DNA of 64,000 nucleotides from Pseudanabaena sp. (GTDB lineage Bacteria > Cyanobacteriota > Cyanobacteriia > Pseudanabaenales > Pseudanabaenaceae). The translations under genes were made by a program, and so were the position numbers. The notes below the pieces were generated by a model. The model was given only the letters and a program-made list of their open reading frames with translations, was not told the DNA's origin and made no database searches. Positions 1 through 64,000 of the stretch are shown here, piece by piece. The DNA lies in contig QBMK01000011.1 in NCBI GenBank assembly GCA_003249035.1, positions 1 to 64,000 of the forward strand, in the 5' to 3' direction. The first letter of the stretch is position 1, and each line of letters starts with the position of its first letter.

Positions 1-55
1 GAGTGCTTTGCTAGACTCTCTACTTTCTTTACCTCCCCGAATCACCTATTGAGCC
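1..55 (-). mobile_element. Terminal end of an ISL3-type insertion element, cut by the window edge
   Basis: Read on the minus strand this segment begins GGCTCAATAGGTG and continues TTCGGGGAGG. Apart from one base, the first 26 bases match the left end of the complete small element at 16727-16885. That element carries 8-bp target duplications, the size typical of the ISL3 family. Here only one end is visible: the body lies left of base 1, so transposase and target duplication cannot be checked. It joins directly to the polymerase-like gene at base 56 and supplies its last codons and stop. Confidence 0.7.
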
Positions 56-460
56 AAAATTGATTAGTACAGACCAATACAACAAATTTTTCATTTTTGC
101 AACAATCTGCACTGTTACAGGAATACAAGTCATAGCCAGCAGAAACATGAAAGGTTCTCCTAGCATCATAAAACTGACGATCGCATTAATTAAACCCGCA
201 TTATTCCAAAGTGCGCTAGCGATAATGACTCCAAACAATACGGACAAACCCACTAGGAACGATAAACAAAGCGAAATTTGTTTAGGATCCTTAATGCGAG
301 TATTGGTTAAAACGAATACACATACTGCGGGGACTAAACCAAAATGCAGAAGATTGAGCAGTGAAAAGCGAATTGTCGTTGCCGCAATTCGAGAATAAAA
401 AACAATACAGAATGACAGAAAAACCAAAAATGAATTTTTGATGTACGCTTTGTTTTTCAT
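29..460 (-). pseudogene. Polysaccharide polymerase/ligase-like membrane gene, truncated by the insertion element
   Basis: The reading frame encodes about four hydrophobic segments in 135 native residues (bases 56-460), in the style of the N-terminus of Wzy/O-antigen ligase proteins, which normally have 10-12 membrane helices. The remaining 8 codons before the stop (bases 32-55) come from the insertion element's inverted repeat. The gene lies 6 bp after the glycosyltransferase at 467-1594 and is the last visible member of the locus. The truncated product is unlikely to polymerise glycan. Assignment to the Wzy/WaaL class rests on hydrophobicity and context only; the C-terminal part may lie beyond the element to the left. 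Confidence 0.55.
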
Positions 461-466
461 GCAAAT

Positions 467-1594
467 CTAACTTAACTTGGAATAAAAAGTTATGTATTGG
501 TCAGCAATACTTGTTTTGGAAAATCTTAGATAATGATTTGTATTTGAGGAACTTATTTCTTTCAATACATTTTGAATCACTTGAGATAAGTTATGAATGG
601 GATCTCCAGTTAAATCAAAATAGGTACAGTCTGTATTACCGATCTCTTGAAAGATAGCAATATTTGAGCATATGACTTTACATGAGAAGAATAAAGCTTC
701 GACTATAGGAATACAAAATCCTTCAAGTGAAGAGGGCATGACAAAAAGTTGGCAATGCTGGTATAGCCAGCAAAGCTGATGATCGTCGATGGACGATAGC
801 ATTAGGATTGATGATTCTAGAGATTTCTCATGAATGAGTTTGAGTAGGGAATTTGTCTCGGGTCCTGGACTGCCAACTAAAACCAATCGAGTTTCTAGAT
901 CAATCTGATTACTTGACTTTAGTAGATCGTAGGTTTTGATTAACAGATCGATGTTTTTGTTTTTGCGATGCTGTGCAACGCAAAGTATAAATGGAAATTC
1001 AAAACGTTTTTGGAAATCGAGCGATGGATTTGTTCGAACTTTACTAAAGTCTACAAAATTGTAAATTACTGTCGTTGGTTTACTTTGCTTCTTGATTTTG
1101 GGGAAATATAGATTTAAGGCTTCTAATGTGGTTCTCGATACACAGGTAATACCATCAGATTGATGAATGCACCATCGTAGAAATAGTTGATTGAAGATTG
1201 CTTGTTTGTAGCCAAAATTTTCAGGAAATTGATATGGATATAAATCGTGAATTGTAGCAACGACTGGGCAAGGAAATTGCGATCGCAGAAATGGTAAAGG
1301 AAAAGACAAATGTACTCTATCTGCTTGATGCTGTCTTGCCAGTTTTGGCAACCCAAAAAGAAACCAGCGATTTCTTGAAAGCGAAGTATTTTTAATGTCA
1401 ATACTAATAAGCTTGATTTTGTTCGATTGAGTTTCTAGCAGATCCCCAAAATAGTGCTCTTGCCATTTGCCGATCGCGATCGTGATTTGGCTTATTTCCC
1501 TTCTATCTACTAGGCATCGAGCTAGATTAGCCGCTACGCGACAAACTCCCGTGGGATCGGTGGGGCGATGTAAAGCTGCGATTAGAATATGCAT
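467..1594 (-). CDS. GT4-family glycosyltransferase
   Basis: A 375-residue GT-B glycosyltransferase. The N-terminus (MHILIAAL, then a PTGVCRVAANLA segment) forms the acceptor-side Rossmann domain. The C-terminal half has the donor-binding signature SSLEGFCIPIVEAL, the usual E-x7-E region of GT4 enzymes, with LVLVGSPGPE before it. It probably adds one sugar from a nucleotide-sugar donor to a lipid-linked glycan at the cytoplasmic membrane. It lies 8 bp downstream of the next glycosyltransferase, so the two are likely cotranscribed. Donor and acceptor cannot be read from the sequence. Confidence 0.85.
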   Translation of the reverse strand: MHILIAALHRPTDPTGVCRVAANLARCLVDRREISQITIAIGKWQEHYFGDLLETQSNKIKLISIDIKNTSLSRNRWFLFGLPKLARQHQADRVHLSFPLPFLRSQFPCPVVATIHDLYPYQFPENFGYKQAIFNQLFLRWCIHQSDGITCVSRTTLEALNLYFPKIKKQSKPTTVIYNFVDFSKVRTNPSLDFQKRFEFPFILCVAQHRKNKNIDLLIKTYDLLKSSNQIDLETRLVLVGSPGPETNSLLKLIHEKSLESSILMLSSIDDHQLCWLYQHCQLFVMPSSLEGFCIPIVEALFFSCKVICSNIAIFQEIGNTDCTYFDLTGDPIHNLSQVIQNVLKEISSSNTNHYLRFSKTSIADQYITFYSKLS

Positions 1595-1602
1595 GTCTAG
1601 TT

Positions 1603-2835
1603 TTACTGATGTAGGTTAGCTAGTTTTTGATATAAATCCGAAAGTTGTTGTCCTTTGCTCTCCCAGCTATAGGAATCCTGAATATGTTGATGCCCAGCTT
1701 CTCCCATTTGAGCAAGTAAATCTCGATCTTGAGAGAGTTTAATCATGGCTTGTGCCAGTTCTTTAATCGTCTGATCGGGATTGTTTGCACTAACTTTGAT
1801 GCCAGTAGCATCAGTGACTTGCTGAGCTGGCCCACCCAGATTGAGGCAAATTACTGGTCGTCTTGCCGCCATTGCTTCTAGGCAAACCCAACCGCCCGAA
1901 TCATGGAGGCTTGGATGGATAAGTGCTGAAGATTGTCCCAATTTGATTAATACTTCATGGCGATCGAGATGTCCAAAAAACTTAACTTGCTCACTAATTC
2001 CTAGATCTAGTGCAAGGGCTTTAAGTGTTGGTAATTCAGGACCTTCTCCTAATATCCAGTATTCAGCATTGGCGATCTTGGTGGCAGCGAAAGCCCTTAA
2101 GCCGAGGTGAAAACCTTTCCAATGCAATAAACGAGCAATATCAATGAAGCGGAGTGGCTCGATACTTGGTGGAGTGGCTTGGCTAAATTCGGATATCTCC
2201 TGTTGTAAGATCCCAGACTCAGAAGCAATTTGGACATTGGGTGCGCCCATTTTGCGAATGCGTTGGGCGGTGTCTTCGGTAGTAGCAAGTGCGATCGCAC
2301 TACGTCGAGCAGTCATGCGGGTAAACGGGTCACACTCACCGATAAATCTCCATGCTCCGCGTAAGGTTTCGTATATCTTATTTTTGAAACTAAAATCATC
2401 CCAGAAAGGTGCTGGGGCTGACTCGCCACCACCGACGGGACCCCAAACAAGAGGTACGGGGAGTAGGCATAAAAAGCTAGGCGTAGAATAGCGCACAAAA
2501 GTAACATGATGAGCTATATCAAATTTGATTTCTTGGTGTAGCTTACGGGCGACGAAATAAGCCTGAATCTGCCAGAGATAGTAGTGCAACTGCATTGGTC
2601 CACGCTGTCCCCAGCGCAGACTATCCTTCCAGAAAGGGAGTGTAAAATAAATAAAATGTAGATTGGGAATGGGGTTGCGTTGAAGTTCAGATTCGATCGC
2701 CTCTCGACTTTCATCGGGTCTTGTTAATACCCATACTTCGTGATGTTTGGCAACTTCACGAGCAACATTCCATCCAACTCCTCGTTCGGAGCCTTTTCCT
2801 GGTTCACAAGAATAGGCAGATAGAAGAACTTTCAT
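1603..2835 (-). CDS. GT4-family glycosyltransferase
   Basis: A 410-residue glycosyltransferase starting MKVLLSAYSCEPGKGSERGVG, a start shared by many cyanobacterial and bacteroidete GT4 proteins that build exopolysaccharide. The central PLVWGPVGGGE motif and the late HPSLHDSGGWVCLEAMA motif mark the acceptor and donor domains. The length is normal for the family. A spacer of about 140 AT-rich bases separates it from the upstream gene, so it could have its own promoter, though none is obvious. The exact sugar is unknown. Confidence 0.87.
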   Translation of the reverse strand: MKVLLSAYSCEPGKGSERGVGWNVAREVAKHHEVWVLTRPDESREAIESELQRNPIPNLHFIYFTLPFWKDSLRWGQRGPMQLHYYLWQIQAYFVARKLHQEIKFDIAHHVTFVRYSTPSFLCLLPVPLVWGPVGGGESAPAPFWDDFSFKNKIYETLRGAWRFIGECDPFTRMTARRSAIALATTEDTAQRIRKMGAPNVQIASESGILQQEISEFSQATPPSIEPLRFIDIARLLHWKGFHLGLRAFAATKIANAEYWILGEGPELPTLKALALDLGISEQVKFFGHLDRHEVLIKLGQSSALIHPSLHDSGGWVCLEAMAARRPVICLNLGGPAQQVTDATGIKVSANNPDQTIKELAQAMIKLSQDRDLLAQMGEAGHQHIQDSYSWESKGQQLSDLYQKLANLHQ

Positions 2836-2976
2836 AACTAGAGAACCTTACTAATACATTTGGATGGAAAGAATGGTATTGCGCTCTGCACTTTAACTAA
2901 AACTAAATAATTTTTAAAAAGCTTTATTGAGTAATTCTTTTTAAAAACTATCTATACTCTACTTATTTAAAAACCG

Positions 2977-4113
2977 CTATATCAATAGTTTATATTGCTC
3001 TAGAGCATACGATGCAATTGATTTCCAATCTAAATTTTCTAACACATACTGTCGCCCTCTAATTCCCATTTCTTTCCATTGAGATCGCTGCTGAACTAAA
3101 CTAGTTAACCCTGCTTTGATCGAGGATGATTCAGGCTTAACAACAATACCACAGCCACTTGATTGCACATGAGGTGCAATGCCTGCAACCTCTGAAACGA
3201 GCAAAACCCTTCCAGCTAACATTGCTTCTAGTGCGGACAGGCTAAATCCCTCAAAACGTGAAGTGATACAGAAAATATCGTAGTTCGCAATAATTGACGA
3301 AGATGATAAATTGTAATCGGGTTCCAGGAAAGTTACTTTGTCTGATAATTTTAGTCTAGTAGTTTGCGCTTCTAGTGTTGCTCGATCACCCCAATCTGGT
3401 CCTTGAATTGTGAGTTTACAACCAAGCACTGCACTAAACTCAGCAAATGCATCCAATAAAATATCGAGTCCTTTGTTGTAAGCATCTAAACGTCCTAAAA
3501 ATAAGAGCTTAGGTTCTCTGTCAATACTCCAACTAAGATGGGACTCTGGATGAACATCAGCTATTGAAAACCCATTAGGAACCTCGACAACATCAGTTAG
3601 TACTTTTAACCGACGCAACCATTCATCGTGACGTTTATCTAAAACCTGAATTGCGCGTGCTTGACTCAACATGCGCCGCTCCAAGATATACCAATAAAGC
3701 CATTTCAAATAGGCATTTTTATGGAAAATTGTTGGGTGATATGGATCGTGAGGTGCAACAATATATGGGATAGAATGCTTTATTAGCAAGCGAGATAGAG
3801 CATAAACACTACGATGAAAAATACCATTTAGAATAAATAGACTTTGCTCAGAGGTAGAGATGGTAGCAATATACTGCTCTATATTTAGAGAAAGTTTCAA
3901 GGAAGGTTTAGTACTTTTACTTGCAAAAGAGGCAATTTGATATCCAGCTTGAGCTTGGTACAGAGTATCTTCCGATGCGCCTTCACAGATCACGGTTGCA
4001 TCGACTCCACAAGCAGCTAAACCAGATGCAAGACCATGAACTGCTTTGCTAGTCCCTTCGTTAAATCCACGACCATCGGATGGGAAATGCTTTAGGTAAA
4101 GATAGACTCTCAT
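2977..4113 (-). CDS. GT4-family glycosyltransferase (leader-ORF coupled)
   Basis: A 378-residue GT4 enzyme when started at the ATG at 4113. An upstream in-frame TTG at 4170 is open but poorer. The N-terminal half has KHFPSDGRGFNEGTSKAVHG; the C-terminal half has KLLFLGRLDAYNKGLDILL and SRFEGFSLSALEAMLAG, the donor-site signature. Its ATG overlaps the stop of an 11-codon leader ORF (4110-4145) that has a strong AAGGAG ribosome site, while the gene itself has none. Translation is therefore probably coupled. The role in the surface glycan pathway is inferred from context. Confidence 0.85.
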   Translation of the reverse strand: MRVYLYLKHFPSDGRGFNEGTSKAVHGLASGLAACGVDATVICEGASEDTLYQAQAGYQIASFASKSTKPSLKLSLNIEQYIATISTSEQSLFILNGIFHRSVYALSRLLIKHSIPYIVAPHDPYHPTIFHKNAYLKWLYWYILERRMLSQARAIQVLDKRHDEWLRRLKVLTDVVEVPNGFSIADVHPESHLSWSIDREPKLLFLGRLDAYNKGLDILLDAFAEFSAVLGCKLTIQGPDWGDRATLEAQTTRLKLSDKVTFLEPDYNLSSSSIIANYDIFCITSRFEGFSLSALEAMLAGRVLLVSEVAGIAPHVQSSGCGIVVKPESSSIKAGLTSLVQQRSQWKEMGIRGRQYVLENLDWKSIASYALEQYKLLI

Positions 4114-4145
4114 TTGATAATAGCCATTATTAACTGGAAACTCAT
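4110..4145 (-). CDS. Eleven-codon leader ORF coupled to the downstream glycosyltransferase
   Basis: ATG at 4145 encodes MSFQLIMAIIK and stops with TGA. That TGA overlaps the ATG of the glycosyltransferase at 4113 in an ATGA junction. An AAGGAG Shine-Dalgarno lies 5 bases before the leader ATG, in the 3' end of the preceding gene, whereas the downstream ATG has no recognisable site. This is the usual layout of translational coupling through a mini-ORF. The peptide has no known family. Expression is inferred from the ribosome site, not shown. Confidence 0.5.
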   Translation of the reverse strand: MSFQLIMAIIK

Positions 4146-4159
4146 GAAGGCTCCTTAAA

Positions 4160-5293
4160 TTATTCAACAATCTGTGAAGATTTTTTCAAAACAAGGTTTT
4201 CATATACTTTAGCAACCTGTTCTGCATTTTTTTGCCAGTTAAAAAACTTTGCTCTTAATAATCCCTTCTCTATTAATTGATTACAGTAACTAGGATCTTG
4301 CTTAATTTGGCAGACTGCTTCTGTGATTGCTTCCACATTCAGGGGATCGACTAAAATTGCAGCATCACAAACCACTTCAGGTAGGGAAGAAACATTTGAG
4401 GTAATCACGGGGGTTCCACACGCCATTGCTTCTACAATAGTTAGCCCAAACCCTTCATAGAGAGAAGGAGAAAGCAAAATATCAGCCGCATTATAAAGAC
4501 ATACTAATGTTTCTTTGTCAGGATTTCCAAAGTGAATGACATGTCGATCGAGCTGATGCTCATTAATGAAAGCCTTGTGTTCTGGAGTGAATTGACCACC
4601 CGTTTTCCATAAGCAAACAGATAATCCTTTAGTTCGCAAACTTTCTACTACTTTGAGTATTGTCAACATATTTTTTCGCTGATGCGTTCCTCCTACATTA
4701 AGTAAACAAATAGTCTCTGGTGAAGGGGTGTATTGCTGGCGTAATGAAACTACTGGAACTCGAGGTAGAACTCGAAATTGTGGTTCAACCCCATTAAGTG
4801 CCACAGTGATGTTCTCTGATGGTATATTCAGAAATTGCTGGATATCTTTTGCGGTATTAGAAGAAACGGCAACAATATGATTTGCCTGACGCATGCCCTG
4901 AACTGAGTGTCGCCAAACAGAAAGACTGAGTGCAGGAAAGCGCGACTGCCTTTCTGGATAGATTAATTGTACTAAATCGTGACAGGTGACAACCGTTGAT
5001 TGCCTTGCTCTGTTGAGGCATCGAGCAATATGAGCATCGGTGTGATCAACAATATGAAAAATATCGGCTTGTTGTTGTCTGACTTCCCGTGGGTAACGCC
5101 AATAGCACTCATAGTATTTACGTAAGCCCGATCCCGACATCCATAGTTTGTCAGGGCTATTCCAAGGTTTTGGCTCGATTTCGATTATCGTCCATGCTGG
5201 GCGCACAGTTTTAAGCCCCGCAACTAAATTGTCAGTATATATATCTATGCTAGGAGTAGAACCTCGGACTCGACGTACAATAATTATTCGCAT
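4160..5293 (-). CDS. GT4-family glycosyltransferase (mannosyltransferase-like)
   Basis: A 377-residue GT4 protein. The ATG at 5293 (MRIIIVRRV) is preferred over an in-frame TTG at 5320. Visible blocks are the HIVDHTDAHIA and VVTCHDLVQLIYP acceptor-domain segments, the LNVGGTHQRKN hinge and the donor motif SPSLYEGFGLTIVEAMACG. The last block is very close to that of bacterial alpha-mannosyltransferases, but sugar specificity cannot be settled. Its stop lies 14 bases before the leader ORF of the next gene, which fits cotranscription. Confidence 0.87.
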   Translation of the reverse strand: MRIIIVRRVRGSTPSIDIYTDNLVAGLKTVRPAWTIIEIEPKPWNSPDKLWMSGSGLRKYYECYWRYPREVRQQQADIFHIVDHTDAHIARCLNRARQSTVVTCHDLVQLIYPERQSRFPALSLSVWRHSVQGMRQANHIVAVSSNTAKDIQQFLNIPSENITVALNGVEPQFRVLPRVPVVSLRQQYTPSPETICLLNVGGTHQRKNMLTILKVVESLRTKGLSVCLWKTGGQFTPEHKAFINEHQLDRHVIHFGNPDKETLVCLYNAADILLSPSLYEGFGLTIVEAMACGTPVITSNVSSLPEVVCDAAILVDPLNVEAITEAVCQIKQDPSYCNQLIEKGLLRAKFFNWQKNAEQVAKVYENLVLKKSSQIVE

Positions 5294-5409
5294 CGAATAT
5301 ATCCCAATAAATTTATGCAATTCTTCATTGTTTTCATGAATATAACTTTATATTTATAGCAGCCCAAAATGACTTTGGGAACTCCAAGGAAAAAAATGAT
5401 CTATAAAAA

Positions 5410-5452
5410 CCACAAATATGACGGCGCGCAAAGCCCACCGCCATATTTGTGG
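5410..5452. repeat. Intergenic hairpin with GCAAAGC tip
   Basis: CCACAAATATG (5410-5420) pairs with CATATTTGTGG (5442-5452). The inner part pairs imperfectly and ends in a GC-AAA-GC tip. It lies in the 183-base spacer between two minus-strand glycosyltransferases. It resembles in architecture, not in stem sequence, the hairpins at 20012, 33112, 36664 and 38038. It may act as an attenuator or mRNA-processing site; there is no clean T-run on the minus-strand side. Confidence 0.6.
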
Positions 5453-5476
5453 GATCAATTATTTTTTGCAAGTCCC

Positions 5477-6706
5477 TTATAGCTTTTTGAAAGTTATGTG
5501 AGATGCTTCCTTTTTGAGAACTGTTTGCCATAGGGAGACTAATCTATGGGCAATTTTTTCATGGGTATAAAGTTGATTCACTCGCGCAATACCATACATT
5601 CCAGCCTCTTGACGCCATTTAGCATCGTTGATCATTTTTGCAAGTATATCAGCCAATGTGTTGTGATTTTCCTCTGGAAATACTAAATCAGGACGACCAA
5701 TTACATTAGGGATTTCTCCTGAATTAGAGCCTACTACAGGAATGCCCATAGACATCGCTTCAATTAGAACATGCCCAAACTGTTCTTTCCAAGTTGGGGT
5801 TGAGCGAGAAGGTAGTATCAATACATCAAATTGGCTAAGCTCTGCGGGGGCTTGGCTATGGGGAACTGCACCCCGCCAGATGACAAGATCGACAATTTGC
5901 AGATCGTGCGCTAGTTTTTGTAGAAATTCTTCTTCAGAACCAGAACCACAGAGAATTATTTGACTGTTGATACCGCGATCGCGAAGTTTAGCAACAGCTT
6001 TAAAAATTAGATCGATTCCTTTGCTTTGTGCTAATCTCCCGAGGAACCCCACCCTAAACATTAGTGCGTCTTCGCCAGAGACTTTTGTGGGTGGAGCGAA
6101 AAACTCTGGATCGACCCCCATTTGGGGCATTACTTCTAATAAGCCATGGTAGTTCCACTTTTGCATGATTTCGGCTCCGTCCTGATTGCCAGGGATAATC
6201 GCACTAGCCGTATTGAGTACAAACTTGCAAATCTGCCAACGAAAAAAGGGTAGTTGCCGCAACTGATTTTCCCAGCCAAATACAACCATTGGCTTTCCCA
6301 TCAAGCGGGAGAAAACTGCGACTTCAAAAGCACAGATCGAGAAAACTTCCACTTCGGCTTGGATTATGTCGGGTTTGAATTCTTGTAAAACTTTCCACAG
6401 ATCCCATGGGGTATAAAAATACGCTCCGACCCGACCCGAAAATTTAACGGGAGCTTCATAAAGATGGAGGTTAGGATAGGGACGTTCTAATGGCAGTAAC
6501 CGATTCCACTCTAATGCTTTCCAGTTGCTAGGAGCAAGCAACCCAACTTCGATGCCTTCGACTTGAGCGATCGCATTGAGCTTGCCCTGATTAACTCCAA
6601 CGACGTAAGCATGGCTAATAAAGAGAACTCTCATCGGATTGCTGGAAGATTCTGGAGGAACCACTGTTAATTGACGATTGGGAGTTTCTTTCATGATCAA
6701 AGACAT
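5477..6706 (-). CDS. GT4-family glycosyltransferase
   Basis: A 409-residue glycosyltransferase. An N-terminal extension of about 24 residues precedes MRVLFISHAYV, so the true start may be the internal ATG near 6634 rather than 6706. The donor half has VGFLGRLAQSKGIDL and LPSRSTPTWKEQFGHVLIEA, a signature found in cyanobacterial exopolysaccharide glycosyltransferases. The acceptor half carries PDIIQAEVEVFS. It lies 12 bases after the GT2 gene. The sugar added is unknown. Confidence 0.85.
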   Translation of the reverse strand: MSLIMKETPNRQLTVVPPESSSNPMRVLFISHAYVVGVNQGKLNAIAQVEGIEVGLLAPSNWKALEWNRLLPLERPYPNLHLYEAPVKFSGRVGAYFYTPWDLWKVLQEFKPDIIQAEVEVFSICAFEVAVFSRLMGKPMVVFGWENQLRQLPFFRWQICKFVLNTASAIIPGNQDGAEIMQKWNYHGLLEVMPQMGVDPEFFAPPTKVSGEDALMFRVGFLGRLAQSKGIDLIFKAVAKLRDRGINSQIILCGSGSEEEFLQKLAHDLQIVDLVIWRGAVPHSQAPAELSQFDVLILPSRSTPTWKEQFGHVLIEAMSMGIPVVGSNSGEIPNVIGRPDLVFPEENHNTLADILAKMINDAKWRQEAGMYGIARVNQLYTHEKIAHRLVSLWQTVLKKEASHITFKKL

Positions 6707-6718
6707 TATTTAATAACT

Positions 6719-7774
6719 TTATTTCGTAAGTGCCCGAATTTTGTTAACAGTCCAATCGATAAATTTCGGTCGGTATTGTGGTGCATAGAGCCAAGTGATG
6801 GCTGGAGAAGCTAAAGGCAACGGTAGCAGCCCTACCCAAATAAACCATAGACTATAGAATATCCGCTTTTGCCAGTTAAAGTCTGAGTATTTCCACAGTG
6901 AGCGAATGCCGTAATGAATTAAGTTTAATCGACGATCGTCAGCGATTGGATGCTCTTTTGGCGCAAGACGCAAAGAAATAATCCGAGACCATAAACGTCC
7001 GATTGATCTCTGATCTAAATCAGATGGACATTCATAACCGAGTTCCTTGGCTTTTTGCTTCACTAAGTCAAAATTTTGGAGATCGTGACGCACAAAACGC
7101 TGAAAGCGAGATGCACTAACGGTTGATAACGCCCACTGATTTGAGTCATGAATTCTATATGCACCCAAAGGCTCTTCGATCGCTGCTACATTGCCATAAA
7201 ACGGAACCTGATATGACAAATAATCATCTGCCGTAAGCTTATAAGCATCAGGTATTGGGAACAGCTTTTCTAAAGCATGACGACTTAAAGCATTGCCACT
7301 CGTTGGGGTGCTTACATAAACGCCTTTATCCAAAATAAATTTCCAGACTTCGCCATGAGAGAGTGGTGAGTTTCCCTGTGGTGATGAGTATCCTAAAGAT
7401 TTTCCTTCTATATCTACTACTTGCAAGCGATAGTGAACTTTTGCAAGTTCTGGACTCCACGCTGAGACAACCTGCTCAACAGTATGTGGAAACAAGTAAT
7501 CATCTGAGTCTAAAAAAATGATGATTTCACCTTTGCTTTTGGCAAAACCACTATTAAAAGCTGCAGCTTGTTTCCCGTTTTCTTGCAATATTGATATAAT
7601 GCGATCGCTATATCCAGCAATAATCTCGCGGGAGTTATCGGTCGAGCCATCGTCAACCACAATTACTTCAATATGGGGATAAGTTTGACTTAGAGCACTA
7701 TCAATCGCCTCTGCAAGAAAGCGATCGTAGTTGTAATTGTTAATAATTATGCTAGCTAGCGGATTTGTCGTCAT
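6719..7774 (-). CDS. GT2-family glycosyltransferase
   Basis: A 351-residue inverting GT-A glycosyltransferase. ASIIINNYNYDRFLAEAIDS opens the fold, VIVVDDGSTDNS holds the nucleotide-binding aspartates, and FLDSDD is the metal-binding DxD. The C-terminus has a hydrophobic stretch (SLWFIWVGLLPLPLASPAI) that may anchor it to the membrane. The ATG at 7774 is chosen because it overlaps the upstream TGA (ATGA) and has GGAG 8 bases before it; an upstream in-frame start is open but unnecessary. A 24-codon remnant of a second copy lies at 9195-9266. Confidence 0.88.
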   Translation of the reverse strand: MTTNPLASIIINNYNYDRFLAEAIDSALSQTYPHIEVIVVDDGSTDNSREIIAGYSDRIISILQENGKQAAAFNSGFAKSKGEIIIFLDSDDYLFPHTVEQVVSAWSPELAKVHYRLQVVDIEGKSLGYSSPQGNSPLSHGEVWKFILDKGVYVSTPTSGNALSRHALEKLFPIPDAYKLTADDYLSYQVPFYGNVAAIEEPLGAYRIHDSNQWALSTVSASRFQRFVRHDLQNFDLVKQKAKELGYECPSDLDQRSIGRLWSRIISLRLAPKEHPIADDRRLNLIHYGIRSLWKYSDFNWQKRIFYSLWFIWVGLLPLPLASPAITWLYAPQYRPKFIDWTVNKIRALTK

Positions 7775-8928
7775 AATATTGACTCCAACAAGTTTTTTAG
7801 CTGTTGACCTGCAGTATTCCAATTAAGCTTTGACTCGTATTCATGAAAAGCAGAAAGTGCTAAATCTTGATAATCCTGATAGTTAGAAAATAGACCATAT
7901 ATATAATTGCTATATTCAGATGATTGGGTACTGATATCGAAGAGATTACCGTTAATATTTTGTTTGATAATTGTTGGAATCCCGCCAACCTTCCGAGAAA
8001 TACAAGGAACTCCAAAAGAATTTGCTTCGGTGAAAACAACTCCATAACATTCTGCTCTCGAAGGAAGAATCAGAAAATGAGATTCGGCAATTAATTGATT
8101 AATTTGCTCCTTGCCAGCGACAGTAGATTTACTAATATAGCCTAAAGATTTGACATAACTTGGAAGAGAACCTTCTACAAGTGGGTGACATCCAACAACT
8201 GTAAATTCTGTATCTAAGCCTAAATTGTTCAGATCTTCAGCTACTTTGAGTGCGATATCTCCACCCTTTCGGTACCAATCAACCCCTAAAAATAACAGTT
8301 TACATTTATTTGCAGGTCTAGCTGCTATCAGGTCTTTAATGTCACTCAGAGTTCTACAACTATCAATGTTGGCTCCAAATGGCACCACCTTCACCTTCTC
8401 TGGATCGGCACCATAATATTCAATCGCTGTCTGGGCTGCCCAGTCAGAGGAGTAAATCGCTAACTTACACTTTTCTAGAGCTTGCTTTTCCATCATGTGC
8501 CAATTATCGATTGATTCCTGACAAAGATTATTGTACTGAGGATAAAAATTCACCAAGCCAGCACAAGTTGCATCTGCATAGAAGACAATCGGCTGACTAC
8601 AATCAAGATAGACAATTGGTCTTATTGTGGCGCTAAAAACTATATCAGAATTAGTCTCAGAAAGAATTTTGGAAATCTGCTTTGCATAATCCCTCAAAAT
8701 TGGCAGATCTGCGTCTTTTTCATAATGTTTATCTTGAAAAAATTTGTAGTATGCACTTTTGTACTTTTGTACAATCCTCAACACATATTTTTCTTCCAAA
8801 GGGCCAAGATAGCCCAAATCTATACCTTGGTTCTTAATGGATTGTGAAATATAGTAGCCTGAGCCCGACCATTCATTAGAACCGGTTAAACTTCTTGCAT
8901 CGTATGTGGTTGTATATGCGACTTTCAT
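7771..8928 (-). CDS. GT4-family glycosyltransferase, copy A of a tandem pair
   Basis: A 385-residue glycosyltransferase beginning MKVAYTTTYDARSL. It is clearly paralogous to the gene at 9289-10452; shared blocks include SNEWSG, AIYSSDWAAQ, RPANKCKLLFLGVDW in copy A and RPTDRCKLLFLGVDW in copy B. Donor-side segments are LLFLGVDWYRKGG and ILPSRAECYGVVFTEANSFG. Ten bases upstream lies a remnant of an ABC-transporter 3' end, as also found upstream of copy B. It is translationally linked to the GT2 gene by an ATGA overlap. Probable role: sequential or redundant sugar addition in the polysaccharide pathway. Confidence 0.87.
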   Translation of the reverse strand: MKVAYTTTYDARSLTGSNEWSGSGYYISQSIKNQGIDLGYLGPLEEKYVLRIVQKYKSAYYKFFQDKHYEKDADLPILRDYAKQISKILSETNSDIVFSATIRPIVYLDCSQPIVFYADATCAGLVNFYPQYNNLCQESIDNWHMMEKQALEKCKLAIYSSDWAAQTAIEYYGADPEKVKVVPFGANIDSCRTLSDIKDLIAARPANKCKLLFLGVDWYRKGGDIALKVAEDLNNLGLDTEFTVVGCHPLVEGSLPSYVKSLGYISKSTVAGKEQINQLIAESHFLILPSRAECYGVVFTEANSFGVPCISRKVGGIPTIIKQNINGNLFDISTQSSEYSNYIYGLFSNYQDYQDLALSAFHEYESKLNWNTAGQQLKNLLESIL

Positions 8929-8937
8929 TAATTACTC

Positions 8938-9030
8938 TTATTGTTCTAATACAACTTCTTGATAGCTACCTGATTTTATGACTTTTCCGTGTTCACTCTT
9001 GTAAATGCGATCGCAATGCTCAATAGTCGA
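8938..9030 (-). pseudogene. Remnant of an ABC exporter C-terminus (copy A)
   Basis: The minus strand reads STIEHCDRIY, then GKVIKSGSYQEVVL, then a stop. This is nearly the same as the last 29 residues of the intact exporter at 14354-16147 (STIEHCDRIY...GKVIKSGSYQEVVL). Homology to the exporter ends abruptly at about 9030. No start or nucleotide-binding domain remains, so it is a non-functional scar. It shows that a copy of the exporter once preceded this glycosyltransferase. Confidence 0.85.
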
Positions 9031-9039
9031 CAATCAACA

Positions 9040-9140
9040 AAACTTGGCTGCGCTAAGACTCATATTCATCTCAAAGATATTTAAATGTAAATAGAGCTTA
9101 GTTAGCTAATAGTTATATTAACCCTTGCTACCTATGGTAA
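9040..9140. repeat. Duplicated non-coding block, copy A (partner 10617-10695)
   Basis: The stretch CTCAAAG, TACTTAAA-like bases, GTAAATA, then TTAGTTAGC and AATAGTTATATTAA recurs with few changes at about 10617-10695. In both places it lies just beyond the ABC-exporter remnant, so it marks the shared upstream part of the tandem duplication. From 9141 to 9194 there is a small inverted repeat (TGCTGCTAC/GTAGCAGCA) near the junction with the GT2 remnant. No gene is seen in 9031-9194. Confidence 0.6.
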
Positions 9141-9194
9141 CAAGAAAAAAATGCTGCTACAAAGGCCAAAAGACGAGTAGCAGCAAGAAAAACA

Positions 9195-9266
9195 GATCGC
9201 CTCAGCAAGAAAGAGATCGTAGTTGTAATTATTGACGATGATGCTTACTAGTGTATTGGATTTCAC
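9195..9266 (-). pseudogene. Remnant of the N-terminus of a GT2 glycosyltransferase
   Basis: From a GTG at 9266 the minus strand reads VKSNTLVSIIVNNYNYDLFL then AEAI. This matches residues 2-23 of the intact GT2 enzyme (TTNPLASIIINNYNYDRFL, AEAI). Homology stops at about 9195. Its place just downstream of GT4 copy B is the same as the intact GT2's place downstream of copy A, so the whole ABC-end/GT4/GT2 block was duplicated and this GT2 copy was lost. Confidence 0.82.
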
Positions 9267-9288
9267 AATTTTCAGTTGTCTATTAATT

Positions 9289-10452
9289 TCATAGAATTGT
9301 CTCTAGTAATTGTTTAACTTGCTGTCCTGCAAATCCCCAATTAAGCCGAGAATCATACTCATTAAAAGCGGATAAAGCCAGATTTTTGTAATCACCATAA
9401 TTAGCAAACAAGTTAGTAATGTAATCACAGTAATCGGCGATATTGCTTTCTGTCGAAAATAATTGACCATTAAAACCATTGCGAATCATTGTTGGTACAC
9501 CACCTACTGTAGTAGACAAACAGGGAACACCTAGAGAGTTTGCTTCAGCAAATACGATTGGTGTGCAATCAGCGATTGTTGGTAAAATTAGAAAATGCGA
9601 TTCTAAGAGGATTTGACTAATTCGATCTTGACCTTCTGGAGTTGCTTTACTGATAAATCCTAAAGGTCTAACAAAGTCAGGTATTGGCTCGTCTAATATT
9701 GGTGGACAACCAATGATAGTTAACTCAGTTTTTAATCCCGATCTGTTTAATTTTTTAGCAACTTCATATGCTACATTCCCTCCTTTTCTGAACCAATCTA
9801 CACCAAGAAACAGCAACTTGCAGCGATCAGTGGGTCTTGCATCTATGACATCCTTAATCGTTTCGTGATTAAAAGGACTATTGACATTAGAACCAAATGG
9901 GATCACTTTTACCCTAGTAGGATCAGCACCATAGTCATGAATAGCAGACTGAGCTGCCCAGTCTGAGGAGTAAATAGCTATCTTCGCTTTTTGTAAAGCT
10001 AGCTTTTCCATTTGATGCCAATCGCGCAATACTGAATCACTTAGATTGGTATATATAGGGTAAAAGTCTTTAATGTTAGCAAAAGTTGCATCTGCCCAAA
10101 AGACTATGGGCTTGCTAGCTTCGAGATAGGCGATCGGGTTAACTGTGGCGCTAAAGATAACATCTATTTGCTTCTGCGAGCTGTGCAGTTTTTTACTTAC
10201 TTGCTCAGCATAATACCTCAGCGTCCTTATGTCAGAATCACTTTGATAATTGCTTTGCTCCATATACTTGTAGTAAAGACGCTTCAGCCTACGGATATTA
10301 TTTAAGCCCTTCGGTTCTCTTAAAGGACCAAAGTAGTCTAAAGAAATTGACTGATTTTTAATTGCTTTTGCAATATAGTAACCAGTCCCAGACCATTCGT
10401 TTGACCCTTTAAGTCTACTGGCATCATAAGTTGTGACATAAGCTATATTCAT
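9289..10452 (-). CDS. GT4-family glycosyltransferase, copy B of a tandem pair
   Basis: A 387-residue paralogue of the 7771-8928 protein, starting MNIAYVTTYDASRLKGSNEW. Substitutions are spread along the whole length, so the duplication is not recent and both copies look functional. The donor domain has CKLLFLGVDWFRKGG and LPTIADCTPIVFAEANSLG; in copy A the equivalent acidic loop reads AECYGV rather than ADCTPI, which may change specificity. It is flanked upstream by an ABC-exporter remnant and downstream by a GT2 remnant. Confidence 0.86.
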   Translation of the reverse strand: MNIAYVTTYDASRLKGSNEWSGTGYYIAKAIKNQSISLDYFGPLREPKGLNNIRRLKRLYYKYMEQSNYQSDSDIRTLRYYAEQVSKKLHSSQKQIDVIFSATVNPIAYLEASKPIVFWADATFANIKDFYPIYTNLSDSVLRDWHQMEKLALQKAKIAIYSSDWAAQSAIHDYGADPTRVKVIPFGSNVNSPFNHETIKDVIDARPTDRCKLLFLGVDWFRKGGNVAYEVAKKLNRSGLKTELTIIGCPPILDEPIPDFVRPLGFISKATPEGQDRISQILLESHFLILPTIADCTPIVFAEANSLGVPCLSTTVGGVPTMIRNGFNGQLFSTESNIADYCDYITNLFANYGDYKNLALSAFNEYDSRLNWGFAGQQVKQLLETIL

Positions 10453-10489
10453 CTCTTTACTCTGTTTCGCATAAAATTTATTTTTTGGA

Positions 10490-10612
10490 CTATAACTCTT
10501 GTCCTAATACAACATCTTGATAACTACCTGACTGTAAAACTTTCCCATGCTCAATTTGGTAAATGCGATCGCAATGCTAAATATTCGAGAGACGATAAGT
10601 AATAGAATATGG
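10490..10612 (-). pseudogene. Remnant of an ABC exporter C-terminus (copy B)
   Basis: The minus strand reads ITYRLSNI, a stop, HCDRIYQIEHGKVLQSGSYQ, DVVLGQEL and stop. It aligns with the exporter end (AHRLSTIEHCDRIYQIEEGK, VIKSGSYQEVVL). An internal TAG replaces the Glu of TIEHC, and no catalytic domain is left. It lies upstream of GT4 copy B exactly as the 8938-9030 remnant lies upstream of copy A. Confidence 0.83.
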
Positions 10613-10808
10613 TTAGTCTTTCGCTTATATTGCTCTCAAAGGTACTTAAACGTAAATATAGCCTAGTTAGCAAATAGTTATATTAAGGTTATAGATCAAA
10701 TACATTAAAAATTTTGCTTTAATATTGGTTAAGAAAGATATACGAAGATCGAGTCAAAATAATGTTTTACACGATCTTACAAGCCATAAAATTTTCATAA
10801 ATCACCAC
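10613..10808. other. Spacer holding duplicated block copy B
   Basis: About 10617-10695 repeats the block at 9040-9140 (CTCAAAG...TTAAACGTAAATATAG...AATAGTTATATTAA). The rest, to the rfbA stop, is AT-rich, with no open frame or recognised signal. Together with 10453-10489 this makes a 356-base stretch without an intact gene. Confidence 0.55.
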
Positions 10809-11882
10809 CTACATAATCTCAAGTTGAGAATCATCACCGACGAGGAACCTGAGAGCTTGAGGGCGTTTGGGGGAGACTTTCATTGATACTCTTTGACCGA
10901 TCACGCTATCGACGATGCGCTGATGAATACCTGTGATTTTGGTGTCGCAGAGAATCACGCTATGTTCGATGTCAGTGTCGATAATTGTGACCCGATCGCT
11001 AATGCTGGTATAAGGACCAATGTAGGCATGTTCAAGATGACAATTTTCGCCAATGATGACTGGCCCACGAATTTTGCAGCTAATCACCTTAGAACTCAAG
11101 CCAACCTCAACGCGACCGCTAATATTGCTATCACTATCGATATCTCCTAGATTCTGAGATTTTAATCTGGCATCAAGAACAATTTGATTAGCGGCAAGGA
11201 TATCGTCTTTCTTACCTGTATCTAGCCACCAGCCTTCTAATTCATCTGCTTCTACTTTTTGATTCGTATCGATTAGTTGTTGGATGGCATCAGTGATTTC
11301 TAGTTCACCTCTTGCTGATGGTGCAATATTGGCGATCGCAGAATGAATCGTATTTTTAAAGAAATACACGCCTACCAACGCTAGATTGGATTCGGGCTGT
11401 TTAGGTTTTTCGATTAATCTAATTACTCTGCCCTCTAGATCGATGGTGGCCACACCAAAGGCAGTAGGGTCAGCGACCTGACTTAGAAGGATTAGGGCAT
11501 CTAGTCGCTTTTGTTGGAAATTAGCTAAAAATTTATTTAACTCTGACTCGATTAGGTTGTCGCCAAGAAACATGATGAAGGAGTCATCACCGAGAAATAG
11601 CTGAGAAATTTTAACAGCATGAGCTAGTCCTGAGGGTGTGTCTTGGAGGATATAGGTAATATTTGCGCCAAAGCGATCTCCATTTCCTGTTTTACTTTTG
11701 ACTTCTTCACCAGTCTCGGGGCTGATGACAATGCCAATGTCGGTGATGCCTGCGGCGACGATACTTTCAATGCAGTACCAAAGGATCGGTTTATTGGCAA
11801 CGGGGACGAGTTGCTTTGCGCCAGTATAGGTAAGCGGGCGTAATCTTGTCCCTTTACCACCAGAGAGAATTAAAGCTTTCAT
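10809..11882 (-). CDS. rfbA: Glucose-1-phosphate thymidylyltransferase, long form
   Basis: It makes dTDP-glucose from dTTP and glucose-1-phosphate, the first step to dTDP-L-rhamnose. MKALILSGGKGTRLRPLTYT is the nucleotide-binding start; MFLGDNL and WWLDTGKKDD are further active-site blocks. At 357 residues it is the long variant, with a C-terminal left-handed beta-helix of hexapeptide repeats (VIIGENCHLEHAYIGPYTSI). The ATG at 11882 was chosen because it begins the conserved fold 4 bases after the rfbD stop; a longer in-frame extension would overlap rfbD. It is the fourth gene of rfbCBDA. Confidence 0.93.
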   Translation of the reverse strand: MKALILSGGKGTRLRPLTYTGAKQLVPVANKPILWYCIESIVAAGITDIGIVISPETGEEVKSKTGNGDRFGANITYILQDTPSGLAHAVKISQLFLGDDSFIMFLGDNLIESELNKFLANFQQKRLDALILLSQVADPTAFGVATIDLEGRVIRLIEKPKQPESNLALVGVYFFKNTIHSAIANIAPSARGELEITDAIQQLIDTNQKVEADELEGWWLDTGKKDDILAANQIVLDARLKSQNLGDIDSDSNISGRVEVGLSSKVISCKIRGPVIIGENCHLEHAYIGPYTSISDRVTIIDTDIEHSVILCDTKITGIHQRIVDSVIGQRVSMKVSPKRPQALRFLVGDDSQLEIM

Positions 11883-11886
11883 AGTT

Positions 11887-12756
11887 TTATCTAGCTTGGA
11901 TATAAGCGGCAAGAGCTTCTTGCCAAGGGCGCATTTTAAAAGTTGAGATGTCAGCAAGGCGATCGCTGATGATTGCCGAATTCATCGGTCTAGTGGCTTT
12001 GGTGGGAAAAGCCAAAGCAGGAATCGCCTCAATGGGATACTGAATATTAGCAAGGCGCAGCACCTGGCTTGCAAATTCATGCCAAGAACAACTACCAGCA
12101 TTTGCTCCATGCATAATACCTGAGGCACCTTCTTGCAAAAGTGCGTCGAGTAATCTAGCCGCATCATAGGTATAGGTGGGCGACATAAAAATGTCGTTAA
12201 CCACTTTGATCGGTTCGCCCGCCTTAGCTTTTTTGATCATCGTTTCCACAAAGTTACCTCCCTTGCCGCTCGCCCCTGCTTTGCCGAAGACACTAGAGAT
12301 TCGCAAAATTAGCGATCGCGGCGCAGTTTGCCGCACTAGGTACTCACCTGTGAGTTTGGATGTACCGTAAATATTAATCGGGGCTGGAATATCAGATTCT
12401 GTATAGGGATCTGGGCGATCTCCTCGAAACACATAATCGGAGCTGATATAAACACAAAAAGCGCCAATATCACGGCAGGCTCTAGCCACCTCTAACGCAC
12501 TGATCGCATTAACGTTAAAGGCTGTCTCAACTTCTTGCTCGCAATCATCGACACGGACATAGGCAGCGCTATTGATCACCACATCAAATTTCTGGCTTGT
12601 TAAAACCCGAGCGACCTCATCAGCTTTTCTAATATCAATATCAGCGCGAGTTAGGGCTGTGAGTTGATAGCGAGCGCTTTGCGAAAAATGACTGGCGATA
12701 TCCGAACCTAACTGTCCGTTTGATCCAATCAGAGCCACTTTTAGAGGATTACTCAT
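11887..12756 (-). CDS. rfbD: dTDP-4-dehydrorhamnose reductase
   Basis: It performs the last step, reducing dTDP-4-keto-L-rhamnose to dTDP-L-rhamnose with NAD(P)H. VALIGSNGQLGSDI is the Rossmann motif; the SDYVFRG, then INIYGTSKLTGE (YxxxK) and RISSVFG blocks are diagnostic for RmlD-type reductases. The length of 289 residues is typical. The ATG at 12756 overlaps the rfbB stop as ATGA, preferred over a GTG at 12768. Confidence 0.94.
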   Translation of the reverse strand: MSNPLKVALIGSNGQLGSDIASHFSQSARYQLTALTRADIDIRKADEVARVLTSQKFDVVINSAAYVRVDDCEQEVETAFNVNAISALEVARACRDIGAFCVYISSDYVFRGDRPDPYTESDIPAPINIYGTSKLTGEYLVRQTAPRSLILRISSVFGKAGASGKGGNFVETMIKKAKAGEPIKVVNDIFMSPTYTYDAARLLDALLQEGASGIMHGANAGSCSWHEFASQVLRLANIQYPIEAIPALAFPTKATRPMNSAIISDRLADISTFKMRPWQEALAAYIQAR

Positions 12757-13772
12757 CTGGCATACCACTGGTTGTAATGCTCTTGAAATACTTTCTTATC
12801 CTTAACCGCTTGCCACCAGTCAGAATTTTGTTTGTACCAAGCTACTGTTTGTGCCATACCGAGTTGAAAGTCCCATTGACGCTGCCATCCGAGAGATTCA
12901 GCAGCAATAGGATCGACGGAATAGCGATAGTCATGACCAGGGCGATCGCTGACTGATTGCATTAGTGATTCGGGGCGATCCAGCAAACCTAAAATAGTCT
13001 TGGCAACCTCGATCCCATTGACCTCCATTCGCGCACCAAGGTTATAGGCTTTACCGCTTGTACCTGCGTGCAACACCGTATCAATGCCCGAGCAATGATC
13101 TTCGACATATAGATAATCGCGGACAGCCGAGCCATCGCCGTAGATGGGCAAAGATTTTGATTCTAGGGCGTTGGTGATAAATAGGGGAATAATCTTTTCA
13201 GGGTATTGATACAGTCCGTAAGTATTGGAACCGCGCGTAATCACCACATCCAAGCCATAGCTAATGCCATAGGAAAAGACTAAATGCTCGGCTCCAGCTT
13301 TGGATGCAGCATAGGGACTGCGAGGTGACAAAGTATCTGTTTCTAAGGAATGGCGATCGCTTCCAACTAAATCCCCATAAACTTCATCGGTAGAAACGTG
13401 CAGAAATCTTTTGATTTGATATTTTCGCGCTGCTTCTAATAATATTAATGTACCTTCGATATTAGTGCGAATAAAGAGAAGCGGATCGCGCAGGCTGCGA
13501 TCGACGTGGCTTTCGGCTGCAAAGTTGAGGATTGCGTCCACCCCATTTACGGCTTTTTCGACATCTTCAGGATTCGCAATATCGCCTTGAATAAAGGTAA
13601 TGCGATCACGGACATCTTTGAGGTTATCTAAATTTCCCGCATAGGTCAGCTTATCTAAAACTACTATTTCCCATGTCGGATGATTGGCAAGGGCATAATG
13701 CACATAGTTAGAGCCAATAAACCCCGCACCACCTGTGACAAGTACCTTTTGAAATTTTGTGACTGAACTCAT
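12753..13772 (-). CDS. rfbB: dTDP-glucose 4,6-dehydratase
   Basis: It converts dTDP-glucose to dTDP-4-keto-6-deoxyglucose. VTGGAGFIGSNYVHYAL is the NAD-binding start, HVSTDEVYGDL holds the Thr-Asp-Glu catalytic set, and SPYAASKAGAEHL gives the YxxxK pair. At 339 residues it has normal RmlB length. Its ATG overlaps the rfbC stop and its stop overlaps the rfbD start, so these three genes are tightly coupled. Confidence 0.95.
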   Translation of the reverse strand: MSSVTKFQKVLVTGGAGFIGSNYVHYALANHPTWEIVVLDKLTYAGNLDNLKDVRDRITFIQGDIANPEDVEKAVNGVDAILNFAAESHVDRSLRDPLLFIRTNIEGTLILLEAARKYQIKRFLHVSTDEVYGDLVGSDRHSLETDTLSPRSPYAASKAGAEHLVFSYGISYGLDVVITRGSNTYGLYQYPEKIIPLFITNALESKSLPIYGDGSAVRDYLYVEDHCSGIDTVLHAGTSGKAYNLGARMEVNGIEVAKTILGLLDRPESLMQSVSDRPGHDYRYSVDPIAAESLGWQRQWDFQLGMAQTVAWYKQNSDWWQAVKDKKVFQEHYNQWYAR

Positions 13773-14314
13773 ACAAATAACTCCGCTTCTTTTAACAATT
13801 TGCCAACCGCATCTTTAGCGGATAGAACTGGTATTCCTTCAAGTTGCCATGAGATCTCTAGCTCAGGATCATTCCACAATAAGCATCTCTCTTCACTAGG
13901 TGTATAGTAATCTGTGGCTTTATAAGCTATTTCTGCAAAATCAGATAGAACCGCAAAGCCATGGGCAAATCCTGCGGGAATCCATAGCTGCTGATAGGTT
14001 TCGGCACTTAGAATGTAACTTACCGATTTACCAAATGTTGGTGAACTTTGTCGCAGATCTACAGCTATATCCTGAATTGTGCCTGCTAAAGCTCTTACTA
14101 ATTTGCCTTGCGGTCTGCCAATTTGATAATGCAATCCACGTAAAACGTTCTTCTGCGATCGCGAATGATTGTCTTGAACAAAGGTGACGTCTATACCTGT
14201 TTTTTCGGCAAGAGCTTTTTGGTTGTATGACTCATAAAAAAATCCCCGTTCATCATCAAATACCCTAGGGGTGATCAGTAAAACATCAGGAATTGCCGCT
14301 ATTTCAACTTTCAT
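13769..14314 (-). CDS. rfbC: dTDP-4-dehydrorhamnose 3,5-epimerase
   Basis: It epimerises C3 and C5 of dTDP-4-keto-6-deoxyglucose. The 181-residue cupin-fold protein shows RVFDDERGFFYESYN at the start, DNHSRSQKNVLRGLHYQ (catalytic His region) and IPAGFAHGFAVLSD. It follows the ABC exporter by 39 bases and is the first of the four rhamnose genes, so the cluster is probably one transcript starting upstream of the exporter. Confidence 0.94.
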   Translation of the reverse strand: MKVEIAAIPDVLLITPRVFDDERGFFYESYNQKALAEKTGIDVTFVQDNHSRSQKNVLRGLHYQIGRPQGKLVRALAGTIQDIAVDLRQSSPTFGKSVSYILSAETYQQLWIPAGFAHGFAVLSDFAEIAYKATDYYTPSEERCLLWNDPELEISWQLEGIPVLSAKDAVGKLLKEAELFV

Positions 14315-14353
14315 GCAAATTTCGCTAAACTTTTTTAAACGCTCAATTTGTCT

Positions 14354-16147
14354 TTAGGAGATACCTAAAACAACTTCCTGATAGCTACCTGATTTTATTA
14401 CCTTTCCTTCTTCGATCTGGTAAATGCGATCGCAATGTTCAATAGTCGAAAGTCGGTGAGCAATGATAATAATCGTTTTGCTTCCACTTAAGGCTTTAGT
14501 TGCTTCAGTTACAAGATACTCTGTCTCATTATCCAGAGCAGCTGTAGCTTCATCAAATATCAAGATTTCCCTTTGATGATAAAGAACGCGAGCAATCCCA
14601 ACCCTTTGCCTCTGCCCCCCAGACAATAATATTCCGCGTTCTCCCACAAGAGTATGAACCCCATTTGGTAATTGTTCAACTACATCCTTCAATTGAGCCA
14701 TCTCAATAGCTTTTTGTAGCTTTTCTTTATCAATTAAATTATCAGGGATCCCAAATGCAATATTTCTTTCTAAGGTATCATCAGTTAAAAAAATCGTCTG
14801 CGGTACATAACCTAGTAAATTTTGCCAAGCACGCAAATTATCGTATACCGATGAACCATCAACTTTTATGTCCCCAAATTGTGGTGTAAAAAGCCCCAAA
14901 ACAATATCTACAAGAGTTGTTTTGCCAGATCCAGATTTTCCGATTAGTCCAATGGATTGTCCTTTATGTATTTTTAGCGAAATGCCATCCAGTGCTTTTC
15001 GGTTAGAGTTTGGATAAGTAAAAGTGAGTCCATCTAGGGTTATCTCTTCCTCAAAAGACATAGGCTGAATATCTAGACTTGACAGAAATATATCTGATTG
15101 ATCTTTGGATTCTAGTTCTGATATCAGATTTTCTTTCTCAAGATTTTTAAGATCAAAAAATAATTGATCTACCGCAAATGTATTCGCTCGAATCACATTT
15201 AATCCAGACACTAAGTTGCCCGATGCTGGAAGCAAGCGGATAGAGGCAAGTGCAAAAATTCCAAGGACTGCATTAAGGTTGTCTCGGTTCTGATTTAAAT
15301 TGATATATAAAAGTGTAAAGACCACTAGAAATGTAATCATAAATGCTTCGATTACATAGCGAGGAAGATTCCCATATCCTTCTGCCAAACTCGTATTTCT
15401 AGAGAACTTCTGGGCTTGTTCCTTCATTTGCTGCTCAAAATAGGATTCACAACCTATTATCCGCGTCTCTTTCAGTCCACCCAACCCATGATTGAGAATT
15501 CGGATCATTTCACCAGAAGCTTGCCAACCATCATGAGTCCATGTAGTTAATCGTGGTTTCATCAGTTTGAGTAAGCCCACCATGACTAATAAAAGCATGG
15601 CGATTAGAAGAAGAGCCATAATATTAGTCTTAACCAGTAGAGCCATTAGCGAGACTACAACCAGCATATTAGATGTAGATGTTAAAACCCCCATAACGAC
15701 TCCAACAGAAACTTTATCTGTAGTGGCAGTAATATTCTGAATCAGTTTTGCAGAATTAATATTCAAATGAAAGTCGTAAGGAGCCTCTATATATGCATTC
15801 ATCAATTTGCATGATAATTCGCCTTTTAAGTTATAACCAAATTTAAAAACTGATTTTTGAGCATGAAAGCTCAAAAATGCTTTGACGTAGAAAGCAACAA
15901 CTACCACAATACCTAAAGTAAGTATAAATTGCTGCTCTGAGTAAAAATGTATATTCGTATATATCTGCTTTAACCAAATATTATTCTGAATCAGTTCTGG
16001 ATTAGTTGAGATTGCTATAAATGGTCCAATAATTCCCGTCCCAAATACTTCCAATCCAGAAATGAATAAAAATGTAAATAGCATAGAAATAAGAGCACTA
16101 TGATGACCCTTAGTTAGATACAGAAGCTTCGATGTAAATTTAGTCAT
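14354..16147 (-). CDS. ABC exporter with fused membrane and ATPase domains (PglK/MsbA-like)
   Basis: A 597-residue half-transporter. The N-terminal ~330 residues carry about six membrane helices. The ATPase half has Walker A GLIGKSGSGKTT, signature LLSGGQRQRVG, Walker B ILIFDEATAALD and the H-loop IIAHRLST. It likely flips a lipid-linked oligosaccharide, or exports glycan, for this locus. It is the first gene of the minus-strand cluster. Two remnants of its 3' end lie upstream of the GT4 pair, showing that it once existed in more copies. The substrate is inferred from the neighbours. Confidence 0.88.
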   Translation of the reverse strand: MTKFTSKLLYLTKGHHSALISMLFTFLFISGLEVFGTGIIGPFIAISTNPELIQNNIWLKQIYTNIHFYSEQQFILTLGIVVVVAFYVKAFLSFHAQKSVFKFGYNLKGELSCKLMNAYIEAPYDFHLNINSAKLIQNITATTDKVSVGVVMGVLTSTSNMLVVVSLMALLVKTNIMALLLIAMLLLVMVGLLKLMKPRLTTWTHDGWQASGEMIRILNHGLGGLKETRIIGCESYFEQQMKEQAQKFSRNTSLAEGYGNLPRYVIEAFMITFLVVFTLLYINLNQNRDNLNAVLGIFALASIRLLPASGNLVSGLNVIRANTFAVDQLFFDLKNLEKENLISELESKDQSDIFLSSLDIQPMSFEEEITLDGLTFTYPNSNRKALDGISLKIHKGQSIGLIGKSGSGKTTLVDIVLGLFTPQFGDIKVDGSSVYDNLRAWQNLLGYVPQTIFLTDDTLERNIAFGIPDNLIDKEKLQKAIEMAQLKDVVEQLPNGVHTLVGERGILLSGGQRQRVGIARVLYHQREILIFDEATAALDNETEYLVTEATKALSGSKTIIIIAHRLSTIEHCDRIYQIEEGKVIKSGSYQEVVLGIS

Positions 16148-16278
16148 TTAGAATTGAGAGTCCTATAAAAATACAAATAATCATCTCGTCAGTTATAAAT
16201 TTTTATTTTAACATGATTGATTTTTCCTTTTAGAGATTATTGTAGTGCTATCTGTATTTTAGAGAAACTCTTGAAAGT

Positions 16279-16435
16279 CTATAGTGCCAGCAATTCTCAT
16301 TATGAAAAATTTGGCTTGATCTGACATCAGCTATTGAGAATAGCCGCAATAGCTGCCCTTGAAAAGCCTATACCCTCGTTCAAAGTTTGATTGCTTAGGC
16401 AAATAAAAAAGTCATAATGAGAATTTCTGCTATAG
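16279..16435. mobile_element. Miniature inverted-repeat element (IS630/Tc1-like ends)
   Basis: CTATAGTGCCAGCAATTCTC ATTATGA at the left pairs with TCATAATGAG AATTTCTGCTATAG at the right, as imperfect terminal inverted repeats of about 24 bases around a 157-bp non-coding core. A TA dinucleotide flanks both tips, as expected for IS630/Tc1-type insertion, but a TA match is weak evidence. It lies in the 744-base gene-free stretch 16148-16891; the rest of that stretch, apart from the second element at 16727, shows only AT-rich DNA. Confidence 0.55.
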
Positions 16436-16726
16436 GTCTGTTTATCTTTACTAATATTCATTAGTTTAATAAAATACTAAAGCTTGAATTAAAAATGTTG
16501 ACTTCATACTATAATTACAAAGATCAGAGTTAGCTGATAATTATGTTTAAGTTATTTTTATGATCAAAGACATATAAATGCTTTGTGGGAAACGGTTAAC
16601 TAAATTTTAATCGACGTATTTGCGGATTTTTTATCTGCATGAAGTGGTAGTGTCAGAACTCATCCCACATTGGCTGTCCAGTGCATGAACATGAATTTTT
16701 AAAAGCTAATGTAAGGAATTAAATTT

Positions 16727-16885
16727 GGCTCAATAGGTGTTTCGGGGAGGTGCTTTAGCTTAAATAGCTGAAATGCCTTATGTGCAATAGTTTTAGCATC
16801 GGAGGTATTTGATGTCTGAAACGCCTGTCATCAAAAGCATTGAGCCGTTTATCATGTTTGAACTCCCCGAAGCAGCTATAGAGCC
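16727..16885. mobile_element. ISL3-type MITE, 159 bp, with 8-bp target duplication
   Basis: The left end GGCTCAATAGGTGTTTCGGG and right end (read inward) GGCTCTATAGCTGCTTCGGG form inverted repeats of 23 bases with few mismatches. The flanks are the same 8 bases, TTAAATTT, at 16719-16726 and 16886-16893. The core has no transposase. It shares its left terminus with the larger element cut at base 1, so that element could mobilise it. It sits immediately after pdxH; the target duplication includes the first bases of the pdxH stop codon without changing the protein. Confidence 0.87.
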
Positions 16886-16891
16886 TTAAAT

Positions 16892-17533
16892 TTAAGGGGC
16901 TAGCCTTTGAATTTGCCATGATTGATTCGATTCTGGCTGAATATATAGAAAGCGATCGTGTAAGCGGTTAGTGCAGCCTTGCCAAAACTCAAAGCTATCG
17001 GGCACTACCCGATAGCCACCCCAAAAATCTGGTAGAGGTATCTCTCCATCTAAAAACTTGTTCTTAATCTGTTCAAATTGCATCAGAAGAAGCTGTCTTG
17101 AAGAAATCACCGAACTTTGTTGAGAAGTCCAAGCTCCTAACTGGCTGCCTCTAGGTCGCGAGGTAAAATATGCCAATGACTCGGCTGTAGAAACTTTTTC
17201 GGCAGTTCCTGTAATGTGGATTTGCCGTTGAAGTGGCAACCAAGTGAATAGAATCGAAACTCTGGGATTTGCATTGATCTGAGTTGCTTTACGACTCTCA
17301 TAATTTGTAAAGAAAACAAATCCATTGGTGTCAAAATATTTCAGCAATACTGTCCGCATAAATGGCTGACCTTGTGCGGAAACTGTCGATAAGGTCATGG
17401 CATTTGGCTCTAGCAACTCAGCATTACAAGCTTGCTGAAACCATTTCTCAAATTGCTTAAAGGGATCGTCATGAAGATCCTTGCGCCTAAGCTCTCCTTG
17501 TTTGTAATCTTCTCTTAGTGCATGAATATCCAT
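16892..17533 (-). CDS. pdxH: Pyridoxamine 5'-phosphate oxidase
   Basis: It oxidises pyridoxine or pyridoxamine 5'-phosphate to pyridoxal 5'-phosphate using FMN and oxygen. The 213-residue protein has the FMN-binding RTVLLKYFDTNGFVFFTNY block, SRKATQINANP, RPRGSQLGAWTS, and the conserved C-terminal WQIQRLAP. The complete C-terminus shows that the MITE directly after the stop has not damaged it. Confidence 0.95.
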   Translation of the reverse strand: MDIHALREDYKQGELRRKDLHDDPFKQFEKWFQQACNAELLEPNAMTLSTVSAQGQPFMRTVLLKYFDTNGFVFFTNYESRKATQINANPRVSILFTWLPLQRQIHITGTAEKVSTAESLAYFTSRPRGSQLGAWTSQQSSVISSRQLLLMQFEQIKNKFLDGEIPLPDFWGGYRVVPDSFEFWQGCTNRLHDRFLYIQPESNQSWQIQRLAP

Positions 17534-17542
17534 TTTTTTTGA

Positions 17543-17968
17543 CTACTCAATATTGGTATTATAAAGAACTACGTTTTCTTGTTCGTTGGGATCGTTACGT
17601 GAAATGATCGCATGGACTGCCTCAGTATCGCTGAGATTATGCGGTTGATGTGGCACACCAGCAGGAATAAACAGGAAATCACCTGCTTCATTAATTACTT
17701 ACTGTTTTAAACCTTTGCCATAGCGAGTTTCTACCCTTCCTTTGACCAAATAAATCGCGGTTTCATAGTCACGGTGGAAATGTGGCTCAGCGGAGCTTCC
17801 TGCGGGAATGATCGCCAAATTCATCGAAATACCCTTTGATCCCGCAGTAGATCCTGAAATACCGACAAAATAGGGCAGTTTTTGCAAGGTTGCGGTTTCA
17901 CAATTAGGCCGTACAGTGATGATTTGGCTTGAGTTATCAAGAAATTGCTCGGAATCAGCATTAGTCAT
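17543..17968 (-). pseudogene. Cupin-domain protein interrupted by one in-frame stop
   Basis: The frame runs 141 codons but has a TAA at 17699-17701. Before it lies cupin motif 1 (EPHFHRDYETAIYLVKG) and after it motif 2 (EAGDFLFIPAGVPHQPHN), then NDPNEQENVVLYNTN and a normal stop. Both metal-binding motifs are intact and in frame, so one base change would restore a typical small cupin of about 140 residues. It may be a fresh pseudogene, a readthrough case or a sequencing error. It lies 9 bases upstream of pdxH. The start ATG at 17968 is assumed. Confidence 0.8.
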
Positions 17969-18121
17969 GGCAACTAGAATAAAGTTTTTTAATAACAGTA
18001 CTTGCAGGAAAGTGATCGCTATACATCATTAATCATATTCTCAGCGAAAAAAGTTAAGATGGTAGACTCTAAGTATAGTTTTCGATAATTCTTGTAATAA
18101 ATAAGGTCACGACATCAAGTT

Positions 18122-19957
18122 ATGGATGCAGTTGCAGTAAAGCCCAGCGAAAGCAAACCTAGTGATATTAAGCCTAGTGATATCCTGCGGCAAGCCGATG
18201 CCGAAAAACTAGCGCGGATTCGCCACACTTGCTCTCATGTAATGGCAATGGCAGTCCAGAAGTTATATCCCGATGCTAAGGTGACTATCGGTCCTGCAAC
18301 TGAAAATGGCTTTTATTACGACTTCGATCGCGCTGAGCATTTTACGCCCAGCGATCTCAAGGCGATCGCAAAGGAAATGAAACGGATCATTAAGTGGAAT
18401 CAACCACTTGTACGTCAAGAATTGCCTCGTCCTGAGATGCTAGCCGAAATTGAAAAGCTAAATGAGCCTTACAAAATTGAGTTACTAGCCGCCATTCCTG
18501 AAGGACAAAATATTAGTCGCTATTTTATTTGCGATCCTGAAAAGTTTGAAAAACAACCTTGGTGGGACTTGTGCGCTGGCCCCCATCTAGATACTACTGG
18601 CGATATTCATCCTGATGCCTTTGCACTTGAAAGCATCGCAGGAGCCTATTGGCGGGGTGACGAAAAAAATCCCATGCTTCAGCGTATTTATGGCACGGCT
18701 TGGGAAAATCCTGAGCAACTTCTTGCCTATCACCAAATGCTTGAAGAAGCCAAACGTCGCGATCACCGTACCATCGGTAAAGATCTACAACTATTCAGCA
18801 TTCAAGAAGAAGCTGGTGGAGGTTTAGTCTTTTGGCATCCTCGTGGCGCGATTATCCGCAATACGATCGAGACTTTCTGGAAAGATACTCACACGCAGAA
18901 TGGCTATGAGGCAGTCACCACTCCCCACATGGCAAATTTAGATCTCTGGAAAATCTCTGGACATAATGACTTCTATCGCGAAAGTATGTTTCAGCCGATG
19001 GAAGTAGAGCATCAGGTTTATCAGCTTAAGCCGATGAACTGCCCATTCCATGTGTTGATTTACAAAGACACGCTGCATTCCTATAAGGAGTTCCCGATTC
19101 GCTATGCTGAGCTTGGCACGGTTTATCGTTACGAGCGCTCTGGAACCATGCATGGGCTGATGCGTGTGCGCGGCTTTACGCAAGATGACGCGCATATCTT
19201 CTGTACTGAAGCACAAATTGAGCAAGAAATTATCGGCGTTCTCAATCTTGCGGAATTGATACTCTCGACCTTTGGCTTTGAGAATTATGAAATCAATCTC
19301 TCCACCCGTCCTGAAAAATATGTCGGTTCTGATGAGATTTGGGAAAAGTCTACTGAAGCGCTGAAGCAAGCTCTCAATCATAAGGGCTGGGACTATGTTG
19401 TTGATGAAGGGGGTGGCGCTTTCTATGGACCAAAGATTGATATCAAGATTGAAGATGCGATCGGTCGCCGTTGGCAATGTTCGACGATTCAACTAGATTT
19501 CAATTTGCCCGATCGCTTCAAGATGGAATATGTCGGTGAAGATGGTGTGCGCCATCAACCAATCATGATTCACCGTGCGCTGTTTGGTTCGGTCGAGCGT
19601 TTCATCGGCGTACTAATTGAAAACTATGCTGGTGATTTTCCTCTTTGGTTAGCACCTGTGCAAGCTAAGTTAATTGCGGTTTCCGACAGTCAAATGGAAT
19701 ATGCTGAGCAAGTTGCCGCCAAAATGAAGGCAGCAGGTTTGCGCGTACAGCTAGACCATAGCGGCGATCGCATGGCGAAGCAAATCCGCAAAGCTGAGAT
19801 GGAGAAAGTGCCTGTAATGGCAGTAATTGGGGCAAAAGAGGTCGAAGCTGGCACTCTAAGTATTCGCAGCCGCAAGCATGGCGAACTCGGTGCTATTTCC
19901 GTAGATGAAGCGATTAGTAAAATGCAAGCATCAATAAGCGATCGCACTTGGTTCTAA
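18122..19957 (+). CDS. thrS: Threonyl-tRNA synthetase lacking the TGS domain
   Basis: A class II synthetase of 611 residues that charges tRNA-Thr. The editing domain (HTCSHVMAMAVQ, FYYDFD, then WWDLCAGPH) begins almost at once, so the N-terminal TGS domain is absent, as in many cyanobacteria. The catalytic core has MNCPFHVLIYKD with the zinc Cys, YRYERSGTMHGLMRVRGF (motif 2) and IHRALFGSVERFIG (motif 3). The anticodon-binding domain is at the C-terminus. A tandem KPSD repeat lies in the first 20 residues. Confidence 0.95.
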   Translation: MDAVAVKPSESKPSDIKPSDILRQADAEKLARIRHTCSHVMAMAVQKLYPDAKVTIGPATENGFYYDFDRAEHFTPSDLKAIAKEMKRIIKWNQPLVRQELPRPEMLAEIEKLNEPYKIELLAAIPEGQNISRYFICDPEKFEKQPWWDLCAGPHLDTTGDIHPDAFALESIAGAYWRGDEKNPMLQRIYGTAWENPEQLLAYHQMLEEAKRRDHRTIGKDLQLFSIQEEAGGGLVFWHPRGAIIRNTIETFWKDTHTQNGYEAVTTPHMANLDLWKISGHNDFYRESMFQPMEVEHQVYQLKPMNCPFHVLIYKDTLHSYKEFPIRYAELGTVYRYERSGTMHGLMRVRGFTQDDAHIFCTEAQIEQEIIGVLNLAELILSTFGFENYEINLSTRPEKYVGSDEIWEKSTEALKQALNHKGWDYVVDEGGGAFYGPKIDIKIEDAIGRRWQCSTIQLDFNLPDRFKMEYVGEDGVRHQPIMIHRALFGSVERFIGVLIENYAGDFPLWLAPVQAKLIAVSDSQMEYAEQVAAKMKAAGLRVQLDHSGDRMAKQIRKAEMEKVPVMAVIGAKEVEAGTLSIRSRKHGELGAISVDEAISKMQASISDRTWF

Positions 19958-19958
19958 G

Positions 19959-20107
19959 AACAACAAGGTTAGTGCATACATCTGAATCTGCACTAAGGAA
20001 TGATAATTTAATAAAAACCAAAATTGGTTCGGCGGGCGAAGCCCGCCGAACCAATTTTGGTTTTTATATGCACATGTAATTTAATTTTCATTCCTAACCT
20101 TGTTGTT
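19959..20107. repeat. Fold-back element with a 26-bp perfect hairpin at its centre
   Basis: AACAACAAGGTTAG (left) and CTAACCTTGTTGTT (right) close the element. GGAATGA/TCATTCC pairs inside, and the centre (20012-20066) is a perfect 26-base stem with a GAA tip flanked by GC (GCGAAGC). The left arm has an extra GTGCA...TGCAC insertion. It starts at the thrS stop and may terminate that transcript. Together with 20118-20181 it fills most of the 406-base gap before the next gene; 20182-20363 shows no clear feature. Confidence 0.7.
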
Positions 20108-20117
20108 TAGTTCAGTA

Positions 20118-20181
20118 ATACCAATTCACAAAAGTTTGACGACACTTCTGTGAATTCAAACCCAGTAAGGGTTTGAATTCG
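20118..20181. repeat. Dispersed repeat ATACCAATTCACAAAA, copy 1
   Basis: It begins ATACCAATTCACAAAA, followed by the inverted CTTCTGTGAATT, then AAACCCAGTAAGGGTTT. The same order (ATACCAATTCACAAAA, CTTTTGTGAATT, AAATCCAGCAAGGATT) occurs at 36738-36843. The shared order of small inverted repeats suggests one mobile or structured-RNA family. Confidence 0.6.
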
Positions 20182-20363
20182 TTTAGGGAAGTATTTGATT
20201 ACGGTTTGACGAATTGTTGGCTTCCGAGGTTTTAGCTGCATATCACCCTGAAAATTGGTTTCATAATTATGATGATCGTGGGAGAGATTGATATTTTATT
20301 GCAGTTTGAAGAACGACACGGTTAAAATGGGTTTTTAACAGATCGTAATACTTAGATACCTCC

Positions 20364-21374
20364 ATGCAATCGGCAGTACGAATTGAAAATCTTAGGAAAA
20401 CATATGGCGAGACTGTTGCCGTAGATGGAATTTCTCTAAATGTTACACAAGGGCAAATCTATGGACTATTAGGTCCGAATGGGGCAGGTAAAACTACGAC
20501 CATGCGTTGCCTTTGTACTTTGACTATTCCTGATTCAGGATTAATCGAAGTTTCAGGGGCGACAGATGCAAGAGCGATCCGCAATCGTCTGGGCTACGTT
20601 GCTCAAGAGGTGGCTCCAGATAAAGTTTTAACAGGAAGAGAGTTATTACGTTTTCAAGCTGCGCTATACCATATTCCTAAAGCCCAAATCAGTGATCGCA
20701 TTGATAGCGTATTAGATCTGCTCCAACTTGAAGCCTATGCCGATAAACTGTCAGGAACTTATTCTGGTGGGCTTATGAAACGTCTTGACCTAGCTGCAGG
20801 TTTGCTACATCAGCCCTCTGTCTTGATCCTTGATGAGCCGACTGTGGGCTTAGACATTCAGAGTCGGTTCGCGATTTGGGAATTTTTACGAAAGCTTCGA
20901 GTTTCGGGTGTGACAGTATTAATTAGCAGTCATTATTTGGAAGAAATTGATGCCCTTGCCGATCGCGTGGCAATTATTGATAAGGGCAAAATTATTGCCG
21001 AAGGCACTACTGATGAACTAAAAACTAAAGTTGGAGGCGATCGCATTACGGTGAGGATTCGTGAGTTTGCTGATCTCCAAGATGCAGAACAGGCGAAAAA
21101 GATTTTGCAGCAGCTACCGATTGTCCAGAGCATTACAATTAATTCGGCTCAAGGCAATGCGGTTAACTTGTTTGTTACCCCTAGCGCTAATGCAATTAGC
21201 GAAATTCAAAATATGTTGGCTGCGGTTGATATTGAAGTATTTAGTCTCTCTCAGTCACGACCTAGTCTTGATGATGTATTTCTCGCGGCGACAGGGCAAA
21301 CCATTCTTGATGCCGAAATCGCTCAGTCAGAGATATTGACTGCAAGTAAAGGCAAAAAGAAATCTAAAAAATAG
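20364..21374 (+). CDS. ABC transporter ATP-binding protein, DrrA/CcmA type
   Basis: A 336-residue ATPase subunit. Walker A GLLGPNGAGKTTTMRCL, signature YSGGLMKRLDLA, Walker B VLILDEPTVGLD and switch SSHYLEEID are all present; a C-terminal DUF4162-like tail (RPSLDDVFLAATG) is typical of the daunorubicin-resistance type. Such proteins work with a separate ABC-2 permease, but no permease gene is next to it, so the partner lies elsewhere. The C-terminus is lysine-rich. A terminator follows at 21383. Confidence 0.88.
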   Translation: MQSAVRIENLRKTYGETVAVDGISLNVTQGQIYGLLGPNGAGKTTTMRCLCTLTIPDSGLIEVSGATDARAIRNRLGYVAQEVAPDKVLTGRELLRFQAALYHIPKAQISDRIDSVLDLLQLEAYADKLSGTYSGGLMKRLDLAAGLLHQPSVLILDEPTVGLDIQSRFAIWEFLRKLRVSGVTVLISSHYLEEIDALADRVAIIDKGKIIAEGTTDELKTKVGGDRITVRIREFADLQDAEQAKKILQQLPIVQSITINSAQGNAVNLFVTPSANAISEIQNMLAAVDIEVFSLSQSRPSLDDVFLAATGQTILDAEIAQSEILTASKGKKKSKK

Positions 21375-21382
21375 AGATAGCA

Positions 21383-21407
21383 CCTACATTCGGTAGGTAT
21401 TTTTTAA
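21383..21407 (+). terminator. Rho-independent terminator after the ABC ATPase gene
   Basis: ACCTAC-ATTCG-GTAGGT forms a 6-bp stem followed by ATTTTTTA, nine bases after the stop codon. Confidence 0.72.
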
Positions 21408-21544
21408 TACTCAGAATTTATCGAAACAACCATAAAATTCAAGCAATTTAGGGATAGTGAATTTTTGATTCTCATATTGAGAATACGATCTTTGAAACCC
21501 TTCTACTTTTGTAATAAGCGCATCCCTCCAACTTAGGTGTAATC

Positions 21545-22591
21545 ATGTTGGTTACTAAACAACCTGTACTTAAGCGTTTCTGGTATCCTGTGATGCCGAT
21601 CGCGCAACTCTCTGCTGACAAACCCCAGCCGTTTCAATTATTGGGACAAAAGATTGCCCTCTGGATCGATAAAGCTGGCAAACCTGCTGCTGTTGCTGAC
21701 CAATGCTGTCATCGATCCGCCCAGCTGTCCAAAGGCGTTGTAATTGATGGTTGTATTCGCTGTCCTTATCATGGCTGGTCATACAATGCCGAGGGAGCCT
21801 GCGTGAAAGTGCCTCAACTAGAGAGTGAGAAGCTACCCAAAACTTATAAGGTGAACTCTTATCTATGCGTCGAGCGATATGGGTATGCTTGGGTTTGTTT
21901 AGATCGGCAGCCATTACAACCAATTCCTGAGATTGATGCAGTGACAGACCCTAATTTCCGCATGATTCATGAGTTTTATGAAACTTGGAAAGTTGGAAGT
22001 TTGAGGACGATCGAAAACTCATTTGATAGCGCTCATGGGCATTTTGTCCATGCTTCATCATGGGGCGATCAGAGTAACCCAGTGCCGCCACCTATCGACG
22101 AAACCGTAGAAACTGACACTGGCTTTGTGATGAAGCATTGGGTGGAAGTTCTGAATCCAGATCTCCAAAAGAAGAATTTAGGAATTGCTTCTGAAAAGAC
22201 GATTCGTACTAACGAACGCACTTGGTATATGCCATTTGCCCGCACGCTGAAAATCCAATATCCCAATGGATTGATTCATCTGATTTTTACGGCTTATACC
22301 CCCATTGATGATCAGACGACTCAGTTAGTCCAGTTCTGTTTGCGGAATGATACTGAAGATGATGCAAAAGCGGCTGATATCATTGCCTTCGATCGTCAGG
22401 TGACACAGGAAGATCGCGATGTTTTGGAAACCACTGAATTTGATGCGCCATTGTCTTTAGCTGAGGAGCAGCATATGCCGTCCGATAAGCCAGGAATCAT
22501 CATGCGTCATCGGCTGGCGGCTTTACTGAAAGAGCATGGTGAAGCGGAGCAACGTTTGAGTAAGCAGCATGAGGAATTATCTCAATGCTAG
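21545..22591 (+). CDS. Rieske non-haem iron oxygenase, tandem copy 1 (PaO/TIC55-like)
   Basis: A 348-residue oxygenase. The Rieske cluster ligands are CCH near residue 56 and CPYHGW about 20 residues on. The mononuclear iron site is ENSFDSAHGHFVH (DxxH then a His five on). This resembles the pheophorbide a oxygenase/TIC55/PTC52 group of cyanobacteria and plants, which oxidise tetrapyrrole-like substrates with ferredoxin. The substrate is not evident. It starts MLVTKQPVLKRFWYPVM, almost the same as its downstream partner. Confidence 0.87.
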   Translation: MLVTKQPVLKRFWYPVMPIAQLSADKPQPFQLLGQKIALWIDKAGKPAAVADQCCHRSAQLSKGVVIDGCIRCPYHGWSYNAEGACVKVPQLESEKLPKTYKVNSYLCVERYGYAWVCLDRQPLQPIPEIDAVTDPNFRMIHEFYETWKVGSLRTIENSFDSAHGHFVHASSWGDQSNPVPPPIDETVETDTGFVMKHWVEVLNPDLQKKNLGIASEKTIRTNERTWYMPFARTLKIQYPNGLIHLIFTAYTPIDDQTTQLVQFCLRNDTEDDAKAADIIAFDRQVTQEDRDVLETTEFDAPLSLAEEQHMPSDKPGIIMRHRLAALLKEHGEAEQRLSKQHEELSQC

Positions 22592-23601
22592 TTACTAAAC
22601 AGCCAGTACTGAGGCGGTTCTGGTATCCAGTTATGCAGATCGCAAGTCTCGCTGCCAAAATGCCGCAGCCGTTTGAGTTGCTAGGACAAAAAATAGCACT
22701 CTGGCTAGATATTGAGGGGAAACCTGTAGCGGTGAGCGATCGCTGTTGTCATCGAACAACGCAACTTTCCAAAGGAGTTGTCATTGATGGGTGCGTTCGC
22801 TGTGCGTATCACGGTTGGCAATATGATGGTAAAGGAGTCTGCGTGAAGGTTCCGCAATTCAGCCCCGATCAAAAAATTCCTGCCAGTTATAAAGTTGACG
22901 CTTTCAACTGTGCTGAACGCTATGGATATGTATGGGTATGTCTAGATAAGGAACCATTGCTGCCGATTCCTTATATTCCTGAAGCTGAAGATCCTACCAA
23001 TCGAATCATTCCTCAATGTTATGACCAGTGGCAATGTAGTGGCTTGCGGGTGATGGAGAACTCTTTTGATAATGCCCATTTCAGCTTTGTCCATGCTGGA
23101 TCTTTTGGTAGTATCGAGCAACCAAAACCAGCTGCTTCTGAAATCACTACTCTCGAATTTGGTCTGGTGATTAAGTCAGAGGTTCCCGTGATTAATCCAC
23201 CCGCACAACAGAAAAATCTCGGCATGACCGAAGCTTTTACCACTCGATTTGTGGAATCAACTTGGCATATGCCATTTAGCCGTACATTAAAAATTACTTA
23301 TCCCAATGGATTAATGCATTCGATTTTTACGGCGGCAACTCCTGTAAGCGATCGCATTTCTCAGATTGTTCAGTTCTGTGTACGCAATGACACAGAAGCT
23401 GATGTTAGTGCCGATGATGTGATTGCCTTTGATCGCCAAGTCGTACTAGAAGATCGAGTAGTTTTGGAAACGACTAACTACGATACTCCTCTGGATGTAG
23501 CATTCGAGCAGCATATGCCATCTGACCAGCCAGGAATTGTGATGCGGCGGAAACTACTTGCACTATTTAAGCAGCATGGTGAGATAGAACAACATTCTTA
23601 A
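22585..23601 (+). CDS. Rieske non-haem iron oxygenase, tandem copy 2
   Basis: A 338-residue paralogue of the preceding protein, beginning MLVTKQPVLRRFWYPVM. Ligands are conserved: CCHRTTQ and CAYHGW for the Rieske centre, ENSFDNAHFSFVH for the iron site. Its ATG overlaps the end of copy 1 by 7 bases, so the pair is probably co-translated. The C-terminal parts (MPSDKPGIIM versus MPSDQPGIVM) are also close. The pair may have different substrates or form a mixed trimer; neither is shown. Confidence 0.87.
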   Translation: MLVTKQPVLRRFWYPVMQIASLAAKMPQPFELLGQKIALWLDIEGKPVAVSDRCCHRTTQLSKGVVIDGCVRCAYHGWQYDGKGVCVKVPQFSPDQKIPASYKVDAFNCAERYGYVWVCLDKEPLLPIPYIPEAEDPTNRIIPQCYDQWQCSGLRVMENSFDNAHFSFVHAGSFGSIEQPKPAASEITTLEFGLVIKSEVPVINPPAQQKNLGMTEAFTTRFVESTWHMPFSRTLKITYPNGLMHSIFTAATPVSDRISQIVQFCVRNDTEADVSADDVIAFDRQVVLEDRVVLETTNYDTPLDVAFEQHMPSDQPGIVMRRKLLALFKQHGEIEQHS

Positions 23602-23654
23602 ATGCTATAGATTTTTGCGGGAATGTTTTGCCCATACGTCTGTAGTGAGTTTAA

Positions 23655-24089
23655 CTACGCACCAAGTTCTAAAACATCTGTAAATGGCAGATCTTTGGAA
23701 ACTTCTATGACCGTAATTTTGCCATTTTCTACTACTGTATTACCCATAATTGTGTCGTGCATTGCCTCAAATTTCGATTCTGCATCAATGGTGCATTCAA
23801 AGTGAAGTGTTACATGGTAAAGCTTGCTAATTGCTTCTCCGTCAGGCGATTGCGCTACGGTTAGCATATCTATATTTTGCTGTTCTTCGGCTATCTGGCG
23901 ATACTGCTCGGCTAGCTGTTCAAGGGCGATCGCGATCGCGTGTTCTTGGGTTTGACCGTAGCAATTAATAGGGTTTTGGGATGGATCTGGTAATGGGTTT
24001 GATAAGTGGCAAAGATAATAACCTTTATTTTCAAGGGTTACAGTGATGGAAAGGTTTTCACTAATCAGGTTCGGGTTAGCTTCAGGCAT
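23655..24089 (-). CDS. Hypothetical protein with HicB-like half
   Basis: A 144-residue acidic protein that I do not recognise firmly. The segment GYYLCHLSNPLPDPSQNP followed by YGQTQEHAIAIALEQLAEQY resembles the HicB-type strand-plus-helix unit; the C-terminal half has alternating strands and no motif. It lies 15 bases after the ROCO gene stop and is likely cotranscribed with it. It could be a small partner of that protein. Confidence 0.6.
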   Translation of the reverse strand: MPEANPNLISENLSITVTLENKGYYLCHLSNPLPDPSQNPINCYGQTQEHAIAIALEQLAEQYRQIAEEQQNIDMLTVAQSPDGEAISKLYHVTLHFECTIDAESKFEAMHDTIMGNTVVENGKITVIEVSKDLPFTDVLELGA

Positions 24090-24104
24090 ATAGTTTTTGC
24101 CTCT

Positions 24105-27005
24105 CTATTTTTTAAATTTACCAATTATATCGCCGATTTTGCTGAGTAAAGCATCGTAAAGGGTGAGTTGTTTCAGGACTGAAAGGATAACCTTTTCAAA
24201 GGATTTTCCTTCCATTTGTCCAGTAACTTTGAGTACAAAAACTACGCCAATAACTATCATTAAAATAATTGAGAACATCGCAATAACAAACTGCTCCAAT
24301 TTAAGAATCCCTGCAAAAGTTAGAACCAAAAATGCAGTAGTTAAGACAATAAATACAAAAGACATAGAAGCGGTAATTACAGAAGGGATTTGAAAATCTG
24401 GGGATTTGGGCGTATTTTGGGGTTGGGGCTTTTCAGATTCAGTCATGATATTTGATTGTTGGTTGCTGTTGTTGATGATAAATGTTACAGGAGGATGTGG
24501 CGGCTGATCAATATATGTCTTTCTGTCTGAACTAATGTATCGCGATCGCCGTTCTTCAATTCCATCTAATAGCGATCGCACCTCATAGGATTGGCGTGTG
24601 CCGTAGGGAATAAAGCTTAGGATACCTTCACGTTCCAGATCGCATAAATGATCGTAAGGAACTGTCACTTTAGGATTATCTGGTAAGGGAACGCACTCAT
24701 TGACTTCTAGTGCCGAGATGCTGTGATGGATCGATTCAAAGGTGTTGCGAATGGCGGCGAGGGAGGATCGGCGGGTGTTGGGATTGCCATCGATGCGGAT
24801 GAAGATTTTCGCATCGGCGAGATCGGCTTTGATGTAGGCGCGATTGCCTTCGGGGAATGAGAGAATTACACCTGTGCGCCAGTAGGTGCGTTTGGAGATG
24901 CAGTGATGCATTTTGACGATAAAGCGGGAAATGACACTGCTAAATAGGATTTTGTAATGATATTCAAGGTTGAGAGTGTTTTCCCATGTGCCAGTGTCGG
25001 GTTCTTCTTCGTCAAGGAGTTCGGGAATTAGGTAAATGGGATTTTGAGAATTGCTGTCGAGGGAAAAACATAGCTCGAATTTTTTCATCATGTTTAGGAT
25101 GAATTGCCGATCGCGGTTTTCTTGATAACAATCGCGATCGCCTTTATTTTTGGGTGTGAGGATGCGGGTGAGGTCTTGCCAGTTCAGCATTCCTTTGTGT
25201 TTGGTACTGAGTATATTGTCATTGAGAATGCGATATACGCCGCCTGTGACCCATTCGGGATTGAGAACGCTGGTGTCTTGCAGTCTGGTATCTTCGGCAA
25301 AGTTGAGAACGATGCCCAGCATGTGCAGAAGTCGAATTAGGTCGCGGCGTTCTTGACGATCGCTAATTTCTTGATTGTTGCAAATACGCTCATATTCGGT
25401 ATAGCTGATGTGGTCGCGGTTGTCCAGCTCGATTAGTTCTTTGAGGCGAAACCATTGCTGGGGTAGTTCATTAAATACATGATCCATTGCGGCGATTTGT
25501 TGAGCGATCTCTTTGCGAAGATTGTCAATGCCTAGCCCTGTTTTACAGGAGGTTTCAAAGAAGCCTTGAATATTGGGATATTTCTCTTGCAGATGGCGGC
25601 GGTTGAGTTTGAGGGGATGTTCGTCACTTTTGTTGGCAATAATCAGGACGGGGGCATCTTTGCCGAAGCTCTCAATAATTTTTAGCCAATATTCGACATC
25701 GTTGTTGCCTTCGTCTTTGCGGGCATTGAGTACCAAGAGATAGAGGCTGCGCTCGGTCAAAAAGAACTGATGGGTGGCGTGCATGATCTCCTGTCCGCCA
25801 AAGTCCCAAACCCTGAGCTTGACTGTTTCTTCACGGGCGGTTATTTGCCAATGCCTGATATCAATGCCTTCGGTTTTGTTTTCATCGGGTTTGAAGTTGC
25901 GATCGATCAATTGTCTAACCAGTGAGGTTTTGCCGACTGCACCATGTCCGATTAAGATAACTTTCGCTTCATTTAGCGGTTTTCGTTCTCCCTGTTTCAA
26001 TTTCTGCCAATAGCCAATAATCGCCGCAGGGTTTTGACTGTCATTGAGAATTTCTGGCGGAATTGGTAAAGGATTATCATTTAGATATAAAGATTTAAGA
26101 TTGTTTAACTGATTGAGAGTATCGGGAATGATCTCAATTTGATTGCTAGTGAGCCAAAGCGTCTTAAGTTTTGTGAGTTTAGCGATCTCATCAGGAATCA
26201 CGCGAATTTGATTCTTGTCAATCCAAAGATCTTCTATATTATTGAGCTTATCGATCCCATTAGGAATAACGCTGATTTGATTGGCAGTTAGAAGAAGTCT
26301 TTGGAGGCTAGAGAGTTGAAAAACTGCATCAGGGATAACGCTGATCTGATTGACATTTAGGTAAAGATTTTGAAGGTTGAAGAGTTTTTTGATTACATCG
26401 GGGATAACTCTGATCTGATTATCTCTGAGGTCAAGCGTAGTCAGATTTGCTAAGTTGGCGATCGCGTCTGGTATCACCGTGATTTTGTTGCCAGAGAGGT
26501 TAAGCGAAGTCAGATTTGCTAAGTTGGCGATCGCGTCTGGTATCGCCTTGATTTTGTTGTCACAGAGGTCAAGCTTAGTCAGATTTGCTAAGTTGGCGAT
26601 CGCGTCTGGTATCGCCGTGATTTGGTTGCTATCGAGGTTAAGCGAAGTCAGATTTGCTAAGTTGGCGATCGCCTCTAGTATCGCCATGATTTGGTTGCCA
26701 TTGAGGTCAAGCTCTGTCAGATTTGCTAATTGGGCGATCGCCTCTGGTATCGCCGTGATTTGGTTGTATTCAATATGAAGTTCTTTGAGATTGGTTAACT
26801 GAAAAATCTCTTGGGGAATAGCAGTTAAACGATTTCCTTTTCTCCCTTCTTTATCATCCCACTTACCTAAAATCAACTTTTCCAGACTTTGCAACCGTCC
26901 AATTTCGCTCGGCAATCTTTCCAGATCGTTCCCCGACAGATCGAGTTCCGTCCAGCCCTCACGTTCTGCTTGTGCGATTATTGCCAATAACTCTGCATCA
27001 GTCAT
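24105..27005 (-). CDS. ROCO protein: leucine-rich repeats, Roc GTPase, COR and membrane tail
   Basis: A 966-residue multidomain protein. About eleven LRRs of 23 residues (consensus IPDAIANLANLTxLDLxxNxI) fill residues 15-325. The Roc GTPase follows with P-loop GHGAVGKTS near residue 355, VWDFGGQE and NKSD. The COR region extends to about 780. The C-terminus (about 880-935) has two to three hydrophobic helices that would anchor it in a membrane, unusual for ROCO proteins. The LRR-coding DNA has five HIP1 octamers 69 bp apart. Role unknown; bacterial ROCO GTPases are regulated dimers. Confidence 0.9.
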   Translation of the reverse strand: MTDAELLAIIAQAEREGWTELDLSGNDLERLPSEIGRLQSLEKLILGKWDDKEGRKGNRLTAIPQEIFQLTNLKELHIEYNQITAIPEAIAQLANLTELDLNGNQIMAILEAIANLANLTSLNLDSNQITAIPDAIANLANLTKLDLCDNKIKAIPDAIANLANLTSLNLSGNKITVIPDAIANLANLTTLDLRDNQIRVIPDVIKKLFNLQNLYLNVNQISVIPDAVFQLSSLQRLLLTANQISVIPNGIDKLNNIEDLWIDKNQIRVIPDEIAKLTKLKTLWLTSNQIEIIPDTLNQLNNLKSLYLNDNPLPIPPEILNDSQNPAAIIGYWQKLKQGERKPLNEAKVILIGHGAVGKTSLVRQLIDRNFKPDENKTEGIDIRHWQITAREETVKLRVWDFGGQEIMHATHQFFLTERSLYLLVLNARKDEGNNDVEYWLKIIESFGKDAPVLIIANKSDEHPLKLNRRHLQEKYPNIQGFFETSCKTGLGIDNLRKEIAQQIAAMDHVFNELPQQWFRLKELIELDNRDHISYTEYERICNNQEISDRQERRDLIRLLHMLGIVLNFAEDTRLQDTSVLNPEWVTGGVYRILNDNILSTKHKGMLNWQDLTRILTPKNKGDRDCYQENRDRQFILNMMKKFELCFSLDSNSQNPIYLIPELLDEEEPDTGTWENTLNLEYHYKILFSSVISRFIVKMHHCISKRTYWRTGVILSFPEGNRAYIKADLADAKIFIRIDGNPNTRRSSLAAIRNTFESIHHSISALEVNECVPLPDNPKVTVPYDHLCDLEREGILSFIPYGTRQSYEVRSLLDGIEERRSRYISSDRKTYIDQPPHPPVTFIINNSNQQSNIMTESEKPQPQNTPKSPDFQIPSVITASMSFVFIVLTTAFLVLTFAGILKLEQFVIAMFSIILMIVIGVVFVLKVTGQMEGKSFEKVILSVLKQLTLYDALLSKIGDIIGKFKK

Positions 27006-27102
27006 AAATTCAAGGGAAAAGTAGAAAGTAAAAAGGAAAAAAATTTGGTTTTGATGTTATTGACTAAATTTATAGTGATTGTTGTTCAAAAATACGAAAG
27101 GG

Positions 27103-27438
27103 CTATAAATACTCAATTTTTCCTTGCATTTCATCAGCTAATGCAACCTCATACAGCAAAATCAACAATCGGATAATTTGACCTGTAGATCTTGCCTCTT
27201 TACGACAATAGGTAATTCCATAATGCTCACAGCCACGATGCGCCAAAACTAACAAATCATCATCATGGGTAAGCAAAACCCTCTTCTCGGCATTCGCAAA
27301 TACCAAATGCTCCATATCACTTTTGCCAATCAAACCTACTTCGCGTGGAATAGTTACATCAATCCCTGCACGTCTTAATCCTTGAGCGATCGCAAAGCTG
27401 ACGTTTTCATCAAGATGGTAACGAATTCGTTCTGACAT
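27103..27438 (-). CDS. DUF5615 PIN-like toxin
   Basis: A 111-residue protein starting RYHLDENVSFAIAQGLRRAG, with LLTHDDDLLVLAHRG further on. These acidic residues match the DUF5615/Mut7-C PIN-like ribonuclease group. It overlaps the antitoxin-like DUF433 gene by 29 bases, a layout common for this pair in cyanobacteria. It probably acts as an RNase toxin, silenced by the partner; no activity can be read from sequence alone. Confidence 0.82.
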   Translation of the reverse strand: MSERIRYHLDENVSFAIAQGLRRAGIDVTIPREVGLIGKSDMEHLVFANAEKRVLLTHDDDLLVLAHRGCEHYGITYCRKEARSTGQIIRLLILLYEVALADEMQGKIEYL

Positions 27439-27742
27439 TCTTTAACACCTTAATTTTTTCTTGCAAAAGAGAAGGATAAAGCGGACGTAGCGAATCAGCA
27501 AAAGTCTCTGAAGCTTGAATGCTCTCATCGATCGCCGCTTTGTTATCATAATAAAATGACATCGCCGCATACACTTCCGACAAAGTGAGATCATACTCCG
27601 CCGCAACTTCTTCAAGCGATTGTCCTAATCGCAAATAAGCGATCGCCACATCAGCAACCGTAATACGTCTACCAGCAATGCGCGGCTTACCACCACGAAT
27701 ATCAGGCGTAATCTCAATATAGCGATCGAGTGTAACTTTCAT
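27410..27742 (-). CDS. DUF433 antitoxin
   Basis: A 110-residue protein with YIEITPDIRGGKPRIAGRRI and VADVAIAYLRLGQSLEEVAA, the DUF433 helix-turn-helix signature. It precedes the DUF5615 gene on the same strand with an overlap, as expected for a VapBC-like toxin-antitoxin operon that represses itself. The gap 27743-27962 upstream holds a possible promoter region but no recognised motif. Confidence 0.85.
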   Translation of the reverse strand: MKVTLDRYIEITPDIRGGKPRIAGRRITVADVAIAYLRLGQSLEEVAAEYDLTLSEVYAAMSFYYDNKAAIDESIQASETFADSLRPLYPSLLQEKIKVLKNVRTNSLPS

Positions 27743-27962
27743 TATGTTCTCTGATGCCGATTTTCTAGTATTTTACAAGATTTTTAGTCAGGCGATCGCA
27801 TTGCAAAGGCAAAAGGAAAAGCTGGAAAGCTGTTATTCCCAATCCGCGATTTTTGACTTGATGTACCAACTTTACTGCAATTCCAATTGGGCGCTTGTGC
27901 CTAGCCACCCATTTCTGTAACCCATCAAGTCACTCAAGAATGGTACAAGATCTGAGTTAGTC

Positions 27963-28616
27963 TCAATGGAGAATCTCAATAGTTGTTCCTTTTTGTAATA
28001 AAGGATAAATCTCATCAACGTCCTTATTTTTCAAAGACACACAGCCTAAAGTCCAGTTGATTTTGCGATCGATTATCCAATCCTTGCCTTTCTCAACGCC
28101 ATGGATGCCAACCTCGCCACCAATGCCATCATTATCAGCAATTTCTCCTCTTGATTTTGCTTCGTTATATTTGCGCCATGAGTCCTTTGTCGGATAGTCC
28201 AACCAAATAAATTTTGACCATTCAGAATGGTAGTAAAGATCTTTAACTTGAAATATTCCCTCCGGTGTGCGTTTATCCCCTTCGCGTAACTTGTCATCCT
28301 TAGGGTTCTCTCCAAAAACGATCGCATAGGATTTAACAGGTTTTTTTTGATAAAAAACAGTTAATTTATATTTGGATTTTTCCACAACGATCTCGATCGC
28401 TTTTTTGTCCAGCTTCTTGACATCAATCAAAGTAGATATTGGCTTGTCTTTATTCAGCAGCTCATTTGCCGCTCTTGCTTCACAGTTAGTAAAGCAGAAG
28501 AGATAGCTGAAAATATCAGGATTAGCGATCGCGTAGATTCCGCACAGACCAGTAAATACCGCTAGGTAAACTAAAAATCTCTGATATCGCCGATCGGTCA
28601 GCATTTTGTGTGCCAT
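27963..28616 (-). CDS. L,D-transpeptidase (YkuD/ErfK) with N-terminal membrane anchor
   Basis: A 217-residue protein with a hydrophobic segment at residues 14-32 (FLVYLAVFTGLCGIYAIA) and a periplasmic YkuD domain. DKRTPEGIFQV, GGEVGIHGVE and the catalytic NWTLGCVSLKN (His ... Thr-x-Gly-Cys) are visible. It would cross-link peptidoglycan by 3,3 bonds or attach a protein. It starts 7 bases after the CheA hybrid stop, so it may be the last gene of that operon. Confidence 0.88.
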   Translation of the reverse strand: MAHKMLTDRRYQRFLVYLAVFTGLCGIYAIANPDIFSYLFCFTNCEARAANELLNKDKPISTLIDVKKLDKKAIEIVVEKSKYKLTVFYQKKPVKSYAIVFGENPKDDKLREGDKRTPEGIFQVKDLYYHSEWSKFIWLDYPTKDSWRKYNEAKSRGEIADNDGIGGEVGIHGVEKGKDWIIDRKINWTLGCVSLKNKDVDEIYPLLQKGTTIEILH

Positions 28617-28623
28617 GTCAACT

Positions 28624-31281
28624 TCAATTCGCGTGATTAAAATTTTCGAGCAAGGCGCTAACTTTGTTGACTAGTTCCAATGTTGAGAAACCTTTAGTAA
28701 GATAATCGGTTGCCCCAAGACGGGATGTCTCGCGTGACCATTCTTCCGCAAGACGGGATGAAACCACAAGGATCGGCATATCTAAGCCTGCTTGACGGCA
28801 GTGATCGATCAGAGTAAATCCATCCATACGCGGCATCTCAATATCAGTAATTAGTAACGCAGGTTGGCTGTGGCGTTGCAGCCATTGCCAAGCCTCCATG
28901 CCATCCTCGCAAGTTGTAACTTCATATCCCTGCGGTGATAGGCTGCTCTCAATTCTTCGACGCATTAGCGCTGCATCATCGACCACTAAAATTTGACGAT
29001 CGCTAGATACATCAAGGAACGCCTCGTTGGATTGGGATCTGGAAATTGTGAGGTTTTCATTCTCTGATGCGAAAAAGAATTCAGTAAAGGAAAGTGCATC
29101 AATCACGGGAATAAGTTTTCCATCTGGCATCAAACTCATCCCGATTAATCCGATTGGCGCAACTAGAGGCAGTGGAATCGGATTCACCAATAAATCACTC
29201 TGGCCAATTAGGGTGTCGGCAATTAACCAAATGCCGCGATCCCTGCCTGATTGTTTTGTCCGAACCGCGATCGATGTTGGTAAAAGCGATCGGGTTTCCG
29301 CTTGTCCTTGCCAGTATTGATTAAGATCGATCGCAGGGACTGTACCTTTATCTTCTTTCACTTCAATGGTGTAGTCAGAGCGTTCAGTCTTTTGCCAGAG
29401 CAAACTCTCAACTAACACAGTTGTATAAATCTCGGAAGTCGGCACTGCAAAAGTGTTATCGCCAGCTTGCAAGAGCATACAACGCACAAACAAATGCGGA
29501 ACTGGAAACTGAATTGTAAATGCCGTGCCCTTGCCTATTTGGGACGCGAGGCTGAGCTTGCCATTCATTAGCGCAACTTGGCTAGCCACCACATCCATTC
29601 CCACACCACGACCTGAAATATCACTGACGACCTTCGTAGAAGTAAAGCCGGATTGACATAACACGCTGAGTAAGCGATCGGAGGTACTGGTGTCCGTAAG
29701 CGGCAATCCTTTAGATTTGGCAACTTGACTAAGGAGACTGGGGTCAATGCCTTTACCATCATCCCGAATGCTAAGGTCAAACATACTTCCGCGTCGCTTT
29801 AGAGACAGCTCAATTTTTCCTTGCTGAGGCTTGCCTAACTTCTCCCGTTCATCAGTATCTTCGATGCCATGATCGTAGGCATTACGCAATAAATGAAGTA
29901 ATACTGGTTCTAAGCTGCGAAGAGTACCTGCATCTAGTTCTAATTGTTCGCCAACGATCGTGAACTCGACTACTTTACCAAATCGAGTCATCAGATCCCT
30001 TAAAATACCTTTCGATCTAAAAGCTAGAGTTGAAAATGGAACGAGGCGGCTTGCTTCGATGGTTTGTTGCAGATTTCGCAAACTGCGATCGAGGGCTTGG
30101 ATACTATCCGCAGTACGTCTAGCTGATTCGCCTGTTTCTGCGCCTAGCTCAATCAACCGTAAACTAATTTCTAGTAATCGATTAATAGCGGTATAACCTT
30201 GACGGTAGCGCTCAATTTTTAGTCCATCTTGCTCTCCAGAAGAATCTAGTAATGCATAATCATCTTGGACTTCGCGCAGTTGGGTAATGTACTGCACGCT
30301 GTTCTGAGCAAGCGAGACTAATGGTAATAAATTTGCATAAACAGATTGGTAAAATCCCTGTGTAGCACGGGTAGCCATTAAGGTCTCAACGAGATATTGA
30401 GACGATCTCTCTAGTCGATCGAGTGGTACAGGGATTTGGATGCCCGCAGTAGAGAGAATTAAAGAATTAGTTGCAGATGGAACTTCAGCACCAGTGATTA
30501 ATGGGGATTCAATATTTAGAGAAAGCGATATTGCTTCTTGCTCAATTTCAAAAATCCCACCCTGACGAGCACTTTTTTTGACCTTTTGGAGAAAAGGCAT
30601 CCATTCTGCGTGCCATTTCTCACAATCTAGGTGATTGCATAGTTCACTGCCTGTTTGCAGAAAATCATGCCAAGTTTTCGCTAAATTAATTTCTGCACCA
30701 ATTTCCTGCAACTGGGCAATGGTTTGCTTGGCAATCTCAATAGTCTCGGTCGGCACTTCACCAGTAGGGGGCAAAGTTTCGATCGCCATTTCTAGCTCAA
30801 GGATCACCAAATCAAAACCTTGATCGGCAAATTCTTGCTGAACTTGGCGCATTTCGTTCCATTCAGGCAAATACTCGCTTTGAATGCGATCGCGCAAAGT
30901 TTGAATATATTTAATTGCCGCATCTGGGTCGCTGAGTTCCCCCATTTGGACAGCACTAATCAGTAACTCGCCAGCTTCGATCAATGATTTAGTTAGCTCC
31001 CCATCTCCCAACGGCGGCGCAGTATCAAGATAGCGCAGATCAGAAAGTAAATCCTCTAATACAGTCGAGACTTGAAGTACTGCTTGAAATCCTACGGTTA
31101 CTGAACCCCCTTTAATTGTATGTACACAGCGATAGAGTTGCTGAATATCTTCGCGCCAATTGGTAGCATTTAGATGACGTGCAGTCTCTATGTATAACTG
31201 CAAATATTTCTGCGTATCTAATTCAAATAGAGTACGCAGTTCATCTTGCAGTTGTAAATCATCAAATTCTGAATTTGGCAT
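28624..31281 (-). CDS. CheA-type hybrid histidine kinase (Hpt-HATPase-CheW-REC)
   Basis: An 885-residue kinase. The Hpt domain has CVHTIKGGSVTVG with the phosphorylated His near residue 54. The ATPase has LLHLLRNAYDHGIED and DDGKGIDPSLL, then VSDISGRGVGMDVV. A CheW-like domain and a C-terminal receiver (VVDDAALMRR, TDIEMPRMDG, LTKGF) follow. This is the PilL/PixL arrangement of cyanobacterial pilus and phototaxis pathways. The ATG at 31281 is preferred over a TTG at 31329. It follows the MCP gene closely. Confidence 0.92.
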   Translation of the reverse strand: MPNSEFDDLQLQDELRTLFELDTQKYLQLYIETARHLNATNWREDIQQLYRCVHTIKGGSVTVGFQAVLQVSTVLEDLLSDLRYLDTAPPLGDGELTKSLIEAGELLISAVQMGELSDPDAAIKYIQTLRDRIQSEYLPEWNEMRQVQQEFADQGFDLVILELEMAIETLPPTGEVPTETIEIAKQTIAQLQEIGAEINLAKTWHDFLQTGSELCNHLDCEKWHAEWMPFLQKVKKSARQGGIFEIEQEAISLSLNIESPLITGAEVPSATNSLILSTAGIQIPVPLDRLERSSQYLVETLMATRATQGFYQSVYANLLPLVSLAQNSVQYITQLREVQDDYALLDSSGEQDGLKIERYRQGYTAINRLLEISLRLIELGAETGESARRTADSIQALDRSLRNLQQTIEASRLVPFSTLAFRSKGILRDLMTRFGKVVEFTIVGEQLELDAGTLRSLEPVLLHLLRNAYDHGIEDTDEREKLGKPQQGKIELSLKRRGSMFDLSIRDDGKGIDPSLLSQVAKSKGLPLTDTSTSDRLLSVLCQSGFTSTKVVSDISGRGVGMDVVASQVALMNGKLSLASQIGKGTAFTIQFPVPHLFVRCMLLQAGDNTFAVPTSEIYTTVLVESLLWQKTERSDYTIEVKEDKGTVPAIDLNQYWQGQAETRSLLPTSIAVRTKQSGRDRGIWLIADTLIGQSDLLVNPIPLPLVAPIGLIGMSLMPDGKLIPVIDALSFTEFFFASENENLTISRSQSNEAFLDVSSDRQILVVDDAALMRRRIESSLSPQGYEVTTCEDGMEAWQWLQRHSQPALLITDIEMPRMDGFTLIDHCRQAGLDMPILVVSSRLAEEWSRETSRLGATDYLTKGFSTLELVNKVSALLENFNHAN

Positions 31282-31332
31282 TATTTCGCTATTTGCTATC
31301 AATTTGTGATTATGAAGACAGTTGCTCAATCC

Positions 31333-32961
31333 TCAACTCATAACTTGAAACTTCTCAACTTCAATTGCATCCATTTCATCATTATCTGTTATCTGAGATT
31401 CCAGCATTGGCGGTAAGCGAAAAAACTGCACTCTTTCTAATAATTGACGAGCCAACATCCCCATTTTCCCTGATTGATTGCGAGTAAACTGCGCCTGAGA
31501 AGCAGAACGCTCGGCGATCGCCTCAATGTCTTGAATCGAGGCTAAGCTAAATTTTACAGCTTCAGCGATCAATCTCGAGGAATCGGTCACGGCTATGGCA
31601 ATTTCCGCTAACTCTTCGGTTACAGTCGAGATATTGGTAAATGATTGCTCAGAACTATTCACACTATTGGTAAAGTCCGACACAAGACTGTTCACATCGC
31701 GTACGTCCTGATCGATCCCTGACACGACCACATCCACAAAGCCAGTCCTTTGTTGCAAAACCACCAGCCCCAGATTGGTTTGAGTTGCCAAGTTATTTAC
31801 CTGCAAAGCGATCGCGTCAAATTCCCTTGCTACGGAGATAAATTGTTCAGGATCTCTTTCTTCTAACGCCCTTGCTGCAACCATGGAAGCATTGGTCGCC
31901 AAAACCTTAGTTAAAGAAGCAAGCCGTTTTTGATCTAACACAAATTGCTTTGCTAAAGCTACGAATTCCCCTAGATTTTTAATTCTTTGTACCATTTGTA
32001 CAGTAGCAGCTTGCAAAGATTCAATCGAAGCCGTTAAGTAAATAATTTGTTCTTCCCCTTGTCGCACAGCAGATCTCACTCTCTGTACAGCTTTATTCGC
32101 GGCGATCGCTTGTTGAGAGGCTTCTTGAGCTAGCTGGTTGACATCTTCAATACCTAAACGAGCCTGCACCACTAAGGCTTCCTGCTGCTCTGCATTTTGC
32201 GATACAGCGATCGACAACTGTTCAAGGCGATCTGTACGAATAGTTACTTGTTTCGTGGTCAGTAACACTGCGGCTAGCACCTCTGAAAGTTGCTCTGACA
32301 AACGATTGAGTGTATCAGCGATTAAGCCTGTGGCATGTGGACTGACTTCTGCCTTAGCCGTTAAATCCCCCATTTCCAATTCCGAAACTACATCGAGTAA
32401 ATGGGAAATCTCATCTTGGAAAATATCATTTTGAGCTTCGGCTTCGATCTGAGCAGTGGATTGATCTTGCTTAGTTTGAGTAAGGTTAAAAGTTATCAGG
32501 TTAAAAATCTCTGCCAACTTCCCAATCTCGTCCTTTGCTCCAATCTCTAAGGTTGTGACAAAATCCCCTGCGGCGTATCGCTTAGCGATTGCCTCTAGCA
32601 ACCGAAGTCGCTTGCTAAGCGTACTTCCGATAAATAAACCGATGCTTGAACTAACCACAATCAAAATAGTCCCTAAGCCAAACACAAATAATGTGGCATC
32701 GGAAAGTTGCCTCTGATCGCTTTGGCTCACAAGTGGCGCAAGATAATAGTTCAGATAAAAAGCGGCGATCGTAAAGCAAATTAAAGATAGGAGGCTGGTT
32801 GAGCCGATTGCAAAAAGAACTTTGACACTGATCGGTAAATTATTTAACCAACTACTCTTGTTTGAAGCTTGTCTGGATATAGGGGCAGCAGCAGGAACAG
32901 CAGCCTTCCTCTTTCTTTTTGCATTCGCTTTTTTGCTTGAAAAGTGAGGTTTGTTTGGCAT
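31333..32961 (-). CDS. Methyl-accepting chemotaxis protein, PilJ-like
   Basis: A 542-residue receptor with a basic N-terminus (SKKANAKRKRKAA), two membrane helices (about 45-70 and 90-112), HAMP regions and a long coiled-coil signalling domain. The tip segment reads LATNASMVAARALEERDPEQ, degenerate compared with the usual NAAIEAARAGE. There is no GAF or extended periplasmic ligand domain, so the signal is probably internal or from partners. It is paired with the CheA hybrid 51 bases downstream; no cheW or cheY gene is beside them. Confidence 0.88.
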   Translation of the reverse strand: MPNKPHFSSKKANAKRKRKAAVPAAAPISRQASNKSSWLNNLPISVKVLFAIGSTSLLSLICFTIAAFYLNYYLAPLVSQSDQRQLSDATLFVFGLGTILIVVSSSIGLFIGSTLSKRLRLLEAIAKRYAAGDFVTTLEIGAKDEIGKLAEIFNLITFNLTQTKQDQSTAQIEAEAQNDIFQDEISHLLDVVSELEMGDLTAKAEVSPHATGLIADTLNRLSEQLSEVLAAVLLTTKQVTIRTDRLEQLSIAVSQNAEQQEALVVQARLGIEDVNQLAQEASQQAIAANKAVQRVRSAVRQGEEQIIYLTASIESLQAATVQMVQRIKNLGEFVALAKQFVLDQKRLASLTKVLATNASMVAARALEERDPEQFISVAREFDAIALQVNNLATQTNLGLVVLQQRTGFVDVVVSGIDQDVRDVNSLVSDFTNSVNSSEQSFTNISTVTEELAEIAIAVTDSSRLIAEAVKFSLASIQDIEAIAERSASQAQFTRNQSGKMGMLARQLLERVQFFRLPPMLESQITDNDEMDAIEVEKFQVMS

Positions 32962-33111
32962 ATATAAACATATTTAATAGTTTAGAAATGACAAAGATAG
33001 GTTAATTTACGACTTGCGTATCAGTAAACCGTAAATTAGCTTTTCTTTAAAGATATTAACAACATACAGCTTCGGGCTGTGAATCTTGAGTGCGTTTCGC
33101 CACAATGTCAA

Positions 33112-33162
33112 AAATAAAATTGAGGGATATGTCGCAACGCGACATATCCCTCAATTTTATTT
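33112..33162. repeat. Perfect 24-bp hairpin with GCAACGC tip
   Basis: AAATAAAATTGAGGGATATG TCGC pairs perfectly with the mirror arm across AAC. It lies in the 322-base gap between the divergent mcp and murD genes (32962-33283), so it cannot simply be their terminator. The gap also has an AT-rich murD leader but no recognised operator. Confidence 0.75.
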
Positions 33163-33283
33163 AGGCTTTTGAACAGCGTCTCTTAGAGCCAAAAAACAAA
33201 TGTCAGGATGCGTTATACGCAAGTTCCTGTATCCTTGACTATTAACTTTTTAATTTAATAAATTTATCAATCAAGCGATCGCC

Positions 33284-34687
33284 ATGCATCAAGCGTATGT
33301 ACTGGGACTGGGACAGTCTGGAATTTCTGCGGCAAAACTACTCAAAGCTGATGGCTGGCAAGTGACAGTTAGTGATAGTAATGCAAGTCCTAGCCTAGAG
33401 CAACGCAAGCAAGATTTAGAGGCGGAAGGAATTGCGGTTCAGCTTGGAGAGTTTCCTGACTTTGCTAAATTAATTGAAGCGGGGCAAAGCATTGATCTAG
33501 TGGTAGCTAGTCCAGGCGTGCCTTGGGATCGGGAGGAGGTTGAACAGGCTAGATCTCTTGGTATTGTCACTATCGGCGAGATCGAACTTGCTTGGCGATA
33601 TCTAAAGCATATTCCTTGGGTGGGCATCACTGGGACTAACGGTAAGACTACCGTCACGTCATTGACAGCGGCAATTTTTCAAGCGGCTGGGTTGAAGGCG
33701 ATCGCCTGTGGCAATATTGGCTTTCCTGCTTGCGAAATTGCTTTGCAGGTATTGCAGAAACATTTACATCCCGATTGGATTATTGCCGAACTAAGCAGTT
33801 ATCAGATTGAATCTACCCAGACCGTAAAGCCAATGATTGGTATCTGGACGACCTTTACGCCCGATCACCTTAATCGCCACTATACGCTAGAGTCATATCG
33901 AGATATCAAGGCGAGATTGATCGATCAGTCCACCCATATAGTCATCAATGGGAATGATCCTTATTTGGAGAAATTTGGGGCAGCCATGTGGCCAAAAGCT
34001 CTCTGGACAGGCATTGATGAGCATGTGATAGAAGCGATCGCGGATGGAGCTTGTATTGAAAAAGGTTGGGTGAAGTTTCGTGGTGAGCCTATTCTCCCAA
34101 TCTCCCATTGGCAGCTTTTAGGTAGGCATAATCTTCAAAATTTATTGATGTCGGTTGCGGCGGCAAAGCTAGCAGGGATTGACAATGAGCATATCGATCT
34201 TTCCATCTCCAATTTTCAAGGTGTCCCGCATCGTCTTGAACATATTTGTTTTTATGAAGGAATCGCCTTTATTAATGACAGCAAAGCAACAAATTATGAT
34301 GCAGCGGAAGTGGGATTAAGAGCAGTGAAAACACCTGTCGTATTGATTGCTGGTGGTCAACCGAAGCAAGGCGATGCGAGTGCATGGCTAGAGCAAATCC
34401 ATCAAAGAGCGATCAGTGTCTTATTGATTGGTGAAGCTGCCCCAATGTTTGCAGAAATGCTCAATAATGTGGGTTTTAAAGATTATCAAATCGTGAACAC
34501 CCTTGAGAATGCAGTCAAACAAGCAGCCCATATTGCTCATAGCCGCTCTCATAATCACCCTAGTCAGCCTTTACCAACTGTGCTATTCTCGCCTGCATGT
34601 GCTAGCTTTGACCAGTTTGCTAACTTCGAGCTACGGGGCAATCGCTTTCGCCAGCTTTGCCAAGAGCTTTGCCAAGAATTTCGCTAA
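33284..34687 (+). CDS. murD: UDP-N-acetylmuramoylalanine-D-glutamate ligase
   Basis: It adds D-glutamate to UDP-MurNAc-L-Ala in the cytoplasm, an essential step of peptidoglycan synthesis. The 467-residue Mur ligase has VLGLGQSGISAAKLL at the start, the ATP loop GITGTNGKTTVTSL, ELSSYQIEST, and NDSKATNYDAA. The C-terminus (RQLCQELCQEFR) is encoded by a run of 12-bp repeats at 34645-34702 and may be a local extension. It is followed directly by ftsI. Confidence 0.95.
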   Translation: MHQAYVLGLGQSGISAAKLLKADGWQVTVSDSNASPSLEQRKQDLEAEGIAVQLGEFPDFAKLIEAGQSIDLVVASPGVPWDREEVEQARSLGIVTIGEIELAWRYLKHIPWVGITGTNGKTTVTSLTAAIFQAAGLKAIACGNIGFPACEIALQVLQKHLHPDWIIAELSSYQIESTQTVKPMIGIWTTFTPDHLNRHYTLESYRDIKARLIDQSTHIVINGNDPYLEKFGAAMWPKALWTGIDEHVIEAIADGACIEKGWVKFRGEPILPISHWQLLGRHNLQNLLMSVAAAKLAGIDNEHIDLSISNFQGVPHRLEHICFYEGIAFINDSKATNYDAAEVGLRAVKTPVVLIAGGQPKQGDASAWLEQIHQRAISVLLIGEAAPMFAEMLNNVGFKDYQIVNTLENAVKQAAHIAHSRSHNHPSQPLPTVLFSPACASFDQFANFELRGNRFRQLCQELCQEFR

Positions 34688-34702
34688 GAATTTTGCCAAA
34701 AT
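34645..34702 (+). repeat. Degenerate 12-bp tandem repeat across the murD stop
   Basis: Units of the type CTTTGCCAAGAG, CTTTGCCAAGAA, TTTCGCTAAGAA and TTTTGCCAAAAT follow each other. The murD stop TAA falls within one unit. Repeat number could therefore change the murD C-terminus or the distance to the ftsI start. Confidence 0.6.
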
Positions 34703-34709
34703 TATAGTC

Positions 34710-36572
34710 ATGCAACCATCGCTTCTGCCCAGACATATTGCTACTGCAAATCTATTTAAACGCCGAACTGTGCTGATCTGGATAATTTTGGCATTGTCGA
34801 TGATTGGCTTAATTGTGCGCTTAGTTTATTTACAGGTTGTTACGTCGCCTGATTTGCTCGAAAAAGCACGACGACAGCAAATGTATACTTTGCGACCATT
34901 TATTCCCCGCCGCACGATTACCGATCGCAAAGGTAGTGTTTTAGCCATAGATCGTCCTGTTTACACATTATTTGCGCATCCCCATCTTTATAAAGAAAAA
35001 CCTGAGGAGATCGCAGCAAAACTATCCCCAATCCTAAGACGACCAACTGAAAAATTACTCAACGTCCTCAATCGTGATACTACTTCAACTCAAGTAGAGT
35101 ATTGGCTATCGGAGGAAAATGCCGATCTAATTTATAACCTGCGTATAGATGGTTTAGATCTAGTTCAACAACGCCACAGACTTTATCCGCAAGGGGATCT
35201 CGCTGCTGAAGTAATCGGCTATGTAAATGTCGATCATGAGGGGCAAGCTGGGATTGAATTTAGTCATGAGAATTTATTGGAGCGTGCCGATCAAACCCAA
35301 TCAGTTGCTCAAGATGGCTCTGGCAAATTAATTCCTAATCGCATCCCTGCGGGAATGCTTCAAAGCGATCGCACTAGCTTGCAAATGACGATTGATTCGC
35401 GCATTCAAAGAACTGCCCGTCAAATCCTCAAGCAACAGATGGTCAAGTTTAGTGCTAAGCGTGGTTCAGTGATTGTCATGGATGTCAGAGATGGCGGGTT
35501 GCTCACCCTCGTGACTGAGCCAACCTATGACCCCAATCGCTACTATGAGTCCGATGTAAAACTCTTCAAAAATTGGGCGGTTTCCGATCTTTACGAACCT
35601 GGTTCTACGTTTAAACCAATTAATGTTGCGATCGCTATTGAAGCTGGAGCAATTCAGCCTGACACCGTATTTAATGATGAAGGTGCATTGACTATCGGCG
35701 GTTGGCCAGTTGCTAACTTTGACTACGAACAGGTAGGTGCAGTTGGGCCACTCAGTATTAGCCAAATTCTCGAGCGATCGAGTAATGTGGGTATGGTGCA
35801 TATTATCCAGCGCATGAAGCCTTCAGTTTATTACGGTTGGCTAGAGCGTATTGGTTTAGGAGATATCTCTAATATCGATCTCCCTGCAGAAACTCCAAGT
35901 GCGCTTAAGCCGCAAGAACAGTTTCTTGAATATGTGATCGAGCCTGCGACTGCCGCTTTTGGGCAGGGATTTTCACTTACCCCGATTCAGATGGTGCAAT
36001 TGCATGGCATTCTCGCTAGCGGTGGTAAGTTACTCACGCCCCATGTGGTGAAAGGTTTAATTAATGAAGAAGGCGAGGAATATTTTCAACCGAAATTGCC
36101 AACTCCTCGGCAGGTGATTTCGCCAGCCACGACTCAGAAAGTTTTAGAGATGATGACTAATGTTGTAGAGAAAGGTACGGGTTTACCTGCGCGTATTCCT
36201 GGTTATCGGATTGCGGGTAAAACTGGGACTGCCCAAAAAGCTTCAACTACTGGTGGCGGTTATATGAACGCTAAAATCACTAGCTTTGTCGGTATTTTTC
36301 CCTCAAAAGAGCCCCGTTATGTGATTTTGGCGGTGATTGATGAGCCTATTGGATCTGATGCATTTGGCTCTACTGTGGCGGCTCCTATTGTCAAGGCAGT
36401 AATCGAGGATATTATTGTCAGCGAGGGGATTCCGCCAAGCCATCCCGAAGAAGTGATCTCCAAGATACCGATTCTTCCCGATCCGACAGTATCTCCATCT
36501 CCACAAGATGTAAAGCCTACTCCAAATACCTCACCCAGTGCCGAACCTAAGCCAGCTCGCGATCGCACCTAA
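34710..36572 (+). CDS. ftsI: Penicillin-binding protein, FtsI/PBP3 type
   Basis: A class B transpeptidase of 620 residues for septal peptidoglycan cross-linking. One membrane helix (VLIWIILALSMIGLIVRLVY) sits near the N-terminus. Catalytic motifs are EPGSTFKPIN (SxxK), RSSNVGM (SxN) and AGKTGTAQ (KTG). A proline-rich tail ends the protein, and no PASTA domain is present. The frame is open back to 34503 inside murD, but those 69 residues are out-of-frame murD; the ATG at 34710 is the likely start, 22 bases after murD. Confidence 0.93.
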   Translation: MQPSLLPRHIATANLFKRRTVLIWIILALSMIGLIVRLVYLQVVTSPDLLEKARRQQMYTLRPFIPRRTITDRKGSVLAIDRPVYTLFAHPHLYKEKPEEIAAKLSPILRRPTEKLLNVLNRDTTSTQVEYWLSEENADLIYNLRIDGLDLVQQRHRLYPQGDLAAEVIGYVNVDHEGQAGIEFSHENLLERADQTQSVAQDGSGKLIPNRIPAGMLQSDRTSLQMTIDSRIQRTARQILKQQMVKFSAKRGSVIVMDVRDGGLLTLVTEPTYDPNRYYESDVKLFKNWAVSDLYEPGSTFKPINVAIAIEAGAIQPDTVFNDEGALTIGGWPVANFDYEQVGAVGPLSISQILERSSNVGMVHIIQRMKPSVYYGWLERIGLGDISNIDLPAETPSALKPQEQFLEYVIEPATAAFGQGFSLTPIQMVQLHGILASGGKLLTPHVVKGLINEEGEEYFQPKLPTPRQVISPATTQKVLEMMTNVVEKGTGLPARIPGYRIAGKTGTAQKASTTGGGYMNAKITSFVGIFPSKEPRYVILAVIDEPIGSDAFGSTVAAPIVKAVIEDIIVSEGIPPSHPEEVISKIPILPDPTVSPSPQDVKPTPNTSPSAEPKPARDRT

Positions 36573-36663
36573 ATTGCGTTCATTAGAGGCTCCTTGTTTG
36601 ACTCTTTTGTAACGAAGTTTGCGACATCAATATTTATAGATTTCGCCAAATCCACTAGGACAT

Positions 36664-36718
36664 AAAACCAAAAAATTGATTAGCGACGCTTTGCGTTGTC
36701 AATCAATTTTTTGGTTTT
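36664..36718. repeat. Hairpin with GCTTTGC tip
   Basis: AAAACCAAAAAATTGATT pairs perfectly with AATCAATTTTTTGGTTTT over 18 bp, then imperfectly down to a GC-TTT-GC tip. It is about 90 bases after ftsI and could terminate that transcript. It forms part of a 338-base gap (36573-36910) with the next repeat. Confidence 0.7.
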
Positions 36719-36737
36719 GATTTGTCCCAAGGCTAGT

Positions 36738-36843
36738 GATACCAATTCACAAAATTGTTGTCATACTTTTGTGAATTAAAAACCAAATCCAGCAAGGATT
36801 CTAAAAGCACAAAATGGCGTAGCCATTTTGCGTCTTGGTATGA
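36738..36843. repeat. Dispersed repeat ATACCAATTCACAAAA, copy 2, with terminal inversion
   Basis: It begins GATACCAATTCACAAAA and ends TTGGTATGAT, so the ends are inverted. Inside are TTTTGTGAATT (inverse of the start), AAATCCAGCAAGGATT, and a hairpin CAAAATGGC-GTA-GCCATTTTG. The first three parts match 20118-20181 in order. At 106 bp it looks like a small non-autonomous element. The remaining bases to 36910 are the glutaredoxin leader. Confidence 0.62.
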
Positions 36844-36910
36844 TTGTAGCTGTAGAGGTAGTTAAGATTTGTTAAAATGTAGTTTAGGTTAAAAAAGCTA
36901 GGAAATTGTT

Positions 36911-37168
36911 ATGGCAAAGGTTGAGATTTATACATGGCGTATGTGCCCTTTCTGTATTAGGGCCAAGCATTTACTAGACAAGAAAAACGTTAAATATACG
37001 GAATACGTGATCGATGGGGACGATGCCGCGCGATCGGCTATGGTAGCTAGAGGTTCTGATGGAAAGCGTTCAGTTCCTCAGATTTTTATTAACGATCAGC
37101 ATATTGGTGGCTGTGATGCCATTCACGCCCTCGACTCGAAGGGAAAGCTTGATGCATTGCTAGCCTAG
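36911..37168 (+). CDS. grxC: Glutaredoxin
   Basis: An 85-residue dithiol glutaredoxin that reduces disulphides with glutathione. The active site is TWRMCPFCIRAKHLL; KRSVPQIFINDQHIGGCDAI is the glutathione-binding block with cis-Pro and the GG. The length fits the GrxC group. A terminator-like hairpin follows 8 bases after the stop. Confidence 0.93.
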   Translation: MAKVEIYTWRMCPFCIRAKHLLDKKNVKYTEYVIDGDDAARSAMVARGSDGKRSVPQIFINDQHIGGCDAIHALDSKGKLDALLA

Positions 37169-37175
37169 CGCGATT

Positions 37176-37220
37176 TCAGCAACAGATATACTGAGCTTTG
37201 ATCAGTATATCTGTTGCTGA
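37176..37220. terminator. Long hairpin after the glutaredoxin gene
   Basis: TCAGCAACAGATATACTGA pairs perfectly with its mirror over 19 bp, with the 7-base loop GCTTTGA. No T-run follows, so termination is uncertain; it may protect the 3' end. It lies between convergent genes. Confidence 0.6.
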
Positions 37221-37342
37221 GTTCCTTATAGATTAATCGCCCTGTTAGAATTTTTTTAGATTGTCGATATTATAGATTTTTCTTTTTTAAACAACCAACA
37301 ACGATTTTGGCAAGAATCAGGCGAAGCGTAATTTACGTATGA

Positions 37343-38014
37343 TTAAGATTTTAAGCGATCACTATTGAGATGGATGGAAATCGCTTGTTTGCGATCGCTT
37401 ACTCCCAATTTATGCAAAATTGTATGAATATGTACCCGCACTGTCCCTGATGAGATGTAAAGCAGGTCGGCAATCTCTTGATTGGTTTTCTGCTCAGACA
37501 TCAAAAGCAGAATTTCTTTTTCGCGTCGCGTCAAAGTATCAACTTTTGACCCAGATAAATTCTCAGGTGTAATTTCGGAAGATTGATTTTGAAAAATATT
37601 ATGGATTTCGGCAGTAGCGGTGGCATCCCACCAAGATGCTCCTGCTATCACCGATCGCATGGCAAGAATTAAGGTTTCGGCAGCAACCCCTTTGAGGCAA
37701 TAGCCCTGTGCGCCTGCGGTAACTAAACGTGAGACTAGCGATCGCTCATTGCGTGAAGTAAGTACTAAAATTGGTAAGTTCGGATGATTGAGCTTGAGTT
37801 GGCGACAGGTTTCTAGCCCGCCAAGCCCTGGCAAACCGATATCAAGCAGGACAAGATCAAAGGGTTGCTGTTTGGCAAGATCGAGCGCCGTTTCTCCATC
37901 GTTAGCCTCTGCTAAAACCGCGATTTTGGTTTCCTGTTGCAAACGCACTTGTAAACCAAGGCGAAATAGTTCATCGTCTTCAACTAACAGGATTTTAAGG
38001 TGATCTAAGGTCAT
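37343..38014 (-). CDS. NarL/FixJ-family response regulator
   Basis: A 223-residue regulator. The receiver has VEDDELF, the phospho-acceptor in LVLLDIGLPGLGG, VLTSR and the Lys in YCLKGV. The LuxR-type HTH reads LTRREKEILLLMSEQKTNQE then IADLLYISSGTVRVHIH. It is downstream of a sensor kinase on the same strand, with a 62-base spacer containing a perfect hairpin; the two probably form a two-component system of unknown signal. Confidence 0.92.
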   Translation of the reverse strand: MTLDHLKILLVEDDELFRLGLQVRLQQETKIAVLAEANDGETALDLAKQQPFDLVLLDIGLPGLGGLETCRQLKLNHPNLPILVLTSRNERSLVSRLVTAGAQGYCLKGVAAETLILAMRSVIAGASWWDATATAEIHNIFQNQSSEITPENLSGSKVDTLTRREKEILLLMSEQKTNQEIADLLYISSGTVRVHIHTILHKLGVSDRKQAISIHLNSDRLKS

Positions 38015-38037
38015 TTTTTTGCAATAAACTTCGGTAT

Positions 38038-38074
38038 GGCAGGATAGGCAGCGCTCTGCGCTGCCTATCCTGCC
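38038..38074. repeat. Perfect 17-bp hairpin with GCTCTGC tip between sensor kinase and regulator
   Basis: GGCAGGATAGGCAGCGC-TCT-GCGCTGCCTATCCTGCC, a GC-rich stem with a three-base loop. It occupies most of the spacer between the kinase stop and the regulator start and may reduce read-through, or set the kinase:regulator ratio. Confidence 0.78.
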
Positions 38075-38076
38075 GT

Positions 38077-39171
38077 TTAGGTAATGTCATGCGATGAATA
38101 GGGCAAAGTGGGTAAACGAAAGCCGAATATTGCGCCATGAGGAATACGATTTTCTGCCCAAATTGTACCGCCATGAGCTTCGATAATTTGGCGGGTTAGA
38201 TATAAACCTAGCCCAGAACCAGTAGCTAAGCGATCGCTTTGTCCTTGATAAAACCGATCAAATAAGTATGGCTTTTCATCAATCTTAATGCCTGAGCCAA
38301 CATCTAATACTTGCACAACCTGATATGAAGATTGGATTTCTAGCACAACTTCTACTTTTGCGCCTCGCGGAGAATGATTAATCGCATTGGTCAGTAAATT
38401 TGTAAAAACTCGCCGCAATTGGAAAGCATCACCATTTACCCACAGGAATTTACGAAATTCCGACTCACCATAATGCAGATTCAGATAAACATTGCGGCTT
38501 GTAGATAGCCTCAAAAGTGAGGTTGCTACATCTTCCGCTAAGATGGCTAGATTAATTGGCTCTAATTGCAATTGCAAACCTTCCGTTTCATTGCGATAGA
38601 CATCAAGGAGGGTTTCCACTAATCGCAAACTATTCTGATGACTACGGATCATCGTTGCAACTACAGTTTTTTGTTTAGCATGAATAGTCCCAAACTGCTC
38701 TCGATCAAAGGCTTGAAGTGTTTCGATCGCACCAAGTAACGGAGTTCGCAAATCATGGGTCAAAGTGGAAGCAAAGTCTTCGCGGACATTCATGATTTTT
38801 TCTTGGGATTGAAGTTGGGCCTGTTGCTGTACCAAAATTTGTTGTGTTTGCCGATCGCGATCGCTTAAGAAACTAGTTACGATTAATGCCAAAATCGTGA
38901 CTAGCCGATTCACAATCATCGAAATTTGCACTTCTGCTTGTTTGGGAATCCATATATTTAATAGGGTTAGAATTACGGCTACTAAGGTGAGTTGGAAAGT
39001 GCTACGGCGACCCAATTGCGAATTGGCGATTAGGATTGGGCTGATGTAGAGATAACCCATGACGTATTCGGGAGGTGTGGAAAAGTCCAAAATAATTACT
39101 AACCCAAATAATCCCACAATTATCCAAAATAAATGCGATCGCCAAGATGGTTCGGATAATTGTTTTGACAT
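38077..39171 (-). CDS. Membrane sensor histidine kinase
   Basis: A 364-residue kinase with about four N-terminal membrane helices (from FWIIVGLFGLVIILDF to LVTILALIVTSFL) and almost no extracytoplasmic loop, so it may sense the membrane or an intracellular cue. The phosphorylated His is in STLTHDLRTPLLG; the ATPase boxes are LLTNAINHSPRG, VLDVGSGIK and GSGLGLYLTRQI. It precedes the NarL-type regulator. The 218-base gap upstream (39172-39389) shows only HIP1 sites. Confidence 0.91.
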   Translation of the reverse strand: MSKQLSEPSWRSHLFWIIVGLFGLVIILDFSTPPEYVMGYLYISPILIANSQLGRRSTFQLTLVAVILTLLNIWIPKQAEVQISMIVNRLVTILALIVTSFLSDRDRQTQQILVQQQAQLQSQEKIMNVREDFASTLTHDLRTPLLGAIETLQAFDREQFGTIHAKQKTVVATMIRSHQNSLRLVETLLDVYRNETEGLQLQLEPINLAILAEDVATSLLRLSTSRNVYLNLHYGESEFRKFLWVNGDAFQLRRVFTNLLTNAINHSPRGAKVEVVLEIQSSYQVVQVLDVGSGIKIDEKPYLFDRFYQGQSDRLATGSGLGLYLTRQIIEAHGGTIWAENRIPHGAIFGFRLPTLPYSSHDIT

Positions 39172-39389
39172 TCCTCTAGCTTAGCCTCATGATTTCTATC
39201 AATAGTTACATCTCATGCGTTAACTAAACAGCGATCACCTATGCAAAAAATCAAACAAATAGCGATCGCCTAAACAATCGAATAGAGCTGCTAAGGCTAT
39301 TCCTAACAAGCCATCTTGATAAGCAAGGTGATTCGATGGAGTTATACTGTATTTTATCAATCAAAATTTAGTGTTGTCTATGAGGCAAT

Positions 39390-39761
39390 ATGTCTGAGTC
39401 GATCGCTTTAGAACTTCCCGAATCTTTGGCAAAAAAAGTTAAGGAAATTGCTGCGCTCAATCGTCAAGGGATTGAAGAAATGCTGATTGAATGGATTGAT
39501 CGCACTATTAATGAGATTCCCATAGATGCGTTGCCTGATGAACAGGTTCTGGCTCTTTGTAATTTGCAAATGGGCGAACAGCAGCAAAGGGTTTTTAGCG
39601 ATTTACAAGCTCGAAATAGTGAAGGGTTGCTTAATGCACAGGAAGTTAAGAAGCTGAATGAGTTAATGCAGGTTTATCGTCATGGTTCGGTGCGAAAAGC
39701 TAAGGCAATGCAGGTTGCGGTGATGCGTGGATTAATCCCTGCTTTGAATGCTACCTCATGA
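39390..39761 (+). CDS. Hypothetical protein, antitoxin-like, coupled to an HNH gene
   Basis: A 123-residue helical protein. It opens MSESIALELPESLAKKVKEI, which resembles the strand-helix of ribbon-helix-helix regulators, and continues as a charged helical domain. Its stop overlaps the start of the HNH nuclease gene (ATGA at 39758-39761), so they form a unit. It may regulate or restrain the nuclease; this is inferred from context. Confidence 0.7.
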   Translation: MSESIALELPESLAKKVKEIAALNRQGIEEMLIEWIDRTINEIPIDALPDEQVLALCNLQMGEQQQRVFSDLQARNSEGLLNAQEVKKLNELMQVYRHGSVRKAKAMQVAVMRGLIPALNATS

Positions 39762-40195
39762 GTCGTCCTTATATTTCAGTTGAGATTGATCGCAATGTTC
39801 GCAGTATGGCTAAGAACCGATGTGGCTATTGCCTTAGTCCTCAAAAGTTAGTCATGGCACGTCTAGAGATTGAGCATATCATTCCTGTTTCTAAGGGTGG
39901 CAGCAGTGAAAGTGAAGAGTCGAATCTTTGGTTAGCTTGTCCTATTTGCAATAGCCATAAAGCTGGCAAGATTGATGCGATCGATCCAGTTACGAATGAG
40001 GTTGTGGCGCTATTCAATCCGCGTACTCAAGTTTGGGTGGAGCATTTTGCTTGGGCTGAGGATGGTATTTGTCTTCTCGGTAAGACTCCAACGGGACGGG
40101 CAACGGTGAGGGCTTTGAGTCTGGATACTGATTTTGATGCTCTGGAGGTTCGGAGTTATTGGGTACAAGCGGGTTGGCATCCGCCGAAAGATTAA
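39758..40195 (+). CDS. HNH endonuclease
   Basis: A 145-residue nuclease. Two CxxC knuckles (CGYC and CPICNSHK) bracket the catalytic LEIEHIIPVSKGG block and SEESNLWLACPI, the standard HNH fold with zinc. It is very common in cyanobacteria next to a small helical partner. The 3' end overlaps by 4 bases the end of the convergent gene at 40192. Confidence 0.88.
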   Translation: MSRPYISVEIDRNVRSMAKNRCGYCLSPQKLVMARLEIEHIIPVSKGGSSESEESNLWLACPICNSHKAGKIDAIDPVTNEVVALFNPRTQVWVEHFAWAEDGICLLGKTPTGRATVRALSLDTDFDALEVRSYWVQAGWHPPKD

Positions 40196-41097
40196 GCTAT
40201 AGAGGATGCTCTTGAAAGTTTTAATTGTCTAATACCATTTTCATCATATAGTAAGCCTTCAACGTTAGTTTCATCTTTTTTAATTAATACAAAATATAAA
40301 CACTTTTTAGACATGGAAGATGAACCTAGAAGTATCTTTTTTTCACCATATCGCCCTATAGAATATGTAATTGGCGTTTTTTTGTGATCAATTTCAAGTT
40401 TAACTGATAATTCAAGAATTGGCATTTGAACTTGGTTCTCATCTAAAATATAGGTTCCAATTGGAGGTGTATAAACTAGTACAAAATTGTGTTCATTAGT
40501 TTTGTTTACCTGAAGGTAAAGAAATTCTTTTACGAATGGTCCATTAAGAAAAGATTGAATCATGTTCTCAAAATTAGTCTGATTATCTTGGTCTGGCAAA
40601 AAAATAGTTGTATTTAGCGCAATTGGATTAAAAGCTTTGTTGATAGGCAAAGCAGCACACTCAACAGAACAGATGTAATGGAAAGTCGTGATTTCAAAAA
40701 AGCCATTAGATAGCATTCTAATAGCTAAGTCCCAGTCGGTTTCTAATGCCTCATCAAATGTAATGGCTTCAATACCATAAAATGCTGCTTTCTTTAGGGC
40801 AGGTTCATAAAAACCATGACGGGAAACTAAAACAAGTTTATTAGTAGAAAGTGTGCAATGTTTAGCATACATTTGCTCCACCCATTGAACATCTGCTTTA
40901 CGCTTTCTATCAATCACCTCAACTGATATGTTCACTGCATAATCTGCAATTGAACTAGATAATACAATGTCTACCTCACGCTTCTCGCCAGTAGTATTAT
41001 CAATTAGAAGTACTGATTCATTGACTTGCCCCGATTTTTGCAGACAAGCATTAATAAGTAGAACAAGTTTCTGAAAATCATTAGATCGTTTTGGCAT
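40192..41097 (-). CDS. Possible PD-(D/E)XK restriction-like protein
   Basis: A 301-residue protein. Its N-terminal third has EKREVDIVLSSS, NISVEVIDRKRKADVQWVEQ and LVLVSRHGFYEPALKKA, resembling the Asp ... Glu-x-Lys core of restriction endonuclease-like folds (Mrr group), with Arg in place of the usual Lys in part of the motif. The C-terminal part is a beta-rich domain I do not recognise. Its place in a TA/nuclease island supports a defence role, but function is unproved. Confidence 0.6.
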   Translation of the reverse strand: MPKRSNDFQKLVLLINACLQKSGQVNESVLLIDNTTGEKREVDIVLSSSIADYAVNISVEVIDRKRKADVQWVEQMYAKHCTLSTNKLVLVSRHGFYEPALKKAAFYGIEAITFDEALETDWDLAIRMLSNGFFEITTFHYICSVECAALPINKAFNPIALNTTIFLPDQDNQTNFENMIQSFLNGPFVKEFLYLQVNKTNEHNFVLVYTPPIGTYILDENQVQMPILELSVKLEIDHKKTPITYSIGRYGEKKILLGSSSMSKKCLYFVLIKKDETNVEGLLYDENGIRQLKLSRASSIA

Positions 41098-41146
41098 AAA
41101 GCTTGCTTCAATAAATACAATTCATGTTCTTCAAATTATAGCTAAT

Positions 41147-41184
41147 GCAGATTAGATAGCTTATTGCTAAGCTATCTAATCTGC
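41147..41184. repeat. Perfect 17-bp hairpin between divergent genes
   Basis: GCAGATTAGATAGCTTA-TTGC-TAAGCTATCTAATCTGC. It lies between the divergent 40192-41097 gene and the VapB-like gene, so it is probably regulatory or a mobile hairpin rather than a terminator. Confidence 0.65.
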
Positions 41185-41217
41185 GCTTAAACATGAGATG
41201 ACAAGGCGATCGCTAAT
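41181..41217. repeat. HIP1-associated intergenic repeat, copy 1
   Basis: Contains GCGCTTAAACATGAGATGAC then AAGGCGATCGCTAA. It matches 43318-43361 and 44019-44065 in order and spacing. Its right-hand HIP1 site is the left boundary of the tandem TA duplication. Confidence 0.6.
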
Positions 41218-41285
41218 AAGTTTAACTTCGATATTCGCTATGTTAAACTATGCCAAACAGCAACGAAACCGACTGGAGGCAACAA

Positions 41286-41519
41286 ATGACAATTAAAGAA
41301 AAAATGATCGAAGAAATCGCTCAAGCCTCCGAAGAATCCTTAATTCAACTAATGCAACTTTGGCAACAAGTCAAAAAAACATCCATATCAACTTCTATCT
41401 CTAAACATGGCTTTATGCGTTTTGCAGGTATCGCAAAGACAGAAAGCGACACCCTCCAACAAATTGAAAAAGACATTGAAATTAACCGCGAATTAGATTT
41501 ACAAAGACTCATTCCATAA
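41286..41519 (+). CDS. VapB-like antitoxin, copy 1 (toxin decayed)
   Basis: A 77-residue protein when started at the ATG after GGAGGCAACAA. It has MTIKEKMIEEIAQASEESLI, then HGFMRFAGIAKTES, and a charged tail ending in IEINRELDLQRLIP, the type of tail VapB antitoxins use to block PIN toxins. It is nearly identical to the copy at 41994-42227. The following toxin gene is broken, so this copy may be an orphan antitoxin. Confidence 0.8.
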   Translation: MTIKEKMIEEIAQASEESLIQLMQLWQQVKKTSISTSISKHGFMRFAGIAKTESDTLQQIEKDIEINRELDLQRLIP

Positions 41520-41763
41520 TGCAAAAGGTTCTATTAGACTCCAACATGATTTCCTACTTCTAGCGTGGTGAGCCATCTGTAATCACGGAACTGGCAAAAT
41601 ACCAAGAATACTTCGAGCAAATAACATTCTCCATACTCACTTATTACGAAATTGTTAGCGGTCTACAGCAATACAGCATGATCTAGTTCTTGTCACCGCA
41701 AATACTAAGCATTTCCAAATCATGCAAAATCTCAAACATACAAACTGGATGAATCACTCATAG
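41519..41763 (+). pseudogene. PIN toxin (VapC-like), copy 1, decayed
   Basis: It begins MQKVLLDSNMISYF and then hits a TAG where copy 2 has TTG (Leu). Further on, a 166-bp segment present in copy 2 (equivalent to about 42374-42539) is missing between two CTA triplets, which also shifts the frame. The 3' end through NWMNHS remains. The protein cannot be functional. Confidence 0.9.
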
Positions 41764-41843
41764 CCTATCGTTTAGCAGTTTCATACAAATTTTGATCAAC
41801 AATATGAGTTAGCATAATACACATAGTCAATGTGTACCCATAT

Positions 41844-41927
41844 ATGTATCAACGCATTAACATCACATTACCCAACGAAACACTACAGCTACTCGATCGC
41901 ATCGCACCAAAAGGCGATCAGTTATAA
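41844..41927 (+). pseudogene. Truncated RHH antitoxin fragment, copy 1
   Basis: It reads MYQRINITLPNETLQLLDRI and APKGD, identical to the start of the antitoxin at 42718, then ends as QL and stop where the tandem duplication junction lies (AAGGCGATCAG). Only 27 codons remain. Confidence 0.88.
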
Positions 41928-41993
41928 ATTTACCTTCAATATTCATCGTGTTAAACTGTACTGAATAGCACTTAACCCGACTGGAGGCAACAA

Positions 41994-42227
41994 ATGACAA
42001 TTAAAGAAAAAATGATCGAAGAGATCGGTCAAGCCTCCGAAGAGTCCTTAATTCAACTAATGCAACTTTGGCAACAAGTCAAAAAAACACCCATATTACC
42101 TTCCATATCCAAACATGGTTTTATGCGCTTTGCAGGTATCGCAAAGACAGAAAGCCACATCCTACAACAAATTGAAAAAGACATTGAAATTAACCGCGAA
42201 CTAGATTTACAAAGACTTGTTCCATGA
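41994..42227 (+). CDS. VapB-like antitoxin, copy 2
   Basis: A 77-residue near copy of 41286-41519, with the same GGAGGCAACAA ribosome site. Its stop overlaps the PIN toxin start (ATGATG), a normal VapBC arrangement, so the pair is translated together. Differences from copy 1 include ILPSI for STSI and SHILQ for SDTLQ. Confidence 0.83.
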   Translation: MTIKEKMIEEIGQASEESLIQLMQLWQQVKKTPILPSISKHGFMRFAGIAKTESHILQQIEKDIEINRELDLQRLVP

Positions 42228-42637
42228 TGCAAAAGGTTCTATTAGATTCCAACATGATTTCCTACTTCTTGCGTGGTGAGCCATCCGTAATCACAGAACT
42301 GGCAAAATACCAAGGATACTTCGAGCAAATAACATTTTCCATACTCACTTATTACGAAATTGTTAGCGGTCTAAAGTATCGCGACAGCAGAAAGCTCCTA
42401 ACCATCTTTGAGGAACTTGCATCTGAGAGTGAAATTATTGGATTCGATCAAGACACTGCCAAAATTACCAGTGAAATTTATTGCGATCTCAGACAGCGTG
42501 GGTTGCTTATACCGCCTATTGATATTTTTATTGGTGCTACAGCAATACAGCATGATCTAGTTCTCGTTACCGCAAATACTAGGCATTTCCAAATCATGCA
42601 AAATCTCAAACATACAAACTGGATGAATCACTCATAG
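42224..42637 (+). CDS. vapC: PIN-domain toxin (VapC-like), copy 2, intact
   Basis: A 137-residue PIN ribonuclease. Acidic active-site residues lie in VLLDSNMIS, YYEIVSGL, and PPIDIFIGATAIQ, with VTANTRHF at the fourth position. VapC toxins cleave tRNA or rRNA. It is intact, unlike copy 1, and probably neutralised by the preceding antitoxin. The start could be either Met of ATGATG. Confidence 0.88.
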   Translation: MMQKVLLDSNMISYFLRGEPSVITELAKYQGYFEQITFSILTYYEIVSGLKYRDSRKLLTIFEELASESEIIGFDQDTAKITSEIYCDLRQRGLLIPPIDIFIGATAIQHDLVLVTANTRHFQIMQNLKHTNWMNHS

Positions 42638-42717
42638 CCTATCGTTTAGCAGTTTCATACAAATTTTGATCAACAATATGAGTTAGCATAATACACATAG
42701 TCAATGTGTACCCATAT

Positions 42718-42960
42718 ATGTATCAACGCATTAACATCACATTACCCAACGAAACACTACAGCTACTCGATCGCATCGCACCCAAGGGCGATCGCAGTCA
42801 TTTCATTGACCAAGCCGTTAAGTACTACATCAACGCCGAAGCCAAGAAAAATCTACGGGAAAAGCTCAAACAGGGTGCATTACGTCGCGCAGATCGAGAC
42901 TTAGGGATTACTCAAGACTGGTTTAATATCGATGAGGAATCATGGCAAAACGGAAAATAG
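42718..42960 (+). CDS. RHH antitoxin of a MazF-type module
   Basis: An 80-residue ribbon-helix-helix protein, started at the ATG of MYQRINITLPNETLQLLDRI; a GTG 12 bases upstream is also open. The RHH strand RINITLP and a helical tail (ITQDWFNIDEESWQNGK) are typical of antitoxins for MazF/PemK toxins. It overlaps the toxin by 19 bases. Because the toxin is frameshifted, this may now be an orphan antitoxin or regulator. Confidence 0.85.
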   Translation: MYQRINITLPNETLQLLDRIAPKGDRSHFIDQAVKYYINAEAKKNLREKLKQGALRRADRDLGITQDWFNIDEESWQNGK

Positions 42961-43309
42961 AATTTCCCAAGAGAGGCGAAATCTATTTGGTTAACTTTGA
43001 TCCTACAGTTGGCTCAGAAATTCAGAAAACTAGACCTGCTCTCATTCTCCAAATTGATATTTCCAATCAATACAGCCCCATTACTATCGTTGCTGCCATC
43101 ACATCCCAATTCGACCCTGAGACATACCCACAGAAGTTTTAATCAATCCCCCCGAAGGCGGACTAACCGTGACATCCGTAGTGCTTCTCAATCAGATTCG
43201 TTCCATTGATAAACAACGCTTAGTCAAAAGAATGGGTATCGTCTCCGATCACCTCATGGGATATGTGGATAATGCAATTCAAATTAGCTTGGGATTGATT
43301 GAACTATAG
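42942..43309 (+). pseudogene. MazF/PemK toxin with a 1-base frameshift
   Basis: Residues 1-64 read as a MazF toxin (KRGEIYLVNFDPTVGSEIQK, TRPALILQ), then the frame ends shortly after FDPETYP near 43130. A shift of one base restores TEVLINPPEGGLTVTSVVLL, NQIRSIDKQRLV and a normal C-terminus ending at 43309. One missing A in the CCCA(A)CAG run explains it. It could also be a sequencing error in a short run. Confidence 0.87.
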
Positions 43310-43317
43310 AATTAGTT

Positions 43318-43361
43318 AGCGATCGCCTATGCCCTTAACCATAAGATGACAAGGCGAGCGC
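43318..43361. repeat. HIP1-associated intergenic repeat, copy 2
   Basis: AGCGATCGCCTATGCCCTTA ACC ATAAGATGACAAGGCGAGCG. It matches copy 3 at 44019-44065 closely, with one HIP1 site mutated (GCGAGCGC). Confidence 0.62.
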
Positions 43362-43400
43362 CCCATCAAAAAACTTATCTAATAAAGTCTTGAATAGTTT

Positions 43401-43673
43401 CTAACGAGGAATTAATTTGATTAAACTTCTTAAAGTAGAATTGACCGATTCTGAATTGGGAAAATATATTTTGACATCAGGATCGAGAATAATTAAATCA
43501 TCTTGTGGAGGGAAATGTTCCACAGTAGATGTACCATCTTCATGATGAATAGTAACACTATGTCCTTTTCGATACTGTTGATAATATTTGCCGCGAACAG
43601 GATTTTTAAGCTCACTTAAATCATATTCTTCCCGTAAATCATCTTCTAATTCATATTGAATTTCATCGCTCAT
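43401..43673 (-). CDS. brnA: BrnA-like antitoxin
   Basis: A 90-residue protein from the ATG at 43673 (MSDEIQYELEDDLREEYDLS). The tail, DPDVKIYFPNSESVNSTLRS, is the helix-turn-helix/RHH-like part seen in BrnA relatives. It overlaps the BrnT-like toxin by 11 bases and follows it, the usual brnT-brnA order. It probably binds the toxin and represses the operon. Confidence 0.78.
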   Translation of the reverse strand: MSDEIQYELEDDLREEYDLSELKNPVRGKYYQQYRKGHSVTIHHEDGTSTVEHFPPQDDLIILDPDVKIYFPNSESVNSTLRSLIKLIPR

Positions 43674-43938
43674 AATATCTTCTCTCCTTTGGTGTAAGCA
43701 ATCTTGCACTAATTAAACGAATCTTATTATTGCGATCCGTATGAGATACAAACAGAAGTCTACTTTGATTTGATAAGCCTAATATAATATAGCGCTCTTC
43801 TCCTCTAGAATGCTCAGGATCATCAAAATTTAGAGATAATGGATCGTCAAATACAGTAGCAGCCTCTTCAAAAGAAACGCCATGTTTTATTTGATTTGCT
43901 TTATCTTTCCGCTCATCCCACTCAAACTCTAGTTCCAA
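43663..43938 (-). CDS. brnT: BrnT-like ribonuclease toxin
   Basis: A 91-residue protein: FEWDERKDKANQIKHGVSFE, EAATVFDDP, RYIILGLSNQSRLLFVSHTD and RLISARLLTPKERRYYE all match the BrnT family, a RelE-fold RNase. It is the first gene of the pair. It is intact and is the rightmost member of the toxin-antitoxin island. Confidence 0.92.
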   Translation of the reverse strand: MELEFEWDERKDKANQIKHGVSFEEAATVFDDPLSLNFDDPEHSRGEERYIILGLSNQSRLLFVSHTDRNNKIRLISARLLTPKERRYYER

Positions 43939-44250
43939 ACCATTTCAACTCCTTAAATTCGACTAATTTTGATCCTAACATATCGTTGAATCGTAATTTT
44001 AAACAGAAATAGTCTAGAAGCGATCGCCTATGCACTTAACCATGAAATGACGAAGCGATCGCTAACTAAACACCATCTAAACGCTATCTAAACAGCACAA
44101 TCTTGAATGTGTTTACAACCTATGCTTGAGTATGCCAAAGGATTCTAAACAAAAAGATATACCTTGTCAGAGTAGAGAAATAGGTCGATGATTTGAATAT
44201 CACAGCAATTGCTTGATACTTCATCGACTCAAAAGGAAGAAGAAATTTCC
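43939..44250 (+). other. Kdp leader region with HIP1 repeat, no gene
   Basis: A 312-base spacer between divergent brnT and kdpA. It holds repeat copy 3 (44019-44065). The kdp promoter should lie in its right half. A GGAAGAAGAAA ribosome site precedes the kdpA ATG. No KdpE-like operator was recognised. Confidence 0.5.
44019..44065. repeat. HIP1-associated intergenic repeat, copy 3
   Basis: AGCGATCGCCTATGCACTTA ACCATGAAATGACGAAGCGA TCGCTAA, with HIP1 at both ends. It matches copies at 41181 and 43318 and lies in the kdp leader. Confidence 0.62.
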
Positions 44251-45960
44251 ATGCTACAAGGATGGATTCAGATAGGAATAACGCTAGTGCTGATTGTAGC
44301 GATCGCACCGATCTTTGGTGGTTACATCGCACGAGTGTTTTTAGGGCAAAAGACATTGCTGGACAAGGCTTTAAACCCGATTGAAGGACTGATTTTTAAG
44401 TTCAGTGGTATTCAGTCTCAAACGCAAATGACCGTCTGGCAATATATTCGTGCAGTTCTATATAGCAACTTTGCGATGGCGATATTGCTATTTATGATGA
44501 TCATCTTTCAGGGCGTATTGCCACTTAATCCAACGGGACTGAGCGCTCCCAGTTGGGATACGGCATTGCATACGACGATTTCGTTTATTACCAATACCAA
44601 TCAGCAACATTATGCTGGTGAAACGACCCTCAGTTACTTTACACAGATGTTGGGTTTAGGATTTCTGTTTTTTACCTCGGCAGCGACAGGTATTGCGGTA
44701 GCGATCGCCTTTATTCGTGGTTTAACTGGGCGATCGCTGGGTAATTTCTATGGCGATTTAACACTTGTCATTACGAGGATTTTGTTACCAATTAGCATGA
44801 TTGGCGCGATCGTCTTTATTGCCGCAGGTATACCTGAAACCTTGTCAGCGCCTGTGATTGTCCCGACCTTAGAAGATGGAAATATTAGTCAGGCGATCGC
44901 GATCGGTCCTGTGGCACATTTCGAGATCATTAAGCAACTTGGTGAAAATGGCGGTGGCTTTTTTAGTTCTAATTCAGCACATCCCTTTGAGAATCCCAAT
45001 AGCTTCACAAATCTAATCCAGATTTTGACAATGATTTCTATTCCCACAGCATTAATTTTTACTTATGGAGAAATTGCGAATAGTCGTAAGCAAGCATGGC
45101 TAATATTTGGAATGGTGTTCATTCTTTATGTTGCCTTCATTATCATCGTAGGAATTGGTGAATATCAAGGTAACCCCCTTGTAAATGCATTGCTATATTC
45201 ACAGAGTCCCAACCTAGAAGGTAAAGAAGTTCGATTTGGTTGGGCGCAATCGGCATTATTTGCCGTGACCACGACAGGAACAATGACTGGCGCGGTTAAC
45301 TCGATGCACGATTCGCTGATGCCCAGTGGTGGCTTTATCACTTTGTCAAATATGTTCCTTCAAATCATTTGGGGTGGACAGGGAACGGGAACTGCATACT
45401 TGTTCTCCTATTCGATTTTGGCAGTATTTGTTACTGGTTTAATGGTCGGAAGAACTCCTGAGTTTCTGGGACGCAAGATCGAGAAGAATGAAGTGGTGTT
45501 GACTAGTTTCTTAATTTTATTAATTCATCCAATTTTTATTCTGATTCCCAGTGCGATTGCTTTAGCATTTCCCGATCAGTTAGCAGGAATTAGCAATCCA
45601 GGATTTCATGGACTCTCTCAAGTGGTTTATGAATATGCTTCGGCAGCTGCGAATAACGGTTCTGGCTTTGAAGGTTTAGCTGATACTCAGCCAGCTACAA
45701 CGGCACTATGGTGGAATCTCAGCACTTCCGTTAGCTTGCTAGGTGGTCGGTATATTCCTTTAATCGCACTGTTACTGTTAGCCGATGGCATTTCCCGCAA
45801 GCAACCTGTGGCGATGACTACAGGCACATTACGAACTGATACTGTTCTATTTACTAGTGTTACCGCAGGTGTGATTTTGATTATGGGTGCATTGACTTTC
45901 TTCCCTGTGTTGGCTCTCGGCTCTGTTGCTGAAGCTTTTTTGATTGCTAGAGGTGGCTAA
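44251..45960 (+). CDS. kdpA: Potassium-transporting ATPase subunit A
   Basis: The 569-residue channel-like subunit of the Kdp high-affinity K+ pump. Filter-like loops include [18 protein letters not shown] and [16 protein letters not shown]; about ten membrane helices are visible. The ATG at 44251 ([15 protein letters not shown]) follows a GGAAGAAGAAA ribosome site; the longer frame from 44209 is unlikely. Confidence 0.95.
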
Positions 45961-45964
45961 AACC

Positions 45965-48046
45965 ATGAATAAAACTTCATCTCAAGTACCTAGCGGAACT
46001 CGCGAATCGCGAAGACATAAACCTAAAGCATCAATGGCAGGACTCTATCCCCGCGCCATTCGTGATGCTTTCCGTAAACTCAATCCCAAAATTGCTGTCC
46101 GCAATCCTGTCATGTTTATGGTCTGGGTCGGCACGATTGTCACTTTGCTGGTCACCATTGATCCAAATCTCTTTGGCAATGTCCAAGCCGATCCAAATCA
46201 ACAGCGTATTCTTAATGGCTCGATTACCCTGATTCTCTTTTTGACAGTGGTATTTGCCAACTTTGCAGAGGCGATCGCAGAGGGACGTGGTAAAGCCCAA
46301 GCGGATTCATTACGAACTACGCGATCGGACACGATCGCAAACAAAGTATTGCCTGATGGCTCCATTCAACCAGTCAGTTCGACAGAATTGCGCCGTGGTG
46401 ATTTAGTCAAGGTTAAGATTGGCGAAATGATTCCCGCTGATGGTGAAGTGATTGCAGGTTTAGCCTCAGTGGATGAATCAGCAATCACAGGCGAATCTGC
46501 TCCCGTCCTCAAACAGCCAGGCACAGATATCGCCAGTTCCGTCACAGGTGGTACTCGCGTGGTTTCCGATGAATTGACCATCAAAATCACGGCTGACCCT
46601 GGGCAAGGATTTATCGATCGCATGATTGCCCTTGTCGAAGGTGCAGAACGCACGAAAACTCCCAATGAAATTGCCTTGACGGTTCTGTTAACAGTACTTA
46701 CACAGGTATTTCTAATTGTGGTCGCAACCATCACGCCGATCGCAAATTATGTGAATACACCCACGACGATCGCGATCTTAGTTTCTCTGCTGGTTGCGCT
46801 GATTCCCACCACGATAGGCGGTTTGCTGAGTGCGATCGGTATTGCAGGGATGGATCGCGTCGCGCAATTTAATGTAATTGCTACATCAGGTCGAGCAGTC
46901 GAAGCTTGCGGTGATATTAATACATTGGTACTTGATAAAACGGGAACAATTACGCTAGGCAACCGCTTAGCTGATGAATTTATCCCCGTCAATGGGCATT
47001 CGCTTTTAGAAGTGGCTACTGTAGCTCTCGTAGCAAGCATCTTTGACGAAACTCCAGAAGGTCGATCAATTGTTACACTAGCTGAACAATTAGGAGCGAG
47101 CACTGACTTTGATCGCACTCAAGCTAAGGGGCTTGATTTTTCAGCACGGACTCGCATGAGTGGTACTGATTTACCAAATGAGATCGAAGTTCGTAAAGGT
47201 GCAGTAGATGCGATTCGTGGATTTGTGCGATCGCGATCGGGTGAAGTACCTGAAGAATTTGAGGCAGCCTATGAGAAAGTCTCAAAACTCGGCGGCACTC
47301 CTTTGGGCATCTGTCAGGGCGGCGATCTCTACGGTGTAATTTATCTCAAAGATATCGTTAAGTCAGGACTGCGAGAAAGATTTGACCAATTGCGTCGAAT
47401 GGGTGTGCGCACGATCATGCTCACAGGCGATAACCAAATCACTGCCTCAGTAATTGCCGAAGAAGCAGGAGTCGATGACTTCATCGCTGAAGCAACACCC
47501 GAAGACAAAATCGAAGTCATTCGGCGCGAACAATCTCAGGGCAAATTAGTCGCCATGACAGGAGATGGCACAAATGACGCGCCAGCTTTAGCCCAAGCAA
47601 ATGTCGGTGTTGCCATGAACTCTGGTACACAAGCCGCCAAGGAAGCGGCAAATATGGTGGATTTGGATAGCGATCCGACTAAGTTGATTGATTTAGTTGC
47701 GATCGGTAAACAATTGCTAATCACTCGCGGAGCCTTAACCACCTTCTCGATCGCGAATGATATTGCTAAATACTTCGCGATTATCCCCACCATATTTGCC
47801 GCCGCAGGTATTGGTTCGCTAAATATTATGGGTCTCAAAAGTCCACAATCAGCAATTCTCTCAGCTCTAATCTATAACGCCCTAATTATTCCTGCCCTGA
47901 TTCCGTTGGCACTCAAAGGTGTGAAATTTCGCCCCCTCACAGCCGATCAACTATTACAGCGCAATATTCTCCTGTACGGTCTAGGCGGCGTAATCGCTCC
48001 ATTTATTGCCATTAAATTTATCGATATCCTATTACCCATTGCCTAA
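45965..48046 (+). CDS. kdpB: Potassium-transporting ATPase subunit B
   Basis: The 693-residue P-type ATPase that powers the pump. ITGESAP is the actuator loop, [10 protein letters not shown] holds the phosphorylated Asp, and [15 protein letters not shown] is the hinge. It starts 4 bases after kdpA; the ATG at 45965 is chosen over an in-frame start at 45944 inside kdpA. Confidence 0.96.
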
Positions 48047-48055
48047 CATTTCTAA

Positions 48056-48325
48056 ATGACCATGAAAAAATATATTTCCCATCTTTCTCGTGACTTTCCT
48101 ATAGAAGCGCTTACCGATCTATGGCAATTGTCAATTAAAAAGCAATATCCCAAATATTTGTTTTTTGCGCTCTGCCTAAATTTAATTGTTGCCCCTGCTG
48201 TCTATGCCGCCAATGTTGAAAGCTTCACTAAATTCCAAGCCTATGCTCTAGGACTTCTAGGAATTGTTACCTTTGCCTTCTCAATTTATCTATTTGTTGT
48301 CATGTTTCAACCTGAGAAATTTTAA
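48056..48325 (+). CDS. KdpF-like small membrane subunit, extended
   Basis: An 89-residue protein with two membrane helices, around residues 35-52 (YLFFALCLNLIVAPAVYA) and 62-85 (FQAYALGLLGIVTFAFSIYL). The second helix with FVVMFQPEKF resembles KdpF, which is only about 29 residues in E. coli. It sits between kdpB and kdpC, as the kdpF/kdpG-like genes of other cyanobacteria do. It probably stabilises the complex. Confidence 0.72.
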   Translation: MTMKKYISHLSRDFPIEALTDLWQLSIKKQYPKYLFFALCLNLIVAPAVYAANVESFTKFQAYALGLLGIVTFAFSIYLFVVMFQPEKF

Positions 48326-48350
48326 ATTAATTACGAATTACTCAAAATCT

Positions 48351-48977
48351 ATGAACGAAATTATTAAAGCTATTCGCGTCACCGTTGTCCTTTGGGTGCT
48401 AGTTGCCGTGATTTATCCTGCGGGAATATTAGCGATCGCCCAATTACCCTTCCTCTCAAATCAAGCTAATGGCAGTCTAATCCGTAATGCTCAAGGACAA
48501 GTAGTCGGTTCGGCGCTGATCGGACAACCATTTACCAGCGACAAATATTTCAACAGCCGCCCCAGCACAACCAGTTACAGCACTGCCGATCCTAAAAAAG
48601 ATGATGCTGGTATTCTCAAAACAGGCGTTTCAGGGGCAAGTAATTTAGCTCCTAGCAATCCTGATCTTTTAAGTCGAATCAAAGGCAAATCCGATCCCGA
48701 TCCTAGTAAGGCGATCGCAGGAGATTTAACACGATTGCAAGCGGCAGGAATTAAACCCACCGCCGATTTAATTTACACCTCTGGCTCTAGTCTTGATCCT
48801 CACATCACGCCTGAAGCTGCGAAAGCTCAAATTCAAAAAGTGGCTCTAGCGCGTAAAATTGAACCTAGTAAGCTGGAAGCATTAATTCAACAAAATACTG
48901 ATGCACGTTTTCTCGGTATCTTTGGCGAAGATGGCGTAAATGTGTTGAAGTTAAACTTAACGATCGATTCTTTATGA
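48351..48977 (+). CDS. kdpC: Potassium-transporting ATPase subunit C
   Basis: A 208-residue subunit with one N-terminal membrane helix (VTVVLWVLVAVIYPAGIL). The GSALIGQPFTSDKYFNSRPS block and SGSSLDPHITPEAAKAQ are diagnostic for KdpC. The ATG at 48351 is chosen because it begins the conserved helix. Its stop overlaps the kdpD start. Confidence 0.95.
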   Translation: MNEIIKAIRVTVVLWVLVAVIYPAGILAIAQLPFLSNQANGSLIRNAQGQVVGSALIGQPFTSDKYFNSRPSTTSYSTADPKKDDAGILKTGVSGASNLAPSNPDLLSRIKGKSDPDPSKAIAGDLTRLQAAGIKPTADLIYTSGSSLDPHITPEAAKAQIQKVALARKIEPSKLEALIQQNTDARFLGIFGEDGVNVLKLNLTIDSL

Positions 48978-50074
48978 TTAAATCTCATCGTCGAGGCAAA
49001 CATAAAATATTTATCGGCATGAGTCCTGGGGTTGGGAAAACCTATCGAATGCTGGAAGAAGGACATCGACTGCGCTCCGAAGGAATTGATGTGGTCATAG
49101 GTTTACTAGAAACCCATAACCGTGCCGAAACTATCAACAAAGCGATCGGATTAGAACTAGTTCCCCGTCAACAGATCGATTGGGAGTCCGCAATCCTAAC
49201 CGAAATGGATACCCAAGCCATTATTAATCGCCAGCCGCAACTCGCTCTAGTTGATGAATTAGCTCATACAAATGTACCTAACTCCGAACGAGAAAAACGC
49301 TATCAAGATGTAGAACTGTTACTCGAAGCAGGAATTGATGTCTATTCCACTGTAAATATTCAACATATCGAAAGCCTAAACGATACGGTGGCAAAGATTA
49401 CGGGCATAATCGTGCGTGAACGTATTCCCGATCGCATTTTAGAAGTTGCTGATGAAGTGGTAGTGGTTGATGTCACCCCTGAAACCCTTCAAGAACGTTT
49501 GCGTGATGGCAAAATCTACGCCCCTGAAAAAATCGATCAATCTCTAAATAACTTCTTTCAACGCCGACATTTGATTGCATTGCGAGAGTTAGCCCTAAGA
49601 GAAATTGCCGACAATATCGAAGATGATCTAGAAGCCCACAATCATTCAGGTTCTTCCACAAATCTCATTTGTAATATTCACGAACGGGTTTTAGTCTGCG
49701 TTTCTACCTATCCTAATTCACTGCAATTGCTGAGAAGAGGTGCAAGAATATCAAACTACATGCACGCACAGCTTTATGTTCTATTTGTAGAAGATCCTGA
49801 TCGCTTTTTGACCAAAGCCGAGAGCTTACATATCGAAACTTGCGAGCAGATTTGTAAAGACTTTGAGGGTACTTTCATTCGGGTGCGTAATAGTCGGGCT
49901 TTAGACGCGATCGTGGATACAGCAAAAAATTATCGAATTACACAAATTGTTATGGGTGAGAGCCAGAAGTCACGCTGGCAGATTTTGTTTAAAGGATCGC
50001 TCACGCAAAGGATTTTACGAGTACTCAAAAATGTCGATATTCATATTATCTCGACAAGTAAAATAGTCCTATAG
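48974..50074 (+). CDS. kdpD: Truncated KdpD-type sensor (KdpD domain plus USP domain, no kinase)
   Basis: A 366-residue protein with the KdpD N-terminal domain: Walker-like GMSPGVGKTYRMLEEGHRL, VDELAHTNVPNSEREKRYQD and RVLVCVSTYPN leading to a universal-stress-type domain. No membrane helices or histidine kinase follow, as known in several cyanobacteria. It overlaps kdpC (ATGA), so it belongs to the operon. Signal output must use another kinase or direct control. Confidence 0.9.
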   Translation: MIKSHRRGKHKIFIGMSPGVGKTYRMLEEGHRLRSEGIDVVIGLLETHNRAETINKAIGLELVPRQQIDWESAILTEMDTQAIINRQPQLALVDELAHTNVPNSEREKRYQDVELLLEAGIDVYSTVNIQHIESLNDTVAKITGIIVRERIPDRILEVADEVVVVDVTPETLQERLRDGKIYAPEKIDQSLNNFFQRRHLIALRELALREIADNIEDDLEAHNHSGSSTNLICNIHERVLVCVSTYPNSLQLLRRGARISNYMHAQLYVLFVEDPDRFLTKAESLHIETCEQICKDFEGTFIRVRNSRALDAIVDTAKNYRITQIVMGESQKSRWQILFKGSLTQRILRVLKNVDIHIISTSKIVL

Positions 50075-50218
50075 CGCTTTACTTTGCGCTCTATCAAAAT
50101 CTTGAGCAGTGATGTCTAGGGCACAAAAAAACATGTGATTTTTGACTCTAATGCCAATTTGATTCTTGATCGCCTCAGACTCAATTATGCAAATAAAGCA
50201 AGAATTCAAGTTTTTGGT

Positions 50219-52948
50219 TTATTTGGCAACTACGCGAATTACTTTTTCCGATCGCACTAGATCGCTTTCACCAGCAAAAATCGAACGTCCTTGACTATTG
50301 GGCAACTCCAAAGGAATTGCGCCCAGAGGCATTTGTACCGTTCTTAAACCAATATCATTTTCTTGCCCAATCAAGAAGGTCACAGGTAAATCCAGACGAG
50401 GATTTGCGATCGCAGTCATGCTCACTAATCTATCGGCTCGTGATTGGAACTTGAAGCATTGCGAACCGATCGCACCTCTGACCGCAGATCGAATATTTGC
50501 GGCTGCTATCCGTTTAGCAAAACCATCGGCAGTAATTAAAATCAGTTCTGAATTAGGATTAGCTTGCAAATCCAGAATCGATACGCCAATTTGAGTTTCC
50601 GAGCTACCCAGGCGCAAAGCAATATTTCCAGCGGCAGATCGCCCTACAGTAGGAATTTGAGCTTCATCAGCTTTGAGGCGCAAAATCCGACCTGCGGAGG
50701 TCGCGATCGCGAGGTCTTGCTCTAAACCAACGATATCTGCCCAGAAAAGTGAGTCATCATCTTTGAATTTAGCAGCAATTAATCCCCTTGCAGTCATGTC
50801 GGCAAATTCTGAAAGCGGCGATCGCTTGATTTTGCCTTGATTAGAAAGCAGGACTAAACCTTCTGTCGATTCAGAATTCTTTTCCCAGACAAACTGCGAC
50901 ACGATGCGATCAGTGCTTTCAGGCAATAATGTAATTAAAGGAGTAGCTCGTCCTTTACCTTTGACAATTGGTACATTCGCAAGGGATACAGGGAAGACTC
51001 TACCTGAGCTAGTCATGACGATCATTTCGCGATCGCTGCGGGTGTCATAGGAGGCGATCATGACATCATCTCCTAAATCCGCAGATTGTGAAGCTCTAGA
51101 ATTACTCTCAAAGCCTTTGATATAGCCCTTATGAGTGATCTGAACGGTTATATCCTGCGGCTCTGCAATGGGAATGTTTAGCTCAGTCGTAAGTGATATG
51201 AGAGGAACTTCTACGAGTTGAGGTCGCTTATTCGTTGTTGCTTTAGTGGATTTGCGATCACTTGTCTTCTCAGTAATTTCCTCAGTTACGTTCCCAGTCT
51301 CAAGGGTTTGCTGAATCTGGAGATCGCCTTCAGTCTTTTTGGATTTAGATCTTTTCGAGGTTTCTTTTGGCGGTTCTGGATCTTCACTTGGCGAAACATT
51401 GATAGCTTGTTGAGTTTCCAGTAACTCCCATGCGAGACGAGTTCGTCGCTGATCGCTATGTCTTTTTTTATGATCGCGCAATTCTTTTTTGAGATATTTC
51501 ATCAACTCGCGGCGATCGCCAAGCAGTCTCTCTAACCGAGCAATTTGTTGCTGCAAAGTTTCTAATTCTTCGCGGATCTTTTGTTGCTCAATGGCAGTGA
51601 TCCGACGCAAAGGCATGGAGAGGATAGCTTCAGCTTGGGTTTCTGATAGCGCAAATTCTGTTTGCAGATCGGTTTTAGCAAGGGCACTATTATTCGCAAA
51701 TCGTAAAATCCTGATTAGGCGATCGATATCTTGGAGAACGATTACTAGTCCTTCTAATAAATGCGATTTCTCTTCCGCTTTCTTAAGTTCATAACGGAAG
51801 CGCTTAGCAAGGGTTTCTTCCCGAAAAGATAGAAATTCTTGCAACAACTCACGCAAGCACATCTGCTTTGGTAGCGAACCTTTAAGTGCTAAAAGAATTA
51901 CGCCAAAATTTGATTGCAGAGCAGTTTGACGATATAGCTGCTCGATAATTACTTCAGGTGAAACATCTTTTTTTAGCTCAATTACAACTCGCATTCCTGC
52001 GCGATCGCTCTCATCACGAATATCCGAAATTCCATCAATTTTGGCATTGTTTACCAACTCGGCAATTTTCTCGATCCATGCTGATTTATTTACTTGGTAA
52101 GGCAACTCAGTAACAATGATGGCAAGTTTTTGACGTTTGCCTGTCCCTTTACCACCAAATTGCTCAATCGCCGCCACACCGCGTATCGTAACACTACCAC
52201 GTCCTGTTAGATATGCCTCGCGCACACCATCCTGATTCATAATGATTCCGCCTGTGGGGAAATCTGGTGCGGGGATTAAGCTCAATAACTGTTCGTCAGA
52301 CAAATTAGGGTTATCGATTAGGGCGATCGCGCCATCGACCACTTCACTCAAATTATGCGGCGGAATATTGGTCGCCATGCCTACAGCGATCCCCGTTGAG
52401 CCATTGAGCAATAGCATTGGTAACTGAGCAGGTAAAACTGCTGGTTCCTGCTCTGAGCCATCAAAGTTATCGATAAAATCAACAACATCTTCTTCGATTT
52501 CGCTCAGCAAAGCCTCATTGCCGATCGCCGCCAAGCGACATTCGGTATAACGCATAGCAGCCGCAGGGTCATTATCCACGGAACCAAAGTTGCCATGTCC
52601 CGCCAGTAGTGGGTATCGACTGGAAAAGTCCTGCACCAAGCGCACTAGGGCATCGTAAACCGACTGATCGCCGTGAGGGTGATATTTGCCCAATACGTCC
52701 CCAACGACGCGGGCACACTTACGAAATGGTCGCTCAGGAACAAGTCCAAGCTCATGCATGGCATAAATAATCCTGCGATGCACAGGTTTAAGTCCATCAC
52801 GGGCATCGGGCAAAGCACGACCAACGATGACGCTCATCGCATACTCTAGGTACGATCGCTGCATTTCTGTATGCAATGAGGTCGGTATGATATTTCTCCC
52901 GTTAGACTCCAACCCGAAATCTAGTTGTTGTTGCCCTTGCTTTGCCAT
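50219..52948 (-). CDS. Type IIA topoisomerase subunit A (GyrA/ParC type)
   Basis: A 909-residue DNA cleavage subunit. The catalytic Tyr is in [10 protein letters not shown], after [15 protein letters not shown]; the quinolone-site Ser is Gln here. A charged low-complexity insertion (about residues 500-580, rich in Lys/Glu/Ser) lies before the C-terminal beta-pinwheel. The pinwheel lacks a QRRGG-type GyrA box, reading [20 protein letters not shown], so the protein is more like ParC than a supercoiling gyrase. Many cyanobacteria have two GyrA-like genes. Confidence 0.9.
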
Positions 52949-53137
52949 AAAATCTTCGAATGCTGTACAAGATAATCACGATAACAAAAACAATGTAACA
53001 GCAAACTCAAGTCCTATAGTGAGTTTCCGCCTGACAAGAAGTGATTTTTTGTATTTGGCTAATTTCACTCCTTGCGGATCTCTAGCCCATTGATCATCCT
53101 GTAAACCTATAAAGAGTAAGGATTTTCGCCATTTTGT

Positions 53138-53174
53138 AAAAGTAAAGACAGATCTACGCGTCACCTTTACTTTT
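53138..53174. promoter_or_regulatory. Possible leader hairpin of the ion-transporter gene
   Basis: AAAAGTAAAG and CTTTACTTTT, 10 bp each, are separated by 17 bases. They lie 55 bases before the transporter ATG in the divergent spacer with the topoisomerase gene. No known riboswitch fits. Confidence 0.4.
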
Positions 53175-53229
53175 GGTTGGTGATATCCTAATTTTACTGA
53201 CAACACCTATCTATAAAGATTTAACTAGA

Positions 53230-54570
53230 ATGGCAACTTGGCAAGCAATATTGTCGTTGGTTACCTTTATCAGCGTGATCGCTCTACTGATTACTGAGTG
53301 GCTACATTTTACGATTGCCGCTTTTCTAGGTGCGCTCATTCTGATTGTAGCCAATGTAATGACCATGCCCGAAGCCATTGGATACATTGGCAAAAGCCAT
53401 GGCACTTTAGGTCTTTTCTTCGGCGTAATGGTTATGGTTCGAGCCTTTCAACCAACTAGAGTCTTTGAGTTTCTTGCCACCCAGATGGTAATAATTGCCA
53501 AAGGAAGAGGCGATCGCTTGCTATTAGGGATAGTCGCTATTACCACTCCAATCTGCGCAGTGTTACCCAATGCAACCACTGTAATGTTATTAGCACCGCT
53601 CATTCCTCCTATGGCAGAGGAAATTGGAGTGGATTTTGTACCCTTGCTAATTTTGATGGTGTTTGTTGCAAATAGCTCAGGTTTACTAACTATCGTTGGC
53701 GATCCTGCAACTTATATTGTCGGTGATTCGATCAATATGAGCTTTGTAGATTATTTGCTAAAACTAAGTCTTGGTGGTGCGTTAGCTGTTGGTGTGATTG
53801 TGGCAATATTGCCATTCCTATTTCGCAAAATTTGGAACAAAAAATTAGAAAACCTTGAGCGCCTTCCTAGTCCTACTATCAATCATCCTCGAACCTTGAT
53901 CGTTGGGGCAATCATCACAGCCTTTGTGCTGCTATTTTTCGTGATTGGTGAATCACTGCCGATTCCTGTATCCCCAGCAACTGTTGCTTTACTGGGAGCC
54001 GCACTAGCCCTGATGCTTTCGCACCACAGCAAAATTGACTCTGTGCAACATATTTTGCGAGATGTGGATTGGAGTACTTTGATTTTCTTTATGTGCATAT
54101 TTGTCCTAATTGGAGGACTCGAAAAAACAGGTGTAATCATCAGTATGTCAGGAGTTCTTGCAGTGCTTTTAGGGAAAAATATTGCACTTGGTTCAATTCT
54201 TCTGATCTTTTTTGTAGGATTAATCTCCAGCGTTGTTCCAAATATCCCGCTTGTTGTTGCAATGGTTCCATTACTCAAGCAATATGTGGTTAATGTCGGT
54301 TTAGCTGGTTCTGAGATCCTCTCTCCTGATTTTACAGGACAGTTTCCTGCGATCGTATTACCTCTGTTTTACGCAATGATGTATGGCGCGACCCTTGGCG
54401 GTAACGGAACTCTAGTTGGAGCTTCGGCAAATATTGTCGCCGCAGGTGTTGCTGAACAGCATGGGCGGCGAATTTCATTTAAGACTTTTTTGCGTTATGG
54501 AATTCCTGTAATGATTTTGCAGCTTATTGTTTCTGCAATATATGTCACCTTTAGATTTTTGATTTTTTGA
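53230..54570 (+). CDS. ArsB/NhaD-superfamily ion transporter
   Basis: A 446-residue membrane protein with 11-12 helices. ITTPICAVLPNATTVMLLAP and IVGDPATYIVGDSINMSF followed later by NIPLVVAMVPLLKQY and GGNGTLVGASANIVAAGVAE match the ion transporter superfamily that includes ArsB, NhaD and the P protein. A sodium/proton antiporter or anion carrier is plausible. The ATG at 53230 is preferred over a TTG at 53173. Confidence 0.87.
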   Translation: MATWQAILSLVTFISVIALLITEWLHFTIAAFLGALILIVANVMTMPEAIGYIGKSHGTLGLFFGVMVMVRAFQPTRVFEFLATQMVIIAKGRGDRLLLGIVAITTPICAVLPNATTVMLLAPLIPPMAEEIGVDFVPLLILMVFVANSSGLLTIVGDPATYIVGDSINMSFVDYLLKLSLGGALAVGVIVAILPFLFRKIWNKKLENLERLPSPTINHPRTLIVGAIITAFVLLFFVIGESLPIPVSPATVALLGAALALMLSHHSKIDSVQHILRDVDWSTLIFFMCIFVLIGGLEKTGVIISMSGVLAVLLGKNIALGSILLIFFVGLISSVVPNIPLVVAMVPLLKQYVVNVGLAGSEILSPDFTGQFPAIVLPLFYAMMYGATLGGNGTLVGASANIVAAGVAEQHGRRISFKTFLRYGIPVMILQLIVSAIYVTFRFLIF

Positions 54571-54656
54571 CACGCACTTCCCGTTAATGTCATGACACTA
54601 ACCGTAAATCAGTAAACTATCTAAAGTATTGCCCTAAATCAGCACATTTCATTTCT

Positions 54657-55421
54657 ATGCATGACAACTTAAAGCAAATTCTGGAAACGGTAGCGAAAGG
54701 GGAACTCAGCCCAGAGAGAGCTTTAGAAGAATTAAAATATCTCCACTATGAGACAGTTGGAGATTTCGCCAAAATCGATCACCATCGCACTTTACGAACG
54801 GGATTTCCTGAAGTGATTTTTGGCTTGGGTAAAACCCCTGAACAAATTGTCCAAATCATGCGGGTGATGGAGTCTAAAAATCCCTTGGTAATGGCAACCA
54901 AGATTTCATCTTCTGTTTATGAACTAATTCAGCCATCTTTGCGCGGTTTGCGATATTACCCGATCGCCCAAATTTGCTGCCTCGGTGAATCAACTATGAA
55001 AAAGCAAGGCACAATGACAATCCTCACCGCCGGAACTGCCGATCTACCGATCGCAGAGGAAGCGGCTGTGACAGGTGAGCTATCTGGATTTACAGTCAAA
55101 CGCCTTTGGGATGTGGGTGTAGCAGGAATCCACCGCTTGCTCAGTCATCGTGATGCGATCGCTGATGCTGATGTGATTATCGTGGTAGCTGGCATGGAGG
55201 GGGCGCTGGCAAGTGTGGTTGCAGGTTTGGCTGATTGCCCGATTGTTGCCGTGCCGACGAGTATTGGTTATGGTGCTAGTTTTAATGGGCTTGCACCTTT
55301 GTTGACGATGCTTAATTCCTGTGCGACGGGTGTGGGAGTGGTCAATATCGACAACGGCTTCGGAGCGGCGATGTTAGCAGGAAAGATTTTACGCTTAGCA
55401 AGCGATCGGCAAGATTTTTAA
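54657..55421 (+). CDS. larB: Nickel-pincer cofactor biosynthesis protein LarB
   Basis: A 254-residue PurE-related protein that carboxylates nicotinic acid adenine dinucleotide at C5. HRTLRTGFPEVIFGLGKTPE, LTAGTADLPIAEEAAVTGEL, MEGALASVVAGLADCPIVAV and IDNGFGAAMLAGKILR are the LarB signatures. LarC and LarE are not nearby, so cofactor synthesis genes are scattered. Confidence 0.93.
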   Translation: MHDNLKQILETVAKGELSPERALEELKYLHYETVGDFAKIDHHRTLRTGFPEVIFGLGKTPEQIVQIMRVMESKNPLVMATKISSSVYELIQPSLRGLRYYPIAQICCLGESTMKKQGTMTILTAGTADLPIAEEAAVTGELSGFTVKRLWDVGVAGIHRLLSHRDAIADADVIIVVAGMEGALASVVAGLADCPIVAVPTSIGYGASFNGLAPLLTMLNSCATGVGVVNIDNGFGAAMLAGKILRLASDRQDF

Positions 55422-55529
55422 ACCAGCAAAGCACAGGAATTATCTCCAAAGTGTTACGCAATTACTTAAAGCCATGACAGTTGCGTTAAACTAAAAAACT
55501 TAGTCTATATAAAATGTAGTTGCTTTACG

Positions 55530-56051
55530 ATGGAGTCAATTTTTTCTACTCAAGGCATCATGGTTATGCTCCTCGGCGCATACGCTGTTGCCATGTGGAT
55601 GTTTCTCACCAGCGCACCAAAAGTACATACGATCATGGTTTCCAACCTCGATCAAGCTCGATATTTCTATGAAGGCGAGTTGAAACTGCCGATCGCTGTT
55701 GTGCCGCTACATTATTACTATGGCTACGAATATGGCATGGGAGCACCTGCCGATCCAATTTATATTCCTGCCGAAGCTAGACGATCGCAATCGCAGCAAT
55801 ATTCGGCAGACATGGAAGGTGCATGGTATCTACTAAAGAAAAACGTGCAACTGCATATCGTACCGGGAGCAAATGTCACCGATCCAAACAGAGGAAGACA
55901 TATTTGCTTCAATCGAGACTGCGTTGAGCAATTGTTATTGCAAATCCAAGTTCGCGGCATCAAGCACAAAGTTCGTAGTGAAAAACCATTAAACTTTTTG
56001 GTTAAAGACCCCGATGGTCAAGTTATTGAAATCGCTGAAGTTATCAGCTAA
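55530..56051 (+). CDS. VOC/glyoxalase-fold protein with N-terminal membrane segment
   Basis: A 173-residue protein. Residues 8-27 (GIMVMLLGAYAVAMWMFLTS) form one helix; then HTIMVSNLDQARYFYEGELK, HIVPGANVTDPNRGRHICFN and NFLVKDPDGQVIEIAEV follow the beta-alpha-beta-beta-beta pattern of VOC proteins, with candidate metal ligands His and Glu. The substrate is unknown. A terminator follows. Confidence 0.84.
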   Translation: MESIFSTQGIMVMLLGAYAVAMWMFLTSAPKVHTIMVSNLDQARYFYEGELKLPIAVVPLHYYYGYEYGMGAPADPIYIPAEARRSQSQQYSADMEGAWYLLKKNVQLHIVPGANVTDPNRGRHICFNRDCVEQLLLQIQVRGIKHKVRSEKPLNFLVKDPDGQVIEIAEVIS

Positions 56052-56092
56052 ACATGGGCTTTATGTATTTTTAATAATTTAATAATTAACTT

Positions 56093-56133
56093 CGAGGGTT
56101 GGTACAACTGTTACTAGCCCTTCATTTTTTGGA
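56093..56133 (+). terminator. Terminator after the VOC gene
   Basis: AGGGTTGGTAC and GTTACTAGCCCT can pair with G-U pairs, followed by TCATTTTTTGG. Confidence 0.55.
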
Positions 56134-56345
56134 GATTATCAGCGAAATGATTAAGTGATTCCGCTACAAGTCAACTTCAATATTTCACTCAAATCTTATC
56201 TCGTGTTGCGATTTCAACTACGGGAAGGGGATCTGCGAGTCCAAAAAGTGGAAATGTCAAAGTTAGTCTGGAGGTTACAGCGATATCTTTAGCCAATCGG
56301 AAAATATTGTTTCATCATCGACAGGCTCTATGGGTCTAGCTAGTG
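56134..56345. other. Gene-free spacer with a short open frame of unclear meaning
   Basis: From about 56149 to 56333 a plus-strand frame of some 60 codons is open (with SRVAISTTGRGSASPKSG, then VKVSLEVTAISLANRK). It lacks a convincing start and ribosome site. It may be a coding remnant; nothing else is seen in the 367-base gap 56052-56418 besides terminators. Confidence 0.3.
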
Positions 56346-56373
56346 GGCGCTAATTTAGCCACCTGAATTAGCG
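56346..56373. terminator. Hairpin terminator between convergent genes
   Basis: GCGCTAATT and AATTAGCGC are perfectly inverted, 9 bp, followed on the plus strand by ATTTTAA. It probably ends the minus-strand GTPase operon or stops plus-strand read-through. Confidence 0.65.
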
Positions 56374-56418
56374 CATTTTAAACCTATGACTTCGCCACAT
56401 AATCTTGATGACAACAGA

Positions 56419-58158
56419 CTAACTATTAGCAGATTTAGATATATCACTCAGAATTTCCTGAAATTCATTACGGAGATCGACAAGCTCACTAAAATAATGA
56501 TTTGAGCTTTTGATTTCTACCTCTTCACGCTGACGAGCTTCTAAAATTTGTTTTTCAATATCGCCAAAAAATTGTGACTCAAACTCTCTGAGTTGCTCAT
56601 TTGCTTGTTCTTCTAACTGTTTAGAAATAGAGACAAATTGACTTGTGACATTTAGGCGAGCATTAAGCAACTCTTGTTGCTGTTTCTGTTCTTCATCCAT
56701 ACCTTTTAATTCCATAAATACAGAGGCAATGCTGAGTGCTCCACCAATAAAAGGAATAGCATTGGCAACATTTTTCGCAATGTTAACAGCCCCCCAAGGT
56801 GCAAACTTAAAGCCAATGAATTTACCAACACTGTAAACAATTTGATGAGCGCTACTACCTGCCACTTGTGAGGCTGCTAAAAATCCGCTAGATCCTACAG
56901 CACCTGAATTTACTGCCAACCTTCTAATCTCGCCTCCCACATTTGTAGAAATCTTTTTAAGAACTTCAACCTGTCTTTGTAATTTGGCAGTATCAGAACT
57001 AGCAGTTACAGATTTTACAGAGATATTTTGGCTGGCTGATAATCGTGCCTCAAAAGCATTAAACAAATCACCTTGAAGTAGTTCCGTGACTGCTGTTCGA
57101 GTCGAATCTAGAGTAGCTTGAACTTCTCTTTGAATTTCTTCAGCCGCTTTTTCGCAATAGCTTTGTACTCTAACTTCTACCTGTTTTGCTTCTAATTCAA
57201 AATCTTTTTCACCGATTAAATCAGCTAGAGCCGCTCCTTCATTTACAACTGTGGCAGACAAGCGAAGCGTAATGCTTTTGACTTTAGTACGGAGACGTTC
57301 TCGATCTTGCTGGACTAGGCAGTTAAGTCGAGATAACAATTCAAAGAAAGCTGTATCTTTTACGGAATCACGCACCACGATGTTTTGAGCATCTTCTAAT
57401 TGTCTCAAAACAATACGGATCGGGGTATCAAATTTTGTCAAAGAGGCTCTACGTTCTACAAAATTATTCAGCGCATCAGTGAAAGTTGGAAAACGACTAA
57501 TTTCAGTTAAAAAACTATCTTCTTCGTCTATACCTTCACAATAATCTTTGGCATCTACAAAGCACAGAGGAAACTCATCAAGGCTATAGGGGGCGATCGC
57601 AGTTGCTAGACTCTGGCGATAATTGGCAATCTTTTGTTCTTCTTCACCTGCTTCGTCAGACATTTTGTTGACAACAAGCATCATTTTCCATCGATAGCCT
57701 TTTTCATAGGCTAAACGTTTAAAGTCTTTGGCTGTTACTTTATCAAACAGCATATAGGTAAGCGAAAAAACCAGTAAGTCGGCTTTATCAATTGCCTCAT
57801 AGGTAATTTGATCGTGATCTTGGCGATCGGTGAAAAGCCCTGGGGTATCAATTATTTGGATGCCATTCCAATCATAGACAGAGGTGATATCAGTAGCAAT
57901 GTCAGAGTCAATCCGAATGTCACGCCGTCCAGTGAGAGCAGAAATCATCGTAGATTTACCTGCGTTGTATTGACCTATAAAAGCAACTCTAATCGCTCCT
58001 TGTGCTTGGTAATCTTTTAGCTGATCGCGCAGTTTTGCACGAATAGCAGATAACTCGTCTTTTTTTGATTGGGTTAAGAGCTTGTCAAACTTGCTAAGCC
58101 CTCCTTTGATCTTGGCTCCGACTTCAGCAGCTTTAAAACCTGTATTTGCTTGAGACAT
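56419..58158 (-). CDS. Dynamin-like GTPase, second gene of a pair
   Basis: A 579-residue large GTPase. The P-loop is FIGQYNAGKSTMISAL near residue 60, then IIDTPGLFTDRQDHDQ and VVNKMSDEAG. A long helical middle and a hydrophobic segment at about 440-490 (GAVNIAKNVANAIPFIGGAL), then coiled-coil, resemble bacterial dynamins that bend or fuse membranes. It starts 10 bases after the TerB-GTPase gene. Function is inferred; membrane remodelling, stress or phage response are the main options. Confidence 0.85.
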   Translation of the reverse strand: MSQANTGFKAAEVGAKIKGGLSKFDKLLTQSKKDELSAIRAKLRDQLKDYQAQGAIRVAFIGQYNAGKSTMISALTGRRDIRIDSDIATDITSVYDWNGIQIIDTPGLFTDRQDHDQITYEAIDKADLLVFSLTYMLFDKVTAKDFKRLAYEKGYRWKMMLVVNKMSDEAGEEEQKIANYRQSLATAIAPYSLDEFPLCFVDAKDYCEGIDEEDSFLTEISRFPTFTDALNNFVERRASLTKFDTPIRIVLRQLEDAQNIVVRDSVKDTAFFELLSRLNCLVQQDRERLRTKVKSITLRLSATVVNEGAALADLIGEKDFELEAKQVEVRVQSYCEKAAEEIQREVQATLDSTRTAVTELLQGDLFNAFEARLSASQNISVKSVTASSDTAKLQRQVEVLKKISTNVGGEIRRLAVNSGAVGSSGFLAASQVAGSSAHQIVYSVGKFIGFKFAPWGAVNIAKNVANAIPFIGGALSIASVFMELKGMDEEQKQQQELLNARLNVTSQFVSISKQLEEQANEQLREFESQFFGDIEKQILEARQREEVEIKSSNHYFSELVDLRNEFQEILSDISKSANS

Positions 58159-58168
58159 AGTTCTTTAC

Positions 58169-60706
58169 CTATTTTGATTGTGTGTTTACAGTTTGAATGG
58201 TGATATCTTCTTGCAAGATTCGTTTGAGATCATCCTGCAATTTCTTGGCTATTTTGATGTTTGACTTGGTTTGAATGTTTATTGACTGTCCAAACTGTCT
58301 TTCAACTTTGAAAATGGTTTGGCTTATGCATGTATCAGTCAGAGGATTATACTGTTTCAGGCAATAATCAATAATGCGCTTGGCATAAGCACGATTCAAA
58401 TAGTTAGAAGTCCCTTGAATCTGCACTTGTGATGCCCTTAGTTCAGTAGTAATTGCTTCAACTCCCGCAATCAGTTCTTCAAAATATTGATCGATATCTC
58501 TTTCAGTTTGTCTACAAGACTTACGAAAATCATCTTTTGCCTTTTTTGTAAACTGTAGTTGTTGAGTTTCTAGTTGACTACGCAGTGAGCTTGTGATTTT
58601 AGCGGCAGCTTCTCTCCGTTTTTCGTCTTCTGACTTGAACCAACCACCAATATTACTAATAAGTGTCATTGCAGTACCAACTAATCCAACTGCAAGAGCA
58701 AAAGGGGCTAATGGAGTAAAAAACATAACACTTGATGCTATAGCTAACAGTATGCCACCTGTCCGCAGATACAGTTTTGTAGAGCCATCTGTATCATGTT
58801 TATCAAATTTGAAACTTCCACCCGACAAATCTGATACAAGCTGTAATTCTCTGCCTAATTCTTCAAGAATTTCAGAAACTTTCTTTTTAAACTCTTCACC
58901 CACTTTTTGATAGGCATTACCAATTCGCTCAGAAAAACGAATGTCTTTAAGCTTTTTCTCCCAATTTTTAATCATCGTAGGTTGGTCTGCTTTCCAATTG
59001 TCTCTAGCGAAAGATGTGACTGCATTGTTACTGACTTCCTGAAAAACTTCTCCAATTTGATTTTCTAAGTCAAGGAGAGAGTGTTGTTCTTCTGATTTGA
59101 CTTTCCCCAATACAGTCCTTCGCTTTTCTCTTAGACTTTCAAGCTGCTCTTGGTATGTTTGGGATTCTTTGGCAAGCCATTTCTGAGGCTTTTCAACAGT
59201 TCCCACCGTTGAACCTAAAAGGGTTTGCGATCGCCTAATAGTGCCATATTCGACTAGAGATACTCGAATAGAATCTAGAAAATCCTTTATTCTACTAGCT
59301 TCAAATAGTTTGTCTTTAATTTTCTCGTTTTCTGGCTCACGAGACATTTGGGCAGCCAAAAGCATAGAAGGAATGACATCGAAGTAGTTGTTAGCGTAAT
59401 GCTCTTGAGCGTAACGGCGAATCCTCTCAATGTGACCTTTAAGACTACTTTTCCCCTCTTGTGTGAATGGCTTGTTAGGATCGCTTAAAAAGTGTTGTAA
59501 ACGCCTAGAATCTCGCAGATTATTTTTGACGTTTAGGAGAATAATCAAAGGTTTTGTCTTCTCTTTGAGGCTTTTTAGAAAACTAAATTCAGTTTCTTGA
59601 ATGCTGTCATTAGTGACGACATAGCAAATAACATCAGATTCATCAATCACACTTTGAGCAACTTCTTCATCTGTTCTGCCTCCATCTTCAGGTGCGCCAA
59701 TTCCAGGAGTGTCAATAATTCGGATGTTTTTCCATTCATAAACTCGATTGTAGCGAGTTGTGCGTTGTTTCCCTACGCCAATAGCTTCCCATCCGCCACC
59801 TGTAACAATAGCGTGAAGTGTACTTTTCCCCGCTTTTGTCTTCCCCATAAAAGCAATGCTAAAGTGATTAAGCGCACGCTGTTTAGCTTTTAGAGATTCT
59901 CTTAACAGTTCGATCTCTTTGATTATTTCAGTTGTCAACGCTTTTCTAGTTTCTTCCAGTAAAGCAAAGACCTCCTTAGCACTACTGGAAGTTCCCTTTC
60001 CACTTGATTGATTCCGCACAACTGAAAGACGTTTTTGAATATTGATCTTTAGCTTGTCTAGTGATTGTAAAGTTCTATTTAGAGACAGTTCCGAAAACTG
60101 ATAATCTTCCCTAGCAATATCACCACATTGCTTGATAGCCGCATCATACTCTTCACCCGACAGCAAGATTTCTCGCTGCAATTTTTCAATTTTGCGTCCA
60201 ATATTCTCAGGAGCAATTTGTCCCAACTTCTGAACAAGCGATTTTGATAAAACAGACTCAGCCCCTTTTAGAATGACTGCACCAAGAGAGAGTTTTGATG
60301 ACTCATTCTCACTACCATCATCATTGACACAACTAGCCCTAAACTCTTCAGCAGCTTCGATAATGTCTTGTAGTTGTTGTGAACAGCCAAATATATCTGC
60401 AATTTTCTCCACCATCTCCCTTTCGAGTGGAGAGAAAAAGCCATCAACGTAAGCGATCGCTAAAACCTGTCTGATTGACTCAGATCTTTCATTGGGTTTG
60501 ATTTTCTTAGCTGCATCTTCAACAGAGATAAGATGTTTATCTTGAGAAAATATTTTCTCTGTTTCGTCAATAGTTTGTTGATTGGCATTAACTTGCTCTG
60601 CCAATTCATGCAGAGCCTTTGCCTCGTCACTATGAATCTGTTGATCGGCACATATCATATGTGCGATTAATATAAGCTTGTAATTTATTGATTCATTCGA
60701 TAACAT
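58169..60706 (-). CDS. TerB-like domain fused to a dynamin-like GTPase
   Basis: An 845-residue protein. Residues 1-125 form a TerB-like helical domain (LILIAHMICADQQIHSDEAK, IAYVDGFFSPLEREMVEKIA), with acidic pairs typical of TerB. The GTPase has GKTKAGKSTLHAIVTGG at about 287, IIDTPGIGAPEDGG and a poor G4 (LLNVKNN). A hydrophobic hairpin (LLAIASSVMFFTPLAPFALA) is near residue 660. It is first in an operon with a second GTPase. The fusion suggests a membrane-associated stress or defence machine. Confidence 0.84.
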   Translation of the reverse strand: MLSNESINYKLILIAHMICADQQIHSDEAKALHELAEQVNANQQTIDETEKIFSQDKHLISVEDAAKKIKPNERSESIRQVLAIAYVDGFFSPLEREMVEKIADIFGCSQQLQDIIEAAEEFRASCVNDDGSENESSKLSLGAVILKGAESVLSKSLVQKLGQIAPENIGRKIEKLQREILLSGEEYDAAIKQCGDIAREDYQFSELSLNRTLQSLDKLKINIQKRLSVVRNQSSGKGTSSSAKEVFALLEETRKALTTEIIKEIELLRESLKAKQRALNHFSIAFMGKTKAGKSTLHAIVTGGGWEAIGVGKQRTTRYNRVYEWKNIRIIDTPGIGAPEDGGRTDEEVAQSVIDESDVICYVVTNDSIQETEFSFLKSLKEKTKPLIILLNVKNNLRDSRRLQHFLSDPNKPFTQEGKSSLKGHIERIRRYAQEHYANNYFDVIPSMLLAAQMSREPENEKIKDKLFEASRIKDFLDSIRVSLVEYGTIRRSQTLLGSTVGTVEKPQKWLAKESQTYQEQLESLREKRRTVLGKVKSEEQHSLLDLENQIGEVFQEVSNNAVTSFARDNWKADQPTMIKNWEKKLKDIRFSERIGNAYQKVGEEFKKKVSEILEELGRELQLVSDLSGGSFKFDKHDTDGSTKLYLRTGGILLAIASSVMFFTPLAPFALAVGLVGTAMTLISNIGGWFKSEDEKRREAAAKITSSLRSQLETQQLQFTKKAKDDFRKSCRQTERDIDQYFEELIAGVEAITTELRASQVQIQGTSNYLNRAYAKRIIDYCLKQYNPLTDTCISQTIFKVERQFGQSINIQTKSNIKIAKKLQDDLKRILQEDITIQTVNTQSK

Positions 60707-60920
60707 AGTGGCAACTTGTCAATTTAAGGTATTTTACATAAAATGGTCGTAAAATATGACTTTTGTGATTATTTACTCGATAATTTATTAATTAAAACTA
60801 CTTGACCAACTATTTTCAAGAACTAACTGAATTTAGGCAGCAGATGAACTTACCTATAGATGGTAGTAAAAGCGATCGCGCTATAGTGGCAAAATTAGAA
60901 ATAGGAGTCTAGATATAACG

Positions 60921-61253
60921 ATGCTACTTCCTGCTGACACCGCGATCGCCGAAGAAAAGCTCACCAAATATCTGTTGGTGCTTCTGCCCAAAGATGACAA
61001 AGCACAATTTCTTCAGAAAGCAGGATATACCCTAGAAAATTGGCAACAGTTAGAAGCTGATTTACGATCGCAAATTTTGCCTCAACCTGCCCAATTTTTA
61101 GAAAAAACGACCTATGGGGACAAATATAAAATTGAAGCAAAACTTAAAGGTATAAATGGCAGAGAGCTTGAAGTTACTACCATTTGGATGATAAAAAATC
61201 AACAAGCAAAATTTGTTACATTAGTTCCTAAACGTTCTAGCGATCGGGAGTAA
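60921..61253 (+). CDS. DUF6883-like small protein
   Basis: A 110-residue protein starting MLLPADTAIAEEKLTKYLLV, with KDDKAQFLQKAGYT and GDKYKIEAKLKGINGRELEV. It resembles DUF6883, which often occurs with DUF4926 in cyanobacteria; a toxin role is suspected, not proved. AGGAG lies 13 bases before the ATG. The next gene starts 5 bases after its stop. Confidence 0.72.
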   Translation: MLLPADTAIAEEKLTKYLLVLLPKDDKAQFLQKAGYTLENWQQLEADLRSQILPQPAQFLEKTTYGDKYKIEAKLKGINGRELEVTTIWMIKNQQAKFVTLVPKRSSDRE

Positions 61254-61258
61254 TTATT

Positions 61259-61588
61259 ATGAAACCTAAATATCCTTTATTCTCCGAAGTCGTTTTATTA
61301 CATGACATCCCAGCCCATAATTTGAAACGTGGTTCAGTTGCGATCGTTGTAGAACAATATGCTGTAACTGAGCAACAGCAATATGGTTACAGCCTTGAAG
61401 GATTTAATGTCCCAAATGTGACAGTTGAAGTCGATGAATCTCAAATTACTTCTTTAGAGCAATGGCAAAAAGAAATGGAGATATTAGAAAAGCTTCATCG
61501 ATTAAGTGTTATAAAACTGGTTCATTTAAATGCTTATATTGAAAAATTATTAAATGAAGAACCTATCGATTTGCTAAAAGTGTCTTAG
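61259..61588 (+). CDS. DUF4926-like small protein
   Basis: A 109-residue protein: FSEVVLLHDIPAHNLKRGSV and AIVVEQYAVTEQ, then YSLEGF, match the DUF4926 barrel; the C-terminal half is helical. It follows the DUF6883-like gene as a likely two-gene operon. An antitoxin or immunity role is suspected. Confidence 0.75.
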   Translation: MKPKYPLFSEVVLLHDIPAHNLKRGSVAIVVEQYAVTEQQQYGYSLEGFNVPNVTVEVDESQITSLEQWQKEMEILEKLHRLSVIKLVHLNAYIEKLLNEEPIDLLKVS

Positions 61589-61664
61589 ATAACGTTTAGA
61601 ATGATCTCTAGTGTCCACAATAAGTATTTAAATATTGGACAGCAACGAACGAGTATTTGAAGAT

Positions 61665-62825
61665 ATGGCAACAAAGCAAGCAGCGATTTTGGTCTTGGCG
61701 GATGGTACTTGTTACCATGGTTATGCGTTTGGCGCATCTGGAACTGCAATCGGCGAAGTGGTATTTAATACTGGTATGACTGGCTATCAAGAGGTAATGA
61801 CCGATCCCAGCTACCGAGGTCAAATTGTTACTTTTACCTGTCCTGAGCTTGGAAATACAGGCGTAACCCCCGAAGATAATGAGTCCGATCACCCACAAGT
61901 GCGCGGTGTGATCGCCAGAAATATTACAGCTGTACCTAGTAACTGGCGATCGCGTCAGTCTCTGCCCGATTACCTCAAAGCGCATAATGTCGTCGGCATT
62001 GCAGGGGTTGACACTCGCGCACTTACACGCAAATTGAGATCGCTAGGCGCAATGAATGGTGGGATATCTACGGAAATTCTCGATCCTGAAGTGTTATTAG
62101 CGAAAGTAAATGCGGCTCCTTCGATGCAAGGTCAAAACCTCGCTCAAGAAGCTTCCACCGATCGCATTTATGAATGGTCAGACAAAACCTTACCTGAATG
62201 GGAATTTATCGAACCATCTCAGTTATCAGGTGAAGCGATGACTGTTGTGGCGATCGATTTCGGTGTGAAGCGCAATATCTTACGACGTTTAGCTAGCTAC
62301 GGTTGCCGCGTGATCGTCGTCCCTGCTGACACCCCAGCTGAAAAGATTCTCTCCTACAATCCAGATGGTATCTTCCTATCCAACGGGCCTGGAGATCCAG
62401 CCGCTGTTACTCAAGGCATTGAGACCGCCAAAGCTTTGCTAGCTTCTGATAAACCCATGTTTGGTATTTGCTTAGGACACCAGATTCTGGGTTTATCAAT
62501 GGGTGGCGACACCTTCAAGCTCAAGTTTGGACATCGAGGCTTAAATCAACCAGCCCAAAACCAAGCCGAAAATGCCGATCGCCGTGTCGAAATCACTAGC
62601 CAAAATCATGGCTTTGCGCTCACCGGTGAATCTTTTGATGAATCTCCCGCGATGTTAACCCATATCAACCTCAACGATCGCACCGTTGCTGGTTTAGAAC
62701 ATAAAACCTTGCCAATCTTCTCCGTGCAATATCACCCAGAAGCTAGTCCAGGGCCACATGATGCCGATTATTTATTTGAGCGTTTTGTGAACTCGATGCG
62801 CGAACACAAAAAAGTTGCGGCCTAA
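61665..62825 (+). CDS. carA: Carbamoyl-phosphate synthase small subunit
   Basis: The glutaminase subunit, 386 residues, that supplies ammonia to CarB for arginine and pyrimidine synthesis. The N-terminal domain has [20 protein letters not shown] and [16 protein letters not shown]. The class I GATase has [22 protein letters not shown] with the catalytic Cys, and [12 protein letters not shown]. The ATG at 61665 is chosen over a TTG at 61635. Confidence 0.96.
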
Positions 62826-62880
62826 GACAATAGCCCTGCACTCAAGTGCGAGCTAAAAGTTGAAACGGGTTGATTTTATT

Positions 62881-62932
62881 TAGTCATCTTTAGATGACTT
62901 AAGCTTTTAGCCAAGAACTTGAGTTCTTGGCT
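62881..62932. terminator. Two hairpins after carA
   Basis: AGTCATC-TTTA-GATGACT and AGCCAAGAAC-TTGA-GTTCTTGGCT follow each other, then CTATTTGTGT. An outer GCTAAAAG/CTTTTAGC pair encloses the first. They could end the carA transcript, or be the structured end of a lost IS200/IS605-type element. Confidence 0.55.
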
Positions 62933-63036
62933 ATTTGTGTGTCTGGGGAATCGAGCATCTAAGGTGAGATGATATAAATGTTATATGGCAGAGCAAAGTG
63001 ATCGCTCTCATTTCTAATTTATTTCCAGATACAACT

Positions 63037-64000
63037 ATGCCAACCCCAGTACCCACGCTTCCCACCGACTCTGAAGGACTTTTAAAACTCTTACGCCATA
63101 AAGAAGGAACTTGGGTGCAGTGGGGAATTGCTTGCCAAATGCTACAAAAAATGGGAGAGAATTCCCTTGCAATTTTTGAAAATACGGGTTTTGAGCCAGT
63201 TCAACAAAATCAGATTGTCGTTGCTTCACAGGTCTATGCTAGCCTTCAAGCAGGAAGCGCTACCGATATCGTCCTTGCCCATTTTGAACAAAAAGGAAGT
63301 GACATTCTCAATGAGTTGCGCGTACTTAATCAGTCCGAAAGAGTAACGATGGCGACCTTTGCTCTTGAGAAGAATCTTGATGTTTTGGAAGCCAAAGATG
63401 TAGTTAAAGCGATTAAAGAAGCTTCTTCTGTGGCAAATTTGCCTGAAGGATTTACCCGACACCCTGGAGATGCAGTTGTATTACAAGTGCTGAAAGCTGC
63501 CCAAGGCAAAATCGATCCGCAAGAACGGACAAGATTGATTGCACGAGGTTTGCGTTTTGCCCATAGCGAAAAAGCGAGATCGGCGATCGAACGTCTGCTC
63601 ACTGACATGGCTAACCCCACCAAAAAGAAAGCTCCTAAGTTGCCTAACTTCCGTTACGATGCCGAGGATAGTATCCCTCGCATTTTGCCTGTCGTTGGAA
63701 CTTTACCAATGTCAATTGATCAGTTCAAAGCAGTTCCCTTTGCTGAAGAAATTGCTCCTTTTGGGATTGTTCATTCTTCAGGCGAGTCAACATGGGCAAC
63801 CCTCCCAGGATGGTTTGTAGTTCATGAAGCGGAAGATGGAGTAATCGTTTCATGTAATACAGATACTTTGCAGGCAGCGATCGCGCAAGAAGAAGTTGTT
63901 AGTACGATTCGCGATCGCGCTGAAGATGTTTTAGTACTAGTCGATCGCGCCCAACGAGATTGGGATGAGAATAGTTATTTTGCGATCGCCGATGAAAATG
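63037..64000 (+). CDS. raf1: RuBisCO accumulation factor 1, partial at the window edge
   Basis: The frame is open from ATG 63037 to the end of the window (321 codons). KLLRHKEGTWVQWGIACQML, IFENTGFEPVQQNQIVVASQ and VYASL form the N-terminal alpha domain of Raf1; PRILPVVGTLPM begins the C-terminal beta domain. Raf1 helps assemble RbcL dimers into the octamer. Normal length is about 350-360 residues, so only the last few dozen codons are missing. Confidence 0.93.
   Translation, partial: MPTPVPTLPTDSEGLLKLLRHKEGTWVQWGIACQMLQKMGENSLAIFENTGFEPVQQNQIVVASQVYASLQAGSATDIVLAHFEQKGSDILNELRVLNQSERVTMATFALEKNLDVLEAKDVVKAIKEASSVANLPEGFTRHPGDAVVLQVLKAAQGKIDPQERTRLIARGLRFAHSEKARSAIERLLTDMANPTKKKAPKLPNFRYDAEDSIPRILPVVGTLPMSIDQFKAVPFAEEIAPFGIVHSSGESTWATLPGWFVVHEAEDGVIVSCNTDTLQAAIAQEEVVSTIRDRAEDVLVLVDRAQRDWDENSYFAIADEN

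Follow-up and report, generated by a model that had tools for sequence, protein, structure and literature searches.

The window, i.e., the 64,000 nt counted from base 1 of a 110-kb contig, comes from a 60-contig draft genome with an estimated contamination of 0.71%. It carries a cluster of putative surface-glycan genes that reaches the contig end, the far flank beyond base 1 lying outside the assembled contig. Read along the minus strand, the order is an ABC exporter gene, four rml-like genes and then two units of similar build (Table 1). Unit B has a short block, a scar of an exporter 3' end, the glycosyltransferase gene GT4B and a stub of a GT2 gene; beyond the end of an insertion sequence (IS), unit A has the same block, a second scar, GT4A, an intact GT2 gene and more glycosyltransferase genes. 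The four ORFs behind the exporter are presumably the dTDP-rhamnose genes rmlA, rmlD, rmlB, and rmlC.

Table 1. Features of the two units and their surroundings, in minus-strand order (positions in the window).
Feature	Positions	Strand	Description
Intact ABC exporter	14354..16147	-	ORF of 597 aa; fused membrane and ATPase domains; PglK/MsbA/HepA-like
Four rml-like ORFs	10809..14314	-	From the ORF list; between exporter and unit B
Candidate leader block, unit B	10634..10686	-	Sequence comparison and profile
Exporter 3'-end scar B	10499..10627	-	Alignment to exporter end; in-frame stop
GT4B	9289..10452	-	387 aa; Nostoc desertorum-type; motif ADCTPIVFAE
GT2 stub	9196..9266	-	First 23-24 codons of a second GT2 gene
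Truncated IS982-like end	9118..9192	-	Two hairpins; seam joining units B and A
Candidate leader block, unit A	9069..9121	-	Overlaps final bases of the IS end
Exporter 3'-end scar A	8938..9035	-	Alignment to exporter end
GT4A, codons 1-340	7909..8928	-	Goleter/Myxosarcina-type; motif AECYGVVFTE
GT4A, codons 341-385 and stop	7771..7908	-	Affinity leaves Goleter and leans to Nostoc type
Intact GT2	6719..7774	-	351 aa; Nostoc desertorum-type (85%)
Further glycosyltransferase genes, rest of operon	1603..6706	-	Order as in Goleter L083, which has extra genes in between

A collection representing each of 84,980 species by a single genome was scanned and yielded 45 loci with a relative of GT4A, 26 of them cyanobacterial. 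GT2 lies downstream of GT4 in 18 of these 26, several others being cut by contig ends, and 16 have both the upstream exporter and the downstream GT2. This conserved arrangement bears out exporter-GT4-GT2 as the ancestral order, which had been proposed in an earlier sequence-only reading of this DNA. In Nostoc desertorum (L091), Goleter (L083), Myxosarcina (L084), and others, the exporter-GT4-GT2-GT operon has the same genes in the same order as the window, but a single exporter precedes a single GT4, whereas in the window rml-like genes stand in between and there are two GT4s and two scars. Goleter keeps the gene order of the window down to GTb, with extra genes interspersed. No match above 26% identity to the rml-like genes was found in the 26 cyanobacterial loci (70% coverage). 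None of the 19 other loci carrying this exporter contains a second exporter end, and no strain with a single unit of block, scar and GT4 was found among the genomes searched. Regarding other GT4 pairs, those in three genomes (G056, G108, and G226) gave no adjoining exporter-end scar in a search with the whole exporter (E 1e-8), which short scars could escape.

The intact exporter, already placed at 14354 by the sequence-only reading, is confirmed as an ORF, and its nearest relative among the loci compared is that of N. desertorum (75%). PglK is its top NCBIfam model with 314 bits, below the curated cut-off of 1000, and the HepA model gives 264 against a cut-off of 725; on the latter score an identity as the hepA gene of a HEP island was dropped. 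Among solved structures, PglK is matched over its full length (E 4e-70), with P-glycoprotein-type chains ranking higher. The gene thus resembles PglK/MsbA/HepA-type exporters in being a fused full-length exporter beside glycosyltransferases, but differs from PglK and HepA in scoring below both curated cut-offs.

GT4A (7771-8928) and GT4B are intact ORFs whose proteins are 55% identical, and both contain a Glycos_transf_1 domain (61.5 and 47.0 bits, above the Pfam cut-off of 26.4). The EX7E motif is typical of the GT4 family; its positions read E..E in GT4A and D..E in GT4B, the latter form being common to the clade of GT4B and many relatives. Among the 33 sequences of the GT4 tree, the C-terminal acidic motif occurs in two main forms, AECYG..E (as in GT4A) and ADCTP..E (as in GT4B). 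One relative, L085, has the ECYG form within a DCTP clade, a placement which suggests that the motif forms may swap. A Myxosarcina genome (G238) resembles the window in having both motif types, so the two GT4 types can coexist; unlike the window, it carries them in two full exporter-GT4-GT2 operons on separate contigs, one per type. GT4A and the Goleter gene are separated by a dN of 0.13 and a dS of 0.78, GT4B and the N. desertorum gene by 0.17 and 1.46. Considering that GT4A and GT4B are whole where the adjoining scars have decayed, both are probably in use. They would most likely attach sugars to a glycan that the PglK/MsbA-like exporter carries across the membrane, and would differ in the donors or acceptors that they prefer.

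The tree, with 33 rows (31 of the 45 loci, GT4A and GT4B), places the two genes in separate clades, each with 100/100 support: GT4A with Goleter, Myxosarcina, and Vasconcelosia (L092), and GT4B with N. desertorum and Aliterella (L086). Within its clade, which includes the long row L092, GT4A is joined to Goleter at a modest 85/73. The GT4A protein is 79% identical to that of Goleter and 72% to that of Myxosarcina, and GT4B is 74% identical to that of N. desertorum. Forcing GT4A and GT4B together as sisters is rejected (delta lnL 140.6; AU p = 2.5e-6). They are not each other's closest relatives, as the copies made by a simple tandem duplication would be. The sequence-only reading had taken them for tandem paralogues and had set their origins in relatives beforehand as the refuting test; the claim fails, as GT4A and GT4B group with different cyanobacteria.

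Recombination is also evident inside GT4A, whose affinity breaks near codon 340. At the sites where the Goleter and N. desertorum genes differ, GT4A matches them in a ratio of 277:55 up to this codon and of 11:25 after it. None of 2000 site permutations, which treat sites as independent, was as extreme (LLR 21.5, permutation maximum 9.2), and GT4B, taken as a control, shows no break (338 of 500 permutations as extreme). The tail of GT4A (codons 346-385) is 71% identical to N. desertorum and 66% to GT4B; its identity to the former, 67-71%, means that no close source is at hand. Exporter and GT2 each group with N. desertorum (SH-aLRT 98 and 99 in quick trees), and GTd, GTc, and GTb match Goleter best (75, 70, and 90%), so the operon is a mosaic. 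The best per-gene identities in the loci compared are 70-90%, and near-identical parental clusters were not found among them. In these loci, the closest relatives of the exporter, the GT4s and GT2 reach 74-85% at most, so the real donors are unsampled.

Exporter 3'-end remnants ahead of both GT4 genes, and the same non-coding block ahead of both remnants, had been described by the sequence-only reading, and both descriptions hold. Exporter ends align without gaps over 90 nt at 8946-9035 (scar A), 10504-10593 (scar B), and 14365-14454 (intact gene). Scar A is 87% identical (78/90) to the intact exporter and 81% (73/90) to scar B, and the scars keep 70-78 of the 90 positions of the exporter; the homology of scar B extends back to about 10627. 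At E ≤ 0.001, a query of 183 nt that combines scar A with its block matches its own genome at no other places than these three (1.9e-91, 6.1e-31, and 1.3e-24). Neither scar can encode an exporter, since an in-frame stop interrupts scar B, and scar A contains a stop as well as a gap of 7 nt close to its start. The blocks are identical at 47 of 53 positions (89%). From the block to the start of exporter homology, units A and B agree at 18 of 33 positions, a value reached in 2 of 20,000 shuffles, so both scars very probably share one junction. In both units, the last ~45 codons of the exporter would then be joined to a leader by one and the same fusion.

As to the origin of the scars, differences from the intact exporter fall at third codon positions in 8 of 12 cases for scar A and 15 of 20 for scar B, and between the working exporters of the window and N. 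desertorum in 10 of 16. This excess suggests that most of the divergence arose while the genes worked, and that the scars derive from other functional exporter alleles and not from the present gene at 14354. Between the scars, 10 of 17 differences are at third positions, a weaker excess, which is unexpected if both stem from one fusion. The scar comparisons rest on 90 nt and those of the GT2 stub on 71 nt, i.e., on short stretches.

A profile of the block was built from three copies, namely the two in the window and one in the congener G005, and these are the three strong places that it finds in 38 family genomes; its other matches are weak (best E 0.024 in these genomes and 0.0056 in 22 further ones). 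In G005, the block lies 137 nt upstream of a gene encoding a large DUF4347/DUF4082/DMFA2_C protein. This gene opens a run whose further members include one resembling glycosyltransferases and an exporter that shares 52% identity with that of the window. As the block stands there at the head of an exporter operon, each scar with its block looks like an operon leader joined to the last ~45 codons of the exporter. The position of the block is that of an operon leader and would suit a promoter; a sigma-70 promoter scan gave 2 sites against 7.3 expected, neither inside a block. Two other roles were dropped. A genus-wide regulatory element was considered, and the three-copy profile found only those three strongly; at 11 loci with weak matches in the 38 family genomes, many of the matches lie inside ORFs, and no glycan operon head was recognised from the ORF lists. 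As a mobile repeat it is likewise unsupported with three strong copies, the adjacent spacer being by contrast mobile. At 16513-16549, ~365 nt ahead of the intact exporter, a weak likeness to the block (E 0.089; 0 of 300 shuffles) was noticed post hoc and is at most suggestive.

Between the units lie the GT2 stub and the IS982-like end, neither of which appeared in the sequence-only reading. The stub is identical at 55 of 71 positions to the GT2 gene of the window, at 55 of 70 to that of Nodularia and at 54 of 70 to that of N. desertorum; by these counts it is no closer to the intact GT2 of the window than to those of other genera. The stub runs into 75 nt repeated across the genus: a threshold of E ≤ 0.1 gives 24 matches in G018, eight in G002 and two in its own genome, and some match in 20 of the 38 family genomes. 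Over 65-78 nt, eight copies of the element that were fetched show 90-95% identity to the IS end. Both ends were seen in six copies, four of which measure 909 bp between AACC and GGTT and the other two 2236 and 2355 bp; the ends are inverted, and a 4-bp flanking repeat was judged by eye to be present in four of the six. Elements of the IS982 family are ~0.9-1 kb long with terminal inverted repeats, and the copies are IS982-like in size and inverted ends. For the transposase ORF pieces of the copy in the same genome, IS982 is the best model (24.7 and 64.3 against a cut-off of 130, each piece covering part of the model), and no Pfam family matched them. Block A starts at the IS terminus, which makes the left edge of the block common to both units an insertion point of the IS. 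The spacer folds into strong hairpins (z -5.6), which were considered as a plain transcription terminator; this was rejected because the sequence is the IS end and the structure belongs to the element, although the hairpins may nonetheless stop transcription.

Outside the cluster, seven of the eight congeners searched have the neighbouring thrS at 94-98% identity, with no match in the eighth, and the pdxH-thrS flank is syntenic in two of the four congeners examined (G008 and G005). In both, the alignment of this flank never extends into the cluster, and no likeness to the cluster was found in the ORFs adjoining pdxH in G008. The best match of GT4A in 25 congeners reaches only E 3.4e-12, and of 388 genomes, 57 match it at E 1e-75, none of them from a congener; GT2 at E 1e-60 is matched in one of 38 family genomes, the genome itself. 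The cluster therefore looks like an island.

While several histories can be proposed for this arrangement, it seems rather probable that recombination stacked two divergent versions of the same truncated operon head and that an IS remnant marks their joint. The arrangement would thus be the reshuffled head of a surface-glycan operon that was acquired horizontally. Each truncated head would consist of the leader block, the scar of the last ~45 exporter codons, a GT4 gene and the start of GT2, and two of them would lie head-to-tail. A deletion in an ancestral operon would have fused the leader to the exporter 3' end and brought GT4 close behind the operon promoter. Head versions with different GT4 alleles would then have been united by recombination, GT4A being recombinant in its own right and probably drawn for the most part from a Goleter-type source. 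An IS982-like element would have been situated just upstream of block A, and a deletion from about codon 24 of the unit B GT2 into this element would have produced the present seam. The IS may have been inserted after the stacking and not be its cause. Exporter function would now come from the intact gene at 14354, both GT4s staying whole.

The shared junction and the 89% identical block imply a common local frame, which leaves room for an old duplication beneath a later replacement. A unit of Nostoc type could have been duplicated in tandem long ago, and Goleter-type DNA could then have overwritten most of the GT4 of unit A by homologous recombination or conversion, a history which is possible, if tentative. 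It would account for the junction and the block, and the tail of GT4A, GT2 and the exporter all lean to the Nostoc type, as does GT4B. Against it, on the short stretches available, the GT4A tail is no nearer to GT4B (0.66) than to N. desertorum (0.71), the GT2 stub no nearer to its own GT2 than to those of other genera, and scar A nearer to the intact exporter than to scar B.

The scars could alternatively be functional, leader and exporter tail together acting as a conserved element, either 5' untranslated or coupling, that is retained for the expression of GT4. That so many positions of the scars persist though they cannot encode an exporter, and that the block is strongly kept, would fit such a role, but it is unlikely considering that the differences are codon-patterned, as from exporter alleles diverged before truncation, that an indel and stops are present, and that a second exporter end occurs in 0 of 19 other loci. 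Even less can be said for a segmental tandem duplication of exporter-GT4-GT2 with partial loss of two exporters and divergence of the GT4 paralogues, as the sequence-only reading had it. The repeated architecture and the gene order conserved elsewhere speak for it, but the AU test and the closer identity of GT4A to Goleter (79%) than to GT4B (55%) make it very unlikely; for the GT4s it is refuted unless tree and test mislead. From that earlier account, rearrangement with partial loss and the shared junction survive, and the tandem duplication of the GT4s does not. Least likely of all is an artefact of assembly or binning that combined pieces of different organisms, as the draft of 60 contigs, the cluster at a contig end and the genes resembling other genera might suggest: block and IS are both present in the genus, thrS and its flank are shared with congeners, and estimated contamination is low.

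The favoured history, recombination with an IS remnant at the joint, has a published precedent. As far as the account in PMC3715488 goes, the Salmonella group D2 O-antigen cluster is a D1 x E recombinant with an H-repeat remnant at the joint, likewise a mosaic glycan locus in which each of the two parts has relatives of its own and a truncated insertion element marks the junction. It differs from the window, which doubles one gene slot with an exporter-end scar and a leader before each copy, has a different element, and has the nearest relatives found for it, none of them near-identical, in other genera. Of the features expected of an IS-associated mosaic, segments with different closest relatives and an insertion-element remnant at the junction are thus found here, and near-identical parental clusters are not. 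In the terms of a review consulted in part (PMC6249986), glycan loci of such kind are often recombination hotspots. In the literature searched, no publication was recognised from its title or abstract opening as treating this locus. IS-associated mosaic glycan loci being known from Salmonella D2, the window can by analogy be seen as an unusually legible further case.

To our knowledge, the intermediate steps of glycan-locus recombination are seldom so legible as in this cyanobacterium, where one gene slot shows within 3 kb two alleles and a breakpoint inside a gene, together with a deletion junction common to both units and the remnant of an IS. It also follows as a caution that repeated architecture should not be taken as gene duplication. 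In Nostoc PCC 7120, the portion of PMC12507012 consulted associates glycosyltransferase mutations with cyanophage resistance. With its two GT4 motif types, the exporter-GT4-GT2 operon offers a target for studying the effect of a transferase swap on the surface glycan. It can further be speculated, doubtful as this is, that leader and exporter scar, as a conserved promoter joined to a short stretch of exporter tail, form a portable operon head to which foreign GT4 alleles were docked serially by homologous recombination, through the scar upstream and the start of GT2 downstream. If this were true, the glycan cluster would collect alternative transferases in an array and could switch or combine them.

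Between scars A and B, the remnants of an ABC exporter 3' end that precede GT4A and GT4B (the two intact GT4 genes of the window), 10 of the 17 differences fall at third codon positions, an excess that would be odd if one non-coding fusion were the ancestor of both. The glycan cluster (window 1-16891) was not found beside pdxH-thrS in the congeners G008 and G005. The protein heading the exporter operon of G005 (locus L042) has only a distant match (27%) in the window's own genome, located at another place. Outside the cluster, two ORFs look like putative Rieske-type oxygenases, and a true tandem duplication is possible for this pair.

Features discussed in the text
Feature	Sequence	Coordinates	Strand	Remark
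Scar A	window	8938-9035		
Scar B	window	10504-10593		
Degenerate stretch resembling the 53-nt leader of the scars	window	16513-16549	-	upstream of intact exporter
Two neighbouring overlapping ORFs	window	21545-22591; 22585-23601	+	61% identical to each other
DUF4347/DUF4082/DMFA2_C protein	L042	2759-6898		first in G005 exporter operon
GT4	L085	6079-7230		ECYG motif

Further neighbouring GT4 pairs of the same family can be found in other cyanobacteria, at L047 (G056), L176 (G226), and L175 (G108); beside these, no exporter-end scar was detected at E 1e-8 with a whole-exporter query, which short scars could escape. In Myxosarcina (G238), two exporter-GT4-GT2 operons (L177 and L178) lie on different contigs, each GT4 motif type (ECYG as in GT4A, DCTP as in GT4B) occurring once. 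According to the tree and motif comparison, the GT4 of L085 carries ECYG yet is placed within the DCTP-type GT4s, which suggests that its motif may have been swapped by recombination.
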